Assembly (NCBI GenBank): GCA_947598155.1
Contig: CANQFC010000006.1
Coordinates: 1-64,000 of the forward strand
DNA from: an uncultured Clostridia bacterium
GTDB lineage: Bacteria; Bacillota; Clostridia; Oscillospirales; Acutalibacteraceae
Direction: 5' to 3'
DNA length: 64,000 nt
A model generated the notes under the pieces. It saw only the letters and a program-made list of their open reading frames with translations. It was not told the origin of the DNA and did not search any database. This document shows, in pieces, positions 1 to 64,000 of this stretch (position 1 is the stretch's first letter; every line of letters begins with the position of its first letter). Position numbers and translations under genes: made by a program.

Positions 1-208
1 AGTTTGTTGCTTAAAATTTAATTTTCTACATCAAATAGGCTTTTTTGTACTGTCTGCACAATCTGGGGCAGTTCAAAGCAGTAAACCCGCTATTCTAACG
101 GGGCTTTGGCTATGTTTAATTTCCACGCAATCAACAAGGATAAACTAAGATTAATATAACTTAGGCAAGATATGTCCGCCTCGCTCTGCCTGCGGCAAAC
201 CGCTCGGC
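1..208. other. left edge, no gene recognised
   Basis: No coding region is convincing here. Positions about 155-180 carry the end motif of the dispersed intergenic repeat in minus orientation (AACTTAGGCAAG followed by a GTCCGCC-like stretch). The rest is AT-rich with one weak hairpin near 90-110. The open frames across this part and the next 650 bases are by-products of the tmRNA gene and its repeats. Confidence 0.5.
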
Positions 209-465
209 ATGGACTATGGTTTCGATTACCGCCCAAAATAAAAAGAGAAGTACGAAATCAAGTTCGCACTTCTCTTTAATGGTGGAGATGGCGGAAACCG
301 AAGCTTCGCTTCGTTCGGTTGCCTCGCAACCCTTTCGCATTTTTATGTCCCTTTTGCTCGTTCCTCGCAAAAGATGGACTACGGTTTCGATTACCGCCCA
401 AAATAAAAAGAGAAGCACGAAATCAGAATCGCACTTCTCTTTAATGTTAATGGTGGAGATGGCGG
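209..465. repeat. tandem palindromic copies of the tmRNA 3' end
   Basis: Two related units, 209-294 and 374-465, lie directly downstream of the tmRNA gene. Each unit contains a forward T-arm-like block (218-233; 382-398), a terminator-like hairpin, and the tmRNA acceptor end in the opposite sense (280-294; 451-465). The block at 382-398 is an exact 17-base inverted copy of 461-477, which lies inside the real tmRNA T-arm. The distal unit has lost six bases of the T-arm copy. Between the units (295-373) are three short hairpin-forming sequences rich in GCGAG/CGAGC. Origin unknown: a remnant of integration at ssrA or a local palindromic duplication. Confidence 0.75.
404..442 (-). terminator. tmRNA terminator
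   Basis: Read on the minus strand, the stem AAAGAGAAG/CTTCTCTTT (arms 434-442 and 407-415) is followed by a T-rich run. It starts eight bases after the CCA end of the tmRNA gene. A near-identical hairpin lies in the second repeat unit at about 242-277. Confidence 0.75.
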
Positions 466-802
466 TAATCGAAACCGCGTCCGAAAATCTATTCCCAAAG
501 CTTTCTACGAGCGTAGTGTACCGTTTAAAATTCCCTTTTCTACCCGCCGATACACGGGCAGGTAAAATCGGTAGCTCTTTGCGTCATGACAGATTACAGA
601 GCGCTTATCCGTTCACGTTCACTGCTTCATGGCGCTTCTTGCTCAGCCGCAGTACTCTGAGGGAAGCGTTGCCGCTATTTAAGCAGCAAGTAAAACTTTA
701 TTATCTTTGTCGTTTATTTCTAAACTTGAAGCTTTTATTGTGGTGCCTCGCCACAGCTCGCTTACTAAGGTTCAAAATCCCCGTCGAAATCCTTTCATCC
801 CC
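451..802 (-). ncRNA. ssrA: transfer-messenger RNA (tmRNA)
   Basis: Ribosome rescue RNA working with SmpB, which is encoded just upstream on the same strand. The 5' end GGGGATG (796-802) pairs with CATCTCC before an encoded CCA (451-453). The tRNA-like domain shows GGATTTCGACGGGG near the 5' end and a T-arm with loop TTCGATT. The tag frame reads N-D-K-D-N-K-V-L-L-A-A then TAA; the codon in front is ATA, so the resume codon is not the common Ala codon if this frame reading is right. Length of about 352 nt is normal for a one-piece tmRNA. Unusual: the T-arm pair next to the loop is T-A where G53-C61 is nearly universal; the change is compensated, so the stem is kept. Confidence 0.93.
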
Positions 803-851
803 GGATAAGCTGATTTATTTAATTGTATATATTATTTGCGGATACAACTTA

Positions 852-880
852 ATTATACCCGTTTTAATGCCGTTAGACAT
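852..880 (-). promoter_or_regulatory. possible tmRNA promoter
   Basis: On the minus strand a perfect TATAAT (852-857) lies about 50 bases before the tmRNA 5' end, with a poor -35 (ATGTCT, 875-880) at 17-base spacing. The distance fits a precursor trimmed by RNase P. Only the -10 is strong. Confidence 0.4.
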
Positions 881-926
881 TTTTTGACTTAATTTTAGAC
901 GATAGACAAATTTTGTCTATTACGCT

Positions 927-1550
927 TTACTGCCTGTTAAAATAATTCATACTCGCCTTAAAATATGTTCTGATATACCCTGCTTTCGCGACAACGACAA
1001 ATTCGCCCGTTGACGGAATAAAGTACGCCGAGTCGCCGTCTTTTTTCTGTGTTTTCCTGAGGGCGCCCAAATTTGTTATTGCCATATTGGCTTTCAGAAG
1101 ATAGTCCTCCATACTAATACAAGATACTTCGCCGCCGTGCTTTACATAATGCGAGACCATGGAATCCGTGTTGTAAAAGGTGTATGTATAAGGAGATGTG
1201 TCAAACTCTTGAATTTCCACTTTCGCGCCTAAGAGGTGATAAACAAGCAGAGCGGCGGCGCACGCGGAAATCAATGAGGCGATAAATGCCGTCAAGTAGT
1301 TTATTTTTAAGTTAAGCAACAGCATGAGCGCAATAATCCACGACGCCGTAAATACGAACGCGATAATGTTTTTGCCGACGGTTCGTCTTTTCGTATAACA
1401 TTGATATACGGGTATATTGCCTTTGTTTATCTCACGGCAGGTTTTACAGCGTTTCGGGAGGCTGAGCTTTTTTGAGTTGTAAAAATTTATTTCGCTGTCG
1501 CTGAGTACAAATCTTTGGCCGCATTGTACGCAGATTCGGTTTAATGACAT
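927..1550 (-). CDS. zinc-ribbon membrane protein of unknown function
   Basis: 207 aa. An N-terminal zinc ribbon (C7-x2-C10 and C35-x2-C38, spaced by a basic linker) resembles the short cytoplasmic zinc-ribbon module found in many Firmicutes. Two membrane segments follow at about 58-78 and 84-106, then a soluble C-terminal domain of about 100 residues that I do not recognise. It starts three bases after the smpB stop and ends about 120 bases before the tmRNA gene, so it sits between the two parts of the trans-translation system on one strand. The position suggests co-transcription with smpB; a functional link is only inferred. Confidence 0.75.
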   Translation of the reverse strand: MSLNRICVQCGQRFVLSDSEINFYNSKKLSLPKRCKTCREINKGNIPVYQCYTKRRTVGKNIIAFVFTASWIIALMLLLNLKINYLTAFIASLISACAAALLVYHLLGAKVEIQEFDTSPYTYTFYNTDSMVSHYVKHGGEVSCISMEDYLLKANMAITNLGALRKTQKKDGDSAYFIPSTGEFVVVAKAGYIRTYFKASMNYFNRQ

Positions 1551-1553
1551 ACT

Positions 1554-2021
1554 TTACCTTAACCTCTCCTTTATACCCCGTTCAATATTCCTTTGAGCCT
1601 CTTTTTTTGCCGCGGTTTCACGCTTGTCGTACAGCTTTTTGCCCTTGCAAAGCCCTAATTGCACCTTTGCTCTGCCCTTTTTAAAATATACCGACAGCGG
1701 AATGAGCGTTAACCCTTCTTGCTTTAAAGTGCCGAAGAGCCTTGTTATCTCTTTTTTGTGCATCAGCAGTTTTCTTGGGCGCAGGGGGTCGCGGTTAAAG
1801 ATGTTTCCGTGTTCGTAAGGGCTTATGTGCATTCCGTTGACGAAAATTTCGCCGCCGTCAATATTGCACCAGGAGTCTTTAAGGTTGCATTTGCCCTGCC
1901 GCAGAGATTTTACCTCCGTTCCGACAAGCTCAATGCCCGCCTCATACGTTTCCAGCACGAAATAATCGTGATATGCTTTTTTATTCTGCGCAACAGTGTT
2001 GCCTGTATTTTTGTCTGCCAT
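1554..2021 (-). CDS. smpB: SsrA-binding protein SmpB
   Basis: 155 aa, the normal length. Binds the tRNA-like end of tmRNA and brings it to stalled ribosomes. Family features seen: [21 protein letters not shown], the [16 protein letters not shown] block near the middle, and the basic C-terminal tail [10 protein letters not shown] that enters the mRNA channel. It follows recR by 56 bases on the minus strand and is followed by the zinc-ribbon gene and the tmRNA gene. Confidence 0.97.
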
Positions 2022-2077
2022 CGCTTTTCTCCGTGCTGTGAAAATTCAATAAGTGACTTGCCTAAATTCAATAAGTA

Positions 2078-2674
2078 CTATAAAAGTTGCCTGCCGTCAA
2101 GCGCTCGGGAGAGCGTCACCTCATCGGCGTATTCCAAATCGCTCCCTACGGGCATACCGTAGGCAAGCCTTGTAACTTTAATGCCCATCGGTTTTATAAG
2201 CTTTGAAATATATACTGCCGTTGCCTCGCCCTCGGCAGTGGGATTGGTCGCCATAATGACTTCGTTCACAGCATCGTCGGCAAGGCGTGAAATCAGCTCT
2301 TTAACGCGGATGTCGTTCGGCCCTATCCCGTTTATGGGCGACATTACGCCGTGCAGGACGTGGTAAACTCCCCTGTACTCATGCGTTCTCTCAAAAGCGG
2401 CAATATCTCTCGGATTTTCAACCACGCAGATAGTAGAAACGTCCCGTTTCGGATTGCCGCATATGTCGCATTTTTCGCCCTCTGTTAAATTACAGCATAT
2501 AGAGCAGGTGTGGATTTTCTCATGAGCGTCGGTTATGGCTCCGGCAAGACTTTTTATTTCTTGGTCATCAAGCCCTAATACATAATATGCAAACCGCTCT
2601 GCCGATTTAAGGCCGACAGACGGCATTTTGCGAAATTCTTCAATAAGTTTTTGAAGTGATACAATATCCGCCAT
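2078..2674 (-). CDS. recR: recombination mediator RecR
   Basis: 198 aa, full length. Acts with RecO (and RecF) to load RecA on gapped DNA. Helix-hairpin-helix at the N-terminus (MPSVGLKSAERFA), a C4 zinc finger (C57, C60, C69, C72), then a Toprim domain beginning ICVVENPRDIAAFE. Last of the dnaX-ybaB-recR set, an arrangement kept in many bacteria; 15 bases follow the ybaB stop. The 56-base gap to smpB holds two fragments of the dispersed repeat (TTCAATAAG). Confidence 0.97.
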   Translation of the reverse strand: MADIVSLQKLIEEFRKMPSVGLKSAERFAYYVLGLDDQEIKSLAGAITDAHEKIHTCSICCNLTEGEKCDICGNPKRDVSTICVVENPRDIAAFERTHEYRGVYHVLHGVMSPINGIGPNDIRVKELISRLADDAVNEVIMATNPTAEGEATAVYISKLIKPMGIKVTRLAYGMPVGSDLEYADEVTLSRALDGRQLL

Positions 2675-2689
2675 TTGCTTTCTCCGAAA

Positions 2690-3034
2690 TCAAAGGCCGA
2701 GCCCCGGAATATCTAAATTCATTCCGCCCGTTACCTTGCTCATTTCACGCTCCGCTGTTTCGTCCGCCTTTCTCATGGCCTCGTTAACGGCGGCAATGAG
2801 CATATCCTCGAGCATTTCTGTATCGTCAGGGTCAACGACTTCGGGCTTTATTTTGACGGATTTTACTTCGTGTGAGCCGTTTACGGTAACTTCAATCGCT
2901 CCGCCGCCAGAGGACGCAGAATACTCCGCCTCCTTGCATTCGTTCTGAACACGCTCCATATCCTCCTGCATCTGCTGGAGCTTTCTCATCATATCGGCTC
3001 TTCCGCCGCCCTGATTCGGTATTCTCGCCTTCAT
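2690..3034 (-). CDS. YbaB/EbfC family nucleoid-associated protein
   Basis: 114 aa. Small dimeric DNA-binding protein associated with the nucleoid. An N-terminal coiled coil (about 15-45, MRKLQQMQEDMERVQNE) leads into the family core with VTVNGSHEVKSVKI and DPDDTEMLEDM, ending in a Gly/Met-rich tail. It starts three bases after the dnaX stop and is clearly co-transcribed with it. Confidence 0.95.
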   Translation of the reverse strand: MKARIPNQGGGRADMMRKLQQMQEDMERVQNECKEAEYSASSGGGAIEVTVNGSHEVKSVKIKPEVVDPDDTEMLEDMLIAAVNEAMRKADETAEREMSKVTGGMNLDIPGLGL

Positions 3035-3037
3035 AAA

Positions 3038-4702
3038 TCATTCTCCTTCAATTTTAATTCCAAGCTGTTTCGCTCTTGACACAAGGTTGCCGAGCGGATT
3101 TTTATTTTCCTCTTTAGGGGCGTTGTTATATACGCCGAGCGAAAAGCTTTTGCCCGTTACGTTAAATACAGCTTGTTTTATTATTTTTGAATATTCGCCT
3201 GTTTTAAGGTAAAGCTCCAAAACGGGCGAGCCCTTAATGAGTAAATATTTGTTATCGTAAATATACGCCAACGAGCCCGAAAGCATGGGGATAAGGCTCT
3301 TGTTCTCGGCAAAAAGCCTGTCGGTGACCTCAGGCCATTTCGTAAACGGCACCGTTTCACCCGAATTTGCCTGCAACGGCACATCGTTTTCCGCTTTTTT
3401 ATTCGGCTCTGCCGCGGGAGCGGGAACGGCTTTTTCGGGCTGTTTGTCCGCCGAATTTTGCTCACTTTCGTTTAATTGAGCCGGCTCGCTCGGCATTTCG
3501 TCCCTTTTAACGGCGGAAACGGATACCGGCCGGTAATTCTCTTCAGCCGCCAGAGCGGCGTTCGACACAGCCTTTTCAAGCTCGCTGACTCTGCGGATAA
3601 GCGAATTTATATCAGCGTCAAGAGAGGGTGTGCACAGGCGGATAACGCAAAGCTCTGCAACCGTTCTGCGGTTTGCGCCCTGTTTCATATCCGCCGCGGA
3701 AGAGGTGAGGACGTCAATGCAGGACATTATGACGGCAAGAGTGGTGCTTTCCGACTGCCTGCGGATAATTTCAATCTCATTTTGCGAGCAGATAAGCATT
3801 TTTTCAAAATCCTTGACCGCTTTTGAAATCATAAGGTTTCTGAAATGGCTTGTAAGCTCGGTTAAAAGGCGCTCCATATCGCACGAATCGTTGTAAAGAC
3901 CGTTAATTATCTCCAACGCTTTCGAGGCGTTTTTTTGCAAAATACAGTCGGCGAGTGCGAAAATGTATTCCCTGCCCGCAAGGCCTGAATTTTTCGCGAC
4001 AACGTCGGAGTCGATAGCCCCTTCGTGAGAAATGCACCTGTCAAGAAGAGAGAGCGCGTCACGCATAGCGCCGTCGGCGATTCGGGCTATGAGCATAGCG
4101 CCGTCGTCCGTAAGACGCACATTTTCTTTAACGGCAACCTCTTTGAGCCTTTCGGCGATGCTTTCGGGCGGAATCCTTTTGAAATCAAAACGCTGACAGC
4201 GCGAAAGTATTGTTGACGGAAGCTTATGCACCTCGGTGGTAGCCAGAATAAATTTAACGTGCTCCGGCGGCTCCTCAAGCGTTTTAAGAAGCGAGTTGAA
4301 CGCGCCGACGGAGAGCATATGAACCTCGTCTATAATGTAGACTCTGTATTTGGCATTGGCGGGGGTAAAATTGGCCTCCTCGCGAAGGTCGCGGATATTG
4401 TCTACGCTGTTGTTTGACGCGGCGTCAATCTCAACAACGTCTAAAACGGAGCCGTTGTCGATTCCTTTGCAGATACTGCATTCGTTACAAGGATTGCCGT
4501 TTACCGTGTGCTCGCAGTTAACGGCTTTCGCCAAGATTTTGGCGCAGGAGGTTTTGCCTGTACCGCGCGAGCCTGTAAAAAGGTATGCGTGGCTTGTTTT
4601 GCCGGCAGACACTGCGTTCATCAGCGTCCGCGTGATGTGCTCCTGACCGACAACATCCAAAAACGTACTCGGTCGGTACTTGCGGTATAAAGCACGGTAC
4701 AT
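3038..4702 (-). CDS. dnaX: DNA polymerase III subunit gamma/tau
   Basis: 554 aa. ATPase of the clamp loader, binding polymerase core in the replisome. Walker A GSRGTGKTS (K50), zinc cluster C63, C72, C75, C78, Walker B with DEVH at 125-128, sensor and arginine-finger region ILSRCQRF, then lid and collar domains and a low-complexity Glu/Ala/Pro linker (about 375-440) before the C-terminal domain V. The SRP RNA gene lies directly upstream, as in many Firmicutes, and ybaB and recR follow. I did not see a convincing A-rich slippery site for a programmed gamma frameshift. Confidence 0.96.
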   Translation of the reverse strand: MYRALYRKYRPSTFLDVVGQEHITRTLMNAVSAGKTSHAYLFTGSRGTGKTSCAKILAKAVNCEHTVNGNPCNECSICKGIDNGSVLDVVEIDAASNNSVDNIRDLREEANFTPANAKYRVYIIDEVHMLSVGAFNSLLKTLEEPPEHVKFILATTEVHKLPSTILSRCQRFDFKRIPPESIAERLKEVAVKENVRLTDDGAMLIARIADGAMRDALSLLDRCISHEGAIDSDVVAKNSGLAGREYIFALADCILQKNASKALEIINGLYNDSCDMERLLTELTSHFRNLMISKAVKDFEKMLICSQNEIEIIRRQSESTTLAVIMSCIDVLTSSAADMKQGANRRTVAELCVIRLCTPSLDADINSLIRRVSELEKAVSNAALAAEENYRPVSVSAVKRDEMPSEPAQLNESEQNSADKQPEKAVPAPAAEPNKKAENDVPLQANSGETVPFTKWPEVTDRLFAENKSLIPMLSGSLAYIYDNKYLLIKGSPVLELYLKTGEYSKIIKQAVFNVTGKSFSLGVYNNAPKEENKNPLGNLVSRAKQLGIKIEGE

Positions 4703-4737
4703 ACTGATGCCTCCTCATTATCAAAAATACTAAAAGC

Positions 4738-4875
4738 GCCTTAATTTAGTCATGCACCGTGCAGGCGGACTGCGGCGCCCGGCACGATCCGCTTAATGCT
4801 GCTCGGTTCCCCGCCTGACATGGTTCGCAGTGCGCCGCCGCGCAGGACCCGCACGGCACACGACTAAATTAAGGC
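4738..4875 (-). ncRNA. ffs: signal recognition particle RNA (small type)
   Basis: Scaffold of the signal recognition particle with Ffh. On the minus strand the core has GTCAGG ... GGGGAACC ... AGCAGC, the conserved asymmetric loop and tetraloop region that binds the Ffh M domain. The two ends form a long stem, including an AT-rich outer part (GCCTTAATTTAGTC pairing with GACTAAATTAAGGC, 4738-4751 and 4862-4875). The core of about 110-138 nt leaves no room for a full Alu domain, so this is the short, E. coli-like form. Exact ends are inferred from the pairing. Confidence 0.9.
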
Positions 4876-4892
4876 TAACGGTATTATGATAT

Positions 4893-4921
4893 ATTATACA
4901 ATATTGTTATTATTATTTCAA
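4893..4921 (-). promoter_or_regulatory. promoter of SRP RNA and dnaX operon
   Basis: Minus strand TTGAAA (916-921 of 4 kb, that is 4916-4921), a 17-base spacer, and TATAAT (4893-4898). Transcription would begin near 4886, about 10 bases before the SRP RNA stem. This is the only strong promoter seen upstream of dnaX. Confidence 0.8.
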
Positions 4922-5014
4922 GAGCGAAGATAAAAATTTATTGAGATGAAAGATATGAGAATTTTTTATTCTTAAAATAAAATACAATCTCATAATTAGT
5001 TTTTACAAGGCGTG

Positions 5015-5043
5015 TTGTAATATGTCCGAAATTATGGTAAAAT
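5015..5043 (+). promoter_or_regulatory. promoter of GH20 gene
   Basis: TTGTAA (5015-5020), 17-base spacer, TAAAAT (5038-5043). The start would be near 5050, about 34 bases before the ATG at 5084, with a GGAG-type ribosome site (GTTGGAGA) between. The remaining 4922-5014 is AT-rich and holds nothing else recognised. Confidence 0.6.
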
Positions 5044-5083
5044 TGTAGCTGTAAACAAATAAAATTCGGTTGGAGATTTTAAT

Positions 5084-6652
5084 ATGCTTAACATAATACC
5101 GCAGCCTGTCAGCATTTTGGAAAATCACAATAAAGAGGGCTTTAAGCTGTTTGCTCAGGACACCGTAACGCCTATGCCCTGCGCCGAGGATTTTATTGAT
5201 TTTAAGGATAAATTCTTTGCGGACCGAATAAAAGACGGCGAAGGCGAAGAAACCGTTATTTTGACTCTTGACGGCTCGGCAGAGCATGAGGAGGGCTATA
5301 CTCTTTGCTGCCGTGACGGCAAGGCTTATATAAACGCTAAAACGGATACCGGGCTTTTTATGGGACTTCAAACGCTCAAGCAAATGCTTTTGCAGTGCGG
5401 CGGTGAAGTGCCGTACACCGAAATTAACGATTATCCCCGCTTTGAGTACAGGGGGTTCATGCTCGATTCCGGCAGATATTTTTATAAAATTGACGACATA
5501 AAGCGAATAGTGGATTTAATGGCTCTGCATAAGCTAAATGTGTTTCACTGGCACCTGACGGAGGACCAAGGCTGGCGCATCGAAATAAAGAAATATCCGC
5601 TTTTAACCGAAAAAGGCTCTTTCAGAAACCATACAAACTTCGGGTTTAAATCCCATTCAGGTTATTATACACAGGACGATGTGCGCGAAATTGTCGATTA
5701 CTGTCATAAGCGCAAAATAAAGGTTATCCCGGAGTTCGATATACCGGGGCATACTGTTTCCGCGATAGCCTGCTACCCGTATTTATCCTGCTTTGACCGC
5801 AAATTAAAGGTTGCGACCCATTGGGGAGTCAAGCATGATATACTTTGCGCGGGAAAGGAAAGTACTTATGAATTTGTATTCGGCGTTTTGGACGAGATTA
5901 TGGAGCTTTTCCCCGATAAAATAATCCATATAGGCGGAGATGAGGCGGTAAAAACGCGGTGGCGCCTTTGCCCACACTGCCGTGAAGAGATGAAAAAACA
6001 CTCTCTTGAAACCGAAGACGAGCTCCAGATGTATTTTATGTCAAGGGTTAACAGTTATTTAAAGGAACACGGATTTTCATCGATTATGTGGAATTATAAC
6101 GAAATCGGCGGAGCGCGGCTCCTCCAGCCCGATATTGCGTGGACGGTATGCTCGCTTTCAGGCAAAGAAGATGTTGTCAGGGAAGAGCTTGGGCGCGGCA
6201 GAAAGCTGATAAACACAAGCTCGTTTCCGTATTATCTTGATTTTCCTTACGGCTGGAACTCTCTTGAAAGGGTTTGCGACGCTAATGCGGCGCTCACCGA
6301 AGATGACGGCGAAACGTGGGGCGTTGAGGGCTGTATGTGGACGGAATACGTGCCGAATATGAAAAAGCTCGAATTTCTTGCGTTTCCGCGGCTCGGGGCG
6401 ATTGCGGAAAATGCGTGGGCAGAAAAGGGGTACGCCTCGTTCGGGACGTTTTCTCAAAAGTTAAATGATTATTACAGGCTTTTGGACTTTTATAACGTAA
6501 ATTACGCAAAGGCTCAAAAGGCCGTGCCGTCCGCCTTTTATAAAGCCGTTTCCTCCGCTTGGTTCAACCGCAGGGTTTTGCATTGGCAGGGACTTCACAA
6601 CCTTATTGACAATAAAAAGGTTGAGATACTCGCGAAAAAGACGGGGAAATAG
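5084..6652 (+). CDS. beta-N-acetylhexosaminidase, GH20 family
   Basis: 522 aa. Releases terminal beta-linked GlcNAc or GalNAc from glycans. N-terminal GH20b-like domain (about 1-115) followed by the catalytic barrel: YRGFMLDSGRYF (122-133), HWHLTEDQGWR (155-165), PEFDIPGH (216-223) and HIGGDE (282-287), where D286-E287 is the catalytic Asp-Glu pair of substrate-assisted catalysis. No signal peptide is visible, so it is probably cytoplasmic, acting on imported chitobiose- or mucin-type oligosaccharides. The gene stands alone, with a dispersed repeat after its stop. Confidence 0.93.
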   Translation: MLNIIPQPVSILENHNKEGFKLFAQDTVTPMPCAEDFIDFKDKFFADRIKDGEGEETVILTLDGSAEHEEGYTLCCRDGKAYINAKTDTGLFMGLQTLKQMLLQCGGEVPYTEINDYPRFEYRGFMLDSGRYFYKIDDIKRIVDLMALHKLNVFHWHLTEDQGWRIEIKKYPLLTEKGSFRNHTNFGFKSHSGYYTQDDVREIVDYCHKRKIKVIPEFDIPGHTVSAIACYPYLSCFDRKLKVATHWGVKHDILCAGKESTYEFVFGVLDEIMELFPDKIIHIGGDEAVKTRWRLCPHCREEMKKHSLETEDELQMYFMSRVNSYLKEHGFSSIMWNYNEIGGARLLQPDIAWTVCSLSGKEDVVREELGRGRKLINTSSFPYYLDFPYGWNSLERVCDANAALTEDDGETWGVEGCMWTEYVPNMKKLEFLAFPRLGAIAENAWAEKGYASFGTFSQKLNDYYRLLDFYNVNYAKAQKAVPSAFYKAVSSAWFNRRVLHWQGLHNLIDNKKVEILAKKTGK

Positions 6653-6676
6653 ATACAATTTGCTCTTTGCCGCAGG

Positions 6677-6809
6677 TTCAATAAGCGGCTTGCCCCGTCA
6701 AGCGGTGTAAACCGCGCAAAATAATCAGCGAAGACCGAGTTTCCCGCCGATTTTGAAGACGGAACCCGCCGACAATAGAGGCGAGGGACGTCTTTTGCCT
6801 AAGTTATAC
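6677..6809 (+). repeat. dispersed intergenic repeat, copy 1
   Basis: Starts TTCAATAAG, continues GGCTTGCCCCGTC, GCGGTGTAAACCGC and ACGGAACCCGCC, and ends TTGCCTAAGTTATA. Several short inverted repeats make it likely to fold when transcribed. Same family as copies at 8425, 11005, 28643 and 54716. Confidence 0.8.
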
Positions 6810-6811
6810 GG

Positions 6812-6840
6812 TTGTTATTAAAGTAAATATGTGTTAAAAT
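6812..6840 (+). promoter_or_regulatory. promoter of glpK
   Basis: TTGTTA (6812-6817), 17-base spacer, TAAAAT (6835-6840), followed by an AGGGGG ribosome site and the ATG at 6887. It begins right where the dispersed repeat ends. Confidence 0.65.
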
Positions 6841-6886
6841 ACAATTTAGGGAAAAGCACTTAATTAAAAAACAGGGGGTTTTATTT

Positions 6887-8395
6887 ATGAAAAAATACGT
6901 TATGGCGTTTGACCAAGGGACTACAAGCTCACGGGCAATTCTTTTCGACCAAAACGGAAAGATTTTTGCGAAAGCTCAGCACGAGTTTTCCCAGATATAT
7001 CCGCAGGCGGGTTGGGTTGAGCACAGCCCTATGTCAATTCTTTTTTCACAGCTCCAGTCCGCTACCGAGGTTATGGCATCAAGCGGGGTTACCGCCGAGG
7101 AAATCGCGGCAATAGGTATTACAAATCAGCGTGAAACTACGCTAATTTGGGATAAAGCGACGGGAAAACCGGTTTACAATGCGATTGTATGGCAGTGCAG
7201 GCGCACCGCTAAGATGTGTGAGGAGATAAAAAAGGACGAAGAGCTTACACAGTACATAAAAAAACATACGGGGCTTGTTGTAGACGCCTATTTTTCCGCG
7301 ACAAAAATCAAATGGATTCTTGAAAATGTTGAGGGCGCTAAAGAGCAGGCAGAAAAGGGAGAACTTCTTTTCGGCACAGTTGAAACTTGGCTTATTTGGA
7401 ATTTAACGGGCGGCAGAGTTCACGTTACGGATTATTCAAACGCGTCCCGTACAATGCTTTTTGACGTTGACAAGCTTTGCTGGGACGAATATCTCTGCAA
7501 AAAGCTCGGCATTCCTATGTCAATGCTGCCTGACGTCAAGCCGTCAAGTATGGTTTACGGCGAGGTGGCGTCGGGCGTTATGGGGCTTGAAGAGCTTGCC
7601 GGCGTGCCGATTGCGAGTGCGATAGGCGACCAACCTGCGGCGCTTTTCGGCCAGGGCTGCATTAAACCCGGCCAGGCGAAAAACACATACGGCACGGGCT
7701 GTTTTCTGCTTATGAACACGGGCAAAAAAAGAGTTGAATCCAAGAATAATCTTGTTACGGGCGTTGCTTGGGGATTAAACGGCGAAGTTACATACGCTAT
7801 TGAGGGGTCGGCGTTTAACGCGGGTTCCGTAATTAAATGGCTTAGGGACGATTTGCATATGATTGACAACGCCGCCCGTTGCGACGAGCTTGCCGAGAGC
7901 GTCAATGACGCAAACGGAATTTACTTTGTCCCCGCGTTTACGGGGCTCGGCGCGCCGTACTGGGATATGTACGCAAGAGGAACTATTGTCGGAATGACAA
8001 GGGGAGTTAATCGCGCGCACATCTGCCGCAGCGTGTTAGAGGCAATCGCCTATCAGATGACCGACTTGCTTGAGGCTATGAAACAGGATTCCGACATTGA
8101 CCTTTTTGAATTGAGGGTTGACGGCGGCGCGTCAGTTTCGGATATAATGATGCAAATACAGGCAGACCTTATAAGAACGCCCGTTAACAGGCCGAAAATG
8201 GTTGAAACTACGGCTATCGGCGCGGCTTACCTTGCAGGGCTCGCAGTAGGCTTTTGGAAGGATACGGATGAAATAGCGCAGATTCGGCAGGTAGATAAGC
8301 TCTTTGAACCGAAAATGGAAATTGAAAAGAGAAACGAATACTATAAAGGCTGGCGGCGCGCGGTTGAGCGCTCAAGGGATTGGATTGAGCACTGA
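6887..8395 (+). CDS. glpK: glycerol kinase
   Basis: 502 aa, the usual length. Phosphorylates glycerol to glycerol 3-phosphate with ATP. FGGY-family signatures: phosphate loop [11 protein letters not shown] at the N-terminus, [34 protein letters not shown] and [12 protein letters not shown] in the second domain. No glpF or glpD is next to it, unlike many Firmicutes, so it is a single-gene unit between two dispersed repeats. Confidence 0.97.
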
Positions 8396-8424
8396 CAGAG
8401 GATTAAACAGAGTACTGCGCTATA

Positions 8425-8534
8425 TTCAATAAGGGGCTTGCCCCGTAAGCGGCGCGGCAAGGCGAGGTGAAAACCCCGCTGATTCCGAAAACGGAACCCG
8501 CCTATAAAAACGGGACATCTCTAGCCTTAGCTAC
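8425..8534 (+). repeat. dispersed intergenic repeat, copy 2
   Basis: TTCAATAAGGGGCTTGCCCC start, GCGCGGCAAGGCG, ACGGAACCCGCC and GGGACATCTCTAGCCTTA end. Somewhat shorter than copy 1 in the middle. Lies between glpK and the malic enzyme gene. Confidence 0.8.
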
Positions 8535-8580
8535 AATTTTTCAAGTAAGGATTTTAAAAATTTTTCATCAGAGGTAAAAA

Positions 8581-9753
8581 ATGGACTACGCAAAAGAAAG
8601 TTTAAGACTGCACTACGAATGGCAGGGTAAAATCGAAATCAAAACAAGGGCAAAAGCGGGCGACAAAGAGGCTCTTTCGCTCGCCTATACTCCGGGCGTT
8701 GCACAGCCCTGCCTTGAAATTCAAAAGGATATTGACAAATCTTATGAGCTTACACGCCGCTGGAACACGGTTGCCGTTGTAACCGACGGCACTGCCGTTT
8801 TGGGGCTCGGAGACATCGGCCCGGAGGCAGGTATGCCCGTTATGGAGGGCAAATGCGTGCTTTTCAAGGAATTTGGAGGCGTTGACGCAATACCTCTCTG
8901 CGTCCGCTCAAAGGATGTAGACGAAATTGTTAACTGCGTCGCGCTTTTGGCGGGCTCGTTCGGCGGCGTTAACCTTGAGGATATTGCCGCCCCTCGCTGT
9001 TTTGAAATTGAAAGAAAGCTGAAAGAGAGAACCGATATTCCGATTTTTCACGACGACCAGCACGGCACTGCCGTTGTTGTGGCGGCGGCGGTCATAAACG
9101 CCTTAAGAGTTGTAGGCAAAAGGATTGAGGATTGCTCGGCGGTCTTTTCGGGAGCGGGCGCCGCGGGCATTGCCATTGCAAAACTCCTTTTGAGCCAAGG
9201 AATAAAGAGCGTTATTATGTGCGACAGTAAGGGCATTATCTGCAAGGGAGACCAAAGGCTCAACAGCGAGAAACAGGCTATCGCCGAGTTTACAAATAAA
9301 GAGAGAAAAACGGGTACGCTTGCCGACGCTATGAAGGGAGCCGACATATTCATAGGCGTTTCGGCTCCGGGAATAGTTACCGAAGATATGGTTCGCTCAA
9401 TGAATTTTGGCGCTATTGTTCTTCCGATGGCAAATCCGACGCCCGAAATTATGCCCGACCTTGCTAAAAAGGCGGGCGCGGCGGTAGTAGGCACAGGCAG
9501 AAGCGATTTCCCGAATCAAATAAACAATGTTCTCTGTTTCCCCGGCCTTTTCAGAGGCGCTCTTGACTGCCGCGCAAGCGATATAAACGAGGAGATGAAA
9601 ATTGCCGCGGCAAAGGCGATAGCGTCGCTTGTTTCCGATGAAGAGCTGAGCGCGGAGTACATTTTGCCGAAAGCGTTTGACGAAAGAGTCGGCAAAACGG
9701 TTGCGAAAGCCGTTATGAAAGCCGCGAGGGACACGGGCGTTGCAAGAATATGA
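8581..9753 (+). CDS. NAD(P)-dependent malic enzyme
   Basis: 390 aa, the short bacterial form without a phosphotransacetylase domain. Converts malate to pyruvate and CO2, supplying reducing equivalents. Motifs: YTPGVAQPC, GTAVLGLGDIGPEAGMPVMEG, FHDDQHGTAVV with the metal ligands, and the dinucleotide fold FSGAGAAGIAIAKLL. A ribosome site AGAGGT precedes the ATG. The coenzyme preference cannot be decided from the sequence. Not in an obvious operon. Confidence 0.95.
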   Translation: MDYAKESLRLHYEWQGKIEIKTRAKAGDKEALSLAYTPGVAQPCLEIQKDIDKSYELTRRWNTVAVVTDGTAVLGLGDIGPEAGMPVMEGKCVLFKEFGGVDAIPLCVRSKDVDEIVNCVALLAGSFGGVNLEDIAAPRCFEIERKLKERTDIPIFHDDQHGTAVVVAAAVINALRVVGKRIEDCSAVFSGAGAAGIAIAKLLLSQGIKSVIMCDSKGIICKGDQRLNSEKQAIAEFTNKERKTGTLADAMKGADIFIGVSAPGIVTEDMVRSMNFGAIVLPMANPTPEIMPDLAKKAGAAVVGTGRSDFPNQINNVLCFPGLFRGALDCRASDINEEMKIAAAKAIASLVSDEELSAEYILPKAFDERVGKTVAKAVMKAARDTGVARI

Positions 9754-9812
9754 ACTTAGGCAAGACGTCCCCTCCGCCCACTGTATGCGGCGGGTTCCGT
9801 TTCGGCTCATAA
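9753..9812 (-). repeat. dispersed repeat, truncated copy
   Basis: Begins at the malic enzyme stop with AACTTAGGCAAGACGTCCCC, then GCGGCGGGTTCCGTTTC. This is the 3' half of the dispersed repeat in minus orientation; the TTCAATAAG half is missing. Confidence 0.55.
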
Positions 9813-9851
9813 GGTCAAAAACAAGGGAAAGTAATAATTAGGAGCACGATT

Positions 9852-10208
9852 ATGAAAACTACAAGTGATTTTTGGTCGGCTTTGGATGAATTGGTTTGCA
9901 GCTCTGAAATAATAATTGACAGACCGAAGGGAACTGCGCATCCCAAATATCCTGATTTTATATACCAAGTGGACTACGGATATTTAAAAAACACGTCGTC
10001 GATGGATAGCGACGGAATTGATGTATGGGTTGGAACAGCAAAAGAAAAATATATAGACGCAATCATGGTTATTATTGATTTAATAAAAAAAGATTCAGAA
10101 ATTAAAATATTGATTTCATGCACTGAGGAAGAAAAAGATACCATATATCGAACTCACAATGAAACACAGTACATGAAAGGTATTTTGATTCGCAGAAAAG
10201 CGATTTGA
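9852..10208 (+). CDS. inorganic pyrophosphatase-like protein
   Basis: 118 aa, shorter than classical family I pyrophosphatases (about 170). Visible similarity: DRPKGTAHPKYPDFIYQVDYGY near 25-45 matches the KGS...HP...Y.vdYGy region, and DGIDVWVG (about 54-61) corresponds to the metal-binding DGDPLDV loop, keeping its aspartates. Such short relatives are commonly labelled pyrophosphatase; real activity is uncertain. Ribosome site TAGGAG before the ATG. AT-richer than its neighbours, and followed closely by the YdcF gene, so the two may have arrived together. Confidence 0.7.
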   Translation: MKTTSDFWSALDELVCSSEIIIDRPKGTAHPKYPDFIYQVDYGYLKNTSSMDSDGIDVWVGTAKEKYIDAIMVIIDLIKKDSEIKILISCTEEEKDTIYRTHNETQYMKGILIRRKAI

Positions 10209-10247
10209 AACAGAGTATAAATCGCAATGCTTGAGGATAGTGGGCTA

Positions 10248-10847
10248 ATGAATACTCGTATCATTTCTGATATATCAAACTTTATATTTGTGTCTGATGA
10301 ACCTGAAAAGGTTGATGCTATTTTCCTGCCCGGAGGCTCACATCCCGAACAACCTGAATACGCCGCCGAGTTGTACAATCAGGGCTATGCAAAGTGGCTT
10401 ATTCCTTCGGGTGGAATCAGCGTGAAACGTGATAAGTGGCCGGGAGTTCGCTCAAAAGTAGATATATACAGCGGAGATTATAAATCTGACTGTGAATTTT
10501 TTACGGATGTGTTTTTGAAAAATGGCATACCGGCCTCTGCAATTATCGGAGAAAATCAGTCCGGCCACACCCGTGATAACGCCTTTCTTTCACGAGAGGC
10601 CGTTAACAGGGCGGGCATTGAAATAAAAACAGCGCTGATTGTCTGTAAAGCGTTTCACGCCCGCAGGTGTCTTATGCTATATCAAATGGCTTTTCCTGAT
10701 GCAGAAATAAAAGTCTGCCCCGTGCATTGTTACAACATCACAAAAGAAAATTGGTTTAAAAGCGAAACAGGAATAGACCGTGTTCTCGGCGAATTGGCTC
10801 GGTGCGGTAATCAATTTGTCGGGGATATTAAGCAGTATGTATTGTAA
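10248..10847 (+). CDS. YdcF/ElyC family DUF218 protein
   Basis: About 199 aa. DUF218 proteins (YdcF, SanA, ElyC) are linked to envelope or S-adenosylmethionine-related roles. Features: DAIFLPGGSHP early, IPSGGIS, E-tract with SDCEFFTDVFLKNGIP, the Asn/Thr motif GHTRDNAFLS, and ALIVCKAFHARRC. No membrane anchor is visible, so it is a soluble version. Start chosen at ATG 10248, behind GAGG; an ATG at 10227 in frame has no ribosome site. A strong hairpin terminator follows. Confidence 0.8.
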   Translation: MNTRIISDISNFIFVSDEPEKVDAIFLPGGSHPEQPEYAAELYNQGYAKWLIPSGGISVKRDKWPGVRSKVDIYSGDYKSDCEFFTDVFLKNGIPASAIIGENQSGHTRDNAFLSREAVNRAGIEIKTALIVCKAFHARRCLMLYQMAFPDAEIKVCPVHCYNITKENWFKSETGIDRVLGELARCGNQFVGDIKQYVL

Positions 10848-10946
10848 GACGAATGAGTATTCATAGACTGCGTCATTTGTATCGGCCGTTTATGTGCAAC
10901 TTAAAATGCCGGAACGAGACCCAAAAACACTTGAAAACAAAAAATG

Positions 10947-10981
10947 AAAATCCCTCACGGCGAATGCCGCGGGGGATTTTT
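10947..10981 (+). terminator. intrinsic terminator after ydcF-like gene
   Basis: AAAATCCCTC-CGGC ... GCCG-GGGGGATTTTT hairpin with a T run, about 100 bases after the stop. Confidence 0.75.
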
Positions 10982-11004
10982 CCGTCTACGGGTTAAATTT
11001 TATG

Positions 11005-11147
11005 TTCAATAGGGGCTTGCGCCGTCAAGCGCGCGGCAAGGAGCGGTGTAAACCGCGCTGAGTAATCAATGGTAGACCAAATCCCCGCTGTTTCCGAAAA
11101 CGGAGCCGCCGACAATAGCGGCGGGGAACATTTTGCTAAGTTATATT
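11005..11147 (+). repeat. dispersed intergenic repeat, copy 3
   Basis: TTCAATAGGGGCTTGCGCCGTC start, GCGGTGTAAACCGC centre, ACGGAGCCGCC, and TTGCTAAGTTATA end. The last bases overlap the stop codon of the minus-strand DUF4125 gene (11141-11143). Confidence 0.8.
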
Positions 11148-12085
11148 CCGGCTAAAATATTGAGATTTCGCAGGGCGCTGTCGGATATTCTGTCGTTAAC
11201 GCTGTACGCGTGCTTTTCCAAGTCACCGCAAATTGCCTTAGTAAGATTTTGCTCCTGCAAAACGTCAATAATTCTGCCCGCAATTTTTTCAATCGCCTCA
11301 TATTTTGAGTCCGCTACGTCAAAATCGTTGTTATCGCCGTACATCAAAAGGGAAAAATTATTTCCGTAAAATCCGTCGGAATCAAATTCGCGGAGAGCTC
11401 GGAAACTCCATTTGTAATACGGCATATAGCGGTTATTTAAAAGAAAAACCGTCTTCATAGCGGCATTAACAAATTCAAAAGCCGCCATTTGAGCGGCGTC
11501 TTTTTCGCCGTGATTCAGGCAACGAGTGAAATTGTACTGCCCTGCCTGAGCCATTATTAAAAGGTTGCCTGCGAGCTTTTTAAGGCGCACATCAGCCGGT
11601 TGATTTTTAAGAATTTCCCGTATTTTTGTAAATTCTCCGAAGTTATCTAAATAAACTTCGCCGTTTGTCGCATCCAAAAGCGTGTAATCGGGCAGTGACA
11701 GCCACATTTCGTTTGAGAGATTGCCGTCAGGCGTGCCGGCCTTTGCCAAATAAAATTCGGCGGTGCGCAAAACGCCGTTTCTGTTGCCGCCTACGGGCGA
11801 AATTTTCTGCCTCTTTACGCCCATATACTCTTTAGGCAGTTTTTCATAGGCTCTCTCCAAAAGAAACGCGGTTCTGCGGTCCACAATCTCTTCGGACGGC
11901 AGAAAAATGCAAAATCCGGCCTCAAAATCATGGTCCTGAGAGATTTCGTCGTCATATCCCAACCGCTCTGAACCGTTCCCCACAAACCCTGCGGCAATAT
12001 ACGGCAAAACGTCGGCAAAATCGCGTTCTAACATGGGTTTGCCGTATTCCTCATAAAAGCGCCTTGAAAGCTCAAGTCCGTTCAT
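11141..12085 (-). CDS. DUF4125 family protein
   Basis: 314 aa. Recognised as DUF4125 by its N-terminal block (RRFYEEYGKPML, FVGNGSERLGYDDEISQDHDFEAGF). The GSERLGYDDEISxDHDF stretch resembles the active-site strand of nucleotidyltransferase-fold proteins (acidic residues spaced after a Gly-Ser), which is an inference only. Biochemical role unknown. Its start overlaps the end of the upstream TPR gene by 14 bases, so the two are translationally coupled. The stop codon lies inside a dispersed repeat. Confidence 0.8.
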   Translation of the reverse strand: MNGLELSRRFYEEYGKPMLERDFADVLPYIAAGFVGNGSERLGYDDEISQDHDFEAGFCIFLPSEEIVDRRTAFLLERAYEKLPKEYMGVKRQKISPVGGNRNGVLRTAEFYLAKAGTPDGNLSNEMWLSLPDYTLLDATNGEVYLDNFGEFTKIREILKNQPADVRLKKLAGNLLIMAQAGQYNFTRCLNHGEKDAAQMAAFEFVNAAMKTVFLLNNRYMPYYKWSFRALREFDSDGFYGNNFSLLMYGDNNDFDVADSKYEAIEKIAGRIIDVLQEQNLTKAICGDLEKHAYSVNDRISDSALRNLNILAGI

Positions 12086-12908
12086 AAATCTCCTCCGCCC
12101 GTTTTAAAAGCTCCTTTTCGACAGCGAAAAAACCGTAATATCCAAAAGTACCCGCGCATTTCTCGCAGATAAAGGCATAATTGCCGTCCCGCGGCAAACC
12201 GTGCGCGTTTAAAAGCTCCTCCGCCTTTTCCAAATATCCGTTTATCGTCTTTTCCGACTCGTAAATTCCTTTTTCAGCCGATTCAAGATCCGCTAAATTG
12301 CAGTAGGTTATTGCCATTTCGCCCTCTCCGTTCGGCTTTTTCTCCATAATTTCCAGCGCTTTTAAGAAAAGCGAGCGCGACTCGTCATATTTTTGAAGAT
12401 TCATAAGGCAGATAGCCGTATTGTTGTAAAGTCCGCCTAACCGTTCGTCGTCGGCGTCCAAATAATTTTCGTAAATTTTCGCCGCCCGCCTGTAAAGCTG
12501 TAAGGCGTTTTCGTACTGTCCGAACGCGCAAAATCCGGTTGCGCAGTTCAAAAAGGTCGTACCCTTTGTGACGGTATTTTCAAAAGCCTCGTCTTTCGAC
12601 AATTCAAGACACATATTTATTGCCGAAAAGCACTGCTCTTTTTGACCGGTTTTGCGGTAAAGCCCGACTTTTTCATTGAGAATTGTCAGTTCGCCGCGAA
12701 TGTCCGAGCCGATTTTTGCCTCTTCGTGCCAATAATCAAGCGTTTTTTCGGCGGACGCATAGTCGTTCCGGCTGAAATATTCGTCAAGCTTTGCCAGCAC
12801 TCTGCCCACGGGAATGGGAACGACGCTTTGGTTTATATTCATTTTAAGAGGACAGCGGGGCTCCTCGTAATCCTCTTTTGAAACGGTAAAATCTTTTGTA
12901 TAGTCCAT
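12072..12908 (-). CDS. tetratricopeptide repeat protein
   Basis: 278 aa. Several TPR-type helix pairs can be read between about 45 and 235 (for example AEKTLDYWHEEAK, ALQLYRRAAKIYENYLDADD, LGGLYNNTAICLMNLQKYDESRSL split over two helices). No signal peptide. Probable protein-protein scaffold for the DUF4125 partner it overlaps by 14 bases. A ribosome site (GGAGAGC) precedes the ATG. The 150 bases upstream of it, to the ABC genes, hold no recognisable element. Confidence 0.8.
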   Translation of the reverse strand: MDYTKDFTVSKEDYEEPRCPLKMNINQSVVPIPVGRVLAKLDEYFSRNDYASAEKTLDYWHEEAKIGSDIRGELTILNEKVGLYRKTGQKEQCFSAINMCLELSKDEAFENTVTKGTTFLNCATGFCAFGQYENALQLYRRAAKIYENYLDADDERLGGLYNNTAICLMNLQKYDESRSLFLKALEIMEKKPNGEGEMAITYCNLADLESAEKGIYESEKTINGYLEKAEELLNAHGLPRDGNYAFICEKCAGTFGYYGFFAVEKELLKRAEEIYERT

Positions 12909-13062
12909 TTTAAGCTCTCCGAGTATTAAAATACTGCAACAAGCAACATTTAAAAACGCTCTTCGCTAAATACCGCGGGCGTCCGGCGGGCATCACAACG
13001 GATTTCACCCGCGCAGTTCATACTGCTTGCCGTCAATATGAGGGTAGGTAAGGCCGAGTTTA

Positions 13063-14964
13063 TTACGAAAGTTCAAACTGACCCGTGTAAAGCTGATAAT
13101 ATCTGCCTTTTTGCGAAATCAAGTCGTCGTGGTCGCCACGCTCAATAATTCTGCCGTTTTCAAGCACCATAATGGCGTTCGCGTTTCGGACGGTTGAAAG
13201 CCTGTGGGCGATAACAAACACTGTTCTGCCTGCCATCAGTTTATCCATACCCTGTTCAATAAGCTTTTCGGTTCGTGTGTCTATGGAGCTTGTCGCTTCG
13301 TCCAAAATCAGTACCGGCGGGTCTGAAACGGCGGCGCGGGCGATAGATAAAAGCTGCCTTTGCCCCTGCGAAAGGTTTCCGCCGTCGGAGCCGAGCACGG
13401 TGTCATAGCCTTTTGGGAGCGACATAATAAATTCGTGAGCGTTTGCAAGGCGCGCGGCGTTTTCAATTTGCTCGTCGGTCGCGTCAAGATTCCCGTAACG
13501 GATATTGTCCTTTACCGTGCCCGTAAACAAATGCGTATCCTGCAAAACCATACCCAAAGACCTGCGAAGGTCGTCTTTTTTTATCTTTTGAATGTTTATT
13601 CCGTCATATCTAATTTTGCCGTCGTTTATGTCATAAAAACGGTTGATAAGGTTTGTTATAGTTGTTTTTCCGGCGCCTGTCGAGCCGACAAAGGCTATTT
13701 TCTGACCGGGCTTTGCGTAAAGTGAAATGTCGTTCAGAACGGTTTTTTTGCCGTCATAAGAGAATGTGACGTTTTCAAACTCCACCTTGCCCAAAAGTTC
13801 TTTATATTCAACAGTGCCGTTCGCCTGATGAACGTGTTTCCACGCCCAGATTCCGGTGTGTTCGGGACACTCCGTAATAACTCCGTTCGCGTCTTTTTTC
13901 GCGTTTACAAGCGTTACATAGCCCTCGTCGGTTTCGGGCTGTTCATCAATGTATTCAAAAATTCTTTCTGCGCCCGCAATGGCCATAATCGCGTTGTTAA
14001 ACTGCTGAGAAAGGTTTGAGATGGGCTGTGAAAAGTTCTTTGAATTTGTCAGAAAGGCGATTATACTGCCGGGCGACATCGCGCCTTTGAGAGCAAGTAT
14101 TCCGCCTATTGCGGCAGTTATCGCGTAATTTACGTGCGACAGGTTGTTCATAAGAGGCATCAGAATGCTCGCAAAGGTATTTGCGCCTGTTGAGGCTTTG
14201 CGCAAATTTTCGTTTATATCGCCGAATCTTTTTATGGTTTCCTCCTCACGGTTAAACACCTTAACGACCTTTTGCCCCTCGATTATTTCTTCAATATAGC
14301 CGTTTACAATGCCCAAATCCTTTTGCTGTTTTTTGAAATAGTACGCGCTCTTTTTGCCGAGGAGCCTTGTGATGACTATCATAAGAGCGACCATAACTAT
14401 GACAAGAACAGTGAGAACGGGGCTGTAATAAAGCATTACGCAGAACGACCCTATAATTGTTATTGACGATGAAACAAGCTGTGAAAGCCCTTGGGAAAGA
14501 AACATTCTTACCGATTCAACGTCGTTAGTAAACCGGCTCATAATTTCGCCGTTAGGGCGCGTGTCGTAAAATTTTATCGGCAAATCCGAAACGGAATCGA
14601 ATATCTCCTTGCGGAAAAAATTCATCGTTCTTGCCGTAAGCAATACCGAACATTTCGCTTTTCCGTATGAAGCGGCAACGCTTATCACGCCGATTGCCGC
14701 TATAATTATGATGTAATTTTTAATTCCGCTGAAAAGCGAGAATGAAAATTTCTTCCCGACTGCCGGAATGAGCAAGTCGTCAACGATTGGCTGAATGAAA
14801 ACTGAAATTGCAACCGTTGCAAGGGAGCTTAAAATTACAAGCGCTATCATGGCAATGAGCAGTTTTTTCTGTTTGCCTAAATATTTTATAAGCCTTTTAA
14901 CCGTTGCGCCCATATCTTTGGGCTTTGCGGTCGGTATTTGATTTTTTCTGCCCGGTCCCGGCAT
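13063..14964 (-). CDS. ABC exporter half-transporter with intact ATP site
   Basis: 633 aa. Six-helix exporter domain (about 35-330) and a nucleotide-binding domain (about 390-633) with Walker A GSTGAGKT, signature LSQGQ, and Walker B LILDEATS with the catalytic Glu. An insert of about 45 residues (WAWKHVHQANG region) separates the two domains. It overlaps the partner gene by one base. Together they look like heterodimeric multidrug exporters such as LmrCD or BmrCD; this half carries the catalytically competent consensus residues. The cargo is unknown. Confidence 0.93.
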   Translation of the reverse strand: MPGPGRKNQIPTAKPKDMGATVKRLIKYLGKQKKLLIAMIALVILSSLATVAISVFIQPIVDDLLIPAVGKKFSFSLFSGIKNYIIIIAAIGVISVAASYGKAKCSVLLTARTMNFFRKEIFDSVSDLPIKFYDTRPNGEIMSRFTNDVESVRMFLSQGLSQLVSSSITIIGSFCVMLYYSPVLTVLVIVMVALMIVITRLLGKKSAYYFKKQQKDLGIVNGYIEEIIEGQKVVKVFNREEETIKRFGDINENLRKASTGANTFASILMPLMNNLSHVNYAITAAIGGILALKGAMSPGSIIAFLTNSKNFSQPISNLSQQFNNAIMAIAGAERIFEYIDEQPETDEGYVTLVNAKKDANGVITECPEHTGIWAWKHVHQANGTVEYKELLGKVEFENVTFSYDGKKTVLNDISLYAKPGQKIAFVGSTGAGKTTITNLINRFYDINDGKIRYDGINIQKIKKDDLRRSLGMVLQDTHLFTGTVKDNIRYGNLDATDEQIENAARLANAHEFIMSLPKGYDTVLGSDGGNLSQGQRQLLSIARAAVSDPPVLILDEATSSIDTRTEKLIEQGMDKLMAGRTVFVIAHRLSTVRNANAIMVLENGRIIERGDHDDLISQKGRYYQLYTGQFELS

Positions 14965-16733
14965 TACGACGCACCCCCTACTGAGTCAAAATCGTCACAG
15001 CCCTTTTGCTGGGCCTCATAAATATCTCTGTAAATTTCACTGCGGCTTAAAAGCTCTTCGTGCGTGCCTATATCCGAAATTGAGCCGCCGTCAAGAATTA
15101 TTATCTTGTCACAGTCCGAAACGGAAGAAATCCTTTGCGCTATAATAATTTTTGTGGTGTTCGGAGCAAGGCGCCGCAAAGAGGCGCGTATGCGGGCGTC
15201 CGTCGCCGTGTCAACGGCGCTTGTAGAGTCGTCGAGAATGAGTATTTTCGGCTTTTTCAGAATTGCTCTTGCTATGCAAAGACGCTGTTTTTGACCGCCC
15301 GAAACATTGACTCCGCCTTGGCCCAAATCTGTGTTGAATCCGTCGGGGAACGACTCGACAAACGAAAGAGCGTCTGCTATTTCGCAGGCGTTTTTCAGTT
15401 CCTCATCGGTTGCGTTCTTGTCGCCCCAGCGGAGATTATCGGCTATTGTGCCCGAGAAAAGGACATTTTTCTGAAGAACCATACTGACCGCCTCGCGAAG
15501 GCCATAAACGGAATAATCCTTGACGTTTTTTCCGCCGACAAGAACCTCACCGGAGGTAGCGTCGTAAAGTCTGGGAATTAACTGGACAAGCGAGGATTTT
15601 GAACTGCCCGTAGCGCCCATAATTCCCACCATTTCGCCGCTGTTAATCTTAAAGGAGACGTTTTTAATTACATCGGAGCCTTTGCCGTAACTGAATGAGA
15701 CGTTCTTAAACTCGATACTGCCGTCGGAAACGGTTTCCTCGGGGTTTTCAGGGTCTTTAATATCGGGAGTTTCATACAGAACTTCGCCTATACGCTTTGC
15801 GCTTGCCTCCGCCATAAAGACCTGAACCAAAATCATAATAGTAAAGAGGAATGACGTTAAAATCTGAAAAGCGTAAGTGAAAATCGCTGTAAATTCGCCG
15901 ACGTCAAGCGTTTGCTCCGCTATTGACTTTGTAGCTATGATAACGATTGCCGTAATGGTAAAGTACATAAGCAGTATAAGAGCGGGTTCGCCCAAAACCA
16001 TTATTTTTTCGGCGTGAATCGCCGCCGCTGTAAGCGCGTCGTTTGACTTTTTAAATTTTTCTTTTTCATAATCAGTGCGGACAAACGCTTTAACAACGCG
16101 GATATTCGTAAAATTCTCCTGAATTGAGGCGTTAAAGCCGTCGAATTTTTTGAGCATAGCTCTGAAACGCTTTATCGCGATGGGCGCGAAAATCGCAAGG
16201 AACAAAATTATAATCGGCAGTGCCACAGCGAAAACCTTGGCAATATCCGGACTTTTTCTTATACAGATAACGAGAGCCGTAATAAGCATTATCGGCGCGC
16301 GGAAAAAGCCTCTTACCAACATTAAAAACGTGTTCTGAACCGTGTTGACGTCGGTCGTCATTCTTGTGATGAGCGAAGCCGTTGAAAACCGGTCGATATT
16401 AGAGAACGAAAACGTCTGAATTTTTTCCATAAGCCCAAGGCGGAGCGACGCGCCGAATCCCATACCGGCTATGGAACCTATTCTTGCCGCCAACGACCCG
16501 CAAAAAAGCGAGCAGAGAGCTAAAATCAGCATTTTGCCGCCGTATAAAAAAATATCGTTGACGGCGGCGCTCTGCACGGCGGCGTCGGCCGTGTCGGTCA
16601 GTCGGATAGTCTCGACGATATTCGCCATAACCTGCGGAATAAGAAGCTCAAAAACAACCTCGCCTATCATTAAAACAGGGCAAAGAAACGCGTAGAATTT
16701 GTATTTATCGGCATATTTCAAAAGCTTAAACAT
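14964..16733 (-). CDS. ABC exporter half-transporter with degenerate ATP site
   Basis: 589 aa. Exporter membrane domain then ATPase domain with Walker A read as GATGSSKS, signature VSGGQ and Walker B LILDDSTS. The Glu after Walker B is Asp, which is typical of the degenerate site in heterodimeric exporters. Walker A has Ser in place of the third Gly (GxxGxGK), which is unusual. Upstream it overlaps the MarR gene by eight bases; downstream it overlaps the partner half by one base, so all three are translated from one message. Confidence 0.92.
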   Translation of the reverse strand: MFKLLKYADKYKFYAFLCPVLMIGEVVFELLIPQVMANIVETIRLTDTADAAVQSAAVNDIFLYGGKMLILALCSLFCGSLAARIGSIAGMGFGASLRLGLMEKIQTFSFSNIDRFSTASLITRMTTDVNTVQNTFLMLVRGFFRAPIMLITALVICIRKSPDIAKVFAVALPIIILFLAIFAPIAIKRFRAMLKKFDGFNASIQENFTNIRVVKAFVRTDYEKEKFKKSNDALTAAAIHAEKIMVLGEPALILLMYFTITAIVIIATKSIAEQTLDVGEFTAIFTYAFQILTSFLFTIMILVQVFMAEASAKRIGEVLYETPDIKDPENPEETVSDGSIEFKNVSFSYGKGSDVIKNVSFKINSGEMVGIMGATGSSKSSLVQLIPRLYDATSGEVLVGGKNVKDYSVYGLREAVSMVLQKNVLFSGTIADNLRWGDKNATDEELKNACEIADALSFVESFPDGFNTDLGQGGVNVSGGQKQRLCIARAILKKPKILILDDSTSAVDTATDARIRASLRRLAPNTTKIIIAQRISSVSDCDKIIILDGGSISDIGTHEELLSRSEIYRDIYEAQQKGCDDFDSVGGAS

Positions 16734-17217
16734 CTTTTTCCTCCTTTGGTTTCAATATTGAACGTTTGCTTTTTTCAGGAAAACTCTCCGAAAGATTATC
16801 GGACATTTTTCTGATTACGGACAGCATAAGAGATATTTCTTCCTGAGAAAGACCTGAAATTTTTGCGCTGTCAACATCGTTAAAGGTCTGTCTTGCAAAT
16901 CTTTCAAGCTCTGCGCCCTTTTCGGTCAAAGAGAGGTTATTGCGGCGCGCGTCATCTTTATCCGTTTCCCGGGAAATAATGCCCGCTTTTTCCATTCGTT
17001 TAACGGATACCGCCACGGACGCCGGCGAAATGTTGAGCGAATCCGCAATATCTTTTTGCGTGGCGTTAGGGTTTTTGCTTAAAAAGCATAAAATCGGCGG
17101 CTGACCGAAATAAATGCCTTTTTCCTCAAGCAGACGGTCAATAATATATCTCTCGCTGATATTCAGAAAATGAAGCATATTGCAAAGCTCTTTTTCACTG
17201 TCTTTCATATTTTCCAT
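16726..17217 (-). CDS. MarR family transcriptional regulator
   Basis: 163 aa. Winged-helix repressor that probably controls the exporter pair downstream. HTH region NATQKDIADSLNISPASVAVSVKRMEKAG is split over recognition helices near residues 55-85, followed by the wing DKDDARRNNLSLTEKG. Start taken at ATG 17217, because GAGG lies seven bases upstream; an extended frame to 17268 would run over the operator and promoter. The first gene of the exporter operon, with a consensus promoter and a palindromic operator upstream suggesting autoregulation. Confidence 0.92.
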   Translation of the reverse strand: MENMKDSEKELCNMLHFLNISERYIIDRLLEEKGIYFGQPPILCFLSKNPNATQKDIADSLNISPASVAVSVKRMEKAGIISRETDKDDARRNNLSLTEKGAELERFARQTFNDVDSAKISGLSQEEISLMLSVIRKMSDNLSESFPEKSKRSILKPKEEKDV

Positions 17218-17245
17218 ACACTGCCTCAAAAAAATAATTAGCCAT

Positions 17246-17294
17246 TTAACTGTTAATCGCTTAACCATTATATCACCGAAAATTTATATGTCAA
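17246..17294 (-). promoter_or_regulatory. marR-exporter promoter with overlapping operator
   Basis: Minus strand TTGACA (17289-17294), 16-base spacer, TATAAT (17267-17272). Immediately after the -10 lie two overlapping inverted repeats: GTTAA-GCGA-TTAAC (17252-17265) and TTAAC-A-GTTAA (17246-17256), placed over the transcription start. Their size and position fit a MarR dimer blocking RNA polymerase. Confidence 0.8.
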
Positions 17295-17449
17295 TAGTAT
17301 AAGTAAAAATTACATATTATGACGTGGCGAGCCCCTTATTAAACGGAAATTTCGCATCACTTTAGACTTTTTTTAACTAAAGACGACGGAATTTTCAGGT
17401 TTTGCGAAAATAAATCGTTTGTTTGCGCTGTTTATGGGAGGTGAATTTT

Positions 17450-17827
17450 ATGGGACGCGTTGAGCTGTGGCCAGAGGGCGAATATTACCTGCGAATACCG
17501 AAACGGCTTTTTGAGGGCGAAGAAGGCCGAAATATGTCGGTTTATGCAAAACTGCTTTACGGTATTTTACTTGATGCAACTGAGATTTCCCGAAAAAACG
17601 GATGTTTTGACGAGAGCGGCGAAATTTTTGTGTATTACAGCGTTCAGAATGCCGCGCGGATTTTGGGATGCTGTAAGGAAAAGGCAATAAAAACATTTCG
17701 CGAGCTTGAAAGCCTAAGGCTTGTTACACGGGTCAAAAAGGGGAACGGCAGGCAGGATATGATTTACGTTCGCCCGCTTAAAACAACGTCAAAGCCCTTT
17801 GCGGGCGGGGGCTGTAAATTCGGTTGA
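17450..17827 (+). CDS. RepA_N-like winged-helix protein
   Basis: 125 aa. Matches the N-terminal domain of RepA_N replication initiators: YYLRIPKRLF, YAKLLYGILLDATEISRKNG, FDESGEIFVYYSVQNAARILGC, then a winged-helix strand KTFRELESLRLVTRVKKG. The C-terminal part of true plasmid initiators is absent, as in many phage or mobile-element versions. Start at ATG 17450, with GGGAGGTGA in front. First gene of the phage-head cassette; 48 bases before the small terminase gene. Role: possibly origin binding or regulation of the cassette. Confidence 0.75.
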   Translation: MGRVELWPEGEYYLRIPKRLFEGEEGRNMSVYAKLLYGILLDATEISRKNGCFDESGEIFVYYSVQNAARILGCCKEKAIKTFRELESLRLVTRVKKGNGRQDMIYVRPLKTTSKPFAGGGCKFG

Positions 17828-17875
17828 CACAGTTTGCGGGTTAAAAATTTTACTTCTCTAAAAAAGGAGGCAGAT

Positions 17876-18346
17876 ATGGGCAAAAATCTTACGAAAAAGG
17901 AAGCGGAATTTTGCTGTCTTGCCGCCGTTCTCGGAAACGGCGCCGAGGCGGCATACAAGGCGGGATTTACGGTTTTTCCGCAAAAGCGCGCGGAAAAACT
18001 GCTTAGAAAAAAACAAATCTCGGATGAAATCGAAAAAATCAAAGAGAGGAATGCAAAATCAAAAGCCGCGCTCACGGGAATACGCAGAATTGCATTCGGC
18101 TCGGTTGCCGACGCGGTGAATTTAGCCGTAAATTTCGGAGAAAACATAGATACGCATTCGCTTGATCTGTTTGCCGTGTCGGAAATCAAATACACCGCAG
18201 GCAAGAGCGTCGAAATCAAGTTTTACGACAGACTGAAAGCTCTTGAACGGCTCGCGGAGATGGAATCCGCCGAGGAAAACGCGGAAGCTATGTCGATTTA
18301 TGAGGCAATCTCCAACAGTGCAAGGCAGGCCGATACATATGAATAA
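17876..18346 (+). CDS. phage terminase small subunit
   Basis: 156 aa. DNA-recognition subunit of the packaging motor, terminase_2/XtmA-like. N-terminal LTKKEAEFCCLAAVLGNGAEAAYKAGF is a helix-turn-helix of the family (split over two helices, residues 5-31), followed by a coiled region and a core ending in KFYDRLKALERLAEM. Start at ATG 17876 with AAAGGAGG upstream; an earlier in-frame ATG at 17834 lacks a site. Its stop overlaps the large terminase start by eight bases. Confidence 0.85.
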   Translation: MGKNLTKKEAEFCCLAAVLGNGAEAAYKAGFTVFPQKRAEKLLRKKQISDEIEKIKERNAKSKAALTGIRRIAFGSVADAVNLAVNFGENIDTHSLDLFAVSEIKYTAGKSVEIKFYDRLKALERLAEMESAEENAEAMSIYEAISNSARQADTYE

Positions 18347-19619
18347 GGAGTTCGTACCGTTTTCACCTAAGCAAATGCAGGTGCTTAATTGGTGGTGCGA
18401 GGAGAGCGCGTATAAAGACAAAATCGGAATAATATGCGACGGCGCCGTAAGAAGCGGTAAAACGCTTTGTATGACGCTCTCGTTTGTATTGTGGGCGTTT
18501 TACAGGTTTTCGGATTCCGACTTTGCAATTTGCGGGAAAACAATAACGTCGCTCAGGAGAAACGTCATCACGCCTATTATACCTGTGCTTTGCGGTATGG
18601 GCTTTTCGGTGACGCAGAAACTGAGCGCGAATGTAATTTATATTTCCTTTGGAGGGCGGAGCAACAGATTTTATCTTTTCGGCGGACGCGACGAAAGCTC
18701 GTCGTCGCTTATACAGGGCATTACGCTTGCGGGGGTTATGCTTGACGAGGTCGCTCTTATGCCGAAATCGTTTACACAGCAGGCCATAGCGCGTTGCTCC
18801 GTTGACGGCTCAAAGCTTTGGTTTAACTGCAATCCCGAAAATCCTCAGCACTGGTTTTACAGGGAGTGGATAAAAAAGCGCGATGAAAAAAACTGTCTTT
18901 ACCTGCATTTTCTTATGAGCGACAACCCGTCTTTGACGGACGAGATACGCGAGCGCTATGAAAAGCTGTACTCCGGCGTGTTTTATGAGAGGTTTATTGA
19001 GGGCAAATGGGTCTGCACGGAGGGTCTTGTATATCCGTTCTTTAAAGTCGGCGTTCACACTTATTCGGGTGAAAAGAGGGGCTTTTCACAGTATTATATT
19101 TCGTGCGATTACGGCACGGTGAACCCCTGTTCAATGGGGCTTTGGGGCGAAAAAGACGGCGTGTGGTACAGAATGTCGGAGTTTTACCACGATTCAAGGG
19201 CGCGCGGATTCCAAATGACCGATTCCGAATATTATGAGGCGCTCTGTACGCTTGCGGGCGGCAGAAAAATCACCGCCGTAATAGTCGACCCCTCCGCCGC
19301 GTCTTTTATAGAATGTATCCGCAGAGGCGCAAGGTTCAAAGTGATACCGGCAAAAAACGACGTTTCCTACGGAATACGCAAGGTGTCTGAATCCTTAAAA
19401 AGCGGAAAAATAAAAATTCACGACTCATGCGCAGATTCAATCCGTGAATTTTCTCTTTACCGCTGGGACGAGAACGCAGGCAAGGACGCTCCAAAAAAGG
19501 AAAACGACCACGCTATGGACGATATACGCTATTTTGTAACGACGCAAAAAAATTGCGGAGAAGGATTTTTTGCCCTATCCGCTCCGAGAACAGAAAGGAG
19601 AATAAATGAGCGTATTTGA
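18339..19619 (+). CDS. phage terminase large subunit
   Basis: 426 aa, full length for the PBSX/XtmB type. ATP-driven DNA translocase and nuclease that fills the capsid. Walker A GAVRSGKT (K41), Walker B VMLDE (D136-E137), coupling motif FNCNPENP, and nuclease-domain aspartates in ISCDYGT and AVIVDPSAAS with a late acidic HAMDDIRY. All expected motifs are present, so the protein looks functional. Start at ATG 18339, overlapping the small subunit; portal gene begins 14 bases before its stop. Confidence 0.92.
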   Translation: MNKEFVPFSPKQMQVLNWWCEESAYKDKIGIICDGAVRSGKTLCMTLSFVLWAFYRFSDSDFAICGKTITSLRRNVITPIIPVLCGMGFSVTQKLSANVIYISFGGRSNRFYLFGGRDESSSSLIQGITLAGVMLDEVALMPKSFTQQAIARCSVDGSKLWFNCNPENPQHWFYREWIKKRDEKNCLYLHFLMSDNPSLTDEIRERYEKLYSGVFYERFIEGKWVCTEGLVYPFFKVGVHTYSGEKRGFSQYYISCDYGTVNPCSMGLWGEKDGVWYRMSEFYHDSRARGFQMTDSEYYEALCTLAGGRKITAVIVDPSAASFIECIRRGARFKVIPAKNDVSYGIRKVSESLKSGKIKIHDSCADSIREFSLYRWDENAGKDAPKKENDHAMDDIRYFVTTQKNCGEGFFALSAPRTERRINERI

Positions 19620-20748
19620 TAAAATCACAAAAAGAGGCTCGCCGGTTAAGGCGGCGCAGACTGTTTCGGCGGATTTGACCGGCGGAGTCGCCGCTTTTAC
19701 CGGAGCGGGACTTACGCCAGGACTTTACAGGGAGCTTCGTGAAAACGTGCCTATAATCGGCGCCGCAATAAACAAAACGGTACGCCTTACCGGCGGATTT
19801 ACCGTTCGGGCAAACAACGCAAAATACCAAAAGGCGCTGGACGTATTTCAAAATAAAATTCCCGTCGGCGCGGGGCGGTGCGGCTTACAGCTTTTTACGG
19901 ACACATATTTTACGGAGCTTTTAACTTACGGCACAACGGCAGGAGAAATAATTTTAGACGAAAACGGAGAAATTCATTCGCTTTACAACGTTCCCGTAAA
20001 AAATATTGTATTAAAGCGCAGTACTGAAGATTTTAACAGAGTTCTTATCTGCCGCCCAAATTCTGTTTTGGGCGAGCCGGTAAAATTTCAGGACCTTGTT
20101 TTTTACACGGCGTTAAATCCCGACGCGGGTGAGATTTTCGGAAACTCCATACTCAAGGGTCTGCCGTTCGTAAGCGATATACTTATGAAAATATACTCGT
20201 CAATCGGAAAAAATTTCGAGAGAATGGGAAACCTGCGATTCGCCGTCACCTATAACCCCGGAAACGACATAATTGACCGCAGCTTTGCAAAGGAGCGCGC
20301 CGAGCAAATTGCCGCCGAATGGTCAAATGCAATAAACAGCCGTGATGTGCGGGATTTTGTAGCGGTCGGCGACGTCAATATAAAGGTAATAGGGGCGGAT
20401 AATAAAATTATAGACAGCGAAATACCGGTTAAGCAAATGCTGGAACAAATTCTCGCAAAACTGTCATTGCCGCCGTTTATGCTCGGCCTTTCGTGGTCAA
20501 CCACGGAGCGAATGAGTTCGCAGCAGGCGGACGCTCTTACGACAGAGCTTTGGAGCTACCGCAGAGTTTTGACGTCGGTTATCGAGAAAATTTGCGATAT
20601 GTATTTGCGCACGCAGGGCAACAGCGACGGCGTTACGGTAGTTTGGGACGACATCACCTTGCAGGACGCCCTTGACGAAGCGAGAGCAAAGCTCTACTCG
20701 GCGCAGGCGAGAGCATTGGAAGCCAATATCGCAGGCAGTAAAACGTGA
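19606..20748 (+). CDS. phage portal protein
   Basis: 380 aa. Would form the dodecameric ring at one capsid vertex through which DNA enters. Similar in layout to SPP1/HK97-like portals: N-terminal region, a wing/stem segment around GNSILKGLPFVSDILMKIY, the helix-rich PPFMLGLSWSTTERMSSQQ block and a C-terminal helical crown. It is shorter than many (400-500 aa), but start, end and reading frame are intact. Overlaps terminase by 14 bases; GAAAGGAG before the ATG. Confidence 0.85.
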   Translation: MSVFDKITKRGSPVKAAQTVSADLTGGVAAFTGAGLTPGLYRELRENVPIIGAAINKTVRLTGGFTVRANNAKYQKALDVFQNKIPVGAGRCGLQLFTDTYFTELLTYGTTAGEIILDENGEIHSLYNVPVKNIVLKRSTEDFNRVLICRPNSVLGEPVKFQDLVFYTALNPDAGEIFGNSILKGLPFVSDILMKIYSSIGKNFERMGNLRFAVTYNPGNDIIDRSFAKERAEQIAAEWSNAINSRDVRDFVAVGDVNIKVIGADNKIIDSEIPVKQMLEQILAKLSLPPFMLGLSWSTTERMSSQQADALTTELWSYRRVLTSVIEKICDMYLRTQGNSDGVTVVWDDITLQDALDEARAKLYSAQARALEANIAGSKT

Positions 20749-20760
20749 GGAGGTGAAAAT

Positions 20761-21648
20761 ATGGTAAAAAAATTTGACGCGCAGCCTTTGGGCTCAAAAG
20801 TGTCGGAGGAGGATTTGGAGCTTATTAACCGACTGAGCCTTAAAGAGCTTACGGCGGACGATGTCTTTGTATTTTCCGTAATACTTTGCGACAACGACAT
20901 TGACCGTGATTTTGAGGTTTTTTCGGATGAAGCGCTTTCCTCTCTGCAAAAATTGTTTATAGGCAAAACGGGGATTTTAAACCACAGCAACCGCTCCGAG
21001 GACCAAATTTGCAGGACTTACAAAACGGAGCTAATTTGCGGCGACGGAAGAACAACCGAATACGGCGCGGGGTACAAATACATAAAGGCTTGGTGTTACA
21101 CGGTAAGGAGCGCCAAAAACGATGATTTGATTAAGGATATAGAAAGCGGAATCAAAAAAGAGGTCAGCGTTTCGTGCAATTTTTCCGAAAAGGTTTGCTC
21201 GATTTGCGGCGAGAGCAACTGCGCTCACAAGGCGGGCAGCTTTTACGGAGATACGCTCTGCTTTAAGTACATCAACGGCGTTACTGACGCTTACGAATGG
21301 TCGTTCGTGGCGGTTCCCGCGCAGAGAAACGCCGGCGTTACAAAGGCGTCTTGTCAAAAGCGGGACACTCATTCCGAAATTCAAAGAGCAAAAGCAGAAA
21401 AAGAGACGAGCTTTGCTCTGCAATACAGAAACGAGATGAAATCCCGCGCCGAAAAGGGATTTGCCATGCTTTTCCCGGAGCTTTCGTCAAAAACAGCAGA
21501 AAGCATAATCAATCTTTGCAATGCGGATATTCTTTCAGAGCTTGTTAAATGCTTTGAAAGGAAAACCGCCAAGCTTTTCCCTATAAAATCACAGTTTGGG
21601 GAAAACGAAACGGACAAAAACAATGCAAACAGTCAATTCAAATTTTAG
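20761..21648 (+). CDS. phage prohead protease, XkdF-like
   Basis: 295 aa. N-terminal protease domain about 35-200: FSVILCDNDIDRDFEVF, GILNHSNR (probable catalytic H75) and KKEVSVSC (probable catalytic S136), as in HK97/XkdF-type capsid maturation proteases. A CxxC-x4-CxH insertion (C146, C149, C154, H156) may bind zinc. The C-terminal part, with charged helical segments, may act as scaffold. Ribosome site GAGGAGGTG. Located between portal and capsid, the standard place. Confidence 0.8.
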   Translation: MVKKFDAQPLGSKVSEEDLELINRLSLKELTADDVFVFSVILCDNDIDRDFEVFSDEALSSLQKLFIGKTGILNHSNRSEDQICRTYKTELICGDGRTTEYGAGYKYIKAWCYTVRSAKNDDLIKDIESGIKKEVSVSCNFSEKVCSICGESNCAHKAGSFYGDTLCFKYINGVTDAYEWSFVAVPAQRNAGVTKASCQKRDTHSEIQRAKAEKETSFALQYRNEMKSRAEKGFAMLFPELSSKTAESIINLCNADILSELVKCFERKTAKLFPIKSQFGENETDKNNANSQFKF

Positions 21649-21660
21649 GAGGTAAAAAAT

Positions 21661-22683
21661 ATGGCTGCATTTGAAACAATTAAACTTGATAAGGGACTTT
21701 ACCGTTCGGCTTTGGGCATTAACGCCGAGCTTGAACGCATTGACCCGTCTGAAAATTACAAGGGCACCGCCCTTGAAGGGCTTGACGCATTTGAGCGTCA
21801 GCTTAAACGATTTGACATTAAAATTAAAGGGGCGTCGTCTTCTCCCATAGAAAAATTCTTCCAGACGTCTGATTCGGCAGTGCTTTTCCCGGAATACGTC
21901 AGCAGAACGGTAAGGCAGGGAATGCAGGATTTGTGCGGCGCTGAGGCGATTACGGCAACTTGCACCGACATAAACGGACTCGATTACAGAACAATATCCT
22001 ATCTTCCCGAGAAAACGCTTACAGAAGAGGCAAAGGATGAATTTATTGCCGAGGGCGGAACCATTCCCGAAATGAAGATTAAGACAAAGGATAATCTTGT
22101 CAAGCTTCACAAGAGAGGCAAAATGATAGTTGCGTCTTACGAGGCTCTGCGCTTTCAGCGCCTTGACGTATTTTCGGTAGCGCTCAAAGAAATCGGCGCC
22201 TACCTTGCGCGCCTTCAGATGAGCGACGCTATCAAAACAATTTGCGAAGGCGACGGCAACAGCAATCCCGCAAAAGGCATATCGCCTAAAGCGGCAGGCG
22301 CTTTGGAATACGCCGATTTGGTTGAGCTTTGGAAATCGCTTCAGCCGTATGCGATGAACGCGTTAGTCGTTTCTCCCGAAATCGCGGCAAAGATTATGAG
22401 CCTTCCCGAAATGCGCGACGCTGCCGCGGGACTCAATTTCCACGCAACCGGCAAAGCGGTAACGCCGCTCGGAGCAAAACTTATTTGCAGCAGTAAAACC
22501 GACAATACAATTTTGGCGCTTGACAAGAATTATGCGCTTGAAATGGTGACTGCCGGCGGAATCGTAACGGATTTTGATAAGCTTATCGATCGCCAGCTCG
22601 AAAGAGCCGCCGTTACGCATACATACGGTTTTGCGAAAATTTGCGACGACGCTTCCGTTTATATGAATTTAGGTGATAATTGA
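21661..22683 (+). CDS. phage major capsid protein, HK97 fold
   Basis: 340 aa. Forms the icosahedral shell. N-terminal part with a charged helical segment (about 25-60), then TSDSAVLFPEYVSRTVRQGM, ATCTDINGLDYRTISYLPE, KLHKRGKMIVASYEALRFQ, and DALKTICEGDGN-like A-domain helices, ending with a capsid-like A domain KICDDASVYMNLG. No stop or frameshift. Strong AGGAGG site before the ATG. The next gene starts at the overlapping TGATG. Confidence 0.85.
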   Translation: MAAFETIKLDKGLYRSALGINAELERIDPSENYKGTALEGLDAFERQLKRFDIKIKGASSSPIEKFFQTSDSAVLFPEYVSRTVRQGMQDLCGAEAITATCTDINGLDYRTISYLPEKTLTEEAKDEFIAEGGTIPEMKIKTKDNLVKLHKRGKMIVASYEALRFQRLDVFSVALKEIGAYLARLQMSDAIKTICEGDGNSNPAKGISPKAAGALEYADLVELWKSLQPYAMNALVVSPEIAAKIMSLPEMRDAAAGLNFHATGKAVTPLGAKLICSSKTDNTILALDKNYALEMVTAGGIVTDFDKLIDRQLERAAVTHTYGFAKICDDASVYMNLGDN

Positions 22684-23042
22684 TGATAAGCTCGCAGGCT
22701 GTTTTTGACGAGGTAAAACGGCTTTTGGACTTTCCGGAGGAGGACGCCGAGAAAATCACCCGTATTTGCGAGTTTTCGGCGGAAACCCTTTCAAAAAGGC
22801 TCAGAGAAAAATATACGGGAGAAGAGAGCGAGGCGGTCTATGCGGCGGCGGCGTTCGCGGCATACCGTTATTCGCTTTTTAAAAGCTGTGTTGACGATAA
22901 CTGCGACTATATAAAAACGGGCGATATTACGGTTCGGCGTTCGGCTTCGTCTTATGTTGAAGCAACGGAAAAGCTGCTTGCCGACGCTTTTTCGGCGGCA
23001 GAATGTTTTACCGATATAGGCTTTATCTTTAAGGGCTTTTAA
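22683..23042 (+). CDS. probable head-tail connector protein
   Basis: 119 aa. All-alpha layout with alternating helices and the position after the capsid gene fit a gp6/XkdG-H type head-completion or connector protein. Start taken at ATG 22683, in the TGATG overlap with the capsid stop. Sequence identity to a named family is not recognised by eye, so the call rests mostly on order and size. Confidence 0.6.
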   Translation: MISSQAVFDEVKRLLDFPEEDAEKITRICEFSAETLSKRLREKYTGEESEAVYAAAAFAAYRYSLFKSCVDDNCDYIKTGDITVRRSASSYVEATEKLLADAFSAAECFTDIGFIFKGF

Positions 23043-23065
23043 AAGCTTCGGAAAGGAAACGGAAG

Positions 23066-23407
23066 ATGACGTTAAACGGAATATTTAAACACGGCAGAAC
23101 GTGCTATGTGAGCTTGCCCGGCGTTTGGAACAGCGAACGTTTTAAAGCTCATATTCAGCCCATTCGTTATAAGACAAAGTTATATTTAGAAGGCGATTAC
23201 ACGGAAATAGGCATTAACAAAAACGATGTTTATCTCTATCTCGGCCCTGCGAACCACGACCTTACGCGGCTTCAGGGAAACGCGAGAATCGTTGACGGCG
23301 ACGGCGCGCTTTATAAAATAGACAGAAGCGAAAGGGTTCTGTTCGGCGACGAGTGCATATATATTTGGGCTGTAATACGAAAAACTACGGAAAAGCACGT
23401 TCCGTAA
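23066..23407 (+). CDS. probable phage head-completion protein
   Basis: 113 aa, beta-rich (RTCYVSLPGVW, YLYLGPANHDL, YIWAVIRKT). Size and position match the second connector or stopper protein of SPP1-like heads. GGAAAGGAAA ribosome site before ATG. Not assigned to a family by eye. Confidence 0.55.
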   Translation: MTLNGIFKHGRTCYVSLPGVWNSERFKAHIQPIRYKTKLYLEGDYTEIGINKNDVYLYLGPANHDLTRLQGNARIVDGDGALYKIDRSERVLFGDECIYIWAVIRKTTEKHVP

Positions 23408-23443
23408 ACCGCTATTTTAAAATATTTAAAGAAAGGAGACGCT

Positions 23444-23480
23444 CCGCGCGGCCCAACGCTTAGGTTAACCGCGCACGCGG
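23444..23480 (+). promoter_or_regulatory. GC-rich hairpin between ribosome site and start
   Basis: A good Shine-Dalgarno GAAAGGAGA (23431-23439) is separated from the ATG at 23497 by a GC-rich inverted repeat (GCGCGG 23446-23451 with CCGCGC 23469-23474). A second, weaker site AAAAGG lies just before the ATG. Confidence 0.4.
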
Positions 23481-23496
23481 GCAAAAGGTAAAATAT

Positions 23497-23967
23497 ATGA
23501 ATTTGTGCAGTAATTACTGTGATTTAATTCTTGAAGAGCTTTCTTCACACAGCTCCGAAATGAAAGTCGTTCTTGCCCATGAAAGCTATATAAAAGAGGT
23601 TCCGTTAAACGAAACCATTGCGGCAGTGGGAATAAAAAAGTGCGTTATTTCGGATATGCCTGATGAAAAGACTGATGAAAACGTTAAGGTTCAAACGAAG
23701 GTAAGAACCATTTTAGTTACTGTCGGAATAAATTTTTATGTGCCGTACGAAAAGGGCACAAGAGGGTGCGTCAGCGCTTTTGACAAAGTGTTCAGCACGC
23801 TTATAGGAAGCAACGAATACAGCCTTTGCGAGGCAAAGCTTCTCGGCACTAAATACTCACGCGAAACGCAAAGCCTTATAGCTGAAACGGAATTTGTATT
23901 TGAAAGCTTTTATTCGGGTCTGATAGAAGGCCCTCCGTACATAGAATCCGGCAAATCGGGCGGTTAA
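23497..23967 (+). CDS. probable phage head-tail joining protein
   Basis: 156 aa. Alpha/beta protein with VQTKVRTILVTVGINFYVPYEKG and FDKVFSTLIGS blocks; size and order match the tail-terminator/neck protein (XkdI/gp17-like) that closes the head cassette in SPP1- or PBSX-type phages. It is the last phage gene; no tail tube, tape measure or baseplate gene follows. Confidence 0.5.
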   Translation: MNLCSNYCDLILEELSSHSSEMKVVLAHESYIKEVPLNETIAAVGIKKCVISDMPDEKTDENVKVQTKVRTILVTVGINFYVPYEKGTRGCVSAFDKVFSTLIGSNEYSLCEAKLLGTKYSRETQSLIAETEFVFESFYSGLIEGPPYIESGKSGG

Positions 23968-23987
23968 AACAATAAAACATTTGATTT

Positions 23988-24020
23988 TTGAGCGGCGGAA
24001 ACGCCGCTCTTTTTTCGCAT
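23988..24020 (+). terminator. terminator of the phage-head cassette
   Basis: GAGCGGCG-GAAA-CGCCGCTC followed by six T. A strong Rho-independent terminator about 20 bases after the last phage gene, which closes the cassette as its own transcription unit. Confidence 0.88.
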
Positions 24021-24114
24021 TTTGATTCCTGATTTTCAAATTTTGATTTTTAGGATTTGGCCGTTTTGCGCCGCTTTTCATTCGGCATTATTGTCATAAT
24101 AGGTCAAATTTTGT

Positions 24115-24160
24115 AACAAACTGCACAAAAGACTATAACGAATTTTGTGTGCAGTTTGAT
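24115..24160. promoter_or_regulatory. inverted repeat upstream of glgB
   Basis: CAAACTGCACAAAA (about 24118-24131) and TTTTGTG-TGCAGTTTG (about 24144-24159) form a near-perfect stem with a two-base bulge. It ends 20 bases before the glgB -35. Could be an operator for a sugar-responsive regulator or a second terminator; the rest of 24020-24115 is AT-rich with no gene. Confidence 0.45.
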
Positions 24161-24179
24161 TATTTTGTTCAAAAATCTA

Positions 24180-24208
24180 TTGAAAATTCGTTTCTGACGT
24201 GTTAGAAT
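24180..24208 (+). promoter_or_regulatory. promoter of the glycogen cluster
   Basis: TTGAAA (24180-24185), 17-base spacer, TAGAAT (24203-24208). Transcription would begin near 24216, so the in-frame TTG at 24223 is too close to be a likely start and ATG 24277 is preferred for glgB. Confidence 0.7.
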
Positions 24209-24276
24209 AAACTTGTATAATTTTGGCAAGGAAAAGCCGAATTGAGCTTTTTCGCGCCGGAAAGGCAACAAAAAAG

Positions 24277-26190
24277 ATGAAAGAAAACAAAACCAAAGTC
24301 AACGCGGTTAAAAACGCGGATACAAACGAGGTTCCCGTTTATCTTTTCCATCAGGGCAGTAATGCCCGCGCGTATGAGTTTTTCGGCTCGCACAGAAAAA
24401 GCGACGGTTCAGTCGTTTTCAGAGTTTGGGCTCCGAACGCTAAAAGCGTGTCCGTTGCAGGCGATTTTAACGGCTGGTCCGACAGCGCAAACGTTATGTC
24501 GAAAATCTCCGACGGGGGAATTTGGGAATGTGAAATAGAGGGCGTAAATGTATATGACGCTTATAAATATTCAATTTTAACACAGTCGGGCGACAGGCTG
24601 ATGAAAAGCGACCCGTACGGTTTTCATATGGAAACAAGACCGCATAACGCCACAAAATTTTATGAGCTTGACGGATATAAATGGAGAGACGCAAAGTGGG
24701 AGGAGAAGAAAAAAACAACATCTTCCTACGCAAGGCCCTTAAATATTTATGAGGTGCATTTAGGCTCGTGGAAACAGCACGGCGACGGCAATTTTCTGTC
24801 ATATCGGCAAATGGCCGATGAATTAGTGCCTTACGTTAAAGAAATGGGGTACACTCACGTTGAATTTATGCCGCTTACCGAATATCCGTTTGACGGCTCG
24901 TGGGGGTATCAGGTCACGGGGTATTTTGCCGCGACGTCGCGCTACGGCACTCCGCACGATTTAATGTATCTTATCGACTCGTTCCACAAGGCGGGAATCG
25001 GCGTAATTCTTGACTGGGTGCCCGCGCATTTCCCGAAAGACGCAAATGGTCTTTATGAGTTTGACGGAACGTGCGTTTATGAATATGCCGACCCCAAAAA
25101 GGGCGAGCATTACGGCTGGGGAACAAGAGTTTTTGATTTCGGCAAAAATGAGGTCAGGAGCTTTTTGTACTCAAGTGCGATGTTCTGGCTGGACAAATTC
25201 CACATAGACGGGCTTCGCATTGACGCCGTCGCCTCAATGCTTTACCTAAATTACGACCGCAAAGACGGCGAGTGGATAGCCAACAAAAACGGCGGAATTG
25301 AAAATTTGGAGGCGGTTGAATTTTTTCACAAGCTGTCCGAGCTCTTGTTCCGAGATTACCCAGGCGCTTTGATGATAGCGGAGGAGAGCACCGCTTGGCC
25401 TATGGTGACAAAACCTGTCTTTATGGGCGGGCTCGGCTTTAATTTCAAATGGAATATGGGCTGGATGAACGACATACTTCGGTATTTCTCGCTTGACGGA
25501 ATTTACCGAAAGAGCAATCACGGCTGTATAACATTTTCGTTCTTCTACGCTTTTTCGGAGAATTTTATTCTGCCCATTTCGCATGACGAGGTGGTTCACG
25601 GCAAATGCTCGCTGATAAACAAAATGCCTGGAACCTACGAGGAAAAATTTGCGGGCGTAAGGGCGTTCCTCGGCTATATGATGGCGCATCCGGGCAAAAA
25701 GCTTTTGTTTATGGGCAGTGAATTCGGTCAATTTATTGAGTGGAACTATCAGCAGGGGCTTGATTGGCTTTTGCTTGATTACGATATGCACCGCAAGCTG
25801 CAGTCATATACAAAAGAGCTAAACAATTTTTACAAAAAAAATCCCCCGCTTTGGCAGGTGGACTACTCTTGGGAGGGCTTTTCGTGGATTTCGTCCGACG
25901 ACTGCGACAATTCCGTTATCGCTTTCCGCAGAATAGATGAGAGCGGCAAAGAGATTATAGCCGTCGGCAACTTTACGAATGTCCGCCGCGAAAATTACAG
26001 AATCGGCGTGCCGAAAGCGAGCGCTTATAAAATCGTATTCAATTCCGACGATGAAAAATACGGCGGTTTCGGCGTTTCGCGCAACCCGGAAAAAATCAAA
26101 ACGGAGAAAATCCCAATGCACGGGTTTGACAAAAGCATAAGCCTTGACCTGCCGCCGATGTCCGTAATTTACCTTAAAAAGACGAAGTAA
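24277..26190 (+). CDS. glgB: 1,4-alpha-glucan branching enzyme
   Basis: About 637 aa from ATG 24277. Introduces alpha-1,6 branches into glycogen. CBM48 domain first ([20 protein letters not shown]), then the GH13 barrel with [11 protein letters not shown] (nucleophile Asp), [11 protein letters not shown] (acid/base Glu) and [10 protein letters not shown] (transition-state Asp), and an all-beta C-terminus. The first gene of glgB-glgC-glgD-glgA. A TTG 18 codons upstream also keeps the frame but sits at the predicted transcription start. Confidence 0.95.
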
Positions 26191-26294
26191 AAAGTCGGAG
26201 ACAGCAGCGTAAATAATTTTCGTCCGTCTGAATCTTTGCGGTTTTAGGCAAAGGCGCTCGGGCAGAAATTCAGATATTTTTAGGAGGAAAAAAT

Positions 26295-27512
26295 ATGGCT
26301 CGTAAAAAAGAGTGTATTGCGATGCTTCTTGCAGGCGGTCAGGGAAGCCGTCTGGGCGTACTTACAAAGAACATCGCAAAGCCTGCCGTACCCTACGGCG
26401 GGAAATACAGAATTATTGACTTCCCGCTTTCAAACTGTGTAAATTCCGGCATCAACACAGTGGGTGTTTTGACTCAATATCAACCGCTGGAGCTTAACGA
26501 TTACATAGGCAACGGTCAGGCGTGGGATTTGGACCGCATTGACGGCGGAGTTCATATGCTTTCGCCGTACCAGCAGATTAAGGGTATGGAGTGGTATAAG
26601 GGAACGGCAAACGCCATCTACCAAAACATCAATTTTATCGACCGTTATAATCCGGAGTATGTCGCCGTGCTTTCGGGCGACCATATTTACAAAATGGATT
26701 ACAACAAGATGCTCGATTACCACAAAAAGAACAACGCGGCATGCACCATAGCTATGCTTGAGGTTCCGTGGGAGGAGGCGTCGCGTTTCGGTCTGATGAT
26801 TCTCAATGATGACAATTCAATCTCCGAATTTGAGGAAAAACCGAAAAATCCCCGTAGCAACAAAGCGTCGATGGGCGTTTATATATTCACATGGTCAAAG
26901 CTCAGGCAGTATCTTATTGACGATGAGAATAATCCCGAATCCTCCAACGACTTCGGTAAGGACGTTATTCCCGCTATGCATAAAGCAGGCGAAAGAATGT
27001 TTGCGTATCTGTTTGACGGGTACTGGAAGGACGTCGGCACAATCGATTCCCTTTGGGAGGCTAATCTTGATTTGCTTAATCCTAAGGTTGACCTTGATTT
27101 GTCGGACGCATCATGGAAAATCTATTCAAGAACGCCTACAACGCCGCCGCAGTATATTTCCGCAACGGCGGATATTCAGAATTCAATGGTTTCCGAGGGC
27201 TCAAGAGTTTTCGGGGAGGTTGATTATTCAATCCTGTTCCACGATGTAACGGTTGAAGAGGGCGCAAAGGTGCGCTATTCAATAGTTATGCCGGGAGCGG
27301 TTGTCAAGAAAGGCGCATATGTTGAATATTCAATTGTCGCCGAGGACGCCGTTATTGAATCCGGCGCAAAAGTAGGCGCCAGCCCGGAGGACTATACAGA
27401 CCGCGGCGAATGGGGTATTGCGGTTGTCGGCGCGGGCGTTACAGTCGGCGAGGGCGCTTGTGTCGCGCCTAAGACAATGATTTCGGAAAACATTTCAAAG
27501 GAGGGCAAGTGA
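26295..27512 (+). CDS. glgC: glucose-1-phosphate adenylyltransferase catalytic subunit
   Basis: 405 aa. Makes ADP-glucose from glucose 1-phosphate and ATP. N-terminal nucleotidyltransferase [13 protein letters not shown] with [39 protein letters not shown] and [11 protein letters not shown]-terminal left-handed beta helix with [13 protein letters not shown]-type hexapeptides. AGGAGG ribosome site. One base separates it from glgD. Confidence 0.97.
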
Positions 27513-27513
27513 T

Positions 27514-28629
27514 ATGACCGGGCAGAATATTGTCGGAATCGTTTTTTCAAACGCTTATGACGAGTGTTTACCTGAAATTACGGGACTTCGCACAATGGGC
27601 TCCGTTCCTTTCGCGGGCAGATACCGTCTTATTGACTTTGCGCTTTCAAATATGGTAAACGCGGACATTGAAAAGGTCGGCGTTATAACAAAGTCAAACT
27701 ATCAGTCGCTTATGGACCACCTCGGTACGGGCAAGCCTTGGGATTTGTCGAGGAAAACCGAGGGAATGTTCCTTCTTCCGCCTTTTTCAACGGCAGAGCA
27801 AGGGAGCAACGTTGATAAAATCGCGTCTTTAAAAGGCGCTATGGGATTTATAAACCGTTCAAACGAGGAGTATGTTTTATTTGCCGACTGCAACACCGTG
27901 TTCAACGCGGACGTGCGTGAAATTATGAATTTCCACACGGAAAAAGCGGCGGATATAACAATTCTGTACAAGCACGGCAATTCGCCGGCGCTTCACGACG
28001 CTATGATTATGGAGGTCGGAGAAGACGGCAGAGTAAACAAGGTTTTATTTTCCCCTGCCGGCGCCGAGGACGTAAACTATTCGCTCAATATGATTTTGAT
28101 GAAAAAGAGCCTGCTTGAAAGGCTTATGAATGAGGCAATCAGCCAGAATTTAACCGATTTTGAGTCTGATATTATTCAGAAAAACGTTGACAAGCTCAAA
28201 ATTTACGGCCTTGAATTTAACGATTACGCCGTAACGATTGACTCAATGGCGTCATATTTTAAGGCGAATATGAGCCTTTTGGAGCCGCAAAACTGCTTGA
28301 ATTTATTTAATTCCGAGCGCCCTGTTTACACAAAGCTCAAAGACGATATGCCCGCGACCTACGGTATAGGCTCCGACGTTAAAAATTCGCTTATAGCCAA
28401 CGGCTGTATTATTGACGGCGAGGTTGAAAACTCAATTATATTCCGCGGCGTCAGAATAGAAAAGGGCGCAATCGTCAAAGATTCAATTGTAATGCAGGAT
28501 ACGTATATTGCGCAAAACGCGATGATTAACTGCGTTATAACCGATAAAAATGTTGTCGTAACGCCGAATAAAACTCTTTCCGGCGCTGAAAATTATCCCG
28601 TTTACATAGGCAAAGGCATTGTTATTTAA
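27514..28629 (+). CDS. glgD: GlgD, regulatory subunit of ADP-glucose pyrophosphorylase
   Basis: 371 aa. GlgC paralogue known in Firmicutes to assemble with GlgC and boost its activity while being poorly catalytic itself. The N-terminal GGxGxRL loop is lost (reads VFSNAYDECLPEITGLRTMG), while PFAGRYRLIDFALSNMVNA and the C-terminal beta-helix hexapeptides remain. The glgC stop and glgD start are one base apart, so expression is coupled. Confidence 0.94.
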   Translation: MTGQNIVGIVFSNAYDECLPEITGLRTMGSVPFAGRYRLIDFALSNMVNADIEKVGVITKSNYQSLMDHLGTGKPWDLSRKTEGMFLLPPFSTAEQGSNVDKIASLKGAMGFINRSNEEYVLFADCNTVFNADVREIMNFHTEKAADITILYKHGNSPALHDAMIMEVGEDGRVNKVLFSPAGAEDVNYSLNMILMKKSLLERLMNEAISQNLTDFESDIIQKNVDKLKIYGLEFNDYAVTIDSMASYFKANMSLLEPQNCLNLFNSERPVYTKLKDDMPATYGIGSDVKNSLIANGCIIDGEVENSIIFRGVRIEKGAIVKDSIVMQDTYIAQNAMINCVITDKNVVVTPNKTLSGAENYPVYIGKGIVI

Positions 28630-28642
28630 AACAGTGTGAATT

Positions 28643-28783
28643 TTAATAAGGGGCTTGCCCCGTCATTAAATGTGGCAAGGCGCGGTGCAAACCGCGCTGA
28701 GGAATCGGTGAAGATTAAATCCCCCACTGATTAAGAAAATGAAACCCGCCTCAGGAGGCGGGGACATCTCTTGCTTAAATTAC
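28643..28783 (+). repeat. dispersed intergenic repeat, copy 4
   Basis: AATAAGGGGCTTGCCCCGTC start, GCGGTGCAAACCGC centre, AACCCGCCTCAGGAGGCGGG and ACATCTCTTGCTTAAATTA end. It lies inside the glycogen cluster, between glgD and glgA. Confidence 0.8.
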
Positions 28784-28787
28784 AAAG

Positions 28788-28850
28788 AAAGGAACGGCGC
28801 CGACAAATCGGTCATTTTAAAACATTCGGCGCCGTACGGCAATTTGAAAT
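28788..28850 (+). promoter_or_regulatory. glgA leader hairpin
   Basis: The Shine-Dalgarno-like AAAGGAA (28788-28794) is directly followed by CGGCGCCGA (28795-28803), which pairs exactly with TCGGCGCCG (28826-28834). The ATG is 16 bases after the second arm. The hairpin separates the ribosome site from the start codon and may affect glgA translation. Confidence 0.5.
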
Positions 28851-30272
28851 ATGAAAGTATTATATGTATCAAGCGAGGCTCTTCCGTTTAAAGCGTCCGG
28901 CGGTTTGGGCGACGTTGCAGGTTCGCTCCCCGGGGCTTTGCGCAAACGCCTTATAGGCGCAAGGGTCGTTATGCCGCTTTACGACACAATAAGCCAAGAG
29001 CTTAAAGACAAGATGACCTTTATCACCTCAATTTCAGTACCTGTTGCGTGGAGACGGCAGTATTGCGGAATTTTTGAGGCAAGAGCGAACGGGGTTATCT
29101 ATTATCTTCTTGACAATCAGTATTATTTTAAGCGCGACGGTCTTTACGGTTATTATGACGACGCCGAAAGATTTGCGTTTTTCTCAAGAGCGGTTCTCGA
29201 AATGATTCCGCACATCGGCTTTAAGCCCGACATTATTCACTGCAACGATTGGCAGACGGCTCTGACCCCCGTTTATTACACCACTATTTATGCGAACAGA
29301 GAGGGGTATGAAAACATCAAAACTGTTTTCACCATTCACAATATTCAGTATCAGGGCACATACGGTATGGAGCTTTTGGGCGAGGTTGTGGGTCTTCCCG
29401 GCGACAAGGCAAACTTGCTTGAGTATGACGGCGACTGCAACTATATGAAAGGCGCTATTGAATGCGCCGACAGAGTAACTACGGTCAGCCCGTCTTACGC
29501 GGGCGAAATCCTTGACCCTTGGTATTCGCACGGGCTTGACGTTATTCTCAATCAGAGAAGCTGGAAGCTTTCCGGCATACTCAACGGAATAGATACAACT
29601 CTTTATGACCCGGAAACCGATAAAGATATTGTCAAAAATTACGGCGTATCGGATTTTGCAAAAGGCAAGGCCGCAAATAAAAAGGCTCTTCAGGAACATT
29701 TCGGCTTGCCGGTGCGCGCGGAAGTACCCGTTATAGGTATTGTTTCCCGCCTTGTAGGGCACAAAGGCTTTGACCTTGTTAAGGCTGTGCTTGACGAGCT
29801 CCTGTCTACCGTTGACTGTCAGGTAGTGCTCCTCGGTTCGGGTGAATGGCAGTATGAGAGCTTTTTCAAGGAAATGGCGGCAAAGCACCCGGACAAAATG
29901 GGGCTTGAGCTTGGATTTATTCCGTCGCTTTCCAAAAAGATTTATGCCGGCGCGGATTTGTTCCTGATGCCGTCAAAGAGCGAGCCCTGCGGACTTTCGC
30001 AGATGATAGCGCTTCACTACGGCACAATTCCGATTGTCCGTGAAACAGGCGGCCTGCGTGACTCAATTAAGGATTCCGGCGACGGTAAGGGCAACGGTTT
30101 CACATTCGCAAGCTACAACGCTCACGATATGCTTTACACAATAAAGCGCGCCGTTGACGGGTACCAAAACAAAGAGGGCTGGAGCATTCTTGTTAAAAGG
30201 GCGATGGAGTGCGACAACTCCTGGGGCAAGAGCGCCAATGAGTATATCCGGCTTTATAAGTCGATTCTGTAA
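28851..30272 (+). CDS. glgA: glycogen synthase
   Basis: 473 aa, GT5 family. Adds glucose from ADP-glucose to growing alpha-1,4 chains. N-terminal ADP-glucose site FKASGGLGDVAGSLP (K14), FTIHNIQYQG, HCNDWQTAL, and the C-terminal domain PSKSEPCGLSQMIAL with the conserved Glu, then RETGGLRDSI. Last gene of the glycogen cluster, closed by a strong terminator. Confidence 0.97.
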   Translation: MKVLYVSSEALPFKASGGLGDVAGSLPGALRKRLIGARVVMPLYDTISQELKDKMTFITSISVPVAWRRQYCGIFEARANGVIYYLLDNQYYFKRDGLYGYYDDAERFAFFSRAVLEMIPHIGFKPDIIHCNDWQTALTPVYYTTIYANREGYENIKTVFTIHNIQYQGTYGMELLGEVVGLPGDKANLLEYDGDCNYMKGAIECADRVTTVSPSYAGEILDPWYSHGLDVILNQRSWKLSGILNGIDTTLYDPETDKDIVKNYGVSDFAKGKAANKKALQEHFGLPVRAEVPVIGIVSRLVGHKGFDLVKAVLDELLSTVDCQVVLLGSGEWQYESFFKEMAAKHPDKMGLELGFIPSLSKKIYAGADLFLMPSKSEPCGLSQMIALHYGTIPIVRETGGLRDSIKDSGDGKGNGFTFASYNAHDMLYTIKRAVDGYQNKEGWSILVKRAMECDNSWGKSANEYIRLYKSIL

Positions 30273-30319
30273 GCGGAAAATTTTTCGTATATTTGCGCAA
30301 ACTTTATATGTTTACTAAA

Positions 30320-30360
30320 CATCAGGGGCGGCCTATTTCGGCCGCCCCTGATGCTTTGAT
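30320..30360 (+). terminator. terminator after glgA
   Basis: CATCAGGGGCGGCC-TATTTC-GGCCGCCCCTGATG, a 14-bp perfect stem. The T run is weak, but the stem is strong in either direction. Confidence 0.7.
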
Positions 30361-30436
30361 AAAGCGTAAAAAAATAATTTAATTGCATTAAAATGATTTG
30401 ATTTAGGCAAAATGTTCCCCGTAAAGACAATAAAGA

Positions 30437-31234
30437 TTATTTATCCAAATTTCGCCTGTAATGGAACAAATACTGCTGGGCTATGCCCTCGGTTCCTTTG
30501 ATGCAGGCGGGAAGACCGTTCGGGTACATCTCCGCTATTATGCGTTTGACCCAAACGTCAATGGGGAAGGCCGACAGCTTATGAAATCCGTAAAGCAGGG
30601 TGCATTCGGCTACCTTTGCGCCCACGCCTTTAACTTTAATCAGCTCTTCTCTGCCGAATTCAATCGGATTTTCGTCGATTTTTTTGAAATTTACTGTTTG
30701 CTCAGCGACCTTTTGGGCGGCGTCGATTATGTATTTTGCTCTGAATCCCGCTCTGAGCGGCGCTAAATCGTCCGGCGTTAAATCCGCAAGCCTTTCAGCG
30801 TCCGGAAATGTAAATCCGCCGTCAACGGCGTCGCCGAAATTTTCGCAAAGACGTGAAATGATGCCTTTGATTCTCGGAATGTTGTTGTTCTGTGAGATGA
30901 TGAACGAGCAAAGCGCTTCCCAAGGCTCTTGGCGCAAAATCCGTATTCCCCTGTATTCGGTTACGGCTTTTACGAGGTTTTCTTCGTCGTAAGCGCCGAT
31001 TATTTCGCTGTAATTTACGTCAAGGTCAAAATACGGTTTCCATATTTTATCAAAATCCTCTTTTTCGGTGCCGTAAAAAATAAGTTCGCTGTCCGTCTCT
31101 TCAATTTTAAGAAATTTACCGAACGCGACGCCGCAAAACGCGTTTTCACGCTTTTCCCACCTGAACGCCTGACCGCAGTCAAGGCATAGCGGGAGGCTGA
31201 ACACATCAGGTTTTTTTATTCTGTAATCGCCCAT
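30437..31234 (-). CDS. 8-oxoguanine DNA glycosylase family (OGG1-like)
   Basis: 265 aa. Base-excision repair of oxidised guanine. The N-terminal OGG-type domain (FSLPLCLDCGQAFRW) precedes the HhH-GPD fold: VKGVGAKVAEC carries the catalytic Lys and FPIDVWVKR the catalytic Asp; ISQNNNIPRIKGII is the DNA-binding helix. Start at ATG 31234, behind GGGGAGTG; a longer frame to 31432 adds a non-conserved stretch. The gene is alone on this strand. Confidence 0.9.
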   Translation of the reverse strand: MGDYRIKKPDVFSLPLCLDCGQAFRWEKRENAFCGVAFGKFLKIEETDSELIFYGTEKEDFDKIWKPYFDLDVNYSEIIGAYDEENLVKAVTEYRGIRILRQEPWEALCSFIISQNNNIPRIKGIISRLCENFGDAVDGGFTFPDAERLADLTPDDLAPLRAGFRAKYIIDAAQKVAEQTVNFKKIDENPIEFGREELIKVKGVGAKVAECTLLYGFHKLSAFPIDVWVKRIIAEMYPNGLPACIKGTEGIAQQYLFHYRRNLDK

Positions 31235-31656
31235 ATTTTCACTCCCCGTAACGTCAAATTCGACAAAAAATGCGTATGATTTTTTACCTTGTGAATTTGC
31301 ACAAAAAAATTTAAAGTCGATTTTCAAAAAATAGTTCCATTTTGTATAAATCGTTAAGCTGGTACAACTTTCCGTATTCGTTAAATTTTTAACAAAAACT
31401 TTCGACAGGCTGTCCAAAACTCGGTTTTTCATTGAAATATTGGATTTTTAAGGCCACTTTTTAACATTTTCAACAGAGTTTTGAACAATTATCAACATAC
31501 GCAGATTATACTCTAAGTATAATTTTTAATGTAATAATTTTTGGTAAATATTCCATATTGACAAAATTTCTCAGAAAAAAACTGACTTTTACAGTATATT
31601 TTTTACTATGAATTCCTAAAATAAAATTAAATTATTTACTTGTGAGGAAACAGCTT
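31235..31656. other. AT-rich divergent intergenic region
   Basis: About 420 bases between the glycosylase and a small membrane-protein gene. It holds a perfect inverted repeat ATTATACT-CTA-AGTATAAT (31505-31523) and one TTATCAACA at 31489-31497, a single mismatch from a DnaA box. No gene, RNA or confident promoter was recognised. Confidence 0.5.
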
Positions 31657-31920
31657 ATGGTAAAAGGAATCAACCGTCAGGTTTTGGAATTGAAAGATAC
31701 CGGCTCGCGCTATTTTGAAAAAGCGTTTTTCTTTGTAAAGCCCGAATACAGCAGGGAATCGGAATCGGTTTTACGGCAAAGCGCGCTCAGAGCCGTGAAC
31801 AACGGCTTAGGAGTGCCAAAAAGCCGCCGGCAGAAGGTCAAAAGCAAAATAGCGCTGTTCGCCGAACTGCTCGTTTCCGCGGGCGCCGGAGCCATAATAA
31901 CCGCCGTAATTATAAAATAA
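31657..31920 (+). CDS. small membrane protein of unknown function
   Basis: 87 aa. A soluble basic N-terminal part (residues 1-60, with INRQVLELKDTGSRYFEKAFFFVKP split over strands and YSRESESVLRQSA) and one C-terminal membrane helix (about 65-86, LLVSAGAGAIITAVII). Start at ATG 31657 behind TGAGGAA. No family recognised; short tail-anchored proteins like this occur near sporulation genes in Clostridia, but no direct evidence exists here. Confidence 0.65.
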   Translation: MVKGINRQVLELKDTGSRYFEKAFFFVKPEYSRESESVLRQSALRAVNNGLGVPKSRRQKVKSKIALFAELLVSAGAGAIITAVIIK

Positions 31921-32974
31921 TAAGTTCTTTTTCGGAGCCGGTCAAATCCGTACAGCCGTCTTTGGTTATGCAGACCATATCTTCAATCCTGACGCCGAAT
32001 TTTCCCGGAATGTAAATTCCCGGCTCAATGGTGACGATTTGTCCGCTTTTAAGCGGAATGTCGTTTGCCCTGTTTAAATTCGGGAATTCATGAATCTCAA
32101 TGCCGACTCCGTGCCCTGTGCTGTGGGTAAAGTACTTACCGAAACCGCTTTTCTCTATTACGTCTCTTGCAAGGGCGTCGCCCTGAATGCCCGTTAACCC
32201 TTCGCAAAGCTCGTTTATACATTTTTCCTGAGCGGTTTTAACGATATTGTAAACTTTTTTCATTTCATCTGTCGCAAAGCCGAGAGCGACCGTGCGCGTC
32301 ATATCGCTGTGGTATCCGTCTACAACCGTGCCGAAATCCATAGTGATAAAATCGCCGTTTCCGACCCGTCTTTCGCTCGGGACACCGTGCGGCAGGGACG
32401 TGTTTTCCCCGCTTACGGCGATAGTTTCAAACGAAAGCGCGTCGCCCCCGTGCGAGAGCATATAAAAATCAAGCTCCAAACCTATTTCTCTCTCCGTAAC
32501 GCCTTCCTTGATAAAGGAACAAATATGCTTAAAAGCGTCGTCGGTAATTTTCTGCGCCGCGCGGATATTTTCAAGCTCCTTTTCGGTTTTGACCGAGCGC
32601 AGCGACTGAATAACGCCGTCTAAGTAAGTGTCCGTGTGAATTGCGATATGTTTTGCCGCGCCTTTAAGGGAGTTATAAAACCCAATCGTCATACGGGAAG
32701 ATTCTACAAACAGATGACCGCATTTCATATCGCCGAGTATTTCCGCTATCTGCGGAAATATGCGGTTCTGCAAAACGACTTCGCAGTTGCGCGCGCCTTT
32801 TTTTGCCGCCTCAATGTAACGCCCGTCTGTGATAAACACAGCGCGGTCGGCATTCGCTATCAAATATCCGTCAGACGACGGAAACGACGTAAAATATCTT
32901 CTGTTTTCAGGTGAAATAATAAGCGCCGCGCAGTTTTCGCCGAGCGCGCGAAGATTTTCCTGTAAATTTTTCAT
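31910..32974 (-). CDS. Xaa-Pro aminopeptidase (M24 family)
   Basis: 354 aa, the short YqhT-like form. Removes an N-terminal residue before proline. N-terminal creatinase-like domain, then the pita-bread fold with the metal ligands D213, D224, H288, E317 and E331 (TMDFG, SDMTRT, TGHGVG, TIEPGIY, RIEDMV). It ends 11 bases into the opposite small-protein gene. It follows the YqeG gene by two bases on the minus strand. Confidence 0.95.
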   Translation of the reverse strand: MKNLQENLRALGENCAALIISPENRRYFTSFPSSDGYLIANADRAVFITDGRYIEAAKKGARNCEVVLQNRIFPQIAEILGDMKCGHLFVESSRMTIGFYNSLKGAAKHIAIHTDTYLDGVIQSLRSVKTEKELENIRAAQKITDDAFKHICSFIKEGVTEREIGLELDFYMLSHGGDALSFETIAVSGENTSLPHGVPSERRVGNGDFITMDFGTVVDGYHSDMTRTVALGFATDEMKKVYNIVKTAQEKCINELCEGLTGIQGDALARDVIEKSGFGKYFTHSTGHGVGIEIHEFPNLNRANDIPLKSGQIVTIEPGIYIPGKFGVRIEDMVCITKDGCTDLTGSEKELIIL

Positions 32975-32976
32975 AA

Positions 32977-33489
32977 TTATGCTCCGTAACCGTGATTTTT
33001 TTCAAATTCCGCTATAATGGGCGCCTCTTTTTTTCTACGTTTCGCGTAGTAGCGCGGAAAGCGTGTTTCGCCCTGCATGGGGTCAATGCGTACCGCGACG
33101 GCGCCGCACTTGTTGGCCGCCTTAATATCGGCGAAAAGCTGGTCGCCGAGCATTGCCATTTCGCTTACGTTCACGTTCATTCGTTTCGCGGCTATCCTGA
33201 GCTTAAACGAAAACGGTTTTTTCGCTAGGTGAACATAAGGGAGCGACAGCGCTTTTGCTATTCTGCCGGCTCGCGGATTTGCCGCGTTTGTGATAATCAT
33301 TATGGGAAAGCCGGCATCTTTTATTTCGGCAATCCACTTGTGAATCCCTTCGGCGAAATTTGTTGTGCCGTCAAAGCAAATTGTATTGTCAATGTCAAGT
33401 CCCACCGCTTTTACACCCATTTTGCTAAGGTCTTCGGGGGTTATGTCGGTAACTTTTTTAAATCTGTAATCAATTTTCGGAATAAACAT
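32977..33489 (-). CDS. YqeG family HAD-type phosphatase
   Basis: 170 aa. HAD superfamily IIIA: nucleophile motif LDIDNT (DxDNT), IMIITNAANPR as motif II, and MLGDQLFADI as motif IV. YqeG-like proteins are conserved in Firmicutes and often lie near aroE/yqeH genes; related proteins dephosphorylate phosphatidylglycerol phosphate. Followed two bases later by the aminopeptidase gene. rpsU lies upstream, with a terminator between. Confidence 0.9.
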   Translation of the reverse strand: MFIPKIDYRFKKVTDITPEDLSKMGVKAVGLDIDNTICFDGTTNFAEGIHKWIAEIKDAGFPIMIITNAANPRAGRIAKALSLPYVHLAKKPFSFKLRIAAKRMNVNVSEMAMLGDQLFADIKAANKCGAVAVRIDPMQGETRFPRYYAKRRKKEAPIIAEFEKNHGYGA

Positions 33490-33514
33490 AATCCACCACC
33501 ATAAATGTCTGTTA

Positions 33515-33545
33515 AAAAAACAGCGGACAAGAAACTTGTCCGCTA
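33515..33545 (-). terminator. terminator of rpsU
   Basis: On the minus strand AGCGGACAAG-TTT-CTTGTCCGCT then seven T. It lies between rpsU and yqeG, so rpsU is transcribed alone. Confidence 0.88.
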
Positions 33546-33580
33546 ATTTTCAAAAACAAACGCGCAACAAAGCGAAAGCA

Positions 33581-33757
33581 TTATTTAAACTTACGCTTGC
33601 GTGCGGCCTCAGACTTCTTTTTTCTCTTTACGGAAGGTTTTTCGTAATGTTCTCTTTTGCGTACTTCCTGAATAACGCCGTCACGAGAAGTCTGCCTTTT
33701 AAATCTTCTGAGAGCGCTCTCAAGAGATTCATTCTCTTTAACTTTTACCTGACTCAC
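33581..33757 (-). CDS. rpsU: 30S ribosomal protein S21
   Basis: 58 aa from a GTG start at 33757, with GGAGGG eight bases upstream. Reads [36 protein letters not shown] and the basic tail AARKRKFK, typical of Firmicutes S21. The small ORF is easily missed because it begins with GTG and is short. Own consensus promoter and terminator. Confidence 0.96.
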
Positions 33758-33793
33758 TGTAAATCCCTCCCTTTATATTGGGATACATTTTGT

Positions 33794-33822
33794 ATTATAC
33801 ATTAGTTAAATGCAACTGTCAA
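33794..33822 (-). promoter_or_regulatory. promoter of rpsU
   Basis: Minus strand TTGACA (33817-33822), 17-base spacer, TATAAT (33794-33799): a perfect consensus sigma-A promoter, 37 bases before the rpsU start. Confidence 0.85.
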
Positions 33823-33901
33823 CAGTATTTTTTTAATACGTGTTTACAAAATTAAGAATTTCGTAAAAAAAACACAAAATGTTAACAATTTGTTCATATT
33901 T

Positions 33902-33930
33902 TTGCAAGAACTTTGACAAAGTCTTATGAT
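33902..33930 (+). promoter_or_regulatory. promoter of candidate small RNA
   Basis: TTGCAA (33902-33907), exactly 17-base spacer, TATGAT (33925-33930). Divergent from rpsU. No ORF with a ribosome site follows before the terminator at 34046. Confidence 0.7.
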
Positions 33931-33936
33931 ATATTT

Positions 33937-34074
33937 TAAGAAATTGATGAGGTACCCGACTCATTGATTGTTTTTCTCAGCATATACCCGTTGCTGAGGC
34001 CCTATTAAATATACAAGTAAACCCAATTAAACCCAATGGAAATTAAACCGATAGAGTAATCTGTCGGTTTTTTT
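33937..34074 (+). ncRNA. candidate small regulatory RNA with C-rich loops
   Basis: About 138 nt between a promoter and an intrinsic terminator, without a credible ORF. Hairpin 1: ATGAG-GTACCCGA-CTCAT (33947-33964). Hairpin 2: CTCAGC-ATATACCCGTT-GCTGAG (33976-33998). Both loops show ACCCG. Two single-stranded AAACCCAAT motifs follow (34018-34037). Terminator stem at 34046-34069. Repeated unpaired CCC motifs are a hallmark of Firmicutes sRNAs that mask Shine-Dalgarno sites. I cannot assign it to a named RNA family; a spore-specific RNA or a cis leader with a lost gene remain possible. Confidence 0.65.
34046..34074 (+). terminator. terminator of candidate small RNA
   Basis: AACCGATAGA-GTAA-TCTGTCGGTT, ten pairs including one G-U, followed by a T run. 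After it, 34078-34200 contains a fragment of the dispersed repeat (TTCAATAATGGACTTGCCCG) and no gene. Confidence 0.85.
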
Positions 34075-34200
34075 CATATTCAATAATGGACTTGCCCGTC
34101 GTTGCAACGGCGCATAAATAAATTCCGTCCGCCGAAACCGCGCAAAGCTCTGCGCGGCAAAAAAAGAAAGTAAATTTGTGTAAATTTTCAGTCTGAACTA

Positions 34201-34230
34201 TTGCAATAACGGTGAATTTTATAGTATAAT
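34201..34230 (+). promoter_or_regulatory. promoter of HAAS-membrane protein gene
   Basis: TTGCAA (34201-34206), 18-base spacer, TATAAT (34225-34230). The predicted start near 34237 makes the upstream GTG at 34238 unlikely as a translation start. Confidence 0.6.
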
Positions 34231-34288
34231 TATATAGGTGAAATTTGATTTTGTTTCGGATTTTACACTAAAATTTGGAGGGCTTTCG

Positions 34289-35101
34289 GTGAAAGTATTT
34301 ATTGACGCTATTGAAAACGCCTGTAAAGATGTTAAATACAGCGAGCTTCTTTACAAGTATAAAAGAGACCTTCTTGATGAAATGAACGACCGGGCTTGCG
34401 ACGTTCAGCAGGCCGGCCTTACGGATGAAAAAGTTATTTCGGACCTTATTTTGTCAGAGTATCCCGACATAAGAGGAGATTTTGACCGTTTTTTCGCGTT
34501 GGAAAAACGGAAAAGAAAAGAGTCTTTGGAGCATAAGCTTCTGGCAATAGGGACTCCGCTTTTTATTATCCTTGCCGTTGCCGTTTATGTGATTCAGGGT
34601 ATTATGTTTGATACATGGTCGGGGAATTGGCTTATAATTGTCGGAACGGCGTTTGTAATGTGCATTTTGTGCGCTCTCGCGGCAAACAGAAAAATTTTGC
34701 GGCTTAAAAAGGTGTTCCACCCTATCGCAAGGCTGTTAACGGCAGGCTGTGTAATGCTTGTCGCCGTGTTTGTCTTCCTTTTGTGCGGAGTGACAATAGG
34801 CTGGGGCTCAACGTGGGTAATTATTCCGGGCGGCGTTATCGCCTTGTTGCTTGGCGACCTTGCCTTTGCGTTTATAACGCGTCAGAAGTTTGTTATGATA
34901 AATACTTTTATTTATATCCCCGCTGTTTTCACACTGCTTTACGTAATTTTGGCGGGAGTCGGAATCGTTACATGGGGCAAAGGCTGGGCGTTGATATTGC
35001 TCGGAGTGGCCCTTGACGCCGTAATCGGCCTGTGCGTTCTCCTTAACAACGCGAAATATAAATACAAACAGGAGGTTGAAGACATATGGAACGAAAATTA
35101 A
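34289..35101 (+). CDS. HAAS-like domain membrane protein
   Basis: 270 aa from GTG 34289 behind GGAGGG. The N-terminal helical part (about 1-75, ELLYKYKRDLLDEMNDRA and DEKVISDLILSEYP) resembles the HAAS/DUF1700 module. The membrane part has three similar helix pairs, each with W-x3-W-x2-I-x2-G: TWSGNWLIIVG, GWGSTWVIIPG, TWGKGWALILLG, suggesting internal triplication. Its end overlaps the acyltransferase gene by 16 bases, so the two are coupled. Role unknown. Confidence 0.75.
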   Translation: MKVFIDAIENACKDVKYSELLYKYKRDLLDEMNDRACDVQQAGLTDEKVISDLILSEYPDIRGDFDRFFALEKRKRKESLEHKLLAIGTPLFIILAVAVYVIQGIMFDTWSGNWLIIVGTAFVMCILCALAANRKILRLKKVFHPIARLLTAGCVMLVAVFVFLLCGVTIGWGSTWVIIPGGVIALLLGDLAFAFITRQKFVMINTFIYIPAVFTLLYVILAGVGIVTWGKGWALILLGVALDAVIGLCVLLNNAKYKYKQEVEDIWNEN

Positions 35102-36372
35102 ACGCGGAGCTTTGGGATAAGATGCACTATCTTTTCCGCGACTTTAACGACCGAATGGTACACGTTGAGCTGAATTATGATTTTGAAATCGACGTTGAGG
35201 CGCTCAAAACCGTATTTATATGTTTTTTTGAAAAAGCGCCCGTTCTTCACTCCCGTTTTGTTGACAACCACTTTACAACGCATTGGGAGGTTATGCCCTA
35301 CAATATTGACGACGTTATAACTGTTGAATACCCCGAAAACGTGCCTGAAGCGGTCGAAAGGTTTTTGACTCAGTACATACCTCCCGAAAACCCCATTCAA
35401 ATGAAAGTTGCGGTTTTCTTTAAGGACGGCAAAACGACGCTTTGCATAGTTGAAAACCATATGTGTATGGACGGCGGCGACCTTAAATACTTTGTAAAGG
35501 CGCTGTGCCAAAATTATAACGACTATGTAAACGAGCACATAAGCCCCATTAAGCTTCGCACAGGGTCGCGCTCTTATGAAGAGGTGTACTCAAGCTTTTC
35601 CCCGACGGAAACAAGAATGGCGAAAAACCTTTATAAAAACGTATGCGCTAAAGACGACCACACTTTTCCGCTTACCAATAACAATATTGCGGATGTGCCG
35701 TTCATTGCGCGCCGTAAAATTGATGAAGAACGGTTTTGGAAAATTAAAGCGGTAGGCAAAAAGCACGGCGCGACGATAAACGATATGCTCGTTACCGCGT
35801 ACTTTTATTCGCTTTATGAGCTTGCGGGCTACGACCCGTCGGACAGCGTCACAATTTCCTGCGCGATAGACCTTCGCCGCCATATCAAAGACACAGGCGA
35901 TATGGGCATTACAAACCATACATCGTTTATGCAGTGTAATATACCTGAGCGCGGGCGCGATATTTTCCAGACGCTCAATTACGTTGTAAGAAGTGTCAAT
36001 AAATTTAAAAACGACAAGTTTATGGGGCTTTACGGATTGCCGCTTCTTAAATTCGGTTACAGCATTTTGCCGCACGGCGCCTCTGAAGAGGTTATTAAAA
36101 TCGGTTATTCCAACCCGCTTTTGGCAATGAGCAATATCGGCATACTTGAGGCTGACAAGCTCGCGCTTTCGGGTCATGAGCCGACGGACGCGTTTATGAC
36201 AGGGGCGGTTAAATACAAGCCGTATGTCCTTCTCTCGGCTACGTCTTACAAAAATGTAGTTACGCTTTCAATGTGCGTAAGGGGCAACGAGCAGGACAAG
36301 AAAATAGTAAATGATTTCTTCGATTTAATGGAGAAGAACTTGGCGGTACTTACTGGCGACGCTGCAGAGTAA
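35086..36372 (+). CDS. condensation-domain-like acyltransferase
   Basis: 428 aa. CoA-dependent or carrier-dependent acyltransferase fold of the C-domain/alcohol O-acetyltransferase/PapA type. NHMCMDGG at 124-131 is the active-site HxxxDG (H125, D129, G130), with N in front where many relatives have H. Late in the protein SFMQCNIPE and LAMSNIGIL correspond to the second conserved strand. In Clostridia such proteins often pair with a multi-pass membrane protein, as here. Substrate unknown. Confidence 0.8.
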   Translation: MERKLNAELWDKMHYLFRDFNDRMVHVELNYDFEIDVEALKTVFICFFEKAPVLHSRFVDNHFTTHWEVMPYNIDDVITVEYPENVPEAVERFLTQYIPPENPIQMKVAVFFKDGKTTLCIVENHMCMDGGDLKYFVKALCQNYNDYVNEHISPIKLRTGSRSYEEVYSSFSPTETRMAKNLYKNVCAKDDHTFPLTNNNIADVPFIARRKIDEERFWKIKAVGKKHGATINDMLVTAYFYSLYELAGYDPSDSVTISCAIDLRRHIKDTGDMGITNHTSFMQCNIPERGRDIFQTLNYVVRSVNKFKNDKFMGLYGLPLLKFGYSILPHGASEEVIKIGYSNPLLAMSNIGILEADKLALSGHEPTDAFMTGAVKYKPYVLLSATSYKNVVTLSMCVRGNEQDKKIVNDFFDLMEKNLAVLTGDAAE

Positions 36373-36482
36373 CAAATGCTCGCGCAAACAAATGCGCGGC
36401 GTATCGCCAAAACGGCTCGGCAAAGTATGAAGAAATTTTGGCAAAAAGTATTTAATTTTCCGAGGTCGGAGATAACAGATGA

Positions 36483-36519
36483 AAAACGGAGATAAGGGTT
36501 TTTCCTTACCTCCGTTTTT
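36483..36519 (+). terminator. terminator after acyltransferase gene
   Basis: AAAACGGAG-TAAGG-GTTTTT-CCTTA-CTCCGTTTTTT. Strong stem with a T run on the plus strand and a matching A run on the other side, so it can serve the converging minus-strand gene too. Confidence 0.8.
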
Positions 36520-36559
36520 TAATTTAAAATATTTGTCGGTTTCCTACCGGAATTTCACG

Positions 36560-37921
36560 CTATTTAATTCTTCTCGGCTTTCTTTTCTTTGCGCGGATTC
36601 TGTTCCTGCGCACAATAAGCAAAATATAGATTATGAGAAGTGTAATTGCAAGGCAAAGCAAAATTTTCATAACCGTTGTGTGAAAGAGAAATCCCAAAAA
36701 GCCTGTAATGCGAAGGATTACCGAGCCGCTGATATTTTCACTCGCCACAAGGTTTACGGTTGCGACAATGTCGTCGCCGTAAAGCACATCCGCCTTGCCT
36801 ATCACATCGCCTTTCTTAATGGGCGCGCTGACGGTTTTGGGCGTTTCACTTTCTATTGGGCGGATTTGCAGACTGCCTGTTTGAGTGCCTGTCGGTACAA
36901 GCGCCGAAAGCTCTTTTTCCGGTACGAGCGCCAAATGGTCTGTTTTCCAATTATATTTGACGTCAACAACCGTTACAATATCGGTGGTCGACGTAACTTT
37001 TGTGAGAACGATGTTGTTAAACGCCCACTCGTAAATCTTTTTACTGTCGGTAAACGCCACATTTTCCTCTACTCCGTCGCCGTCAATGTCATACTGAGGG
37101 GCATTCAGGACAAGGAGCATATAGTTGTACCCGTTTTTAGATGCCGTAGTGATAACGCAATGTCCGGCAAGTCCGGTGGTACCTGTTTTAACGCCGAATA
37201 CGTTCGGGCTGTAATAATCTTTATACGCTGGGTTGAGCATTTTGTTGGTGTTGTTAAGATACCTTATATGCGGGTATTTCTCCGTCGGCTCAATCTGATA
37301 CCTTAAAATACTGCAAAGCTCTTTGAATTTCGGGTTTTTAAGGGCGTAGGACGTGATTTTATAAAGGTCCTGCGCCGTTGTGTACATATTTTTATCGCCG
37401 TTGTCAAGACCGCTCGGATTTATAAAATTCGTGTTTTCACAGCCGAGTTTTTTTACAAAATCGTTCATCATTGAAACAAAATTTTCCATACTGCCGCCGA
37501 TATAATCGGCAAGAATGTTGGCGGCGTCGGCGGCGGACGGAATCATTAGGCAGTGCAAAAGCTCGTCCACCGTAAGCTGTTCTCCCGCAAGAATACCGAC
37601 AGTCGCCGCGTTTAGCTGATACAGCCCGTCGATACACTCGCGCTTTGCCGTTACAACGGCGTTAAAATCCGTGCAGTTTTCAAGAACGAGCATACAGGTA
37701 ACTATTTTAGCAAGAGATGCGGGCGCCGTGCGCTTTGACGCGTTTTTGTCGAAAATGACGTCGCCTGTATCGGTATTTACGAGCATCACAACGTCGGCCT
37801 CTGTTTCTAAAAGCGAGTTAAATGACGCGGACGACGGTATGCGGCACATAAAAAATGACGATAATATTAAAATCCCGGAGATAAGGACAGAAAATATCTT
37901 TTTCAAAAGCTTTTCCTCCAC
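36560..37921 (-). CDS. D-alanyl-D-alanine carboxypeptidase (S11)
   Basis: 453 aa. Trims the terminal D-Ala of peptidoglycan stem peptides outside the membrane. Signal peptide at 1-33, SxxK at S69-K72, KTG at 245-247, a C-terminal PBP5-type domain (about 290-405) and a C-terminal membrane anchor (about 415-440) with a basic tail. The SxN motif reads S129-A130-A131 instead of SxN: the Asn is replaced by Ala although its surroundings (SAADAANIL) are otherwise typical. Activity may be altered. DacF-like by layout. Confidence 0.92.
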   Translation of the reverse strand: MEEKLLKKIFSVLISGILILSSFFMCRIPSSASFNSLLETEADVVMLVNTDTGDVIFDKNASKRTAPASLAKIVTCMLVLENCTDFNAVVTAKRECIDGLYQLNAATVGILAGEQLTVDELLHCLMIPSAADAANILADYIGGSMENFVSMMNDFVKKLGCENTNFINPSGLDNGDKNMYTTAQDLYKITSYALKNPKFKELCSILRYQIEPTEKYPHIRYLNNTNKMLNPAYKDYYSPNVFGVKTGTTGLAGHCVITTASKNGYNYMLLVLNAPQYDIDGDGVEENVAFTDSKKIYEWAFNNIVLTKVTSTTDIVTVVDVKYNWKTDHLALVPEKELSALVPTGTQTGSLQIRPIESETPKTVSAPIKKGDVIGKADVLYGDDIVATVNLVASENISGSVILRITGFLGFLFHTTVMKILLCLAITLLIIYILLIVRRNRIRAKKRKPRRIK

Positions 37922-37961
37922 TTGAAAGTTAGCGTTAAATATATTACAATAGTATAAAATA

Positions 37962-37983
37962 TCAATAAGGGGCTTGCCCCGTA
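37962..37983 (+). repeat. dispersed repeat, fragment
   Basis: TCAATAAGGGGCTTGCCCCG: only the first 22 bases of the family are present, between the carboxypeptidase and the phosphoesterase genes. Confidence 0.6.
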
Positions 37984-38069
37984 ACCATATATTTTAAGTA
38001 TAACACAAAAAGTGCGGATTTCAAACATAAATTTGCTTTATATATTTTAAAATAACGGGCGGTGACAAA

Positions 38070-38759
38070 ATGATATATATTACGGGCGACACTCACGGCG
38101 ACCGAGAAAGACTTTCAAAAATAAATCTTATGAAACTGCGCGAGGGCGATACGCTCATCATTTGCGGGGATTTCGGTTTTCTTTGGGACAACAGTAAAAA
38201 AGAACAGCGGTTTCTCAGGGATTTAGGCAACAGAAAATACAATATTTGCTTTATTGACGGCACTCACGAAAATTTTGAGCTTTTAAACAACTATGAGATA
38301 AGCGAATGGAACGGCGGAAAGGTACATAAAATCTACGGCGGGCTTTATCATCTGCTCCGAGGGCAGATTTTTGAGATTGAGGGCAAAAAAATATTTACCA
38401 TGGGCGGCGGAGAAAGCTCGGATATTGATATACGGCGTGACGTTGACGCCTGGCAGAAAGAGGAGATACCCACTCAGGAGGAACTTTTGGAGGGCGCGGA
38501 AAACCTTGAAATAGCAGGGTACGATATGGATATTATAATAACGCACGAACCCCCTTTAAAGGTAAAGAGCTTTTTGAATCTTAACGACAGCGAGGCGCTC
38601 CGTGTTACAGCTCTTAACGCGTATTTTGAAGAGCTTTCCGAAGGATGTAAATTTAAAAAATGGTATTTCGGCTCCCTTCACAGGGACATTCGGATTTCAT
38701 CATCTCACAGAAGTATATTTACCGATATTGTCAATGCCGAAACAGGTGAAAAAATATAG
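38070..38759 (+). CDS. metallophosphoesterase 1
   Basis: 229 aa. Calcineurin-like fold: ITGDTHGD (D7, H9), ICGDFG, GTHEN in place of the usual GNHD/E, a His in ITHEPP and a final SLHRD. No signal peptide. Substrate cannot be told. First gene of a same-strand group reaching 44866; 50 bases before the Mur ligase gene. GGCGGTG ribosome site. Confidence 0.85.
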   Translation: MIYITGDTHGDRERLSKINLMKLREGDTLIICGDFGFLWDNSKKEQRFLRDLGNRKYNICFIDGTHENFELLNNYEISEWNGGKVHKIYGGLYHLLRGQIFEIEGKKIFTMGGGESSDIDIRRDVDAWQKEEIPTQEELLEGAENLEIAGYDMDIIITHEPPLKVKSFLNLNDSEALRVTALNAYFEELSEGCKFKKWYFGSLHRDIRISSSHRSIFTDIVNAETGEKI

Positions 38760-38809
38760 AAACGAAAAATATAACAACGGCGCAAGCCTCTTATTGAAAG
38801 GAGAGCGCA

Positions 38810-40321
38810 ATGGAACATCTTAAAGAATATATTAGGCTTTTTAAGGATAACGGTATTTTTATTGAATCCGAGGCAGACGAAAACATTCCTGTAAATTCTA
38901 TTTCATACGATTCAAACAGGGTGGAAAACGGCACGCTGTTTCTGTGCAAAGGCGCGCATTTTAAAGAAGAATATTTGAAGTCGGCCGAAAAACAGGGCGC
39001 TGTTGCCTACATTTCCGAAAAAAAATACGGCGTTGATATACCCTGCGTTTTGGTGTCGGACGCAAGACTGGCTATGTGCCTTATGGCGGTATTTTTCTAC
39101 AAAAAGTGCTATGAAAAATTTACTCTTATCGGCATTACGGGCACAAAGGGCAAAAGTACGACGACATATTTTCTGAAATATATACTTGACCTCTATCTTC
39201 AAAGCATTGGTGAAAAGGCGTGCGGCGTTATATCTTCCATTGATACGTTTGACGGAATTGAAAAATTTGAAAGTCACCTGACAACGCCTGAACCGTTTGA
39301 CCTGCACCGTCATTTTGACAACGCGGCAAAATCGGGCCTTAAATATATGGTTATGGAGGTGTCGTCCCAGGCGCTTAAATACGGCAGAGTTTACGGCGTT
39401 AACTTTGACGTGGGCTGTTATCTCAACATTGGCATAGACCATATCAGCGATGTTGAGCACCCCACTTTTGAGGATTATTTTGAATCGAAAATGAAAATTT
39501 TTTCTCAATGCAAAACGGCGGTCGTAAACCTTGATTCCGACAGGTCGGGCGATGTTATGAGGTTTGCCGAAACCGCCCCTGAGCTGATAACCTTCAGCGC
39601 CAAAGACCAAAACGCCGATGTTTACGGCTGTAACATTCACAAATCGGGCAGTGATACGCTCTTTACCGTCCGCACAAAGGATTTTGAAGAGGAGATAACG
39701 CTGACCATTCCGGGCCTTTTCAATGTTGAAAACGCTCTGTGCGCGATTTCCGTGTGCGAGGCTTTAAAAATTCCAAAAGAGTTTATTGTAAAAGGGCTTT
39801 ACGCCGCGAAATCAAGCGGTCGTATGGAAATTTACGAAAACGGCGACAAATCGGTCACTGCAATCGTAGACTATGCGCACAACCGCCTCTCTTTTGAAAC
39901 TCTGTTTAAATCGGTTCAAAAGGAATATCCGGGAAGACGCGTCGCTATTGTTTACGGCTGTCCCGGAAAAAAAGCGTATATCAGAAGAAAGGATTTAGGC
40001 GAAATCAGCGGAAAATATGCCGATATATCATATCTGACGGAAGAGGACCCCGGCGAGGAGCCGGTAAGGCAGATTTCTCAGGAAATTGCCGAGCATGTAG
40101 CGGCGGCGGGCGGCAAATACAAGATAATAGACGACCGCGGCGAGGCTATCCGCACGGCGGTTTTCGACTGCGGACGGAACAGCGTAATCCTTATAACGGG
40201 CAAGGGCAATGAAACGAGGCAGAAAAGGGGAACCGAATATATCGACTGCCCGACAGACGTTGAATATGCCGTTTCCGCGTTAAAAGAATTTGACAAATTA
40301 AACGGAATTGCAGGACAATAG
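38810..40321 (+). CDS. MurE-like Mur ligase of unknown specificity
   Basis: 503 aa. ATP-dependent amide ligase family: N-terminal UDP-sugar domain, central ATPase P-loop TGTKGKST (110-117; the usual residue after TGT is Asn), VMEVSSQAL, FESKMKIF with the carbamylated-Lys position K227, and C-terminal VDYAHN. The MurE amino-acid motif (DNPR for diaminopimelate) reads EEDPGEEP (411-418), so it is probably not a classical DAP-adding MurE. It lies outside any cell-wall cluster. Could be a secondary MurE or a ligase for a different substrate. Confidence 0.82.
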   Translation: MEHLKEYIRLFKDNGIFIESEADENIPVNSISYDSNRVENGTLFLCKGAHFKEEYLKSAEKQGAVAYISEKKYGVDIPCVLVSDARLAMCLMAVFFYKKCYEKFTLIGITGTKGKSTTTYFLKYILDLYLQSIGEKACGVISSIDTFDGIEKFESHLTTPEPFDLHRHFDNAAKSGLKYMVMEVSSQALKYGRVYGVNFDVGCYLNIGIDHISDVEHPTFEDYFESKMKIFSQCKTAVVNLDSDRSGDVMRFAETAPELITFSAKDQNADVYGCNIHKSGSDTLFTVRTKDFEEEITLTIPGLFNVENALCAISVCEALKIPKEFIVKGLYAAKSSGRMEIYENGDKSVTAIVDYAHNRLSFETLFKSVQKEYPGRRVAIVYGCPGKKAYIRRKDLGEISGKYADISYLTEEDPGEEPVRQISQEIAEHVAAAGGKYKIIDDRGEAIRTAVFDCGRNSVILITGKGNETRQKRGTEYIDCPTDVEYAVSALKEFDKLNGIAGQ

Positions 40322-40400
40322 AGCAGAAAAATAAAGGACAGGCGGCGCGGGCGAATTTAATTGCCGATTTACGCGGATACCGTTTCAGAGGTGATTATTT

Positions 40401-40625
40401 ATGAAAAGAGATAACGGAAAAAGCAAAAATAACGGAAAAAATATTTCAAAGGCAAAGCTGATTTTTGGGTTAGGCGTTGCGGCATTCGGGCTCATTTCAC
40501 AGTGCTGTTTGGTTTATAAAGAAAAGCAGGGGAATTTATTCGCCGCTTTTCCGGAAGCGGAAAACGAAATAGCCGAAGCGATTGAATCGGTTAGGCGTGA
40601 AAGGGAGGCGCAGACAGATGAATAA
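40401..40625 (+). CDS. small single-span membrane protein
   Basis: 74 aa: a Lys/Asn-rich N-terminus, one membrane segment (about 19-40, LIFGLGVAAFGLISQCCLV) and a charged helical C-terminus. GAGGTG ribosome site. Its end overlaps the transporter gene by eight bases. No family recognised. Confidence 0.65.
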   Translation: MKRDNGKSKNNGKNISKAKLIFGLGVAAFGLISQCCLVYKEKQGNLFAAFPEAENEIAEAIESVRREREAQTDE

Positions 40626-42030
40626 TTCGCTTTTAAAGAAACTGGGCAAATATTCCTGCTACGGCGTCGGAGCGGTAGGGCTTGATTTAAGTTACGGGCT
40701 CTTTTACTCTTTCCTCTCCTATTATCTTTCAAGTCTTGGCATACATTCGGCGTTTTTGCTGATAATTACTCCGATTGCCCGAATTTGGGACGGCATAAAC
40801 GACCCGATGATGGGCACGATAGTTGACAACACGAGGACAAAATTCGGCAAATACCGTCCTTGGATTTTAATCGGCGCGCTGTCAAACGCCGTTGTGCTCT
40901 CTCTTTTATTTACATCTTTCGGAATGAGCGGCTGGCGGCTTTACACCTACATTGCTGTAATGTATATTCTTTGGGGAATGACAAATACCATGGCGGATAT
41001 TCCCTACTGGTCAATGGTTCCGTCTTTTACAAGCGAAGAAAAAGAGCGAAATCTTGTTGCAACGGTTGCCCGCACATTTTCGGGGCTGGGTCAAGGCATA
41101 ATAACGGTTTTGACTCCTATAACCGTTCCTGCTCTGGCGTCCGATTTAGAGCGGAAAACCGAAAAAGGTTACACGCCGGAAGGCTTTTCAAAATGGGCGG
41201 TCATATGCGGAGTTTGCCTTGTCGTTTTCGCGCTTGTTTGCGTTCTCACAACAAAAGAGACAAATGTCGTTTACGGCGAAAAGAAAAAATTCAGCTTTAA
41301 ACAGATTTTTGAGGTTATTAAGTCAAATGACCAGCTCGTTTGGTTCATTGTTTTTGCAATGCTCGGAAATACCGGGTGGTATTTAACAAGCTCCACGGCG
41401 GTTTACTTTTTCAACGATACTCTCGGCAAGCCCGAGTCGCAGTCGCTGTTCGGAATGATTGGAACCGTCGGTTCGGTTTTGGGCTTGCTCGTCATTCCGA
41501 TTCTCTCAAAAAAGTTTACAAAAAGAACGACATATACTATTTCCCTTTCAACGGCTATTATCGGATATGCTCTGATGTTTTTGTTCGGGGCGGTGTTAAG
41601 ACAGCCGCTGACGCTGAGCATTTGTTACATTTTAGCGTCAATAGGAATTTCTTCTATGTTTGTTTCGCAGACAATTTTCCTTGCGGATATAGTGGATTAC
41701 GGCGAATATAAAAACGGTTCAAGAAGTGAGAGCATAACGTTTTCAATGAAAGGCTTTTTGCAGAAAATGGCATATACAATTCAAACCGTCGTGCTTTTCG
41801 GCGGCCTTTGGATTATGAATTATAACGCTCAGGCGGCGAATCACCGAATAAACGGCGGAACAAAATTCGGCATCGGCTTTATAGCTTTTGGCGCGCCGAT
41901 GATTTTCCTTTTGGTATCTCTTGCCGTGTTCAGAAAGAAATTTAAGCTTTACGGCGAGCTTGCCGACAATGTCCACAATTACATTATTTTAAAACGCGGG
42001 GAAACAGTAAATACGGAAATTGAAAAGTAA
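40618..42030 (+). CDS. GPH-family sugar:cation symporter (MFS)
   Basis: 470 aa, twelve predicted membrane segments. Glycoside-pentoside-hexuronide family like MelB/XylP: ARIWDGINDPMMGTIVDNTRTKFGKYRPWIL is read across 40780-40870 and is typical of the first cytoplasmic loop; ADIVDYGEYKNGSRSE is the matching second-half motif. Start at ATG 40618, behind GGGAGG, overlapping the small gene before. Substrate unknown. Followed after nine bases by phosphoesterase 2. Confidence 0.9.
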   Translation: MNNSLLKKLGKYSCYGVGAVGLDLSYGLFYSFLSYYLSSLGIHSAFLLIITPIARIWDGINDPMMGTIVDNTRTKFGKYRPWILIGALSNAVVLSLLFTSFGMSGWRLYTYIAVMYILWGMTNTMADIPYWSMVPSFTSEEKERNLVATVARTFSGLGQGIITVLTPITVPALASDLERKTEKGYTPEGFSKWAVICGVCLVVFALVCVLTTKETNVVYGEKKKFSFKQIFEVIKSNDQLVWFIVFAMLGNTGWYLTSSTAVYFFNDTLGKPESQSLFGMIGTVGSVLGLLVIPILSKKFTKRTTYTISLSTAIIGYALMFLFGAVLRQPLTLSICYILASIGISSMFVSQTIFLADIVDYGEYKNGSRSESITFSMKGFLQKMAYTIQTVVLFGGLWIMNYNAQAANHRINGGTKFGIGFIAFGAPMIFLLVSLAVFRKKFKLYGELADNVHNYIILKRGETVNTEIEK

Positions 42031-42039
42031 GGTGAGCTT

Positions 42040-43449
42040 ATGGGAAAATCCATACTGACGTTTATTGCGGATACCCACCATTATTCAAAAACATTGGGTG
42101 TCAGCGGAAAAGCCTTTGCTTTGAGGAGCGATTCCGACCAAAAATGTCTTAAAGAGACAGGCGAAATAATCGACTCCGCTTTCGGATTTCTCAGCAATAC
42201 CGAATGCGACGCCGTCTGTATTGCGGGCGATCTTACGAATGACGGCGAAAAAATTTCACATATGGAATTTCGTGAAAAGCTTTATAAGCTCAAAGAGCAT
42301 AAAAAGGTTTACACTGTCACCGCCACGCACGACTGGTGCTGTGACGGAAATCCCCGCAGATTTTCCGGAGACAGCGTTTATACCGACGTACCTATTTTAA
42401 ATCACAACGATATTTACGAATTTTACAGGGATTTCGGCGTAAACGACGCTTTCGCCGAATATAAGACAACCTTAGGCCCTGCGTCGTACGCGGTAAATGT
42501 AGGCGACTGCGTAACTCTGTTAGGTTTGATTGACGATAAAAACGGCAGAAACTCGGCAGGGTATAAAAGCGCGCATCTTGATTGGATTTGCGAACAGATA
42601 CGCCTTGCCGTTAAAAACGGGCGCGTACCAATAGCTATGGAGCACCACCTCTTGATTCCTCATATCACTCCGCTGTTCACAAAGGGCGCGTGCAGCCCCG
42701 ACCGTGAAAAGATAATAAATGCTTTTGCGGACGCCGGGCTTAAAATAATTATCGTCGGCCACAGCCACCTGCAAAGAATAGACAAGCATATTTCCCCTTC
42801 GGGCAATGAGATTTATGAAATTAACGTAGGCTCGCTTGTAGGCTATCCCGCGCCGATGGTGACCGTTACGGCAGACGAAAGTAAAATCACGGTAAAGACC
42901 GACTATCTTGACTCTTTTGAAATTGACGGCGTAAAAGTAAACGCGCAAAAATACCTCGCGGACCATTCAAAAAAAATAATATCCGTTCTTTTTTCCGCTG
43001 CCGCGCAAAACGACAGGGAGCTTTTCCGCCTGCGCCTTAAAGCGCTCGGAATAAATACCGAAAAACTCGGAGCATGGTTTTTACCTTTGTTCTTTACGTT
43101 CAAAGAGCTTTCAAGGATGACGGTATCGCAGGCCGGCAGATACGTCAACAAAATCCCGTTTGCCAAAAAAATTCCGCAGGAAAGCATTGACGCCCTTTCG
43201 GATTTCACCGTTCAGCAAATTGCGGAAAAGGTTTGGCTCAATATATTAGACGGTGCGAGGGAGAAATACACCTCCGATACGCATTTTTATAAAGTCGTTG
43301 CGGGCGTTTTAAGCGTTCCCGCGTCGGTTTGCGGGCAAATGAAAATCGGCGGCAAACCATCGGAACTTTTTGCGGAACTTCAGCGCGCCGCCGACGAAAT
43401 ACTCACAGGCGGTGAAATTTCAAACGAAATTCTTACCGTTAACAGATAA
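42040..43449 (+). CDS. metallophosphoesterase 2
   Basis: 469 aa. Calcineurin-like N-terminal domain (1-290): FIADTHHY, IAGDLTNDG, ATHDW where most relatives have GNHD, AMEHHLL and VGHSHLQ. The C-terminal 170 residues are helical and unrecognised. Clearly a paralogue of the next gene. GGTGAG ribosome site; it follows the symporter directly, so they share a message. Confidence 0.88.
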   Translation: MGKSILTFIADTHHYSKTLGVSGKAFALRSDSDQKCLKETGEIIDSAFGFLSNTECDAVCIAGDLTNDGEKISHMEFREKLYKLKEHKKVYTVTATHDWCCDGNPRRFSGDSVYTDVPILNHNDIYEFYRDFGVNDAFAEYKTTLGPASYAVNVGDCVTLLGLIDDKNGRNSAGYKSAHLDWICEQIRLAVKNGRVPIAMEHHLLIPHITPLFTKGACSPDREKIINAFADAGLKIIIVGHSHLQRIDKHISPSGNEIYEINVGSLVGYPAPMVTVTADESKITVKTDYLDSFEIDGVKVNAQKYLADHSKKIISVLFSAAAQNDRELFRLRLKALGINTEKLGAWFLPLFFTFKELSRMTVSQAGRYVNKIPFAKKIPQESIDALSDFTVQQIAEKVWLNILDGAREKYTSDTHFYKVVAGVLSVPASVCGQMKIGGKPSELFAELQRAADEILTGGEISNEILTVNR

Positions 43450-43477
43450 AACGGTAAAAAGGAAGGTGCGCCATATT

Positions 43478-44866
43478 ATGCCAAACGAACTTAGATTTTA
43501 CCTTATTACCGATTTGCACCATTACGCCGAGTGCTTGGGAACGAGCGGAAAGGGCTATGAAAAAGCGCTTGCAGGCGACCAAAAGTGCTTAAAGCAGACG
43601 GGCGCAATTATCGACGCGTACATTGACCGAATTTTGGAGGATAGCGAGACAAACGTCGTTTTGGTTGACGGCGACGTATCCTGCAACGGCGCAAAAGAGA
43701 GTCATCTTGATTTAATCCCAAGGCTTAGGCGCTTGAAGGACGCGGGCAAAAAGGTCTGCGTAATAACCGCTACTCACGATTATTACGTTGAGGGCAATGA
43801 GGTCGGCAGGGGGTACAAATGCGTCGGCGATGAAATTTTGATGTCGGAGCAGACGACACGTGAAGAGCTTGTTGGCCTTTATTATGAGTTCGGTATGGAC
43901 GAGGCGCTGTCAATTCATAAAGAGAGCCACAGTTACAGCGTACAGCTCGCTGACGGTTACCGCCTTTTGTGCCTTAACGACGACGGCGACAGGACTTTTT
44001 GCGGCTATGATGAGGATACGCTTTTGTGGATAGACGGAGAAATTGACAAGGCAAAAGCGGCGGGGGATTACATCTTTGCGATTACACATCACCCCGTGCT
44101 CCCGCCATCGCCCGTTTTCCCCGTTATTTCCGAGCGCGATATGCTCGGCGACTGGGAAAAAACTGCCAACCGCCTTGCCGACAAAGGTATTAAATTCATA
44201 TTCACGGGGCACGCCCATATGATGAACATTGCGCGTCTTGAAACCGAAAACGGCAATGAAATTTACGATGTAAACACAAGTTCGCTTGTGGGGTACCCGT
44301 CGGTAATGAGAAAAGTAATATTTGACGATGAAAATGTACATATTTCGTCGATTCAGCTTAATAAGTTTGACGCCGATTTTGACGGAATGAATCCGACCGA
44401 TTATATGAAAATGCGTTTTGACGCGTTTCTTAACAGAGTTTTTTACACAATCGCGTTTGATTATGACACGTTCGCAAACGAAGTCGCCTCATCGTTCTCG
44501 TTCACTCCCGAAAGGGCGTATAAGTTAAAATTTCCTCTCAATTTTTTAGGCAAAAAGCTGTATGCGCTCACGTTTAAAAAGCTTGGACGGCTTTTGGGAA
44601 TAAGCAAGTCGATAGCTCCCGAAATAGCCGACAGAAACGTTAAGGATTTCGCGGTGGAGGTTGTCAGAAATGTTTTTTACGGCAACGAGCCTTATACTCC
44701 CGACACGCCTGAATATAAAGCGTGCAAAGCGGCGTTTGAGAGAGTCGCTAAACTTACAAGACCCGTAAAAAAGCTCCGCGAGCCAATAAATTTTGTCGGC
44801 GGTATGCTTGACGGAGTGCTTTATAAAACCCCTCCCGTCGATTGGGAAGGAACTTTTTCAAAGTAA
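43478..44866 (+). CDS. metallophosphoesterase 3
   Basis: 462 aa. Same arrangement as phosphoesterase 2: LITDLHHY, VDGDVSCNGAKESH, ATHDYY, ITHHPVLPP and TGHAHMM, with a similar helical C-terminal part ending in LDGVLYKTPPVD. Start at ATG 43478, behind GGAAGGTG; the longer frame would overlap the preceding gene. Tandem duplication is likely. No signal peptide in either paralogue. Confidence 0.88.
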   Translation: MPNELRFYLITDLHHYAECLGTSGKGYEKALAGDQKCLKQTGAIIDAYIDRILEDSETNVVLVDGDVSCNGAKESHLDLIPRLRRLKDAGKKVCVITATHDYYVEGNEVGRGYKCVGDEILMSEQTTREELVGLYYEFGMDEALSIHKESHSYSVQLADGYRLLCLNDDGDRTFCGYDEDTLLWIDGEIDKAKAAGDYIFAITHHPVLPPSPVFPVISERDMLGDWEKTANRLADKGIKFIFTGHAHMMNIARLETENGNEIYDVNTSSLVGYPSVMRKVIFDDENVHISSIQLNKFDADFDGMNPTDYMKMRFDAFLNRVFYTIAFDYDTFANEVASSFSFTPERAYKLKFPLNFLGKKLYALTFKKLGRLLGISKSIAPEIADRNVKDFAVEVVRNVFYGNEPYTPDTPEYKACKAAFERVAKLTRPVKKLREPINFVGGMLDGVLYKTPPVDWEGTFSK

Positions 44867-44896
44867 AGATTTTAATTTAATAAAAATTAAATGTGA

Positions 44897-44929
44897 AACC
44901 CTCTGTGAGCTAAAGGCGCGCAGAGGGTT
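44897..44929 (+). terminator. terminator after phosphoesterase 3
   Basis: AACCCTCTG (44897-44905) pairs with CAGAGGGTT (44921-44929), followed by an AT-rich run. It closes the 38-45 kb group. After it, 44944-44965 shows a fragment of the dispersed repeat, and 44965-45170 is AT-rich with no gene. Confidence 0.7.
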
Positions 44930-45170
44930 AAATGTTTATTTAGCTAAATAAGCGGCTTGCCCGCCATTTATGAGGTAAATTTGAAAATTTTTTAATATTG
45001 CGTCTGTTTGCCTTATTTGGCAGACTGCTTGAAAAAAATTTAATTTTGTAAAACGCTTTTTCCCGTTTTATTTTATTTTTCAAGAGATTTGCAGAAATTA
45101 TTTCACTTATTTTTTACATAATTTTACTGTTTTTTGCATTTTTCGGCTTAATTTTCTTTGATTGCGCTTA

Positions 45171-45199
45171 CACAACTCGCTTTTATTCTGCATAAATTA
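45171..45199 (+). promoter_or_regulatory. sigma-K-like sporulation promoter
   Basis: CACA (45171-45174), 16-base spacer, CATAAATTA (45191-45199). This matches the mother-cell sigma-K consensus mACm-N16/17-CATAnnnTA exactly. Start would be near 45206. It lies before the collagen-like gene, as expected for an outer spore layer protein. No sigma-A box of similar quality is near. Confidence 0.65.
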
Positions 45200-45234
45200 T
45201 GAATACGGGGGCTAAGCAAAGCCTTACGCTTCCT

Positions 45235-45258
45235 GTTGCTTACAAAACTGTAAGCAAA
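45235..45258 (+). promoter_or_regulatory. leader hairpin of collagen-like gene
   Basis: TTGCTTACA-AAAC-TGTAAGCAA is a perfect nine-pair stem in the leader, ending about 12 bases before the ribosome site GGAGG (45270-45274). Confidence 0.7.
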
Positions 45259-45282
45259 TAAACGAATACGGAGGTAATTCTT

Positions 45283-46623
45283 ATAAACATTTACAGTCAG
45301 AACAGTAGACGAAATGACGGCGGAAGCTGCAACCGCGGCTGTAACGGACAGCAGTCGCGCGGCGGATGCCAGACGCCGATATTTATTCCGACTTTTTCCT
45401 GCCCCTCAAACGGCGGCGGTACGACAGGGCCAACCGGCCCGACTGGCCCCACGGGTCCTGCGGGACTTATAGGTCCGACAGGTCCGCAGGGCGTTCAGGG
45501 CATTCAGGGCGTTCCCGGAGCAACAGGCGCTACCGGCGCAACGGGCGCCACAGGCGCGACAGGTCCTACGGGTCCCACAGGCCCCACAGGTCCGACAGGA
45601 CCTCAGGGTATAGCAGGCATAGCCGGCGCTACCGGTCCAACCGGCCCGCAGGGTGTTCAAGGTGTTCAGGGTGTTCCCGGAGCAACAGGTGCTACCGGCG
45701 CAACGGGCGCCACAGGTCCCACAGGTCCCACAGGCCCCACAGGTCCGACAGGACCTCAGGGTATAGCAGGCATAGCCGGGGCTACCGGTCCAACCGGCCC
45801 GCAGGGCGTTCAGGGTGTTCAGGGTGTTCCCGGAGCAACAGGCGCTACCGGCGCAACGGGTGCCACGGGCGCGACAGGCCCCACGGGCCCCACGGGTCCA
45901 ACAGGCCCGACAGGCCCGGTAGGTCCGCAGGGCGTTGCAGGTATAGCAGGCGCAGTGGGCGAAACAGGCGCAACCGGCCCCACAGGCCCCACAGGCCCCA
46001 CAGGTCCCACAGGTCCGGTAGGTCCGCAGGGCGTTGCAGGTATAGCAGGCGCAGTGGGCGAAACGGGTGCAACCGGCCCCACAGGTCCCACGGGTCCCAC
46101 AGGTCCGGTAGGTCCGCAGGGCGTTGCAGGTATAGCAGGCGCAGTGGGCGAGACAGGCGCAACCGGCCCCACAGGTCCCACAGGCCCTGCCGGAGAAGCA
46201 GGTTTGGGATTAAGCGCATACGGCGGACGCTATTCCGACACGCCTCAGGACTTTACAACAACAACGGGAACCGCGACTCAGGTAGCTTTGCCGACGGCTA
46301 CGGCGGTGTCAAATATCGATACAGCCACCAATCCCAACGCTCTTACCATAACCGAGGCGGGTAATTATGAAATAACCTATAATACCTTAGCCGAAGTTGA
46401 CAATGCGGGCAATCTTACTCTGGCAGTCAGAAATAATGCGGTCGATATACCGGGTGCGTCTCAAACCTTAACTCTGACCGCTAATGAAAGCGAATCGTTC
46501 GGAGGAAGCATAATCGTTCCTTTGGCGGTGGGCGATGTAATTGATTTGGCGTTGACTTCAACGGTTGACAGTACGGACGGTACCGTAAACCAGGCTTCGC
46601 TGACAGCTAAAAAATTAGACTGA
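45283..46623 (+). CDS. collagen-like spore surface protein, BclA type, AUA start
   Basis: 446 aa in one uninterrupted frame. N-terminus of about 46 residues with Asn/Arg/Gly/Cys clusters, then about 85 Gly-X-Y triplets dominated by GPT, GAT, GPQ and GVQ, then a C-terminal domain of about 135 residues ([12 protein letters not shown] to LTAKKLD) with the layout of BclA/C1q-like trimerisation domains. No ATG, GTG or TTG exists in frame before the collagen part. The codon eight bases after a perfect GGAGG (45270-45274) is ATA 45283, taken as the start. The first ordinary start is a GTG at 45955, deep in the repeat. Probable exosporium-type filament, preceded by a sigma-K-like promoter. Confidence 0.82.
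45427..46203 (+). repeat. in-frame collagen-coding tandem repeats
   Basis: Nine-base Gly-X-Y periodicity with higher-order repeats: a unit of about 165-180 bases holding [12 protein letters not shown] recurs from 45481, 45640 and 45800, and a unit holding [21 protein letters not shown] recurs three times between 45905 and 46170. Such units often vary in number between strains. Confidence 0.85.
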
Positions 46624-46713
46624 AAAAATATATTCAACAGTAAAACAATGTAATGATGTGCAATTCCCTTATTGAAATTACGTCTGTTTTATCATTTAAT
46701 ATACGGGGTGGTT

Positions 46714-47820
46714 ATGATAGATAAGCTGAAAATATCTGTTTATGCAATATGTAAAAACGAGGAAAAGTTTGTAAAACGCTGGGTTGAATCAATGAGCGAG
46801 GCAGATGAAATATTTGTGACGGACACAGGTTCTTCGGACGGCACAGCCGAGCTTCTCAAAGAGGCGGGAGTAAACGTGCAGTCAATAGCTTTGGAGGAGT
46901 GGCGGTTTGACACAGCCCGCAATATATCGCTTGGATTTGTCAGCGAAGACACCGATATTTGTGTATGCACCGATTTAGATGAGGTCTTTGAAAAGGGCTG
47001 GAGAGAAAAATTGGAAAAAGCGTGGGTAAAGGGTGAAACCACAAGAGCGAGGTACGGCTACACCTGGTCGTTTAAAAAAGACGGCACTCCCGACGTCACC
47101 TTTATACTCGATAAAATACACGCCAGAAAGGGCTATAAATGGGTGCATCCCGTTCACGAAATACTGAAATATGAGAACGGCGCGGAGCGCTTTACTAAAA
47201 CGGATATTCAGCTCAATCATTACCCCGACAGCGCCAAGTCAAGAGGGCAGTATTTGCCTCTTCTGGAGCTGTCGGTAAAAGAAGATCCGAACGACGACAG
47301 AAACGTTCATTATCTGGGCAGGGAATATATGTTTTACGGTCAGTGGGATAAATGTATTGAAACGCTTAAACGTCATCTGATTTTACCTTCAGCCGTTTGG
47401 CTTGATGAACGAAGCGCGTCAATGCGTTATATCGCGAGGTGTTACCGCGCGAAAGGCGATTTTAAAAATGCCTCCGTCTGGCTTTACAGAGCAATAGCGG
47501 AAGCGCCCTATTTAAGAGAGCCTTATGTTGAAACCGCATATCTCGCTTACCTTGAGAAAAATTGGGAAAAGGTATATTTTATGGTAAATGAGGCGCTGAA
47601 AATAAAAAACCGTCCCCAAACCTATATCAACGAAGGTTTTTGTTGGGACAGTACCGTGTATGATTTGGGAGCTGTTGCCGCGTTTAATTTGGAACTTTAC
47701 CAAAAATCTCTCGAATTAGCTGAAATGGCGTGCGCAATGAACCCTAATGACGAAAGACTGCGCGATAATTTGGAAATAATAAAAAAATCTGTTATCAACG
47801 GAAATAAAAATATGCAATAA
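46714..47820 (+). CDS. family 2 glycosyltransferase with TPR-like C-terminus
   Basis: 368 aa. GT2 fold in residues 1-215: ISVYAICKNEEKFVKRWVES, VTDTGSSDGT (DxSxDGT donor site) and TDLDEVFEKGW (DxD-like metal site). The C-terminal 150 residues are TPR-like helices. Start at ATG 46714 behind GGGGTGG. It follows the collagen-like gene by 90 bases without a terminator, so it is probably in the same operon and may glycosylate that protein, as BclA-type filaments are glycosylated by linked transferases. Confidence 0.87.
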   Translation: MIDKLKISVYAICKNEEKFVKRWVESMSEADEIFVTDTGSSDGTAELLKEAGVNVQSIALEEWRFDTARNISLGFVSEDTDICVCTDLDEVFEKGWREKLEKAWVKGETTRARYGYTWSFKKDGTPDVTFILDKIHARKGYKWVHPVHEILKYENGAERFTKTDIQLNHYPDSAKSRGQYLPLLELSVKEDPNDDRNVHYLGREYMFYGQWDKCIETLKRHLILPSAVWLDERSASMRYIARCYRAKGDFKNASVWLYRAIAEAPYLREPYVETAYLAYLEKNWEKVYFMVNEALKIKNRPQTYINEGFCWDSTVYDLGAVAAFNLELYQKSLELAEMACAMNPNDERLRDNLEIIKKSVINGNKNMQ

Positions 47821-47832
47821 CTTGCTTTTAAC

Positions 47833-47855
47833 GAAAAAAACGGCTCCGAGCCGTT
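47833..47855 (-). terminator. terminator of ICMT-like gene
   Basis: On the minus strand AACGGCT-CGG-AGCCGTT then seven T, about 100 bases after the stop of the 47953-48744 gene. Confidence 0.75.
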
Positions 47856-47952
47856 AGTTCGGGGGAACGTAATTTCGATTGAATGCGTCTTAAAAAGCGC
47901 GGCGCGTATCAAACGGGAAATTATGTTCCCCATTTTTTATGAGAAAACCGTA

Positions 47953-48744
47953 TTAACCTACCAGAAATTTGTATTTTTCAACGCTGTAAAGGGGTATGAG
48001 CGGAAGAATTATAGGCGTTTTTTTGACATAATTTTGGTATTCGGGGTCCGCGCCGTAATTTCTGTTTTGGCGGATTTCAAGCCTTCTTGCGCCGCCGAAC
48101 ATAATGTAAACTATGCAAACGTAGCCGATTACAGCCGCGCTCCATTGAACAAATCCCGAAAGTATGTTAACACCTGAAACGAATACGCCCGTCCAAAAAA
48201 GAATTTCACCGAAATAATTTGGACACCGCACTATTTTAAAAAGCCCCGTATCGCAGAATCTGCCCGGATTTGCCTTCTTTGCTTTAGATTTTTGATGATC
48301 CGCGGTTGCCTCAACAGCGATTCCCAGAGCCATAATCGCGGCGCCGATAACGGAAAACGCGTCCGTTCCCTTGCCGTTTCTCATACGGAAGTAAATCGGC
48401 GAAACTTGGAGCGTGTAGAGGAAAGCGCAGCTTATCCACATACATATTTTAACAAAAAAATTCATTCCGCTGCCGTCTTTAATTTCTTTTTTCATTGCCT
48501 TGTTGTAATCGGCGCTCTTAATTTCGCGTTTCAGCAGGTAACCGCCCAGACGTAACCCGTATAAAATTAAAAGAAACGCGCATATTGCCGGGGCCGTCTC
48601 TAAATCCATATTGAACATCAGTAAAAGGGCAATGCCGATTGCGGCAACCGAAAATCCGTACCCCAAAGAGATAAAATAGAGATATTTGTAAAATCCCATT
48701 GCGCAGATTGCGAGCGAAACGCCCAAAATAATGTAATAACTCAT
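47953..48744 (-). CDS. DUF1295/ICMT-like membrane protein
   Basis: 263 aa, about seven membrane segments. Belongs to the steroid 5-alpha-reductase/isoprenylcysteine methyltransferase-like group: C-terminal RCPNYFGEILFWTG and the final YVKKTPIILPLIPL (in two parts) are the conserved cofactor region. Bacterial members have unknown substrates. Stand-alone gene with its own terminator. Start at ATG with GGGAGGTC upstream. Confidence 0.8.
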   Translation of the reverse strand: MSYYIILGVSLAICAMGFYKYLYFISLGYGFSVAAIGIALLLMFNMDLETAPAICAFLLILYGLRLGGYLLKREIKSADYNKAMKKEIKDGSGMNFFVKICMWISCAFLYTLQVSPIYFRMRNGKGTDAFSVIGAAIMALGIAVEATADHQKSKAKKANPGRFCDTGLFKIVRCPNYFGEILFWTGVFVSGVNILSGFVQWSAAVIGYVCIVYIMFGGARRLEIRQNRNYGADPEYQNYVKKTPIILPLIPLYSVEKYKFLVG

Positions 48745-48822
48745 AAAGACCTCCCGTAAATATTTTCTTTTTATTATTGTATCGGAAAATACGGCTCGAT
48801 TATGATGATTTAACCGAATAAA

Positions 48823-49380
48823 TTAAGTGTTTTTTCCGATTTTTTTCTTGAGCTTAAGGCTTACCGTTTCCGCGAGGACAATTTTGACAGCGTCTGGAAC
48901 AATAAAGGGAATTACGCACGCGCAAAGCACCGCAAAAACGCTCATACCTTTGTCTTTGCCCAAAAACAGGTAAAACCACGCAGTGCCGAGCGCATAGCAG
49001 ACTGACAAAGCGATAAAATCCGTCAGTATTCTAAAATACTTAATACGGCAGTCGAATTTTTCCAAAAAAATTACTGCAATACCGCTGAAAACAAATCCGA
49101 ACAGATAGCCGCCCGTGGGGCCGAGAATTTTGCCTATTCCCGACCCGAAGCCTGAAAAAACGGGGAGCCCGGCCGCGCCTAAAAGTAAATATACAATAAT
49201 TGCCGCCGTGCCTTTTTTGCCGCCTAAAGAGCGGAGAGCTAAAAACACTCCGAATGTTTGAAGCGTAAACGGAACCGCGCCAAATGGTACGGTTATCCAA
49301 GAACTGACGCAAATGACCGCCGCCATAAGCGCAACCGATGTTATGTCAAATATTTTGCCTTTTTTTATTTCTCTGTTCAT
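48823..49380 (-). CDS. bioY: biotin transporter substrate-binding subunit BioY
   Basis: 185 aa, six membrane segments. S component of an ECF vitamin transporter. Signatures: VPFTLQTFGVFLAL, LPVFSGFGSGIGKILGPTGGYL in two parts, and the final PDAVKIVLAE. No EcfA/EcfT gene is adjacent, so it must use a shared energy module. Start at ATG 49380; a TTG at 49425 extends the frame but overlaps a repeat fragment (TTCAATAA, ACGGAACCCGCC) and has no ribosome site. Confidence 0.92.
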   Translation of the reverse strand: MNREIKKGKIFDITSVALMAAVICVSSWITVPFGAVPFTLQTFGVFLALRSLGGKKGTAAIIVYLLLGAAGLPVFSGFGSGIGKILGPTGGYLFGFVFSGIAVIFLEKFDCRIKYFRILTDFIALSVCYALGTAWFYLFLGKDKGMSVFAVLCACVIPFIVPDAVKIVLAETVSLKLKKKIGKNT

Positions 49381-49448
49381 TTTGCCATTACTTCTGATTC
49401 TTAATTTAATATGCAGTTTATTCAATAAACGGAACCCGCCGCATTAAT

Positions 49449-50069
49449 TTATAAGACCGCTGTAAAAACCGTTGCAAGCTCAGCGTCATACTGATTTAAT
49501 ACAGTCAGTCCGGCGGCTTTGATATAACCTGCCATTTCATTCGGATTATCAGGATAAACTTTCAACCTGCGGGTACCAAAATCAATATAATTGTCAGGAT
49601 TTTTGTCAATAGATAAAACAAATATTCCGTTGCCGTTCAACAGTTCAGCTATTTTACTTATTGCTTTCGGCTTATCTTTAATGTGCATAAATGTTAGAGA
49701 GGAATATACTACGTCAAAAGAGCGTTCAAATTTATAAGAAAGAAAGTCGCCGCAAATCAGAGTTACATTTTCATATGAGGCAAGGTTCTTTTTGGCCTGC
49801 TCAATAGTTTTGGGAGATATATCAATGCCGTAAAACTCGCCGCATAGCGGCGCCGTGCGAACGGCCAGTCTGCCGGTACCGACGCCTATCTCAAGGACAG
49901 ACTTGTTTTTATTGAGCTGCATTTGGCCTATAAAAGCGGCCCCGTCCCATTTGTCCATATACTCGCGTAACGGCTGCGGGTCATGAACGGGATCATTGCC
50001 TTCATCAATAAGAGCGTCATAGTGCTGAATAACCGTTTTTGTTTCATATTCTTTTCTTGCCATAATCAT
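49449..50069 (-). CDS. class I SAM-dependent methyltransferase
   Basis: 206 aa. Rossmann methyltransferase: SVLEIGVGTGRLAVR (motif I), FYGIDISPKTIEQAKKN, LICGDFLSY, and the late SSLTFMHIKDK. Substrate not known. Its first base is shared with the last base of the upstream VanX-like gene, so they are co-translated. ATG 50069 or 50063 could both serve. Confidence 0.85.
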   Translation of the reverse strand: MIMARKEYETKTVIQHYDALIDEGNDPVHDPQPLREYMDKWDGAAFIGQMQLNKNKSVLEIGVGTGRLAVRTAPLCGEFYGIDISPKTIEQAKKNLASYENVTLICGDFLSYKFERSFDVVYSSLTFMHIKDKPKAISKIAELLNGNGIFVLSIDKNPDNYIDFGTRRLKVYPDNPNEMAGYIKAAGLTVLNQYDAELATVFTAVL

Positions 50070-50875
50070 TATCTGCTTTCTACGGAACTTTCACTTACCG
50101 GGAAATTAAAGTATGTGTCGGGATACGGCTCGTTTTCCAAAGTGAAATGCCACCACTCGGTGTCAAGCGGCTTAAAACCGCTCTGCGTCATTATATCTCT
50201 TAATATGTTTCTGTTATTTATCTGCTCGTCCGTTAAATTCCCCTTATAATCCGGGTGGGAAAGCTCGCCGAAATAGTCGAATGTTCCGCCCATATCGACA
50301 TCTTTGCCAGTTTTCATATTGAACAGGGTTAAATCCACGGTGCTTCCGCGGCTGTGACCCGATTTTTCGGCAATATAGCCTTGGTCGAACAAAACGGATT
50401 TGTCAAGCTCCGGGTAGAAATACGCTTTCATACGGGTGTCTTTTGTGTCTTCCGCCCATCTCATAAAATGGTTTACGGCAAGCTGAGGGCGGTAGGCGTC
50501 GTAAATTTTAAGCCTGTAACCCTTTTCCAAAGCCGCCTTTGACGCATTCTTTAGAGCCTCGGCCGCTTCCTTTGTTATAAGGGCGCAGGGTTCTTCATAG
50601 CCGTCAATTCTTTCGCCGACAAAATTGTAGGTCGAATAATACCTTATTTCAAGTATAACATCGGGCACGGCCTGCGACAGCACAACAAAGCCGTCGGAAT
50701 TTTCTGCGATGTCCTTTTGCGTAACGCTTTCGCTCGTCACAGAGTCTGCCTTTGTACTCTGCTCCGATTTCATTGCGCTTTTACCTGCCGAGCACGAGGA
50801 CAAAACCGCCATTACGGCAATAACGGCAATAAATTTTATCGCCTTATTGAATACGGTTTCTCTTTTCCCGTTCAT
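50069..50875 (-). CDS. D-Ala-D-Ala dipeptidase, VanX-type lipoprotein
   Basis: 268 aa. Zinc peptidase M15D. Lipoprotein signal with lipobox LSSC (C28), so anchored outside the membrane. Motifs: SGHSRGSTVD (zinc ligands H174 and D181) and EWWHF (catalytic E240, ligand H243). VanX family enzymes cleave D-Ala-D-Ala; an extracytoplasmic form probably scavenges wall dipeptides rather than giving vancomycin resistance. No vanA, vanH or two-component genes nearby. Confidence 0.9.
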   Translation of the reverse strand: MNGKRETVFNKAIKFIAVIAVMAVLSSCSAGKSAMKSEQSTKADSVTSESVTQKDIAENSDGFVVLSQAVPDVILEIRYYSTYNFVGERIDGYEEPCALITKEAAEALKNASKAALEKGYRLKIYDAYRPQLAVNHFMRWAEDTKDTRMKAYFYPELDKSVLFDQGYIAEKSGHSRGSTVDLTLFNMKTGKDVDMGGTFDYFGELSHPDYKGNLTDEQINNRNILRDIMTQSGFKPLDTEWWHFTLENEPYPDTYFNFPVSESSVESR

Positions 50876-50973
50876 TTTCTTTCCCCTTGAATAAAATTAA
50901 ATATTTTCCAAATAAATGATAACATATTTTTTAAAAAATGTATATAAAAAACTATTTAGCAAAAATCAAGCGT

Positions 50974-51003
50974 AAAAAAATCAAGCCCGGTGCAGGAGCT
51001 TGA
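50974..51003 (-). terminator. terminator of rlmD-like gene
   Basis: Minus strand TCAAGC-loop-GCTTGA followed by seven T (50974-50980). About 30 bases after the stop. Confidence 0.75.
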
Positions 51004-51032
51004 CAAAAGCACCGCCCGCCGTCTTTTTGTAA

Positions 51033-52193
51033 CTATATCTTATTTGAGCTAATTTCTCTCTTGGAAAGTTTAACTACCGTCTCGATATGCTCCGTATGCG
51101 GAAACATATCGACGGGCTGAATTTTTCTTACTTTGTATCCGTTTTTTGTGAGAAAACGCAAATCCCTTGCGAGCGTTTCGGGGTTGCAGGAGATATAAAT
51201 TACTTTCTTCGGCGAAAGCTTTACAAGCGAGGACAAAAACGGCATATCCGCGCCCGCTCGCGCAGGGTCCATTATTACCGCGTCGATTTTTTTGCCCTCG
51301 TTCGCCGTTTGCGCCATAAATTTGCCCGCGTCCGCCAAAATAAAGCTTATATTTTTAACTTCGTTCAGCTTGGCGTTCTCTTTTGCGTCATTGACCGCAT
51401 CGGCGTTTATTTCAACTCCGATTACGCTTTTTACCTGCTTGCCCGCAATAATTCCGATTGTGCCGGTGCCGCAGTATGCGTCTATAATTTCCTCTTCTCC
51501 GTTAAAATCGGCAAATTCAAGCGCCTTGCCGTAGAGAAATTCCGTTTGAATCGGATTTATCTGATAAAACGCTTTGGGAGAAATCCGAAATTTCATACCT
51601 AAAAGGTATTCCGTGATTTTACCGTCTCCGTAAAGCACCGTATTTTCGTCGCCTAAAACCATACTTGTGTATCTTGAATTTACGTTTTGAACAATTGTTG
51701 TAATGTATGGACAATTTTTGACTAAAGCGTTTACGAACGACCGCTTTTTCGGAAAATCCTTCGTGCAGGTCACAAGCACAACCATCGTTTCGCCGCTTTT
51801 AAAGCCCGTTTTTACGAGCAGATGGCGCAAAAATCCCCTGCCTGTGTTTTCATCGTAGGGCTTTAGCTTAAAGCTTTTCAGAAGTTTTTTAACTACCGTA
51901 AAAATTTCGTCCGCGCGCTTGTCAGTGAGCAGGCATGAGTCTATGTCAACTATTTTGTGCGTTGAGGACTGATAAACCCCCGCAACGGTTTTGCCTTTGT
52001 AAACGCCGAACGCATACTGGGACTTGTTGCGGTAAAAGCACGGCGTCTCCATTCCGATTATCTCCTCTACTTTTCCGAACCGCCCCAAAAGCTTAATTTC
52101 CCTTGCCATTTTAAAGCTGAGTTGTTTTTCGTAACTCATATTCAGAAGACTGCAAGCGCCGCATTTTTTCGCATATTTACAGGAAAATTCCAT
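51033..52193 (-). CDS. 23S rRNA (uracil-5-)-methyltransferase, RlmD/RumA type
   Basis: 386 aa. Methylates a uridine of rRNA using SAM. N-terminal iron-sulfur cysteines C5, C11, C14 and one in DIDSC, SAM loop DAYCGTGTIG, DPARAG, and catalytic CNPETLARDL with Cys in YISCNP. It lacks the N-terminal TRAM domain of longer members (450 aa), so the target uridine is uncertain (RlmCD versus RlmD). It overlaps the small gene upstream by one base. Confidence 0.9.
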   Translation of the reverse strand: MEFSCKYAKKCGACSLLNMSYEKQLSFKMAREIKLLGRFGKVEEIIGMETPCFYRNKSQYAFGVYKGKTVAGVYQSSTHKIVDIDSCLLTDKRADEIFTVVKKLLKSFKLKPYDENTGRGFLRHLLVKTGFKSGETMVVLVTCTKDFPKKRSFVNALVKNCPYITTIVQNVNSRYTSMVLGDENTVLYGDGKITEYLLGMKFRISPKAFYQINPIQTEFLYGKALEFADFNGEEEIIDAYCGTGTIGIIAGKQVKSVIGVEINADAVNDAKENAKLNEVKNISFILADAGKFMAQTANEGKKIDAVIMDPARAGADMPFLSSLVKLSPKKVIYISCNPETLARDLRFLTKNGYKVRKIQPVDMFPHTEHIETVVKLSKREISSNKI

Positions 52194-52513
52194 TACCCGA
52201 TTCTCCTGCCGTCAAGAATTTGCACCGTACCGAAAACGGGGAGGCGAATTTCCCCTGTAAAGTTGTCGCCGCTGAAGTGAACCTCGATTTCGGCCGTAAT
52301 TCGGCCAAGCATATTTATGTCTGCCTTGCCTTTAAGTGAGTTTTCGCCTTCTTCAATATCGTAGACTGAAAAATCGGGCAGCTTGTCAAAACCCTGCACC
52401 GAGGCAATGAAACCGTATTCGCCGTTGTTGTCGAAAATCTCAACTTGAGCGGAACCTTTAAAAAAAGGCGTGTCCGCTCTGCCCTGCCACTTGCCGATAT
52501 ATTTTGTATTCAA
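52193..52513 (-). CDS. small protein of unknown function
   Basis: 106 aa, predicted mostly beta strands, no signal or membrane segment (TKYIGKWQGRADTPFFKGSA, GKADINMLGRITAEIEVHFSGD in short blocks). It shares one base with the methyltransferase gene and probably forms an operon with it. I do not recognise a family. The promoter would lie in 52520-52600. Confidence 0.6.
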   Translation of the reverse strand: MNTKYIGKWQGRADTPFFKGSAQVEIFDNNGEYGFIASVQGFDKLPDFSVYDIEEGENSLKGKADINMLGRITAEIEVHFSGDNFTGEIRLPVFGTVQILDGRRIG

Positions 52514-52603
52514 AAGCGAAACCTCCGTTCAAAAATTTACATTTAATAATATCACAACTTAAAAAAATTGTAAATATTTTTCACAATATGTTAAATAATG
52601 AAA

Positions 52604-52632
52604 TTGACAAGTCATTTTTTAAATAGTATAAT
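52604..52632 (+). promoter_or_regulatory. promoter of capD-like gene
   Basis: TTGACA (52604-52609), 17-base spacer, TATAAT (52627-52632): a perfect consensus. Start near 52639, giving a leader of about 100 bases with a hairpin. Confidence 0.88.
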
Positions 52633-52691
52633 AAGGTACTGTATATTATTAACTTATATTTGGATATTTGTAGGGTAATTTAAAAAAAGAT

Positions 52692-52742
52692 AGGAAGGAT
52701 TGGTATATTGCGCAAAGGAATTTTAAGCTCGTCTTTGCGCAA
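52692..52742 (+). promoter_or_regulatory. ribosome site separated from start by a perfect hairpin
   Basis: AGGAAGG (52692-52698) is followed nine bases later by TTGCGCAAAG (52708-52717), which pairs perfectly with CTTTGCGCAA (52733-52742). The ATG at 52742 begins at the last base of the stem. If the hairpin forms, the ribosome site and start codon are brought to about nine bases apart. Confidence 0.65.
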
Positions 52743-54658
52743 TGTGTATATCAAAGCTATTTTATATGAAATACTTAACGGAAAAAATTAAAACCCAGCA
52801 ATTGTTGTTGCTCATTCTTGATATTTTTGTTGTAAACGGCTCATTTGTACTTGCGCTTTTTCTGCACTACGGGTTTTCACTTCCACATGAAACGGCTATG
52901 TATATTATGTTGCGTTTTCCTGCCGTTACCGTAATTTTTATCGGTATGTTTTTTGTGGCTAAGCTTTACAATAATTTGTGGCGGTATATGAGCTTTTATG
53001 AGATTTTATATACTGTTATATGTTCGGCAATCGGTATCGTGATTTTCGGTACGTCCGAATATATTGGGCAGAAATTGCAGGATTCAGGCGTAATCCACAC
53101 CGACTTTTTTAAGTGTATGCCGTTTAACATTTATTTTGACGCATTCCTGCTGATTTGCTTTTTCAGTGTGGGAATACGAATGTTTTACACGGCCTGCCAA
53201 ACTATCTCCTCCGATGCGAAAAGGCGCCAAGGCTCGGCAAACAAGCGTATTATGGTAATAGGCGCGGGCAATATGGGCTCGTCAATTATCTATGAAATGA
53301 GCATAAGCGGTTACAAATTCGGCTTGCCAGTAGTTATTGTTGACGATGACGCCGCTAAGGTAAATTCATCAATACGCGGCATTCCCATTGAGGGCACAAC
53401 GAATGAAATACCTTCTCTTGTTGAAAAATATAATGTCAATGAAATAATTTTCTGTATTCCGTCGGCATCGGCTGAGCGCAAGCGCGAAATTCTTGAAATC
53501 GCGATGAAAACAGGCTGTAATCTTAAAACAGCGCCGAGTATCGACGAGCTTACGGGCGTCAACAACAGATTTTCGGAGAAGATACGCGATGTTGACGTGC
53601 TTGACCTGCTTGCCCGCCCCGAGGTGGAGCTGGACACGGAGGTCTGCAAATATTTAAAGGGCCAGACCGTCATTGTAACAGGCGGCGGAGGTTCAATCGG
53701 CAGTGAACTTTGCAGGCAGATAGCGCGCTATGAACCTGAAAAAATAGTTATTTTCGACATATATGAAAACAATGCGTTTACTTTAAAAAATTCGCTTGAC
53801 CGCCGCTATCACGGCGCGCCGCAGATTGAAATACGCATAGGCTCCGTTCGTGATGTTGACAGGCTTCGTGAAATATTTGAAGAATTTCAACCGTCGTCGG
53901 TTTTCCACGCCGCGGCGCACAAGCATGTTCCCCTTATGGAGGACAGCCCCTATGAGGCGCTTAAAAACAACGTTTTGGGAACTTACAACGTGTGCCTTTG
54001 CGCTAATGATTACGGCGTCAAAAATTTTGTCCTGCTTTCAACCGATAAGGCGGTTAACCCGACAAACGTTATGGGAGCTACCAAGCGCGTCGCGGAGCTT
54101 ACCGTTCAGCATTTCAGCAAGATTTCAAAGGGCACTAAATTTGCGGCTGTTCGTTTCGGCAATGTTTTGGGCTCAAACGGCAGTGTTATTCCGATTTTTA
54201 AAGAGCAGATAAAGCACGGCGGGCCTTTAACCGTTACCCACCCCGATATTACCCGTTATTTTATGACAATTCCCGAGGCTTCTCAGCTTGTCGTTCAGGC
54301 AGGCGGGCTTGCCAAGGGCGGTGAGATTTTTGTGCTTGATATGGGCGAGCCCGTAAAAATCGTTTCTCTTGCCGAAAATCTTATAAGGCTTTCGGGCTTT
54401 GAACCCTATAAAGATATTGACATTCAGTTTACGGGTCTTAGACCCGGCGAAAAGCTTTATGAGGAGCTGTCGCTGGACGAAGAGCTTAACGGCAGGCACA
54501 AAACGCAGAACGACAAGATTTTTGTGACCGCGCCGATTCCGTTTGACAGCGAAGTTTTAGAAGAGGAAATAAATTCAATACCGAACCTTAAACCGTCCGA
54601 AACACGCAGATTTTTAAAACGTCTTGTTCCGAACTGCAATTTTAAAGACGGAAACTGA
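52742..54658 (+). CDS. UDP-sugar 4,6-dehydratase family membrane protein (CapD/WbpM-like)
   Basis: 638 aa. Makes a 4-keto-6-deoxy sugar nucleotide in surface polysaccharide synthesis. Four N-terminal membrane segments, a first Rossmann domain (RIMVIGAGNMGSS), and the short-chain dehydratase domain with VIVTGGGGSIGSELCRQ, HAAAHKHVPLME, and LSTDKAVNPTNVMGATK, in which Met replaces the usual active-site Tyr as in PglF/WbpM. Start at ATG 52742 fits the bridged ribosome site; ATG 52766 is an alternative. Confidence 0.9.
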   Translation: MCISKLFYMKYLTEKIKTQQLLLLILDIFVVNGSFVLALFLHYGFSLPHETAMYIMLRFPAVTVIFIGMFFVAKLYNNLWRYMSFYEILYTVICSAIGIVIFGTSEYIGQKLQDSGVIHTDFFKCMPFNIYFDAFLLICFFSVGIRMFYTACQTISSDAKRRQGSANKRIMVIGAGNMGSSIIYEMSISGYKFGLPVVIVDDDAAKVNSSIRGIPIEGTTNEIPSLVEKYNVNEIIFCIPSASAERKREILEIAMKTGCNLKTAPSIDELTGVNNRFSEKIRDVDVLDLLARPEVELDTEVCKYLKGQTVIVTGGGGSIGSELCRQIARYEPEKIVIFDIYENNAFTLKNSLDRRYHGAPQIEIRIGSVRDVDRLREIFEEFQPSSVFHAAAHKHVPLMEDSPYEALKNNVLGTYNVCLCANDYGVKNFVLLSTDKAVNPTNVMGATKRVAELTVQHFSKISKGTKFAAVRFGNVLGSNGSVIPIFKEQIKHGGPLTVTHPDITRYFMTIPEASQLVVQAGGLAKGGEIFVLDMGEPVKIVSLAENLIRLSGFEPYKDIDIQFTGLRPGEKLYEELSLDEELNGRHKTQNDKIFVTAPIPFDSEVLEEEINSIPNLKPSETRRFLKRLVPNCNFKDGN

Positions 54659-54666
54659 AAAAATTA

Positions 54667-54696
54667 AACGGAGCGCGTCAGCGCTCCGTTTTTGTA
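54667..54696 (+). terminator. terminator after capD-like gene
   Basis: AACGGAGCGC-GTCA-GCGCTCCGTT followed by a T run, nine bases after the stop. Confidence 0.88.
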
Positions 54697-54715
54697 TTTT
54701 GTTTTCAAGGTTATG

Positions 54716-54844
54716 TATAACTTACCCGCCGTTATGGGAGGCGGGGTTCGTTTTGGAATCGGGAGAGTATTTGCTCCTTCCGATTTCTTTGTGCGGATAT
54801 TGCCGCACCTTGCCGCGTTTAATGACGAACAAGCCCTTATTGAA
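54716..54844 (-). repeat. dispersed intergenic repeat, copy 5
   Basis: Full-length copy in minus orientation: read on that strand it starts TTCAATAAGGGCTTG, passes CGCGGCAAGG, TCGGAAGG and AACGAACCCCGCC, and ends GGCGGGTAAGTTATA. Confidence 0.75.
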
Positions 54845-54957
54845 AAGTGATGTAAATTCTATATCAAAATGTCTATTAAAATGCGTTAAACCGCTTGCAA
54901 AAAAATCTGTCAGCAAGTATAATAGCTAAGTAATTTGACGATAGGGGATGAGCGCAA

Positions 54958-56751
54958 GTGTTTGAAATTAAGGACAAACAATTTTTTATGGACGGAAAGC
55001 CTTTCAATATTTATTCAGGGGCTATCCATTATTTTCGTACATTGCCCGAATATTGGGAGGACAGACTTATAAAGCTAAAAAAAGCGGGATTTAATACGGT
55101 TGAAACATATGTTTGCTGGAATCTTCACGAGCCTAAGCCCGCAGAGTTTGATTTTTCGGGAATGCTTGATATTGAACGGTTTGTGGAAACGGCTCAAAAG
55201 GTTGGGCTTTACTGCATTGTCCGCCCGGGACCTTATATCTGTGCGGAATGGGATTTCGGAGGTTTGCCCGCATACCTTTTAAGAGATAAAAATATGCAGA
55301 TTCGCTGTATGTACCCCGATTACATAATGTGCGTAGACCGTTTTTACAGAGAGCTTATGTCGCGCTTGCTTGCGCATCTTGAGAGCAGGGGCGGAAACAT
55401 AATCGCAATGCAGATTGAAAATGAGTACGGCTCTTACGGCAACGACAAGGAATATCTGCGCCATATTGAAAAGCTTATGCGTGACTGCGGTATTGACTGC
55501 GCGTTATTTACTTCTGACGGCAACTGGAAAAATATGATTTCTGGAGGTTCGCTTCCCGATGTTTTCAAGGTGCTGAATTTCGGCTCAAAGGCCAAAACCG
55601 CGTTCGGCTGTATGAAAGATTTTGAAAATGACGGCCCCAATATGTGCGGCGAATTTTGGTGCGGCTGGTTTGACAACTGGCGCGGCGTTCACCATACAAG
55701 AGAATACGGGGAAATAGTTAAAGAGGTCAAGGATTTTCTTGATATGGGCGCAAGCTTTAACTTTTATATGTTCCACGGTGGAACAAATTTCGGATTTACC
55801 GCAGGCGCAAATCAAAACCCCGGCAAGGGATACGAACCCGACGTTACAAGCTATGACTACTGCGCTCTTCTCAACGAGTGGGGCGATTATACTCCCGCGT
55901 ATCACGCGGTAAGAAAACTGCTTTGCGAAAAGCAGGGCATTGACACAGGCGAGCTTCCGCCGTCTCCGAAACTTCAAAATATAGGTAAGGTGGCGCTTAC
56001 CCAAAGCGCTCCGCTGTTCGGCAATTTAGACAGCGTCGGCACGCGACACCGTATTTCCGTTCCGGAGGGAATGGAATATTTCGGTCAAAATTTCGGCTTG
56101 ATTTACTATGAAACCGAGGTTGAGGGAAAATATGACATAACGCCCGTCACCGTCCGCGATGTGCACGACTATGCCGAGGTTTATTTTGACGGCAAATATA
56201 AGACGACGATTGACAGAACGCTTTACACGTTAGAGGATAATCCGTCGGTAAAGGATATTATTTTTAAGAAAAAAAAGGGCGAGAGCAAGCCGTTGCTTAT
56301 GCCTGCCCTTAACGGGAAAAGAAAAATCGGCGTGCTTGTAGATATAACGGGCAGAGTGAATTACGGCGAAAATATGATGGACAGAAAGGGAATATCGGAT
56401 ATTTATTTGGGCGCACAGCGCCAAATGGGGTATGACGTTTGGTGTCTGCCTTTTGACAACCTTGAAAACCTGAATTATACGGGCTGTAAAAACAAAGATG
56501 AGCCGTGTTTCCTTAAAGGCACATTTAAGGCGGACGGCAAAGAGGATTGTTTTGTACACCTTGACGGGTTCAACAGAGGCTATGTTTTTGTCAACGGATT
56601 TAACCTCGGCAGGTATTGGCAGGTCGGCCCGCAAAAATCTCTGTATCTTCCCGGCGCTCTTCTCAAAGAGGAAAATGAAATCGTTGTATTTTCAATCGGC
56701 GGGTATAAAACACCCGAAATTGAAATTACCGATAAGCACGATTTAGGCTGA
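54958..56751 (+). CDS. beta-galactosidase, GH35 family
   Basis: 597 aa. Removes terminal beta-galactose. Barrel domain with VETYVCWNLHEP, RPGPYICAEWDFGGLP, acid/base Glu in MQIENEYGSYG (E156) and nucleophile Glu in MCGEFWCGWFDNW (E232); two C-terminal jelly-roll domains with FNRGYVFVNGFNLGRYW. No signal peptide, so cytoplasmic. GTG start at 54958, behind AGGGGATGAG. Together with the GH20 and the aldose epimerase it fits use of host or plant oligosaccharides. Confidence 0.95.
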   Translation: MFEIKDKQFFMDGKPFNIYSGAIHYFRTLPEYWEDRLIKLKKAGFNTVETYVCWNLHEPKPAEFDFSGMLDIERFVETAQKVGLYCIVRPGPYICAEWDFGGLPAYLLRDKNMQIRCMYPDYIMCVDRFYRELMSRLLAHLESRGGNIIAMQIENEYGSYGNDKEYLRHIEKLMRDCGIDCALFTSDGNWKNMISGGSLPDVFKVLNFGSKAKTAFGCMKDFENDGPNMCGEFWCGWFDNWRGVHHTREYGEIVKEVKDFLDMGASFNFYMFHGGTNFGFTAGANQNPGKGYEPDVTSYDYCALLNEWGDYTPAYHAVRKLLCEKQGIDTGELPPSPKLQNIGKVALTQSAPLFGNLDSVGTRHRISVPEGMEYFGQNFGLIYYETEVEGKYDITPVTVRDVHDYAEVYFDGKYKTTIDRTLYTLEDNPSVKDIIFKKKKGESKPLLMPALNGKRKIGVLVDITGRVNYGENMMDRKGISDIYLGAQRQMGYDVWCLPFDNLENLNYTGCKNKDEPCFLKGTFKADGKEDCFVHLDGFNRGYVFVNGFNLGRYWQVGPQKSLYLPGALLKEENEIVVFSIGGYKTPEIEITDKHDLG

Positions 56752-56769
56752 ATTTAAGAGGCAAAAAGA

Positions 56770-56797
56770 AAAGCTCCGCAATATTTGCGGAGCTTTA
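56770..56797. terminator. bidirectional terminator between GH35 gene and tRNA-Gly
   Basis: AAAGCTCCGCAA-TA-TTTGCGGAGCTTT, a long near-perfect palindrome with A/T flanks, 20 bases after the GH35 stop and 18 bases after the tRNA end on the other strand. Confidence 0.75.
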
Positions 56798-56814
56798 ATT
56801 CAAAATAAGGCTGT

Positions 56815-56888
56815 TGGAGCGGATAATGGGAATCGAACCCACCTCCTCAGCTTGGGAAGCTGATATTCTACCGATGAACTATATCCGC
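56815..56888 (-). tRNA. tRNA-Gly (anticodon CCC)
   Basis: 74 nt with encoded CCA. Acceptor GCGGATA pairs fully with TATCCGC; anticodon stem TCAGC/GCTGA holds loop TTCCCAA, anticodon CCC; T-loop TTCGATT. All arms pair. Reads GGG codons. Confidence 0.97.
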
Positions 56889-56893
56889 ATATA

Positions 56894-56921
56894 TTACGGG
56901 GCAAGCCCCTTATTGAAACGA
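56894..56921 (-). repeat. dispersed repeat, fragment next to tRNA-Gly
   Basis: ACGGGGCAAGCCCCTTATTGAA: the first 22 bases of the family in minus orientation, directly upstream of the tRNA gene. Confidence 0.6.
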
Positions 56922-57022
56922 TAAAAGGCGCGGTACCGCGAACACGCGGAAACGCAAGGCTGTGATAAAACAACCGCTATTATTTTATCACAGCGCAACT
57001 GCAAATTCAACTGTATTTTTTA

Positions 57023-57610
57023 TTATTTTTTCATTTGGTCGATAGTTTTTTCAAACGAGGGGACAAATTCGTCTATAAAAATCCGAGCCTCGGGGCAATC
57101 AAGCCTTTGCAGAAGTTTAGAAATTGACTTTTCCGCCTCGCAGAATTCCCGGTTCCCCGCGTTTCTCTCCTCAACGCACTTTAAATAGGCGCATATTTTA
57201 TCGGCCGATTTTACAAGATTCCAAAGTTCTTTGTCATCGATTTTTTTCTTAAAAAGCGGTTCAAAATGCTTTCTTAAATCGGCAGGCAGCATTTCAAGAA
57301 GCTGTTTCGAGGCGTTTTTTTCCACTGCTTTATACGCTGATTTTGTTTCATTGCTGAAATATTTGACAGGCGTCGGCAAATCCCCCGTGATAATTTCGGG
57401 CAAATCGTGGTACAGCCCCAAAAGCGCCGCGCGTTCCGCGTTGTAATTTTTATTGAGCCGCTCGTTGCCTATAACCGCGAGCGCATGGGCTATTTGAGCC
57501 GTTTCAGCGGAATGCTCCGAAAGAGTTTCATAACGGGTGTTGCGCATAAGCGCCCATCGGTTTATGTATTTTGTTCTTGCGGTAAAAGCAAAAAAATCAG
57601 AGATTCCCAT
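57023..57610 (-). CDS. yfbR: 5'-deoxynucleotidase YfbR-like
   Basis: 195 aa. HD-domain phosphohydrolase acting on deoxynucleoside monophosphates. Motifs RNTRYETLSEHS (H33) and LYHDLPEIITGDLPTP (H68-D69), the latter being diagnostic of YfbR. One base separates it from the dCMP deaminase gene upstream, giving a small dNTP-pool operon with comEB. Confidence 0.93.
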   Translation of the reverse strand: MGISDFFAFTARTKYINRWALMRNTRYETLSEHSAETAQIAHALAVIGNERLNKNYNAERAALLGLYHDLPEIITGDLPTPVKYFSNETKSAYKAVEKNASKQLLEMLPADLRKHFEPLFKKKIDDKELWNLVKSADKICAYLKCVEERNAGNREFCEAEKSISKLLQRLDCPEARIFIDEFVPSFEKTIDQMKK

Positions 57611-57611
57611 A

Positions 57612-58109
57612 TTAAATATCCTCTTCCCTGAAATTTATGGTAAGCTCGCTGTGGGCCATACTGATTTTAGTGTATTTAACGCCCGCCGCGTCGAACATTC
57701 TGCGTGAAGCGCGGTTGCCGACAGTGTCGTAATATTTGTCTGATATGTATATTACCTCTTTAATCCCGCTTTGAATTATCGCTTTTGCGCATTCATTGCA
57801 GGGGAAAAGAGCGACGTAAATTTTAGAGCCCTCAAGGTTTCTGCCGCCGGCGTTTAAAATGGCGTTTAACTCCGCGTGGCAGACATAAGGATACTTTGTG
57901 TCGTATTCGTCGCCGGCTCTGTCCCATGGGAACGCGTCGTCGTCGCACCCTTTGGGAAAGCCGTTATAGCCCATAGACATAATTCTGTTTTGGTCGTTTA
58001 CGATGCAGGCGCCGACCTGCGTGCTTGGGTCTTTGCTGCGGTAAGACGAAAGTATGGCTATGCCCATAAAATATTCGTCCCATGAAATGTAATCTTTTCT
58101 TTTAGCCAT
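57612..58109 (-). CDS. comEB: deoxycytidylate deaminase
   Basis: 165 aa. Converts dCMP to dUMP on the way to dTTP. Zinc site H78-A-E80 and PCNEC (C104, C107); DPSTQVGACIV and GYNGFPKGC match dCMP deaminase rather than cytidine deaminase. Start at ATG 58109, behind AGGTGAG; the longer frame to 58157 lies inside rarA. Its first codon begins just after the rarA stop. Confidence 0.94.
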   Translation of the reverse strand: MAKRKDYISWDEYFMGIAILSSYRSKDPSTQVGACIVNDQNRIMSMGYNGFPKGCDDDAFPWDRAGDEYDTKYPYVCHAELNAILNAGGRNLEGSKIYVALFPCNECAKAIIQSGIKEVIYISDKYYDTVGNRASRRMFDAAGVKYTKISMAHSELTINFREEDI

Positions 58110-58110
58110 T

Positions 58111-59379
58111 TTACTCACCTTTAATCCTTTTCCAATATTCACGGCTTGCGCTTTCATTTTTGTTTTCGCCGAAATTATAATATTTTTTATCTTTTATTTC
58201 GTCGGGTAGATACTGTTGCTTGACCCATCTGTTGGGGAAGTTGTGCGGATATTTATAAAACTGACCCTTTATTTCGGCGTCTTCGCCGTCAAAATGCTTG
58301 TTTTGAAGAGCTCTTGGGATTCTGCCGTAATTCCCCGAACGCACATCTTGCAGAGCCGCCTCAATAGCCTGATTGCCGGTGTTGCTCTTGGGGCTTGTCG
58401 CGACTAAAATGACCGCGTCGGCAAGGGGAATCGCGGCCTCGGGAAGGCCCACCTGCAAAGCTATGTCGCAGGCGCTTTTTACAATAGGAATAATGTTTGG
58501 GTACGCAAGCCCGACGTCCTCGCAGGCGCAAACCAAAAGCCGGCGGACAGCAGAGGGCAAATCGCCCGCCTCTAAAAGCCTCGCAAGGTAATGGAGCGCG
58601 GCGTCCGGGTCGCTCCCGCGCATGGATTTTTGGAACGCAGATAAAATATCGTAGTGCTCATCGCCTAATTTGTCATATCTAAAGGTGTTTTTCGACGTAA
58701 GACCGGCAGTTTCCTCAAGGGTGATTTTCCGCTCTCCGTTTTCCTGTAAATTTGCGGCAAGAAACGCGAGCTCCGTAAAATTCAGCGCTTTTCTGACATC
58801 TCCTCCCGAAGATAGCGCGATATGCTCGGGGACGCCTTCTTCAAAAGTGATTTTTGTTCCCGTTTCTTCCTCTAAAAATTCAAATCCGCGGATAACAGCG
58901 GGCACAATCTCTTCATGAGCCACCGATTTAAATTCAAATACGGTACAGCGTGAAAGTACGGCGCTGTATATATAAAAATAAGGGTTTTCGGTTGTAGAGG
59001 CGATAAGTGTGATTTTCCCGTTTTCAATGTATTGGAGCAAAGATTGCTGTTGACGTTTGTTGAAATATTGAATTTCGTCAAGATAAAGCAGAACTCCGTT
59101 TGGAGCGGCGAGCGTGTCAAGCTCGCTGACTATGTCGCGTATGTCGCCCGTAGAGGCGTTTGTGCCGTTTAAGCGGTGTAGCTTTTTGTCGGTAGTTTTG
59201 GCGATGATTCGCGCAAGAGTCGTTTTGCCCGTTCCCGACGGCCCGTAAAAAATAAGGTTAGGGCAAACTCCGCTCTCAATTATGCGGCGAAGAGGCATAC
59301 CCTCGCCCAAAAGGTGCTTTTGACCGACAATATCATCAATTTTCTGCGGACGGAGTCTGTCTGCGAGCGGTGTTGCCAT
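58111..59379 (-). CDS. rarA: replication-associated recombination protein RarA
   Basis: 422 aa. AAA+ ATPase of the clamp-loader group acting at stalled forks (MgsA). Walker A GPSGTGKTT (K52), Walker B YLDEIQYFN (D101-E102), sensor IASTTENP, and the C-terminal tetramerisation region with MRGSDPDAALHYLARLLEAGD split over two helices and CACEDVGLA. Full length. One short gap to the HAD gene upstream. Confidence 0.96.
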   Translation of the reverse strand: MATPLADRLRPQKIDDIVGQKHLLGEGMPLRRIIESGVCPNLIFYGPSGTGKTTLARIIAKTTDKKLHRLNGTNASTGDIRDIVSELDTLAAPNGVLLYLDEIQYFNKRQQQSLLQYIENGKITLIASTTENPYFYIYSAVLSRCTVFEFKSVAHEEIVPAVIRGFEFLEEETGTKITFEEGVPEHIALSSGGDVRKALNFTELAFLAANLQENGERKITLEETAGLTSKNTFRYDKLGDEHYDILSAFQKSMRGSDPDAALHYLARLLEAGDLPSAVRRLLVCACEDVGLAYPNIIPIVKSACDIALQVGLPEAAIPLADAVILVATSPKSNTGNQAIEAALQDVRSGNYGRIPRALQNKHFDGEDAEIKGQFYKYPHNFPNRWVKQQYLPDEIKDKKYYNFGENKNESASREYWKRIKGE

Positions 59380-59383
59380 ATCG

Positions 59384-60037
59384 TCACTCCTTGTTCAAAA
59401 TATCAAAAATATCACAGGGCTTTTCAATAATATAATCTGCCTTATATTCCTCAAATTCCGACCTGTTGCCGAAACCGAAAAGCACGGCACAGCATGGAAT
59501 ACCCACTTCGTGCGCGCCAAGAATGTCAAAAAGTCTGTCGCCTACCATCAGCGTGGCGCCCGCGTCGGCTCCAAGAGCCGTCAAAGCGTCCTTTATAACC
59601 GTGGCTTTGCTCTCTTTAATATTGTCAAACTGTGTTCCGCCTATATGCGTGAAATATTTTTTAATATCTCTTTGCTCGCAGATGTCGTTAATAAATTTAA
59701 TCGGTTTTGAGGACGCCGTGCCGAGAACGTATCCCTCTTTTTTGAGCTTTTCAAGCATTTCGGGGATTCCGTCATATACACGGTTTTCAAGGTATCCCGT
59801 TTTTTTATAGCGTTCGCGGTATTTTTCGGTCATTTCGTATGCGTGTTCAGAGGTAAACCCGCAGAATTTAGTAAAGCTGTAATGGAGCGGAGGGCCGACA
59901 AACTTTCTTAAAAGCTCTTCGTCGGGCGTGCCGTGCCCCATATTTTCAAAAGCATATGTGAGACTTTTGAAAATTCCCTCCGAAGAGTCAACAAGCGTGC
60001 CGTCAAAGTCGAACAAAATAAACTTAAATTTACTCAT
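59384..60037 (-). CDS. HAD phosphatase, phosphoglycolate phosphatase-like
   Basis: 217 aa. LFDFDGTLVDS nucleophile motif, a C1 cap helix bundle, GTASSKP motif II, and MVGDRLFDILGA motif IV. Gph/PpaX-type enzyme; the substrate cannot be decided. Its start overlaps the end of the aldose epimerase gene by eight bases; rarA follows after four bases. Confidence 0.88.
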   Translation of the reverse strand: MSKFKFILFDFDGTLVDSSEGIFKSLTYAFENMGHGTPDEELLRKFVGPPLHYSFTKFCGFTSEHAYEMTEKYRERYKKTGYLENRVYDGIPEMLEKLKKEGYVLGTASSKPIKFINDICEQRDIKKYFTHIGGTQFDNIKESKATVIKDALTALGADAGATLMVGDRLFDILGAHEVGIPCCAVLFGFGNRSEFEEYKADYIIEKPCDIFDILNKE

Positions 60038-60872
60038 AAATTACGATTTCATACTCCTTCTTGAAAACTTCGCCGGGGCAAAGCTCGTTTCCCCACTCGC
60101 GCTTTGTCAAATCACAGCAGAAATCCGCCGAATCCGCCCTGCCGTACCACGGCTCAATGCACACAAACGGAGCGTTTTTCCCGACGGGCGACCAAATTCC
60201 GAAAAGCGGAGCGGTAAAATTCACCTCGGCAAAAGTTTTTCTGCCGTTTGAAAGCGAAACGCTTGTTACGCCGCTGTTTTCAATTATGAGCGCGTCACGG
60301 TCAAAAATACCGTCGTTAAGTACAAAACTGCTCTGTATAGGGTATTTTTCGGGAAGATAAAGCCCGTCCGAATTTAAGACGGAGTATTTTATATTTTCCT
60401 TGTTCATTGAAAGAACGGTTTTCCCTTTTACGCAGTTGAACGCGGGGTGAGCGCCTATTGAAAAGTACATTTTTCCGTCATTTTTGTTTGTAACGCTCCA
60501 TTTGACGCGGATTTTGTTTCCGATTAACTCAAATGAGCAGACAAGGCTGAATTTGAACGGATAATTTTTTAAAGTGTCATCGTTTTCGGTAAGCTCAAAG
60601 GAAACCGAGTTTTCCGTCTCGCTTATAAGGGTAAAATCACAGTCCCTCGCAAAGCCGTGCTGGGGAAGAGAATATTCTTTGCCGCCGTAAACGGATTTTA
60701 AACCTTTGTATTTGCCCACAACGGGAAAAAGCACGGGGCTTCGTCTGCCCCAATACGCTTTGTCGCCCTGCCAAAGATATTCCCGTCCGCTTTTAACGCC
60801 GAGGACCGATGAAAGCTCGGCGCCGCGCTCGTTTATTTCAATTTTCAAAATGTCATTTTTTAAAGTCCGCAT
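60030..60872 (-). CDS. aldose 1-epimerase family protein
   Basis: 280 aa. Galactose-mutarotase-like beta sandwich: WQGDKAYWGRRSPVLFPVVGKY in two strands, HGFARD, and SIGAHPAFNC (conserved His), with WSPVGKNAPFVCIEPW at the end. This is the LacX/YihR-like subgroup. First gene of the run epimerase-HAD-rarA-comEB-yfbR. Fits sugar use together with the beta-galactosidase. Confidence 0.9.
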   Translation of the reverse strand: MRTLKNDILKIEINERGAELSSVLGVKSGREYLWQGDKAYWGRRSPVLFPVVGKYKGLKSVYGGKEYSLPQHGFARDCDFTLISETENSVSFELTENDDTLKNYPFKFSLVCSFELIGNKIRVKWSVTNKNDGKMYFSIGAHPAFNCVKGKTVLSMNKENIKYSVLNSDGLYLPEKYPIQSSFVLNDGIFDRDALIIENSGVTSVSLSNGRKTFAEVNFTAPLFGIWSPVGKNAPFVCIEPWYGRADSADFCCDLTKREWGNELCPGEVFKKEYEIVIYE

Positions 60873-61419
60873 ATTTTATGCTCCTAAAATAATAATATAG
60901 CCAACATATCTGCCTATGCACTTGCGACAGCGGGAATGTAACAACTTTATGCGAAATATAAAAATCTTTTATTTCATTTATATTTTGTGAGGTTATTATA
61001 CAATATTTATTGTATTTATTCAATAAGTTTACAAACATTTGTTTGCCTTTTTTGGAAAATTTTAAAAAATGCGAACGAACTTTTCCGTTCGGTTGTTGCC
61101 GCGCCATTGACGGGGCAAGATTATTGTTGAATTTTCACATTTATGCGCATTTTTGTTTAAAGAATGAAAATAATAATGACAGTTTAAGGTCCTTATTGAA
61201 AATTGATTTAAAAAAATAATTCTTTACAAACATTTGTTTCAGCGTTTTTTACAAAAATAAAAAAATATAAAAAAGGGCTTTTATTTTGCAGTGAATGGTG
61301 ATATACTATATAAAGCGTTTATGGGCGTATTTTGCCCTTTTTAATACAATTTTTAGATTATAGCATTTTTTCTTATATTTATTTCATTATTATTTTGCTT
61401 TATAGGGGAGGACAGACCC
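60873..61419. other. long regulatory gap between epimerase and murA
   Basis: About 547 bases without a gene. It holds ATACAATA-TT-TATTGTAT (60998-61015), two exact copies of a 17-base sequence TTTACAAACATTTGTTT (61028-61044 and 61223-61239) with arms AAACA/TGTTT, dispersed-repeat fragments near 61110 and 61190, a TATACT box near 61300 with a weak -35, and a short GGGC ... GCCC hairpin plus T run at about 61323-61343 in the murA leader. Confidence 0.6.
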
Positions 61420-62712
61420 TTGGAAAAAATCATAATAAACGGCGGACATGCTCTTCACGGCGAAGTCGAAATAAGCGGAGCGAAGAACGCCGTAGTCGCT
61501 ATTATCCCGGCGACTCTTCTTGCTGAAGACGTTTGCAGAATTGAGAATATTCCAAGTATCAGCGACGTTAACGTAATGATTAAAATTCTGCAGCAGCTCG
61601 GCGCGGGAATTAAAATGATAAATCAAAACACTCTTGAAATAGACACAAGAAACGTTTTTTCGGATAAAATAGGCCACGATATGAGCAAGCAGATGCGCGC
61701 GTCATATTATTTTATCGGCGCACTGCTCGGCAGGTTTAACCACGCGAGGGTCGCAATGCCGGGCGGCTGTTCTTTCGGAGTCCGCCCTATTGACCAGCAT
61801 ATCAAAGGGTTTGAGGCCTTGGGCGCCGACGTCAGTATTGACAAAACAGGTGTTCTTAACGCTCAGGCGCAAAGGCTTGTGGGCAACAATATAAATTTTG
61901 ACGTCGTTTCGGTCGGCGCTACAATAAATCTTATGCTTGCCGCGGTCAAGGCAAAGGGGCTTACAATTATTGAGCCTGCGGCAAAGGAACCCCACATTGT
62001 TGACCTTGCCAACTTTTTAAACTCTATGGGCGCAGACATAAGGGGCGCGGGCACGGATACAATCAAAATCCGCGGAGTCGAAAAGCTTCACGGCTGTGAA
62101 TACGCGATAATTCCCGACCAAATTGAGGCGGGAACTTATATGGTCGCGGCGGCGGCAACGAACGGCGACGTACTCGTTAAAAACGTAATTCCAAAGCACC
62201 TTGAATCAATTTCGGCTAAGCTTTTGGAGTGCGGCGTGCTCGTTGAAGAATTTGACGACAGTATTCATATAAGGTGCACTCGCAGACCCAATCATTGCAA
62301 CGTTAAAACGATGCCTCACCCCGGTTTCCCGACGGATATGCAGCCTCAGCTTGCCGTTCTTCTTTCAATAGCCAACGGCAACAGTATGATTTCTGAGAGC
62401 GTTTGGGACAATCGGTTCCGTTATACGGAACAGCTTATGCGAATGGGCGCTAAAATAACCGTTGACGGCAAATCTGCTTTCATTGAGGGCACGGATTCGC
62501 TCCACGGGGCGCCGGTTCGGGCAGACGACCTTCGCGCGGGGGCGGCAATGGTAATTGCGGGGCTTGCCGCGGAGGGTACGACGGAAATTGAGGAGATATA
62601 TCACATAAAGCGAGGCTATGACCATATAATTGAGAAATTCCGTTCCTTGGGCGCGGACATATTTCTGCGTGACGACCCCGACAGCACGGGAGCGGTTTTG
62701 GAAGTAGGTTAG
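61420..62712 (+). CDS. murA: UDP-GlcNAc 1-carboxyvinyltransferase
   Basis: 430 aa. First committed step of peptidoglycan synthesis, adding enolpyruvate to UDP-GlcNAc. K22 in SGAKNAVV, MPGGCSFGVRPIDQH with the fosfomycin-target C117, and HPGFPTDMQPQ. All catalytic residues present. TTG start at 61420 behind GGGGAGG. A terminator follows its stop. Confidence 0.96.
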   Translation: MEKIIINGGHALHGEVEISGAKNAVVAIIPATLLAEDVCRIENIPSISDVNVMIKILQQLGAGIKMINQNTLEIDTRNVFSDKIGHDMSKQMRASYYFIGALLGRFNHARVAMPGGCSFGVRPIDQHIKGFEALGADVSIDKTGVLNAQAQRLVGNNINFDVVSVGATINLMLAAVKAKGLTIIEPAAKEPHIVDLANFLNSMGADIRGAGTDTIKIRGVEKLHGCEYAIIPDQIEAGTYMVAAAATNGDVLVKNVIPKHLESISAKLLECGVLVEEFDDSIHIRCTRRPNHCNVKTMPHPGFPTDMQPQLAVLLSIANGNSMISESVWDNRFRYTEQLMRMGAKITVDGKSAFIEGTDSLHGAPVRADDLRAGAAMVIAGLAAEGTTEIEEIYHIKRGYDHIIEKFRSLGADIFLRDDPDSTGAVLEVG

Positions 62713-62763
62713 ATCGCCGTAATATAGCAATCATTTTTCATTAAAAGTTTTGGGTTAACAGAT

Positions 62764-62798
62764 TTGGCGGATCGAGTAAATTCTTGATTCGCCTTTTT
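62764..62798 (+). terminator. terminator of murA
   Basis: GGCGGATC-loop-GATTCGCC, eight pairs, followed by five T. It lies between murA and the MBL gene. Confidence 0.78.
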
Positions 62799-62817
62799 AA
62801 ATAAGAAAGGTGAAGAT

Positions 62818-63609
62818 ATGGCAAAATTTTGTCCTTTGTTTTCAGGTTCAACGGGCAACTCAACTTACATAGGCTCGGGCTCGGACGGAATTTTAATAGA
62901 CGCGGGCGTTTCCGCCAAAGCATTGGAACAGTCTCTTTGGCGGATAGGCGTTAACACTGAAAACATTAAAAATATTTTTATAACGCATGAACATAATGAC
63001 CACATAAAAGGGCTTAGAATGTTTACAAAAAAGTTTCCTTGCAGGGTGTTTATGACGAATGGGACTTTTGAGGCGCTTTCGCGGACGGGCGCTTTGGAGA
63101 ACGCAAAGGAGTGCATAATAATTCCCGAGAGCGGCGCAGAGATAGGCAATATGCTCATTAAAAGTTTTCACACTTCCCACGATACAAACGAGCCGTGCGG
63201 ATATACAGTGGAGCTTGCCAACGGCCGGAAAATGGCTGTCGTTACGGATTTGGGAGTGGTTACAACCCAGGTTCTTGCGGCTGTGCTCGGCTCCGATTTA
63301 GCGCTTATTGAGTCAAATCACGACGTTAATATGCTTCAATGCGGAAATTATCCTTATATGCTTCAGCGCCGAATTTTGGGCGTAAAGGGGCATTTGTCAA
63401 ACGACGCGTGCGCCGAAACCTGCGCAAAGCTTGTTCGCAACGGGGCAACAAGGCTTATACTCGGCCATTTGAGCAAAGAGAACAATATTCCGTCTCTCGC
63501 TTACAGAACAACCGAGGCAGAGCTTACTCAAATGGGGGCGAAAGAGGGGAGCGACTACCTTATACGCGTCGCTAAACCCGAATGGGACGAAAAGGCGATG
63601 ATATTATGA
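62818..63609 (+). CDS. MBL-fold hydrolase, YycJ/WalJ type
   Basis: 263 aa. Metallo-beta-lactamase fold nuclease-like protein: FSGSTGNSTYIG, THEHNDHIKG (H57, H59, D61, H62), TSHDTNEPCGY, VVTDLG, ESNHD and GHLSKENN. In Bacilli this gene ends the walRK operon and acts in DNA repair or cell division; here it lies between murA and rlmH, so it is separated from any two-component genes. The rlmH gene follows with an ATGA overlap, as in many Firmicutes. Confidence 0.93.
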   Translation: MAKFCPLFSGSTGNSTYIGSGSDGILIDAGVSAKALEQSLWRIGVNTENIKNIFITHEHNDHIKGLRMFTKKFPCRVFMTNGTFEALSRTGALENAKECIIIPESGAEIGNMLIKSFHTSHDTNEPCGYTVELANGRKMAVVTDLGVVTTQVLAAVLGSDLALIESNHDVNMLQCGNYPYMLQRRILGVKGHLSNDACAETCAKLVRNGATRLILGHLSKENNIPSLAYRTTEAELTQMGAKEGSDYLIRVAKPEWDEKAMIL

Positions 63610-64000
63610 TAAATGTTCAGTTGATAGTCCTCGGAAAGCTGAGAGAAAAATATATGAAAGAATTTTCGGGAGAATACGAAAAGCGCCTTTCGGGATTTTG
63701 CAGGCTGACAGTTACGGAGCTTGAGCCGGTCAGGCTTTCCGACCGCCCGTCCGAAAGCGAAATTCAAAACGCGCTTAAAAAAGAGGCGGATTTGATTAAG
63801 AGCAAAATGCTCGCTAAACCGTATGTGTTTGCGATGTGCGTTGAGGGCAAAGAGCTTTCCTCTGAGGAGCTGTCGCAAAAAATTCAAAATATCGGCGTTT
63901 CGGGGCAGAATAATATTGTGTTCATAATAGGGAGCTCGTTTGGACTTTCGGAAGAAATTAAGAGGGACTCGGATTTTCGCCTTTCAATGTCGCCTATGAC
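63606..64000 (+). CDS. rlmH: 23S rRNA pseudouridine-1915 methyltransferase RlmH, cut by window end
   Basis: 131 codons visible of about 159. SPOUT-fold methyltransferase for helix 69. MINVQLIVLGKLREKYMKEF start, LKKEADLIKSKM, and the SAM-knot beginning FIIGSSFGLSEEIK; the final LxxYRA-type end lies outside the window. Starts in the ATGA overlap with the MBL gene stop. Confidence 0.93.
   Translation, partial: MINVQLIVLGKLREKYMKEFSGEYEKRLSGFCRLTVTELEPVRLSDRPSESEIQNALKKEADLIKSKMLAKPYVFAMCVEGKELSSEELSQKIQNIGVSGQNNIVFIIGSSFGLSEEIKRDSDFRLSMSPM

Follow-up and report, generated by a model that had tools for sequence, protein, structure and literature searches.

The operon at positions 17450 to 23967 of the window (the whole stretch of DNA that was analysed, 64,000 nucleotides) is probably an ancient, vertically inherited particle system of phage origin that belongs to the host's order at large, resembles gene transfer agents (GTAs) and has no tail in this lineage. 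The initial annotation had proposed a domesticated or satellite DNA-packaging system. The first of these terms is strongly supported, as evidenced by the single copy of the operon, its co-inheritance with the host, purifying selection and the invariant terminase residues; the second is not supported, for the reasons given below. Because the operon is inherited as a single copy, is under selection and appears to keep an intact packaging motor, we favour a host-serving, GTA-like packaging system.

Gene content and surroundings of the operon

All nine genes lie on the plus strand with open frames (Table 1), in agreement with the initial annotation, and profile matches confirmed its assignment of both terminase subunits, the portal and the capsid. 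The operon-closing terminator that it had placed at 23988 is matched by a terminator-like hairpin. A strong ribosome site for each gene did not hold throughout, as TerL and g7 were seen by eye to begin inside or against the preceding gene. The GC content of the operon is not distinct from that of its flanks.

Table 1. Features of the operon and predicted roles of its genes (window positions).
Feature	Position	Strand	Basis
Leader position, conserved 5' type	17381..17446	+	Alignment to relatives' leaders; hairpin degenerate in the window
g1, RepA_N / DnaD-like N-terminal domain, lineage-specific first gene	17450..17827	+	PF06970 (1e-20), phrog_7882
g2, small terminase (TerS)	17876..18346	+	Terminase_2 PF03592, phrog_51
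g3, large terminase (TerL), ATPase and nuclease residues retained	18339..19619	+	phrog_2, 2e-48
g4, portal	19606..20748	+	phrog_30703, 3e-118
g5, putative protease/scaffold-like protein, Cys/His cluster	20761..21648	+	phrog_16951; conserved His75, Ser136
g6, major capsid protein	21661..22683	+	Phage_capsid_4 PF25209, phrog_3922
g7, putative neck protein, adaptor by position	22683..23042	+	Order and full length kept, 24/24 genus loci
g8, putative neck protein, stopper by position	23066..23407	+	Order and full length kept, 24/24 genus loci
g9, putative neck/tail-terminator-like protein by position	23497..23967	+	Fused to fibre domain or tube in some relatives
Terminator-like hairpin	23990..24009	+	8 pairs, then six T

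For g5, first called a prohead protease, such a role is suggested by the two conserved residues (21 rows) and by gene order; a named family was not matched, and its phrog family has no assigned function in the profile library. Profile searches gave no informative family match for g7, g8 or g9. Searches against profiles of solved structures with g9, g8, g7 and g5 returned no phage protein, so the roles proposed for g7 to g9 follow gene order.

The nine nearest flanking proteins are all of host type, with DUF4037, TPR, two ABC exporter halves and MarR upstream and GlgB with three further glycogen enzymes downstream. None of them matches an integrase or phage family in a scan covering 11141-30272, which upholds the earlier description of ordinary host flanks and of a missing integrase. 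The reported absence of tail genes also stands: none follows the neck at the locus, and searches of the rest of the window's genome detected no baseplate J, hub or family-type fibre. A remote fibre-like gene of another genome (G127, locus L446) escapes the fibre model, and for this reason other fibre types may be present in the window's genome. A PF05105 holin was found in seven of 36 genomes and was not found in that of the window. Since ComEC occurs in all 36, it says nothing on DNA uptake.

Conservation, selection and inheritance with the host

A TerL homologue was detected in 32 of 35 relatives of the same genus, the search returning none in G016, G018 and G031. Comparison across these genomes indicates that the conserved unit is a set of eight genes spanning about 6.1 kb (TerS, TerL, portal, g5, capsid and three neck-size proteins). 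The first gene, g1, is local, with a homologue in two of 32 same-genus regions; its RepA_N-like identity held, and its place in the conserved unit did not. Among 24 genus loci, one of them the window's, matches span the models of TerL, portal, capsid, g7, g8 and g9 in every case, of TerS in 23 and of g5 in 22; the in-frame stops met among genus sequences lie close to the C termini of TerL and g9. Twenty-three of the 32 regions continue past the neck and all are neck-only like the window, with no tail gene 3' of the neck in these 23 loci with room downstream; the other nine end at contig ends. With many carriers and 23 tail-less genus loci, we found in the genus neither a full prophage at this site nor a cassette confined to one strain. 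The initial annotation had suggested a search of relatives for the same cassette with the same flanks. The cassette recurs as described, and the flanks recur in part, the ABC genes being present in 18, MarR in 13 and glgB in 13 of the 32 regions, which are of unequal lengths.

The ratios of nonsynonymous to synonymous change (dN/dS, NG86, against the closest relatives) indicate that the operon is under purifying selection. Most head-gene values lie between 0.04 and 0.2, near the ABC flank (0.07), and many dS values exceed 1, so that those ratios are rough and some pairs saturated. TerL (0.06-0.07) is among the slowest genes. TerS gave 0.04-0.08 (0.27 for a 31-residue fragment), the portal 0.06-0.13, g5 0.04-0.15, the capsid 0.13-0.20, and g7 and g8 0.07-0.09 (0.28 for g7 against G005); g9 evolves faster (0.15-0.36), and g1 gave 0.2-0.3. 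Among the flanks, MarR gave 0.16 and GlgB/GlgC 0.04-0.08. An alignment of 276 TerL rows, each 380 residues or longer, includes 65 neck-only rows and represents some genomes twice, by a named and an unnamed copy. In all 276, G31, R34-K37, D132, E133, D253, D313, D386 and D390 are invariant. We read these positions as the predicted ATPase and nuclease residues, and the earlier statement that the terminase motifs are all present agrees with this reading.

Beyond the genus, a single portal match per genome was obtained in 112 of 200 genomes sampled from the family, covering 79 of 135 genera, and in 70 of 394 sampled from the order, covering 41 of 168 genera. Named carriers, among 80 of 302 loci, include Eubacterium coprostanoligenes, Clostridium sporosphaeroides and Faecalispora jeddahensis. 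Of the cultured carriers, E. coprostanoligenes ATCC 51222 has a baseplate but no tube, and C. sporosphaeroides DSM 1294 has both. RpoB was requested from 30 genomes and obtained in 26, and the RpoB tree of these 26 shares 13 of 23 splits with a tree of TerL, portal and capsid, against a chance mean of 0.3 and maximum of 2 in 1000 label shuffles. Twelve splits on each side are strongly supported, with zero conflict, and the two sets of distances correlate (Mantel r 0.72; none of 2000 permutations as high). Taken together, the genome comparisons indicate that the operon is inherited with the host in single copy, and is old and widespread in the order. Mostly vertical inheritance with co-diversification of hosts is one of the attributes of GTAs in the parts of PMC9662315 drawn on here, and the congruent trees display it.

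MT835508 was considered as a parent phage and rejected, being a chromosomal contig by its ribosomal, secY and Rnf genes, as judged by eye. It is about 88% identical to the same-genus genome G006 and carries the same neck-only operon.

Tail remnants and a shared leader in relatives

Clustering of 80 named loci, followed by HMM searches, revealed the same head genes followed by varying amounts of tail. Architectures were called with a simple frame finder together with custom HMMs, themselves refined iteratively on these loci: the sheath by phrog_279 and PF17482/PF04984, baseplate J by PF04865, the fibre by weak phage-tail matches together with position, and the tube, named by position, by phrog_27038, a family of unassigned function. 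One hundred family loci were fetched of the 112 with a portal, and seven of them end at contig ends. Sheath, tube and baseplate are present in five, tube and baseplate in 35 (in 12 of these the tube shares its frame with a neck gene, g9 in eight and g8 in four) and a baseplate without tube in 15. In 17 loci g9 is fused to a fibre domain without a baseplate, and 17 others are neck-only, 13 with g9 and four without a g9 match; two have tube, LysM protein and hub, and two the tube alone. A tape measure gene would not fit in the sheath-less tube loci because tube and LysM genes lie no more than 215 bp apart in every listed case but L288 (649 bp). In other families (20 of 35 loci), 11 loci carry sheath, tube and baseplate J; among the remaining nine, two have a sheath before the contig end, five end at the hub, one at a LysM protein and one at g9. 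Sheath-bearing contigs of a viral collection were considered as free phages and set aside, since operons of the same type also lie on long contigs of other families' genomes.

On a 123-row tree from a quick LG+G4 search, the five tail classes need 21 changes, against a shuffled mean of 64.3; the neck-only state accounts for seven, at least six of them forced by starred branches, and the fibre fusion for three, at least two of them forced, all such counts being without direction. Two of the loci, L111 and L206, are from one genome. We read the full tail as ancestral because the sheath-bearing rows are basal and scattered in the tree and the full tail set is found in eight of nine loci of family f14. 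As relatives outside the genus keep a short contractile tail or its remnants in the same operon, the tail-less state of the window would be a derived end point. Derivation from tailed phages, a further GTA attribute in the portions of PMC9662315 that we cite, is indicated by the phage families matched and by tailed relatives that share the head.

Searches of whole genomes extend these observations. The hub model matched none of 25 same-genus genomes, 12 other neck-only genomes or seven fusion genomes, and all eight controls. The fibre model matched none of the 25 same-genus genomes (the window's own included) or 16 other neck-only ones, and all seven fusion genomes and all eight controls. Baseplate J was found in one of 32 same-genus relatives (G013, which is 9% contaminated) and in 10 of 10 tailed controls. 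In other genera it lies at other loci in five of 16 neck-only and two of 17 fusion genomes, with matches that are mostly weak and in G138 strong, and these matches speak against a simple picture.

Many loci have a hairpin upstream of the operon with a GUUGC/GCAAC core, a U-tract and the motif UAURGGUGA. In the 11 rows of the leader model, R1, which were hand-chosen for hairpin and motif, 10 of 13 pairs vary on both sides and the covariation score of 0.60 was reached by none of 500 shuffles, slid structures scoring at most 0.37. Since the rows were chosen for the hairpin, this covariation leans towards it, and independent support comes from R1 matches at the starts of operons outside the training set. 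At E <0.01, R1 matched 25 of the 100 family loci, nine of them training rows, every match at the operon start (L297 borderline). In 54 further sources it matched eight loci, two of them training rows and four of another family (f26); L357 has one extra match away from the operon start. The matches cover all five tail classes, and Rfam returned no credible match to the leader. In the window the leader aligns to those of relatives, but it folds no more stably than shuffled sequences (z +0.88); R1 did not detect it, nor any copy elsewhere in the window's genome.

With E values up to 0.05 and reverse-strand duplicates excluded, 24 genomes hold 32 extra copies of the leader. Of the 23 inspected, eight lie on the same strand directly 5' of phage-type genes, and 15 are without such genes. 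In the neck-only genome with L446, the leader precedes a fibre-like gene (our own call, its sole match weak and unnamed), an amidase endolysin and a PF05105 holin. It stands before holin-like genes and a GH25 endolysin in L434, a tail fibre in L451, DnaD-like genes in L444 and L445, DUF6291 in L448 and DUF4417 in L449 and L452 (L445 and L449 being assigned through their similarity to L444 and L452). A further case, L462, came from a search for holins; there the leader (E 0.001) precedes GH25 and holin genes. Nine of the 32 extra copies are in G473, with one before lysis genes, so that there the leader may be a dispersed repeat. Because one type of leader precedes both the head operon and lysis or fibre genes, the system in several relatives appears to be distributed among jointly controlled loci, and it is possible that the leader is attenuator-like and has this function in some of them. 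Such second loci occur in some relatives; in the window's genome the operon is single, and no second locus with the leader or a PF05105 holin was found.

Proposed function and comparison with known systems

In the mechanism we propose, the operon would make capsids and the terminase would fill them with DNA. The cargo is presumably host DNA, because the locus, apart from the local RepA_N-like gene, is without replication or integration genes of its own. The ancestor would have had a short contractile tail of sheath, tube, baseplate and fibre, whose parts were lost stepwise and repeatedly until, in the window's genus, head and neck were left. In several relatives, an attenuator-like 5' leader that the head operon shares with lysis or fibre genes at other loci would confer common control. 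Release would be by lysis, with benefit to kin cells. We put forward more tentatively, as a bolder reading of the same genomes, that the contractile tail of one order-wide GTA lineage may have been taken apart in parallel branches, as far as the neck on at least six occasions, by way of fusions of fibre or tube to neck proteins, with neck-only particles that still package DNA; in part of the order, a common attenuator-type leader RNA may coordinate the heads with remote lysis or fibre genes. If so, the series would end in a particle of tailed-phage descent that carries DNA and functions with no tail.

A repurposed shell, acting as compartment or decoy in the cell or titrating parts of infecting phages, with DNA transfer not its task, would suit a locus with neither tail nor lysis genes, of which none were found elsewhere in the window's genome, and neck genes that erode further, as in the four neck-only family loci without a g9 match. 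We regard it as unlikely, since a shell alone needs no DNA-pumping motor, and here the motor residues are kept in every TerL row and TerL is among the slowest genes. A capsid-forming satellite or helper-dependent element, one with heads of its own making and tails taken from infecting phages, is a very improbable alternative: the head and neck genes without tail are what is known of capsid-forming islands, and the neck proteins could dock a foreign tail, but genomes carry one copy each, the nearest flanking proteins include neither an integrase nor a mobility gene, the operon's tree agrees with that of the hosts, and relatives have tail genes of their own in the same operon. The integration genes and mobility that characterize satellites were not seen at or beside the operon.

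Less probable again is a tailocin-like or lysis-coupled killing particle of the PBSX kind that is not a DNA vehicle. Tailed relatives keep the baseplate in a PBSX-like gene order and some genomes have the leader before remote lysis genes too, yet the neck-only lineages lost exactly the killing parts and kept those for packaging. Least likely of all is a decaying prophage remnant kept by chance, for although tail, lysis and regulatory genes are gone and no TerL match was found in three of 35 genus relatives, the relaxed selection and broken genes of defective prophages are not seen, the operon having low dN/dS, full-length frames, invariant catalytic residues and order-wide persistence.

Should the GTA-like reading be correct, a large gut-associated order carries a co-inherited DNA-packaging system. 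The graded tail series would then serve as a natural experiment showing which parts of the tail are dispensable, the neck-only species make tail-free movement of DNA between cells in capsids testable, and the leader offers a handle for locating dispersed genes of such systems.

Capsid-forming phage-inducible islands have head genes without tail genes and are mobile; the window's operon has the same content, but no mobility gene beside it. PBSX has the order terminase, portal, capsid, neck, sheath, tube, LysM protein, hub, baseplate J and fibre, with tape measure, tail and lysis genes in one island. The tailed relatives match this in gene order, the likeness being one of order and not of sequence, whereas the window's operon consists of head and neck. 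PBSX of Bacillus subtilis is termed GTA-like in the part of PMC12946183 that treats it.

Tailed-phage origin, an endogenized genome (often at several loci), vertical inheritance, packaging of mostly random host DNA, a head too small for the particle's own genome and delivery to cells are among the GTA attributes set out in the relevant passages of PMC9662315. The operon resembles the Rhodobacter capsulatus GTA and the viriforms described there in vertical inheritance and head genes under selection and, in some relatives, perhaps in dispersed loci; RcGTA particles are tailed and their hosts unrelated, in contrast to the operon without tail genes described here.

In openly licensed literature, no paper on the operon was found among the matches listed, the nearest being PMC12946183, which in the sections used here reports GTA-like packaging experimentally in related gut families. 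FpGTA I and II of Faecalibacterium have a head operon of TerS, TerL, portal, scaffold and capsid beside a second one that encodes baseplate, fibre, receptor-binding and lysis functions. The window's operon is likened to them by the content of the head operon; FpGTA I comprises ten genes in 10.5 kb against eight conserved genes in about 6.1 kb, and the second operon has no counterpart found in the window's genome. FpGTA particles are about 40 nm with no identifiable tail (PMC12946183). According to the same source, faecal viromes contain host DNA packaged in capsids, with the operon not identified for several taxa; if our reading is correct, the operon could supply candidate genes for this packaging.

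Leader copies and lysis cassettes

The leader, a covarying 5' hairpin element located before the head operon in many relatives, appears to be a dispersed repeat in one genome, G473, in which nine extra leader-like copies were observed (L434-L442). Three stand-alone lysis cassettes also carry this element (see table).

Features and their coordinates
Feature	Location	Strand	Remark
Stand-alone lysis cassette with fibre-like gene	L446:953-3676		Preceded by the head operon's leader element
Stand-alone lysis cassette	L434, leader 5194-5260	-	Leader element common to head operon
Stand-alone lysis cassette	L462:461-1983		Leader element common to head operon
g5	window 20761-21648		Invariant Cys/His cluster inserted in protease-like protein
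Large frame(s), weak baseplate-J match	G125:C24:4650-7452
Large frame(s), weak baseplate-J match	G063:C72:20091-23114
Large frame(s), weak baseplate-J match	G238:C3:52692-55501
Large frame(s), weak baseplate-J match	G156:C2:68968-69126

Packaging genes and g5

At locus L321 (genome G182), no terminase match was found before the portal, and the leader lies at 3429, approximately 50 bases upstream of the portal frame; the motor may have been lost here, or the terminase may be located elsewhere. G019, a same-genus relative, carries two additional TerL relatives with 54% identity elsewhere in its genome (contigs C27 and C34; L230 and L231), and the stretches read around them contain no other genes of the window-type operon. 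The C-terminal tail of g5 is NxQF-like and conserved for the most part. A window-type operon was also observed on a chromosomal contig labeled "Bacteriophage sp." from human faeces (MT835508.1, L195), and the presence of chromosomal DNA under a phage label reflects either contamination or packaged host DNA.

Tail parts

Even with both sheath and tube present, space for a tape measure is scant, since the distance from the tube gene (named by position) to the LysM gene is only -99 to 1382 bp in sheath-bearing loci (L263, L289, L296, L297, L071 and others). Single frames matching the tube together with a positionally assigned neck protein, either g8 (L280, L287, L302, L304) or g9 (L284, L292, L293, L310, L311, L312, L316, L326), may, judging from these matches, represent neck-tube fusions. 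Four genomes with a neck-only operon, in which no tail genes follow the neck (G125, G063, G238 and G156), contain large frames of approximately 1000 amino acids with weak baseplate-J matches, adjoined in three genomes by one of approximately 720 amino acids; these frames perhaps belong to a separate contractile injection system.
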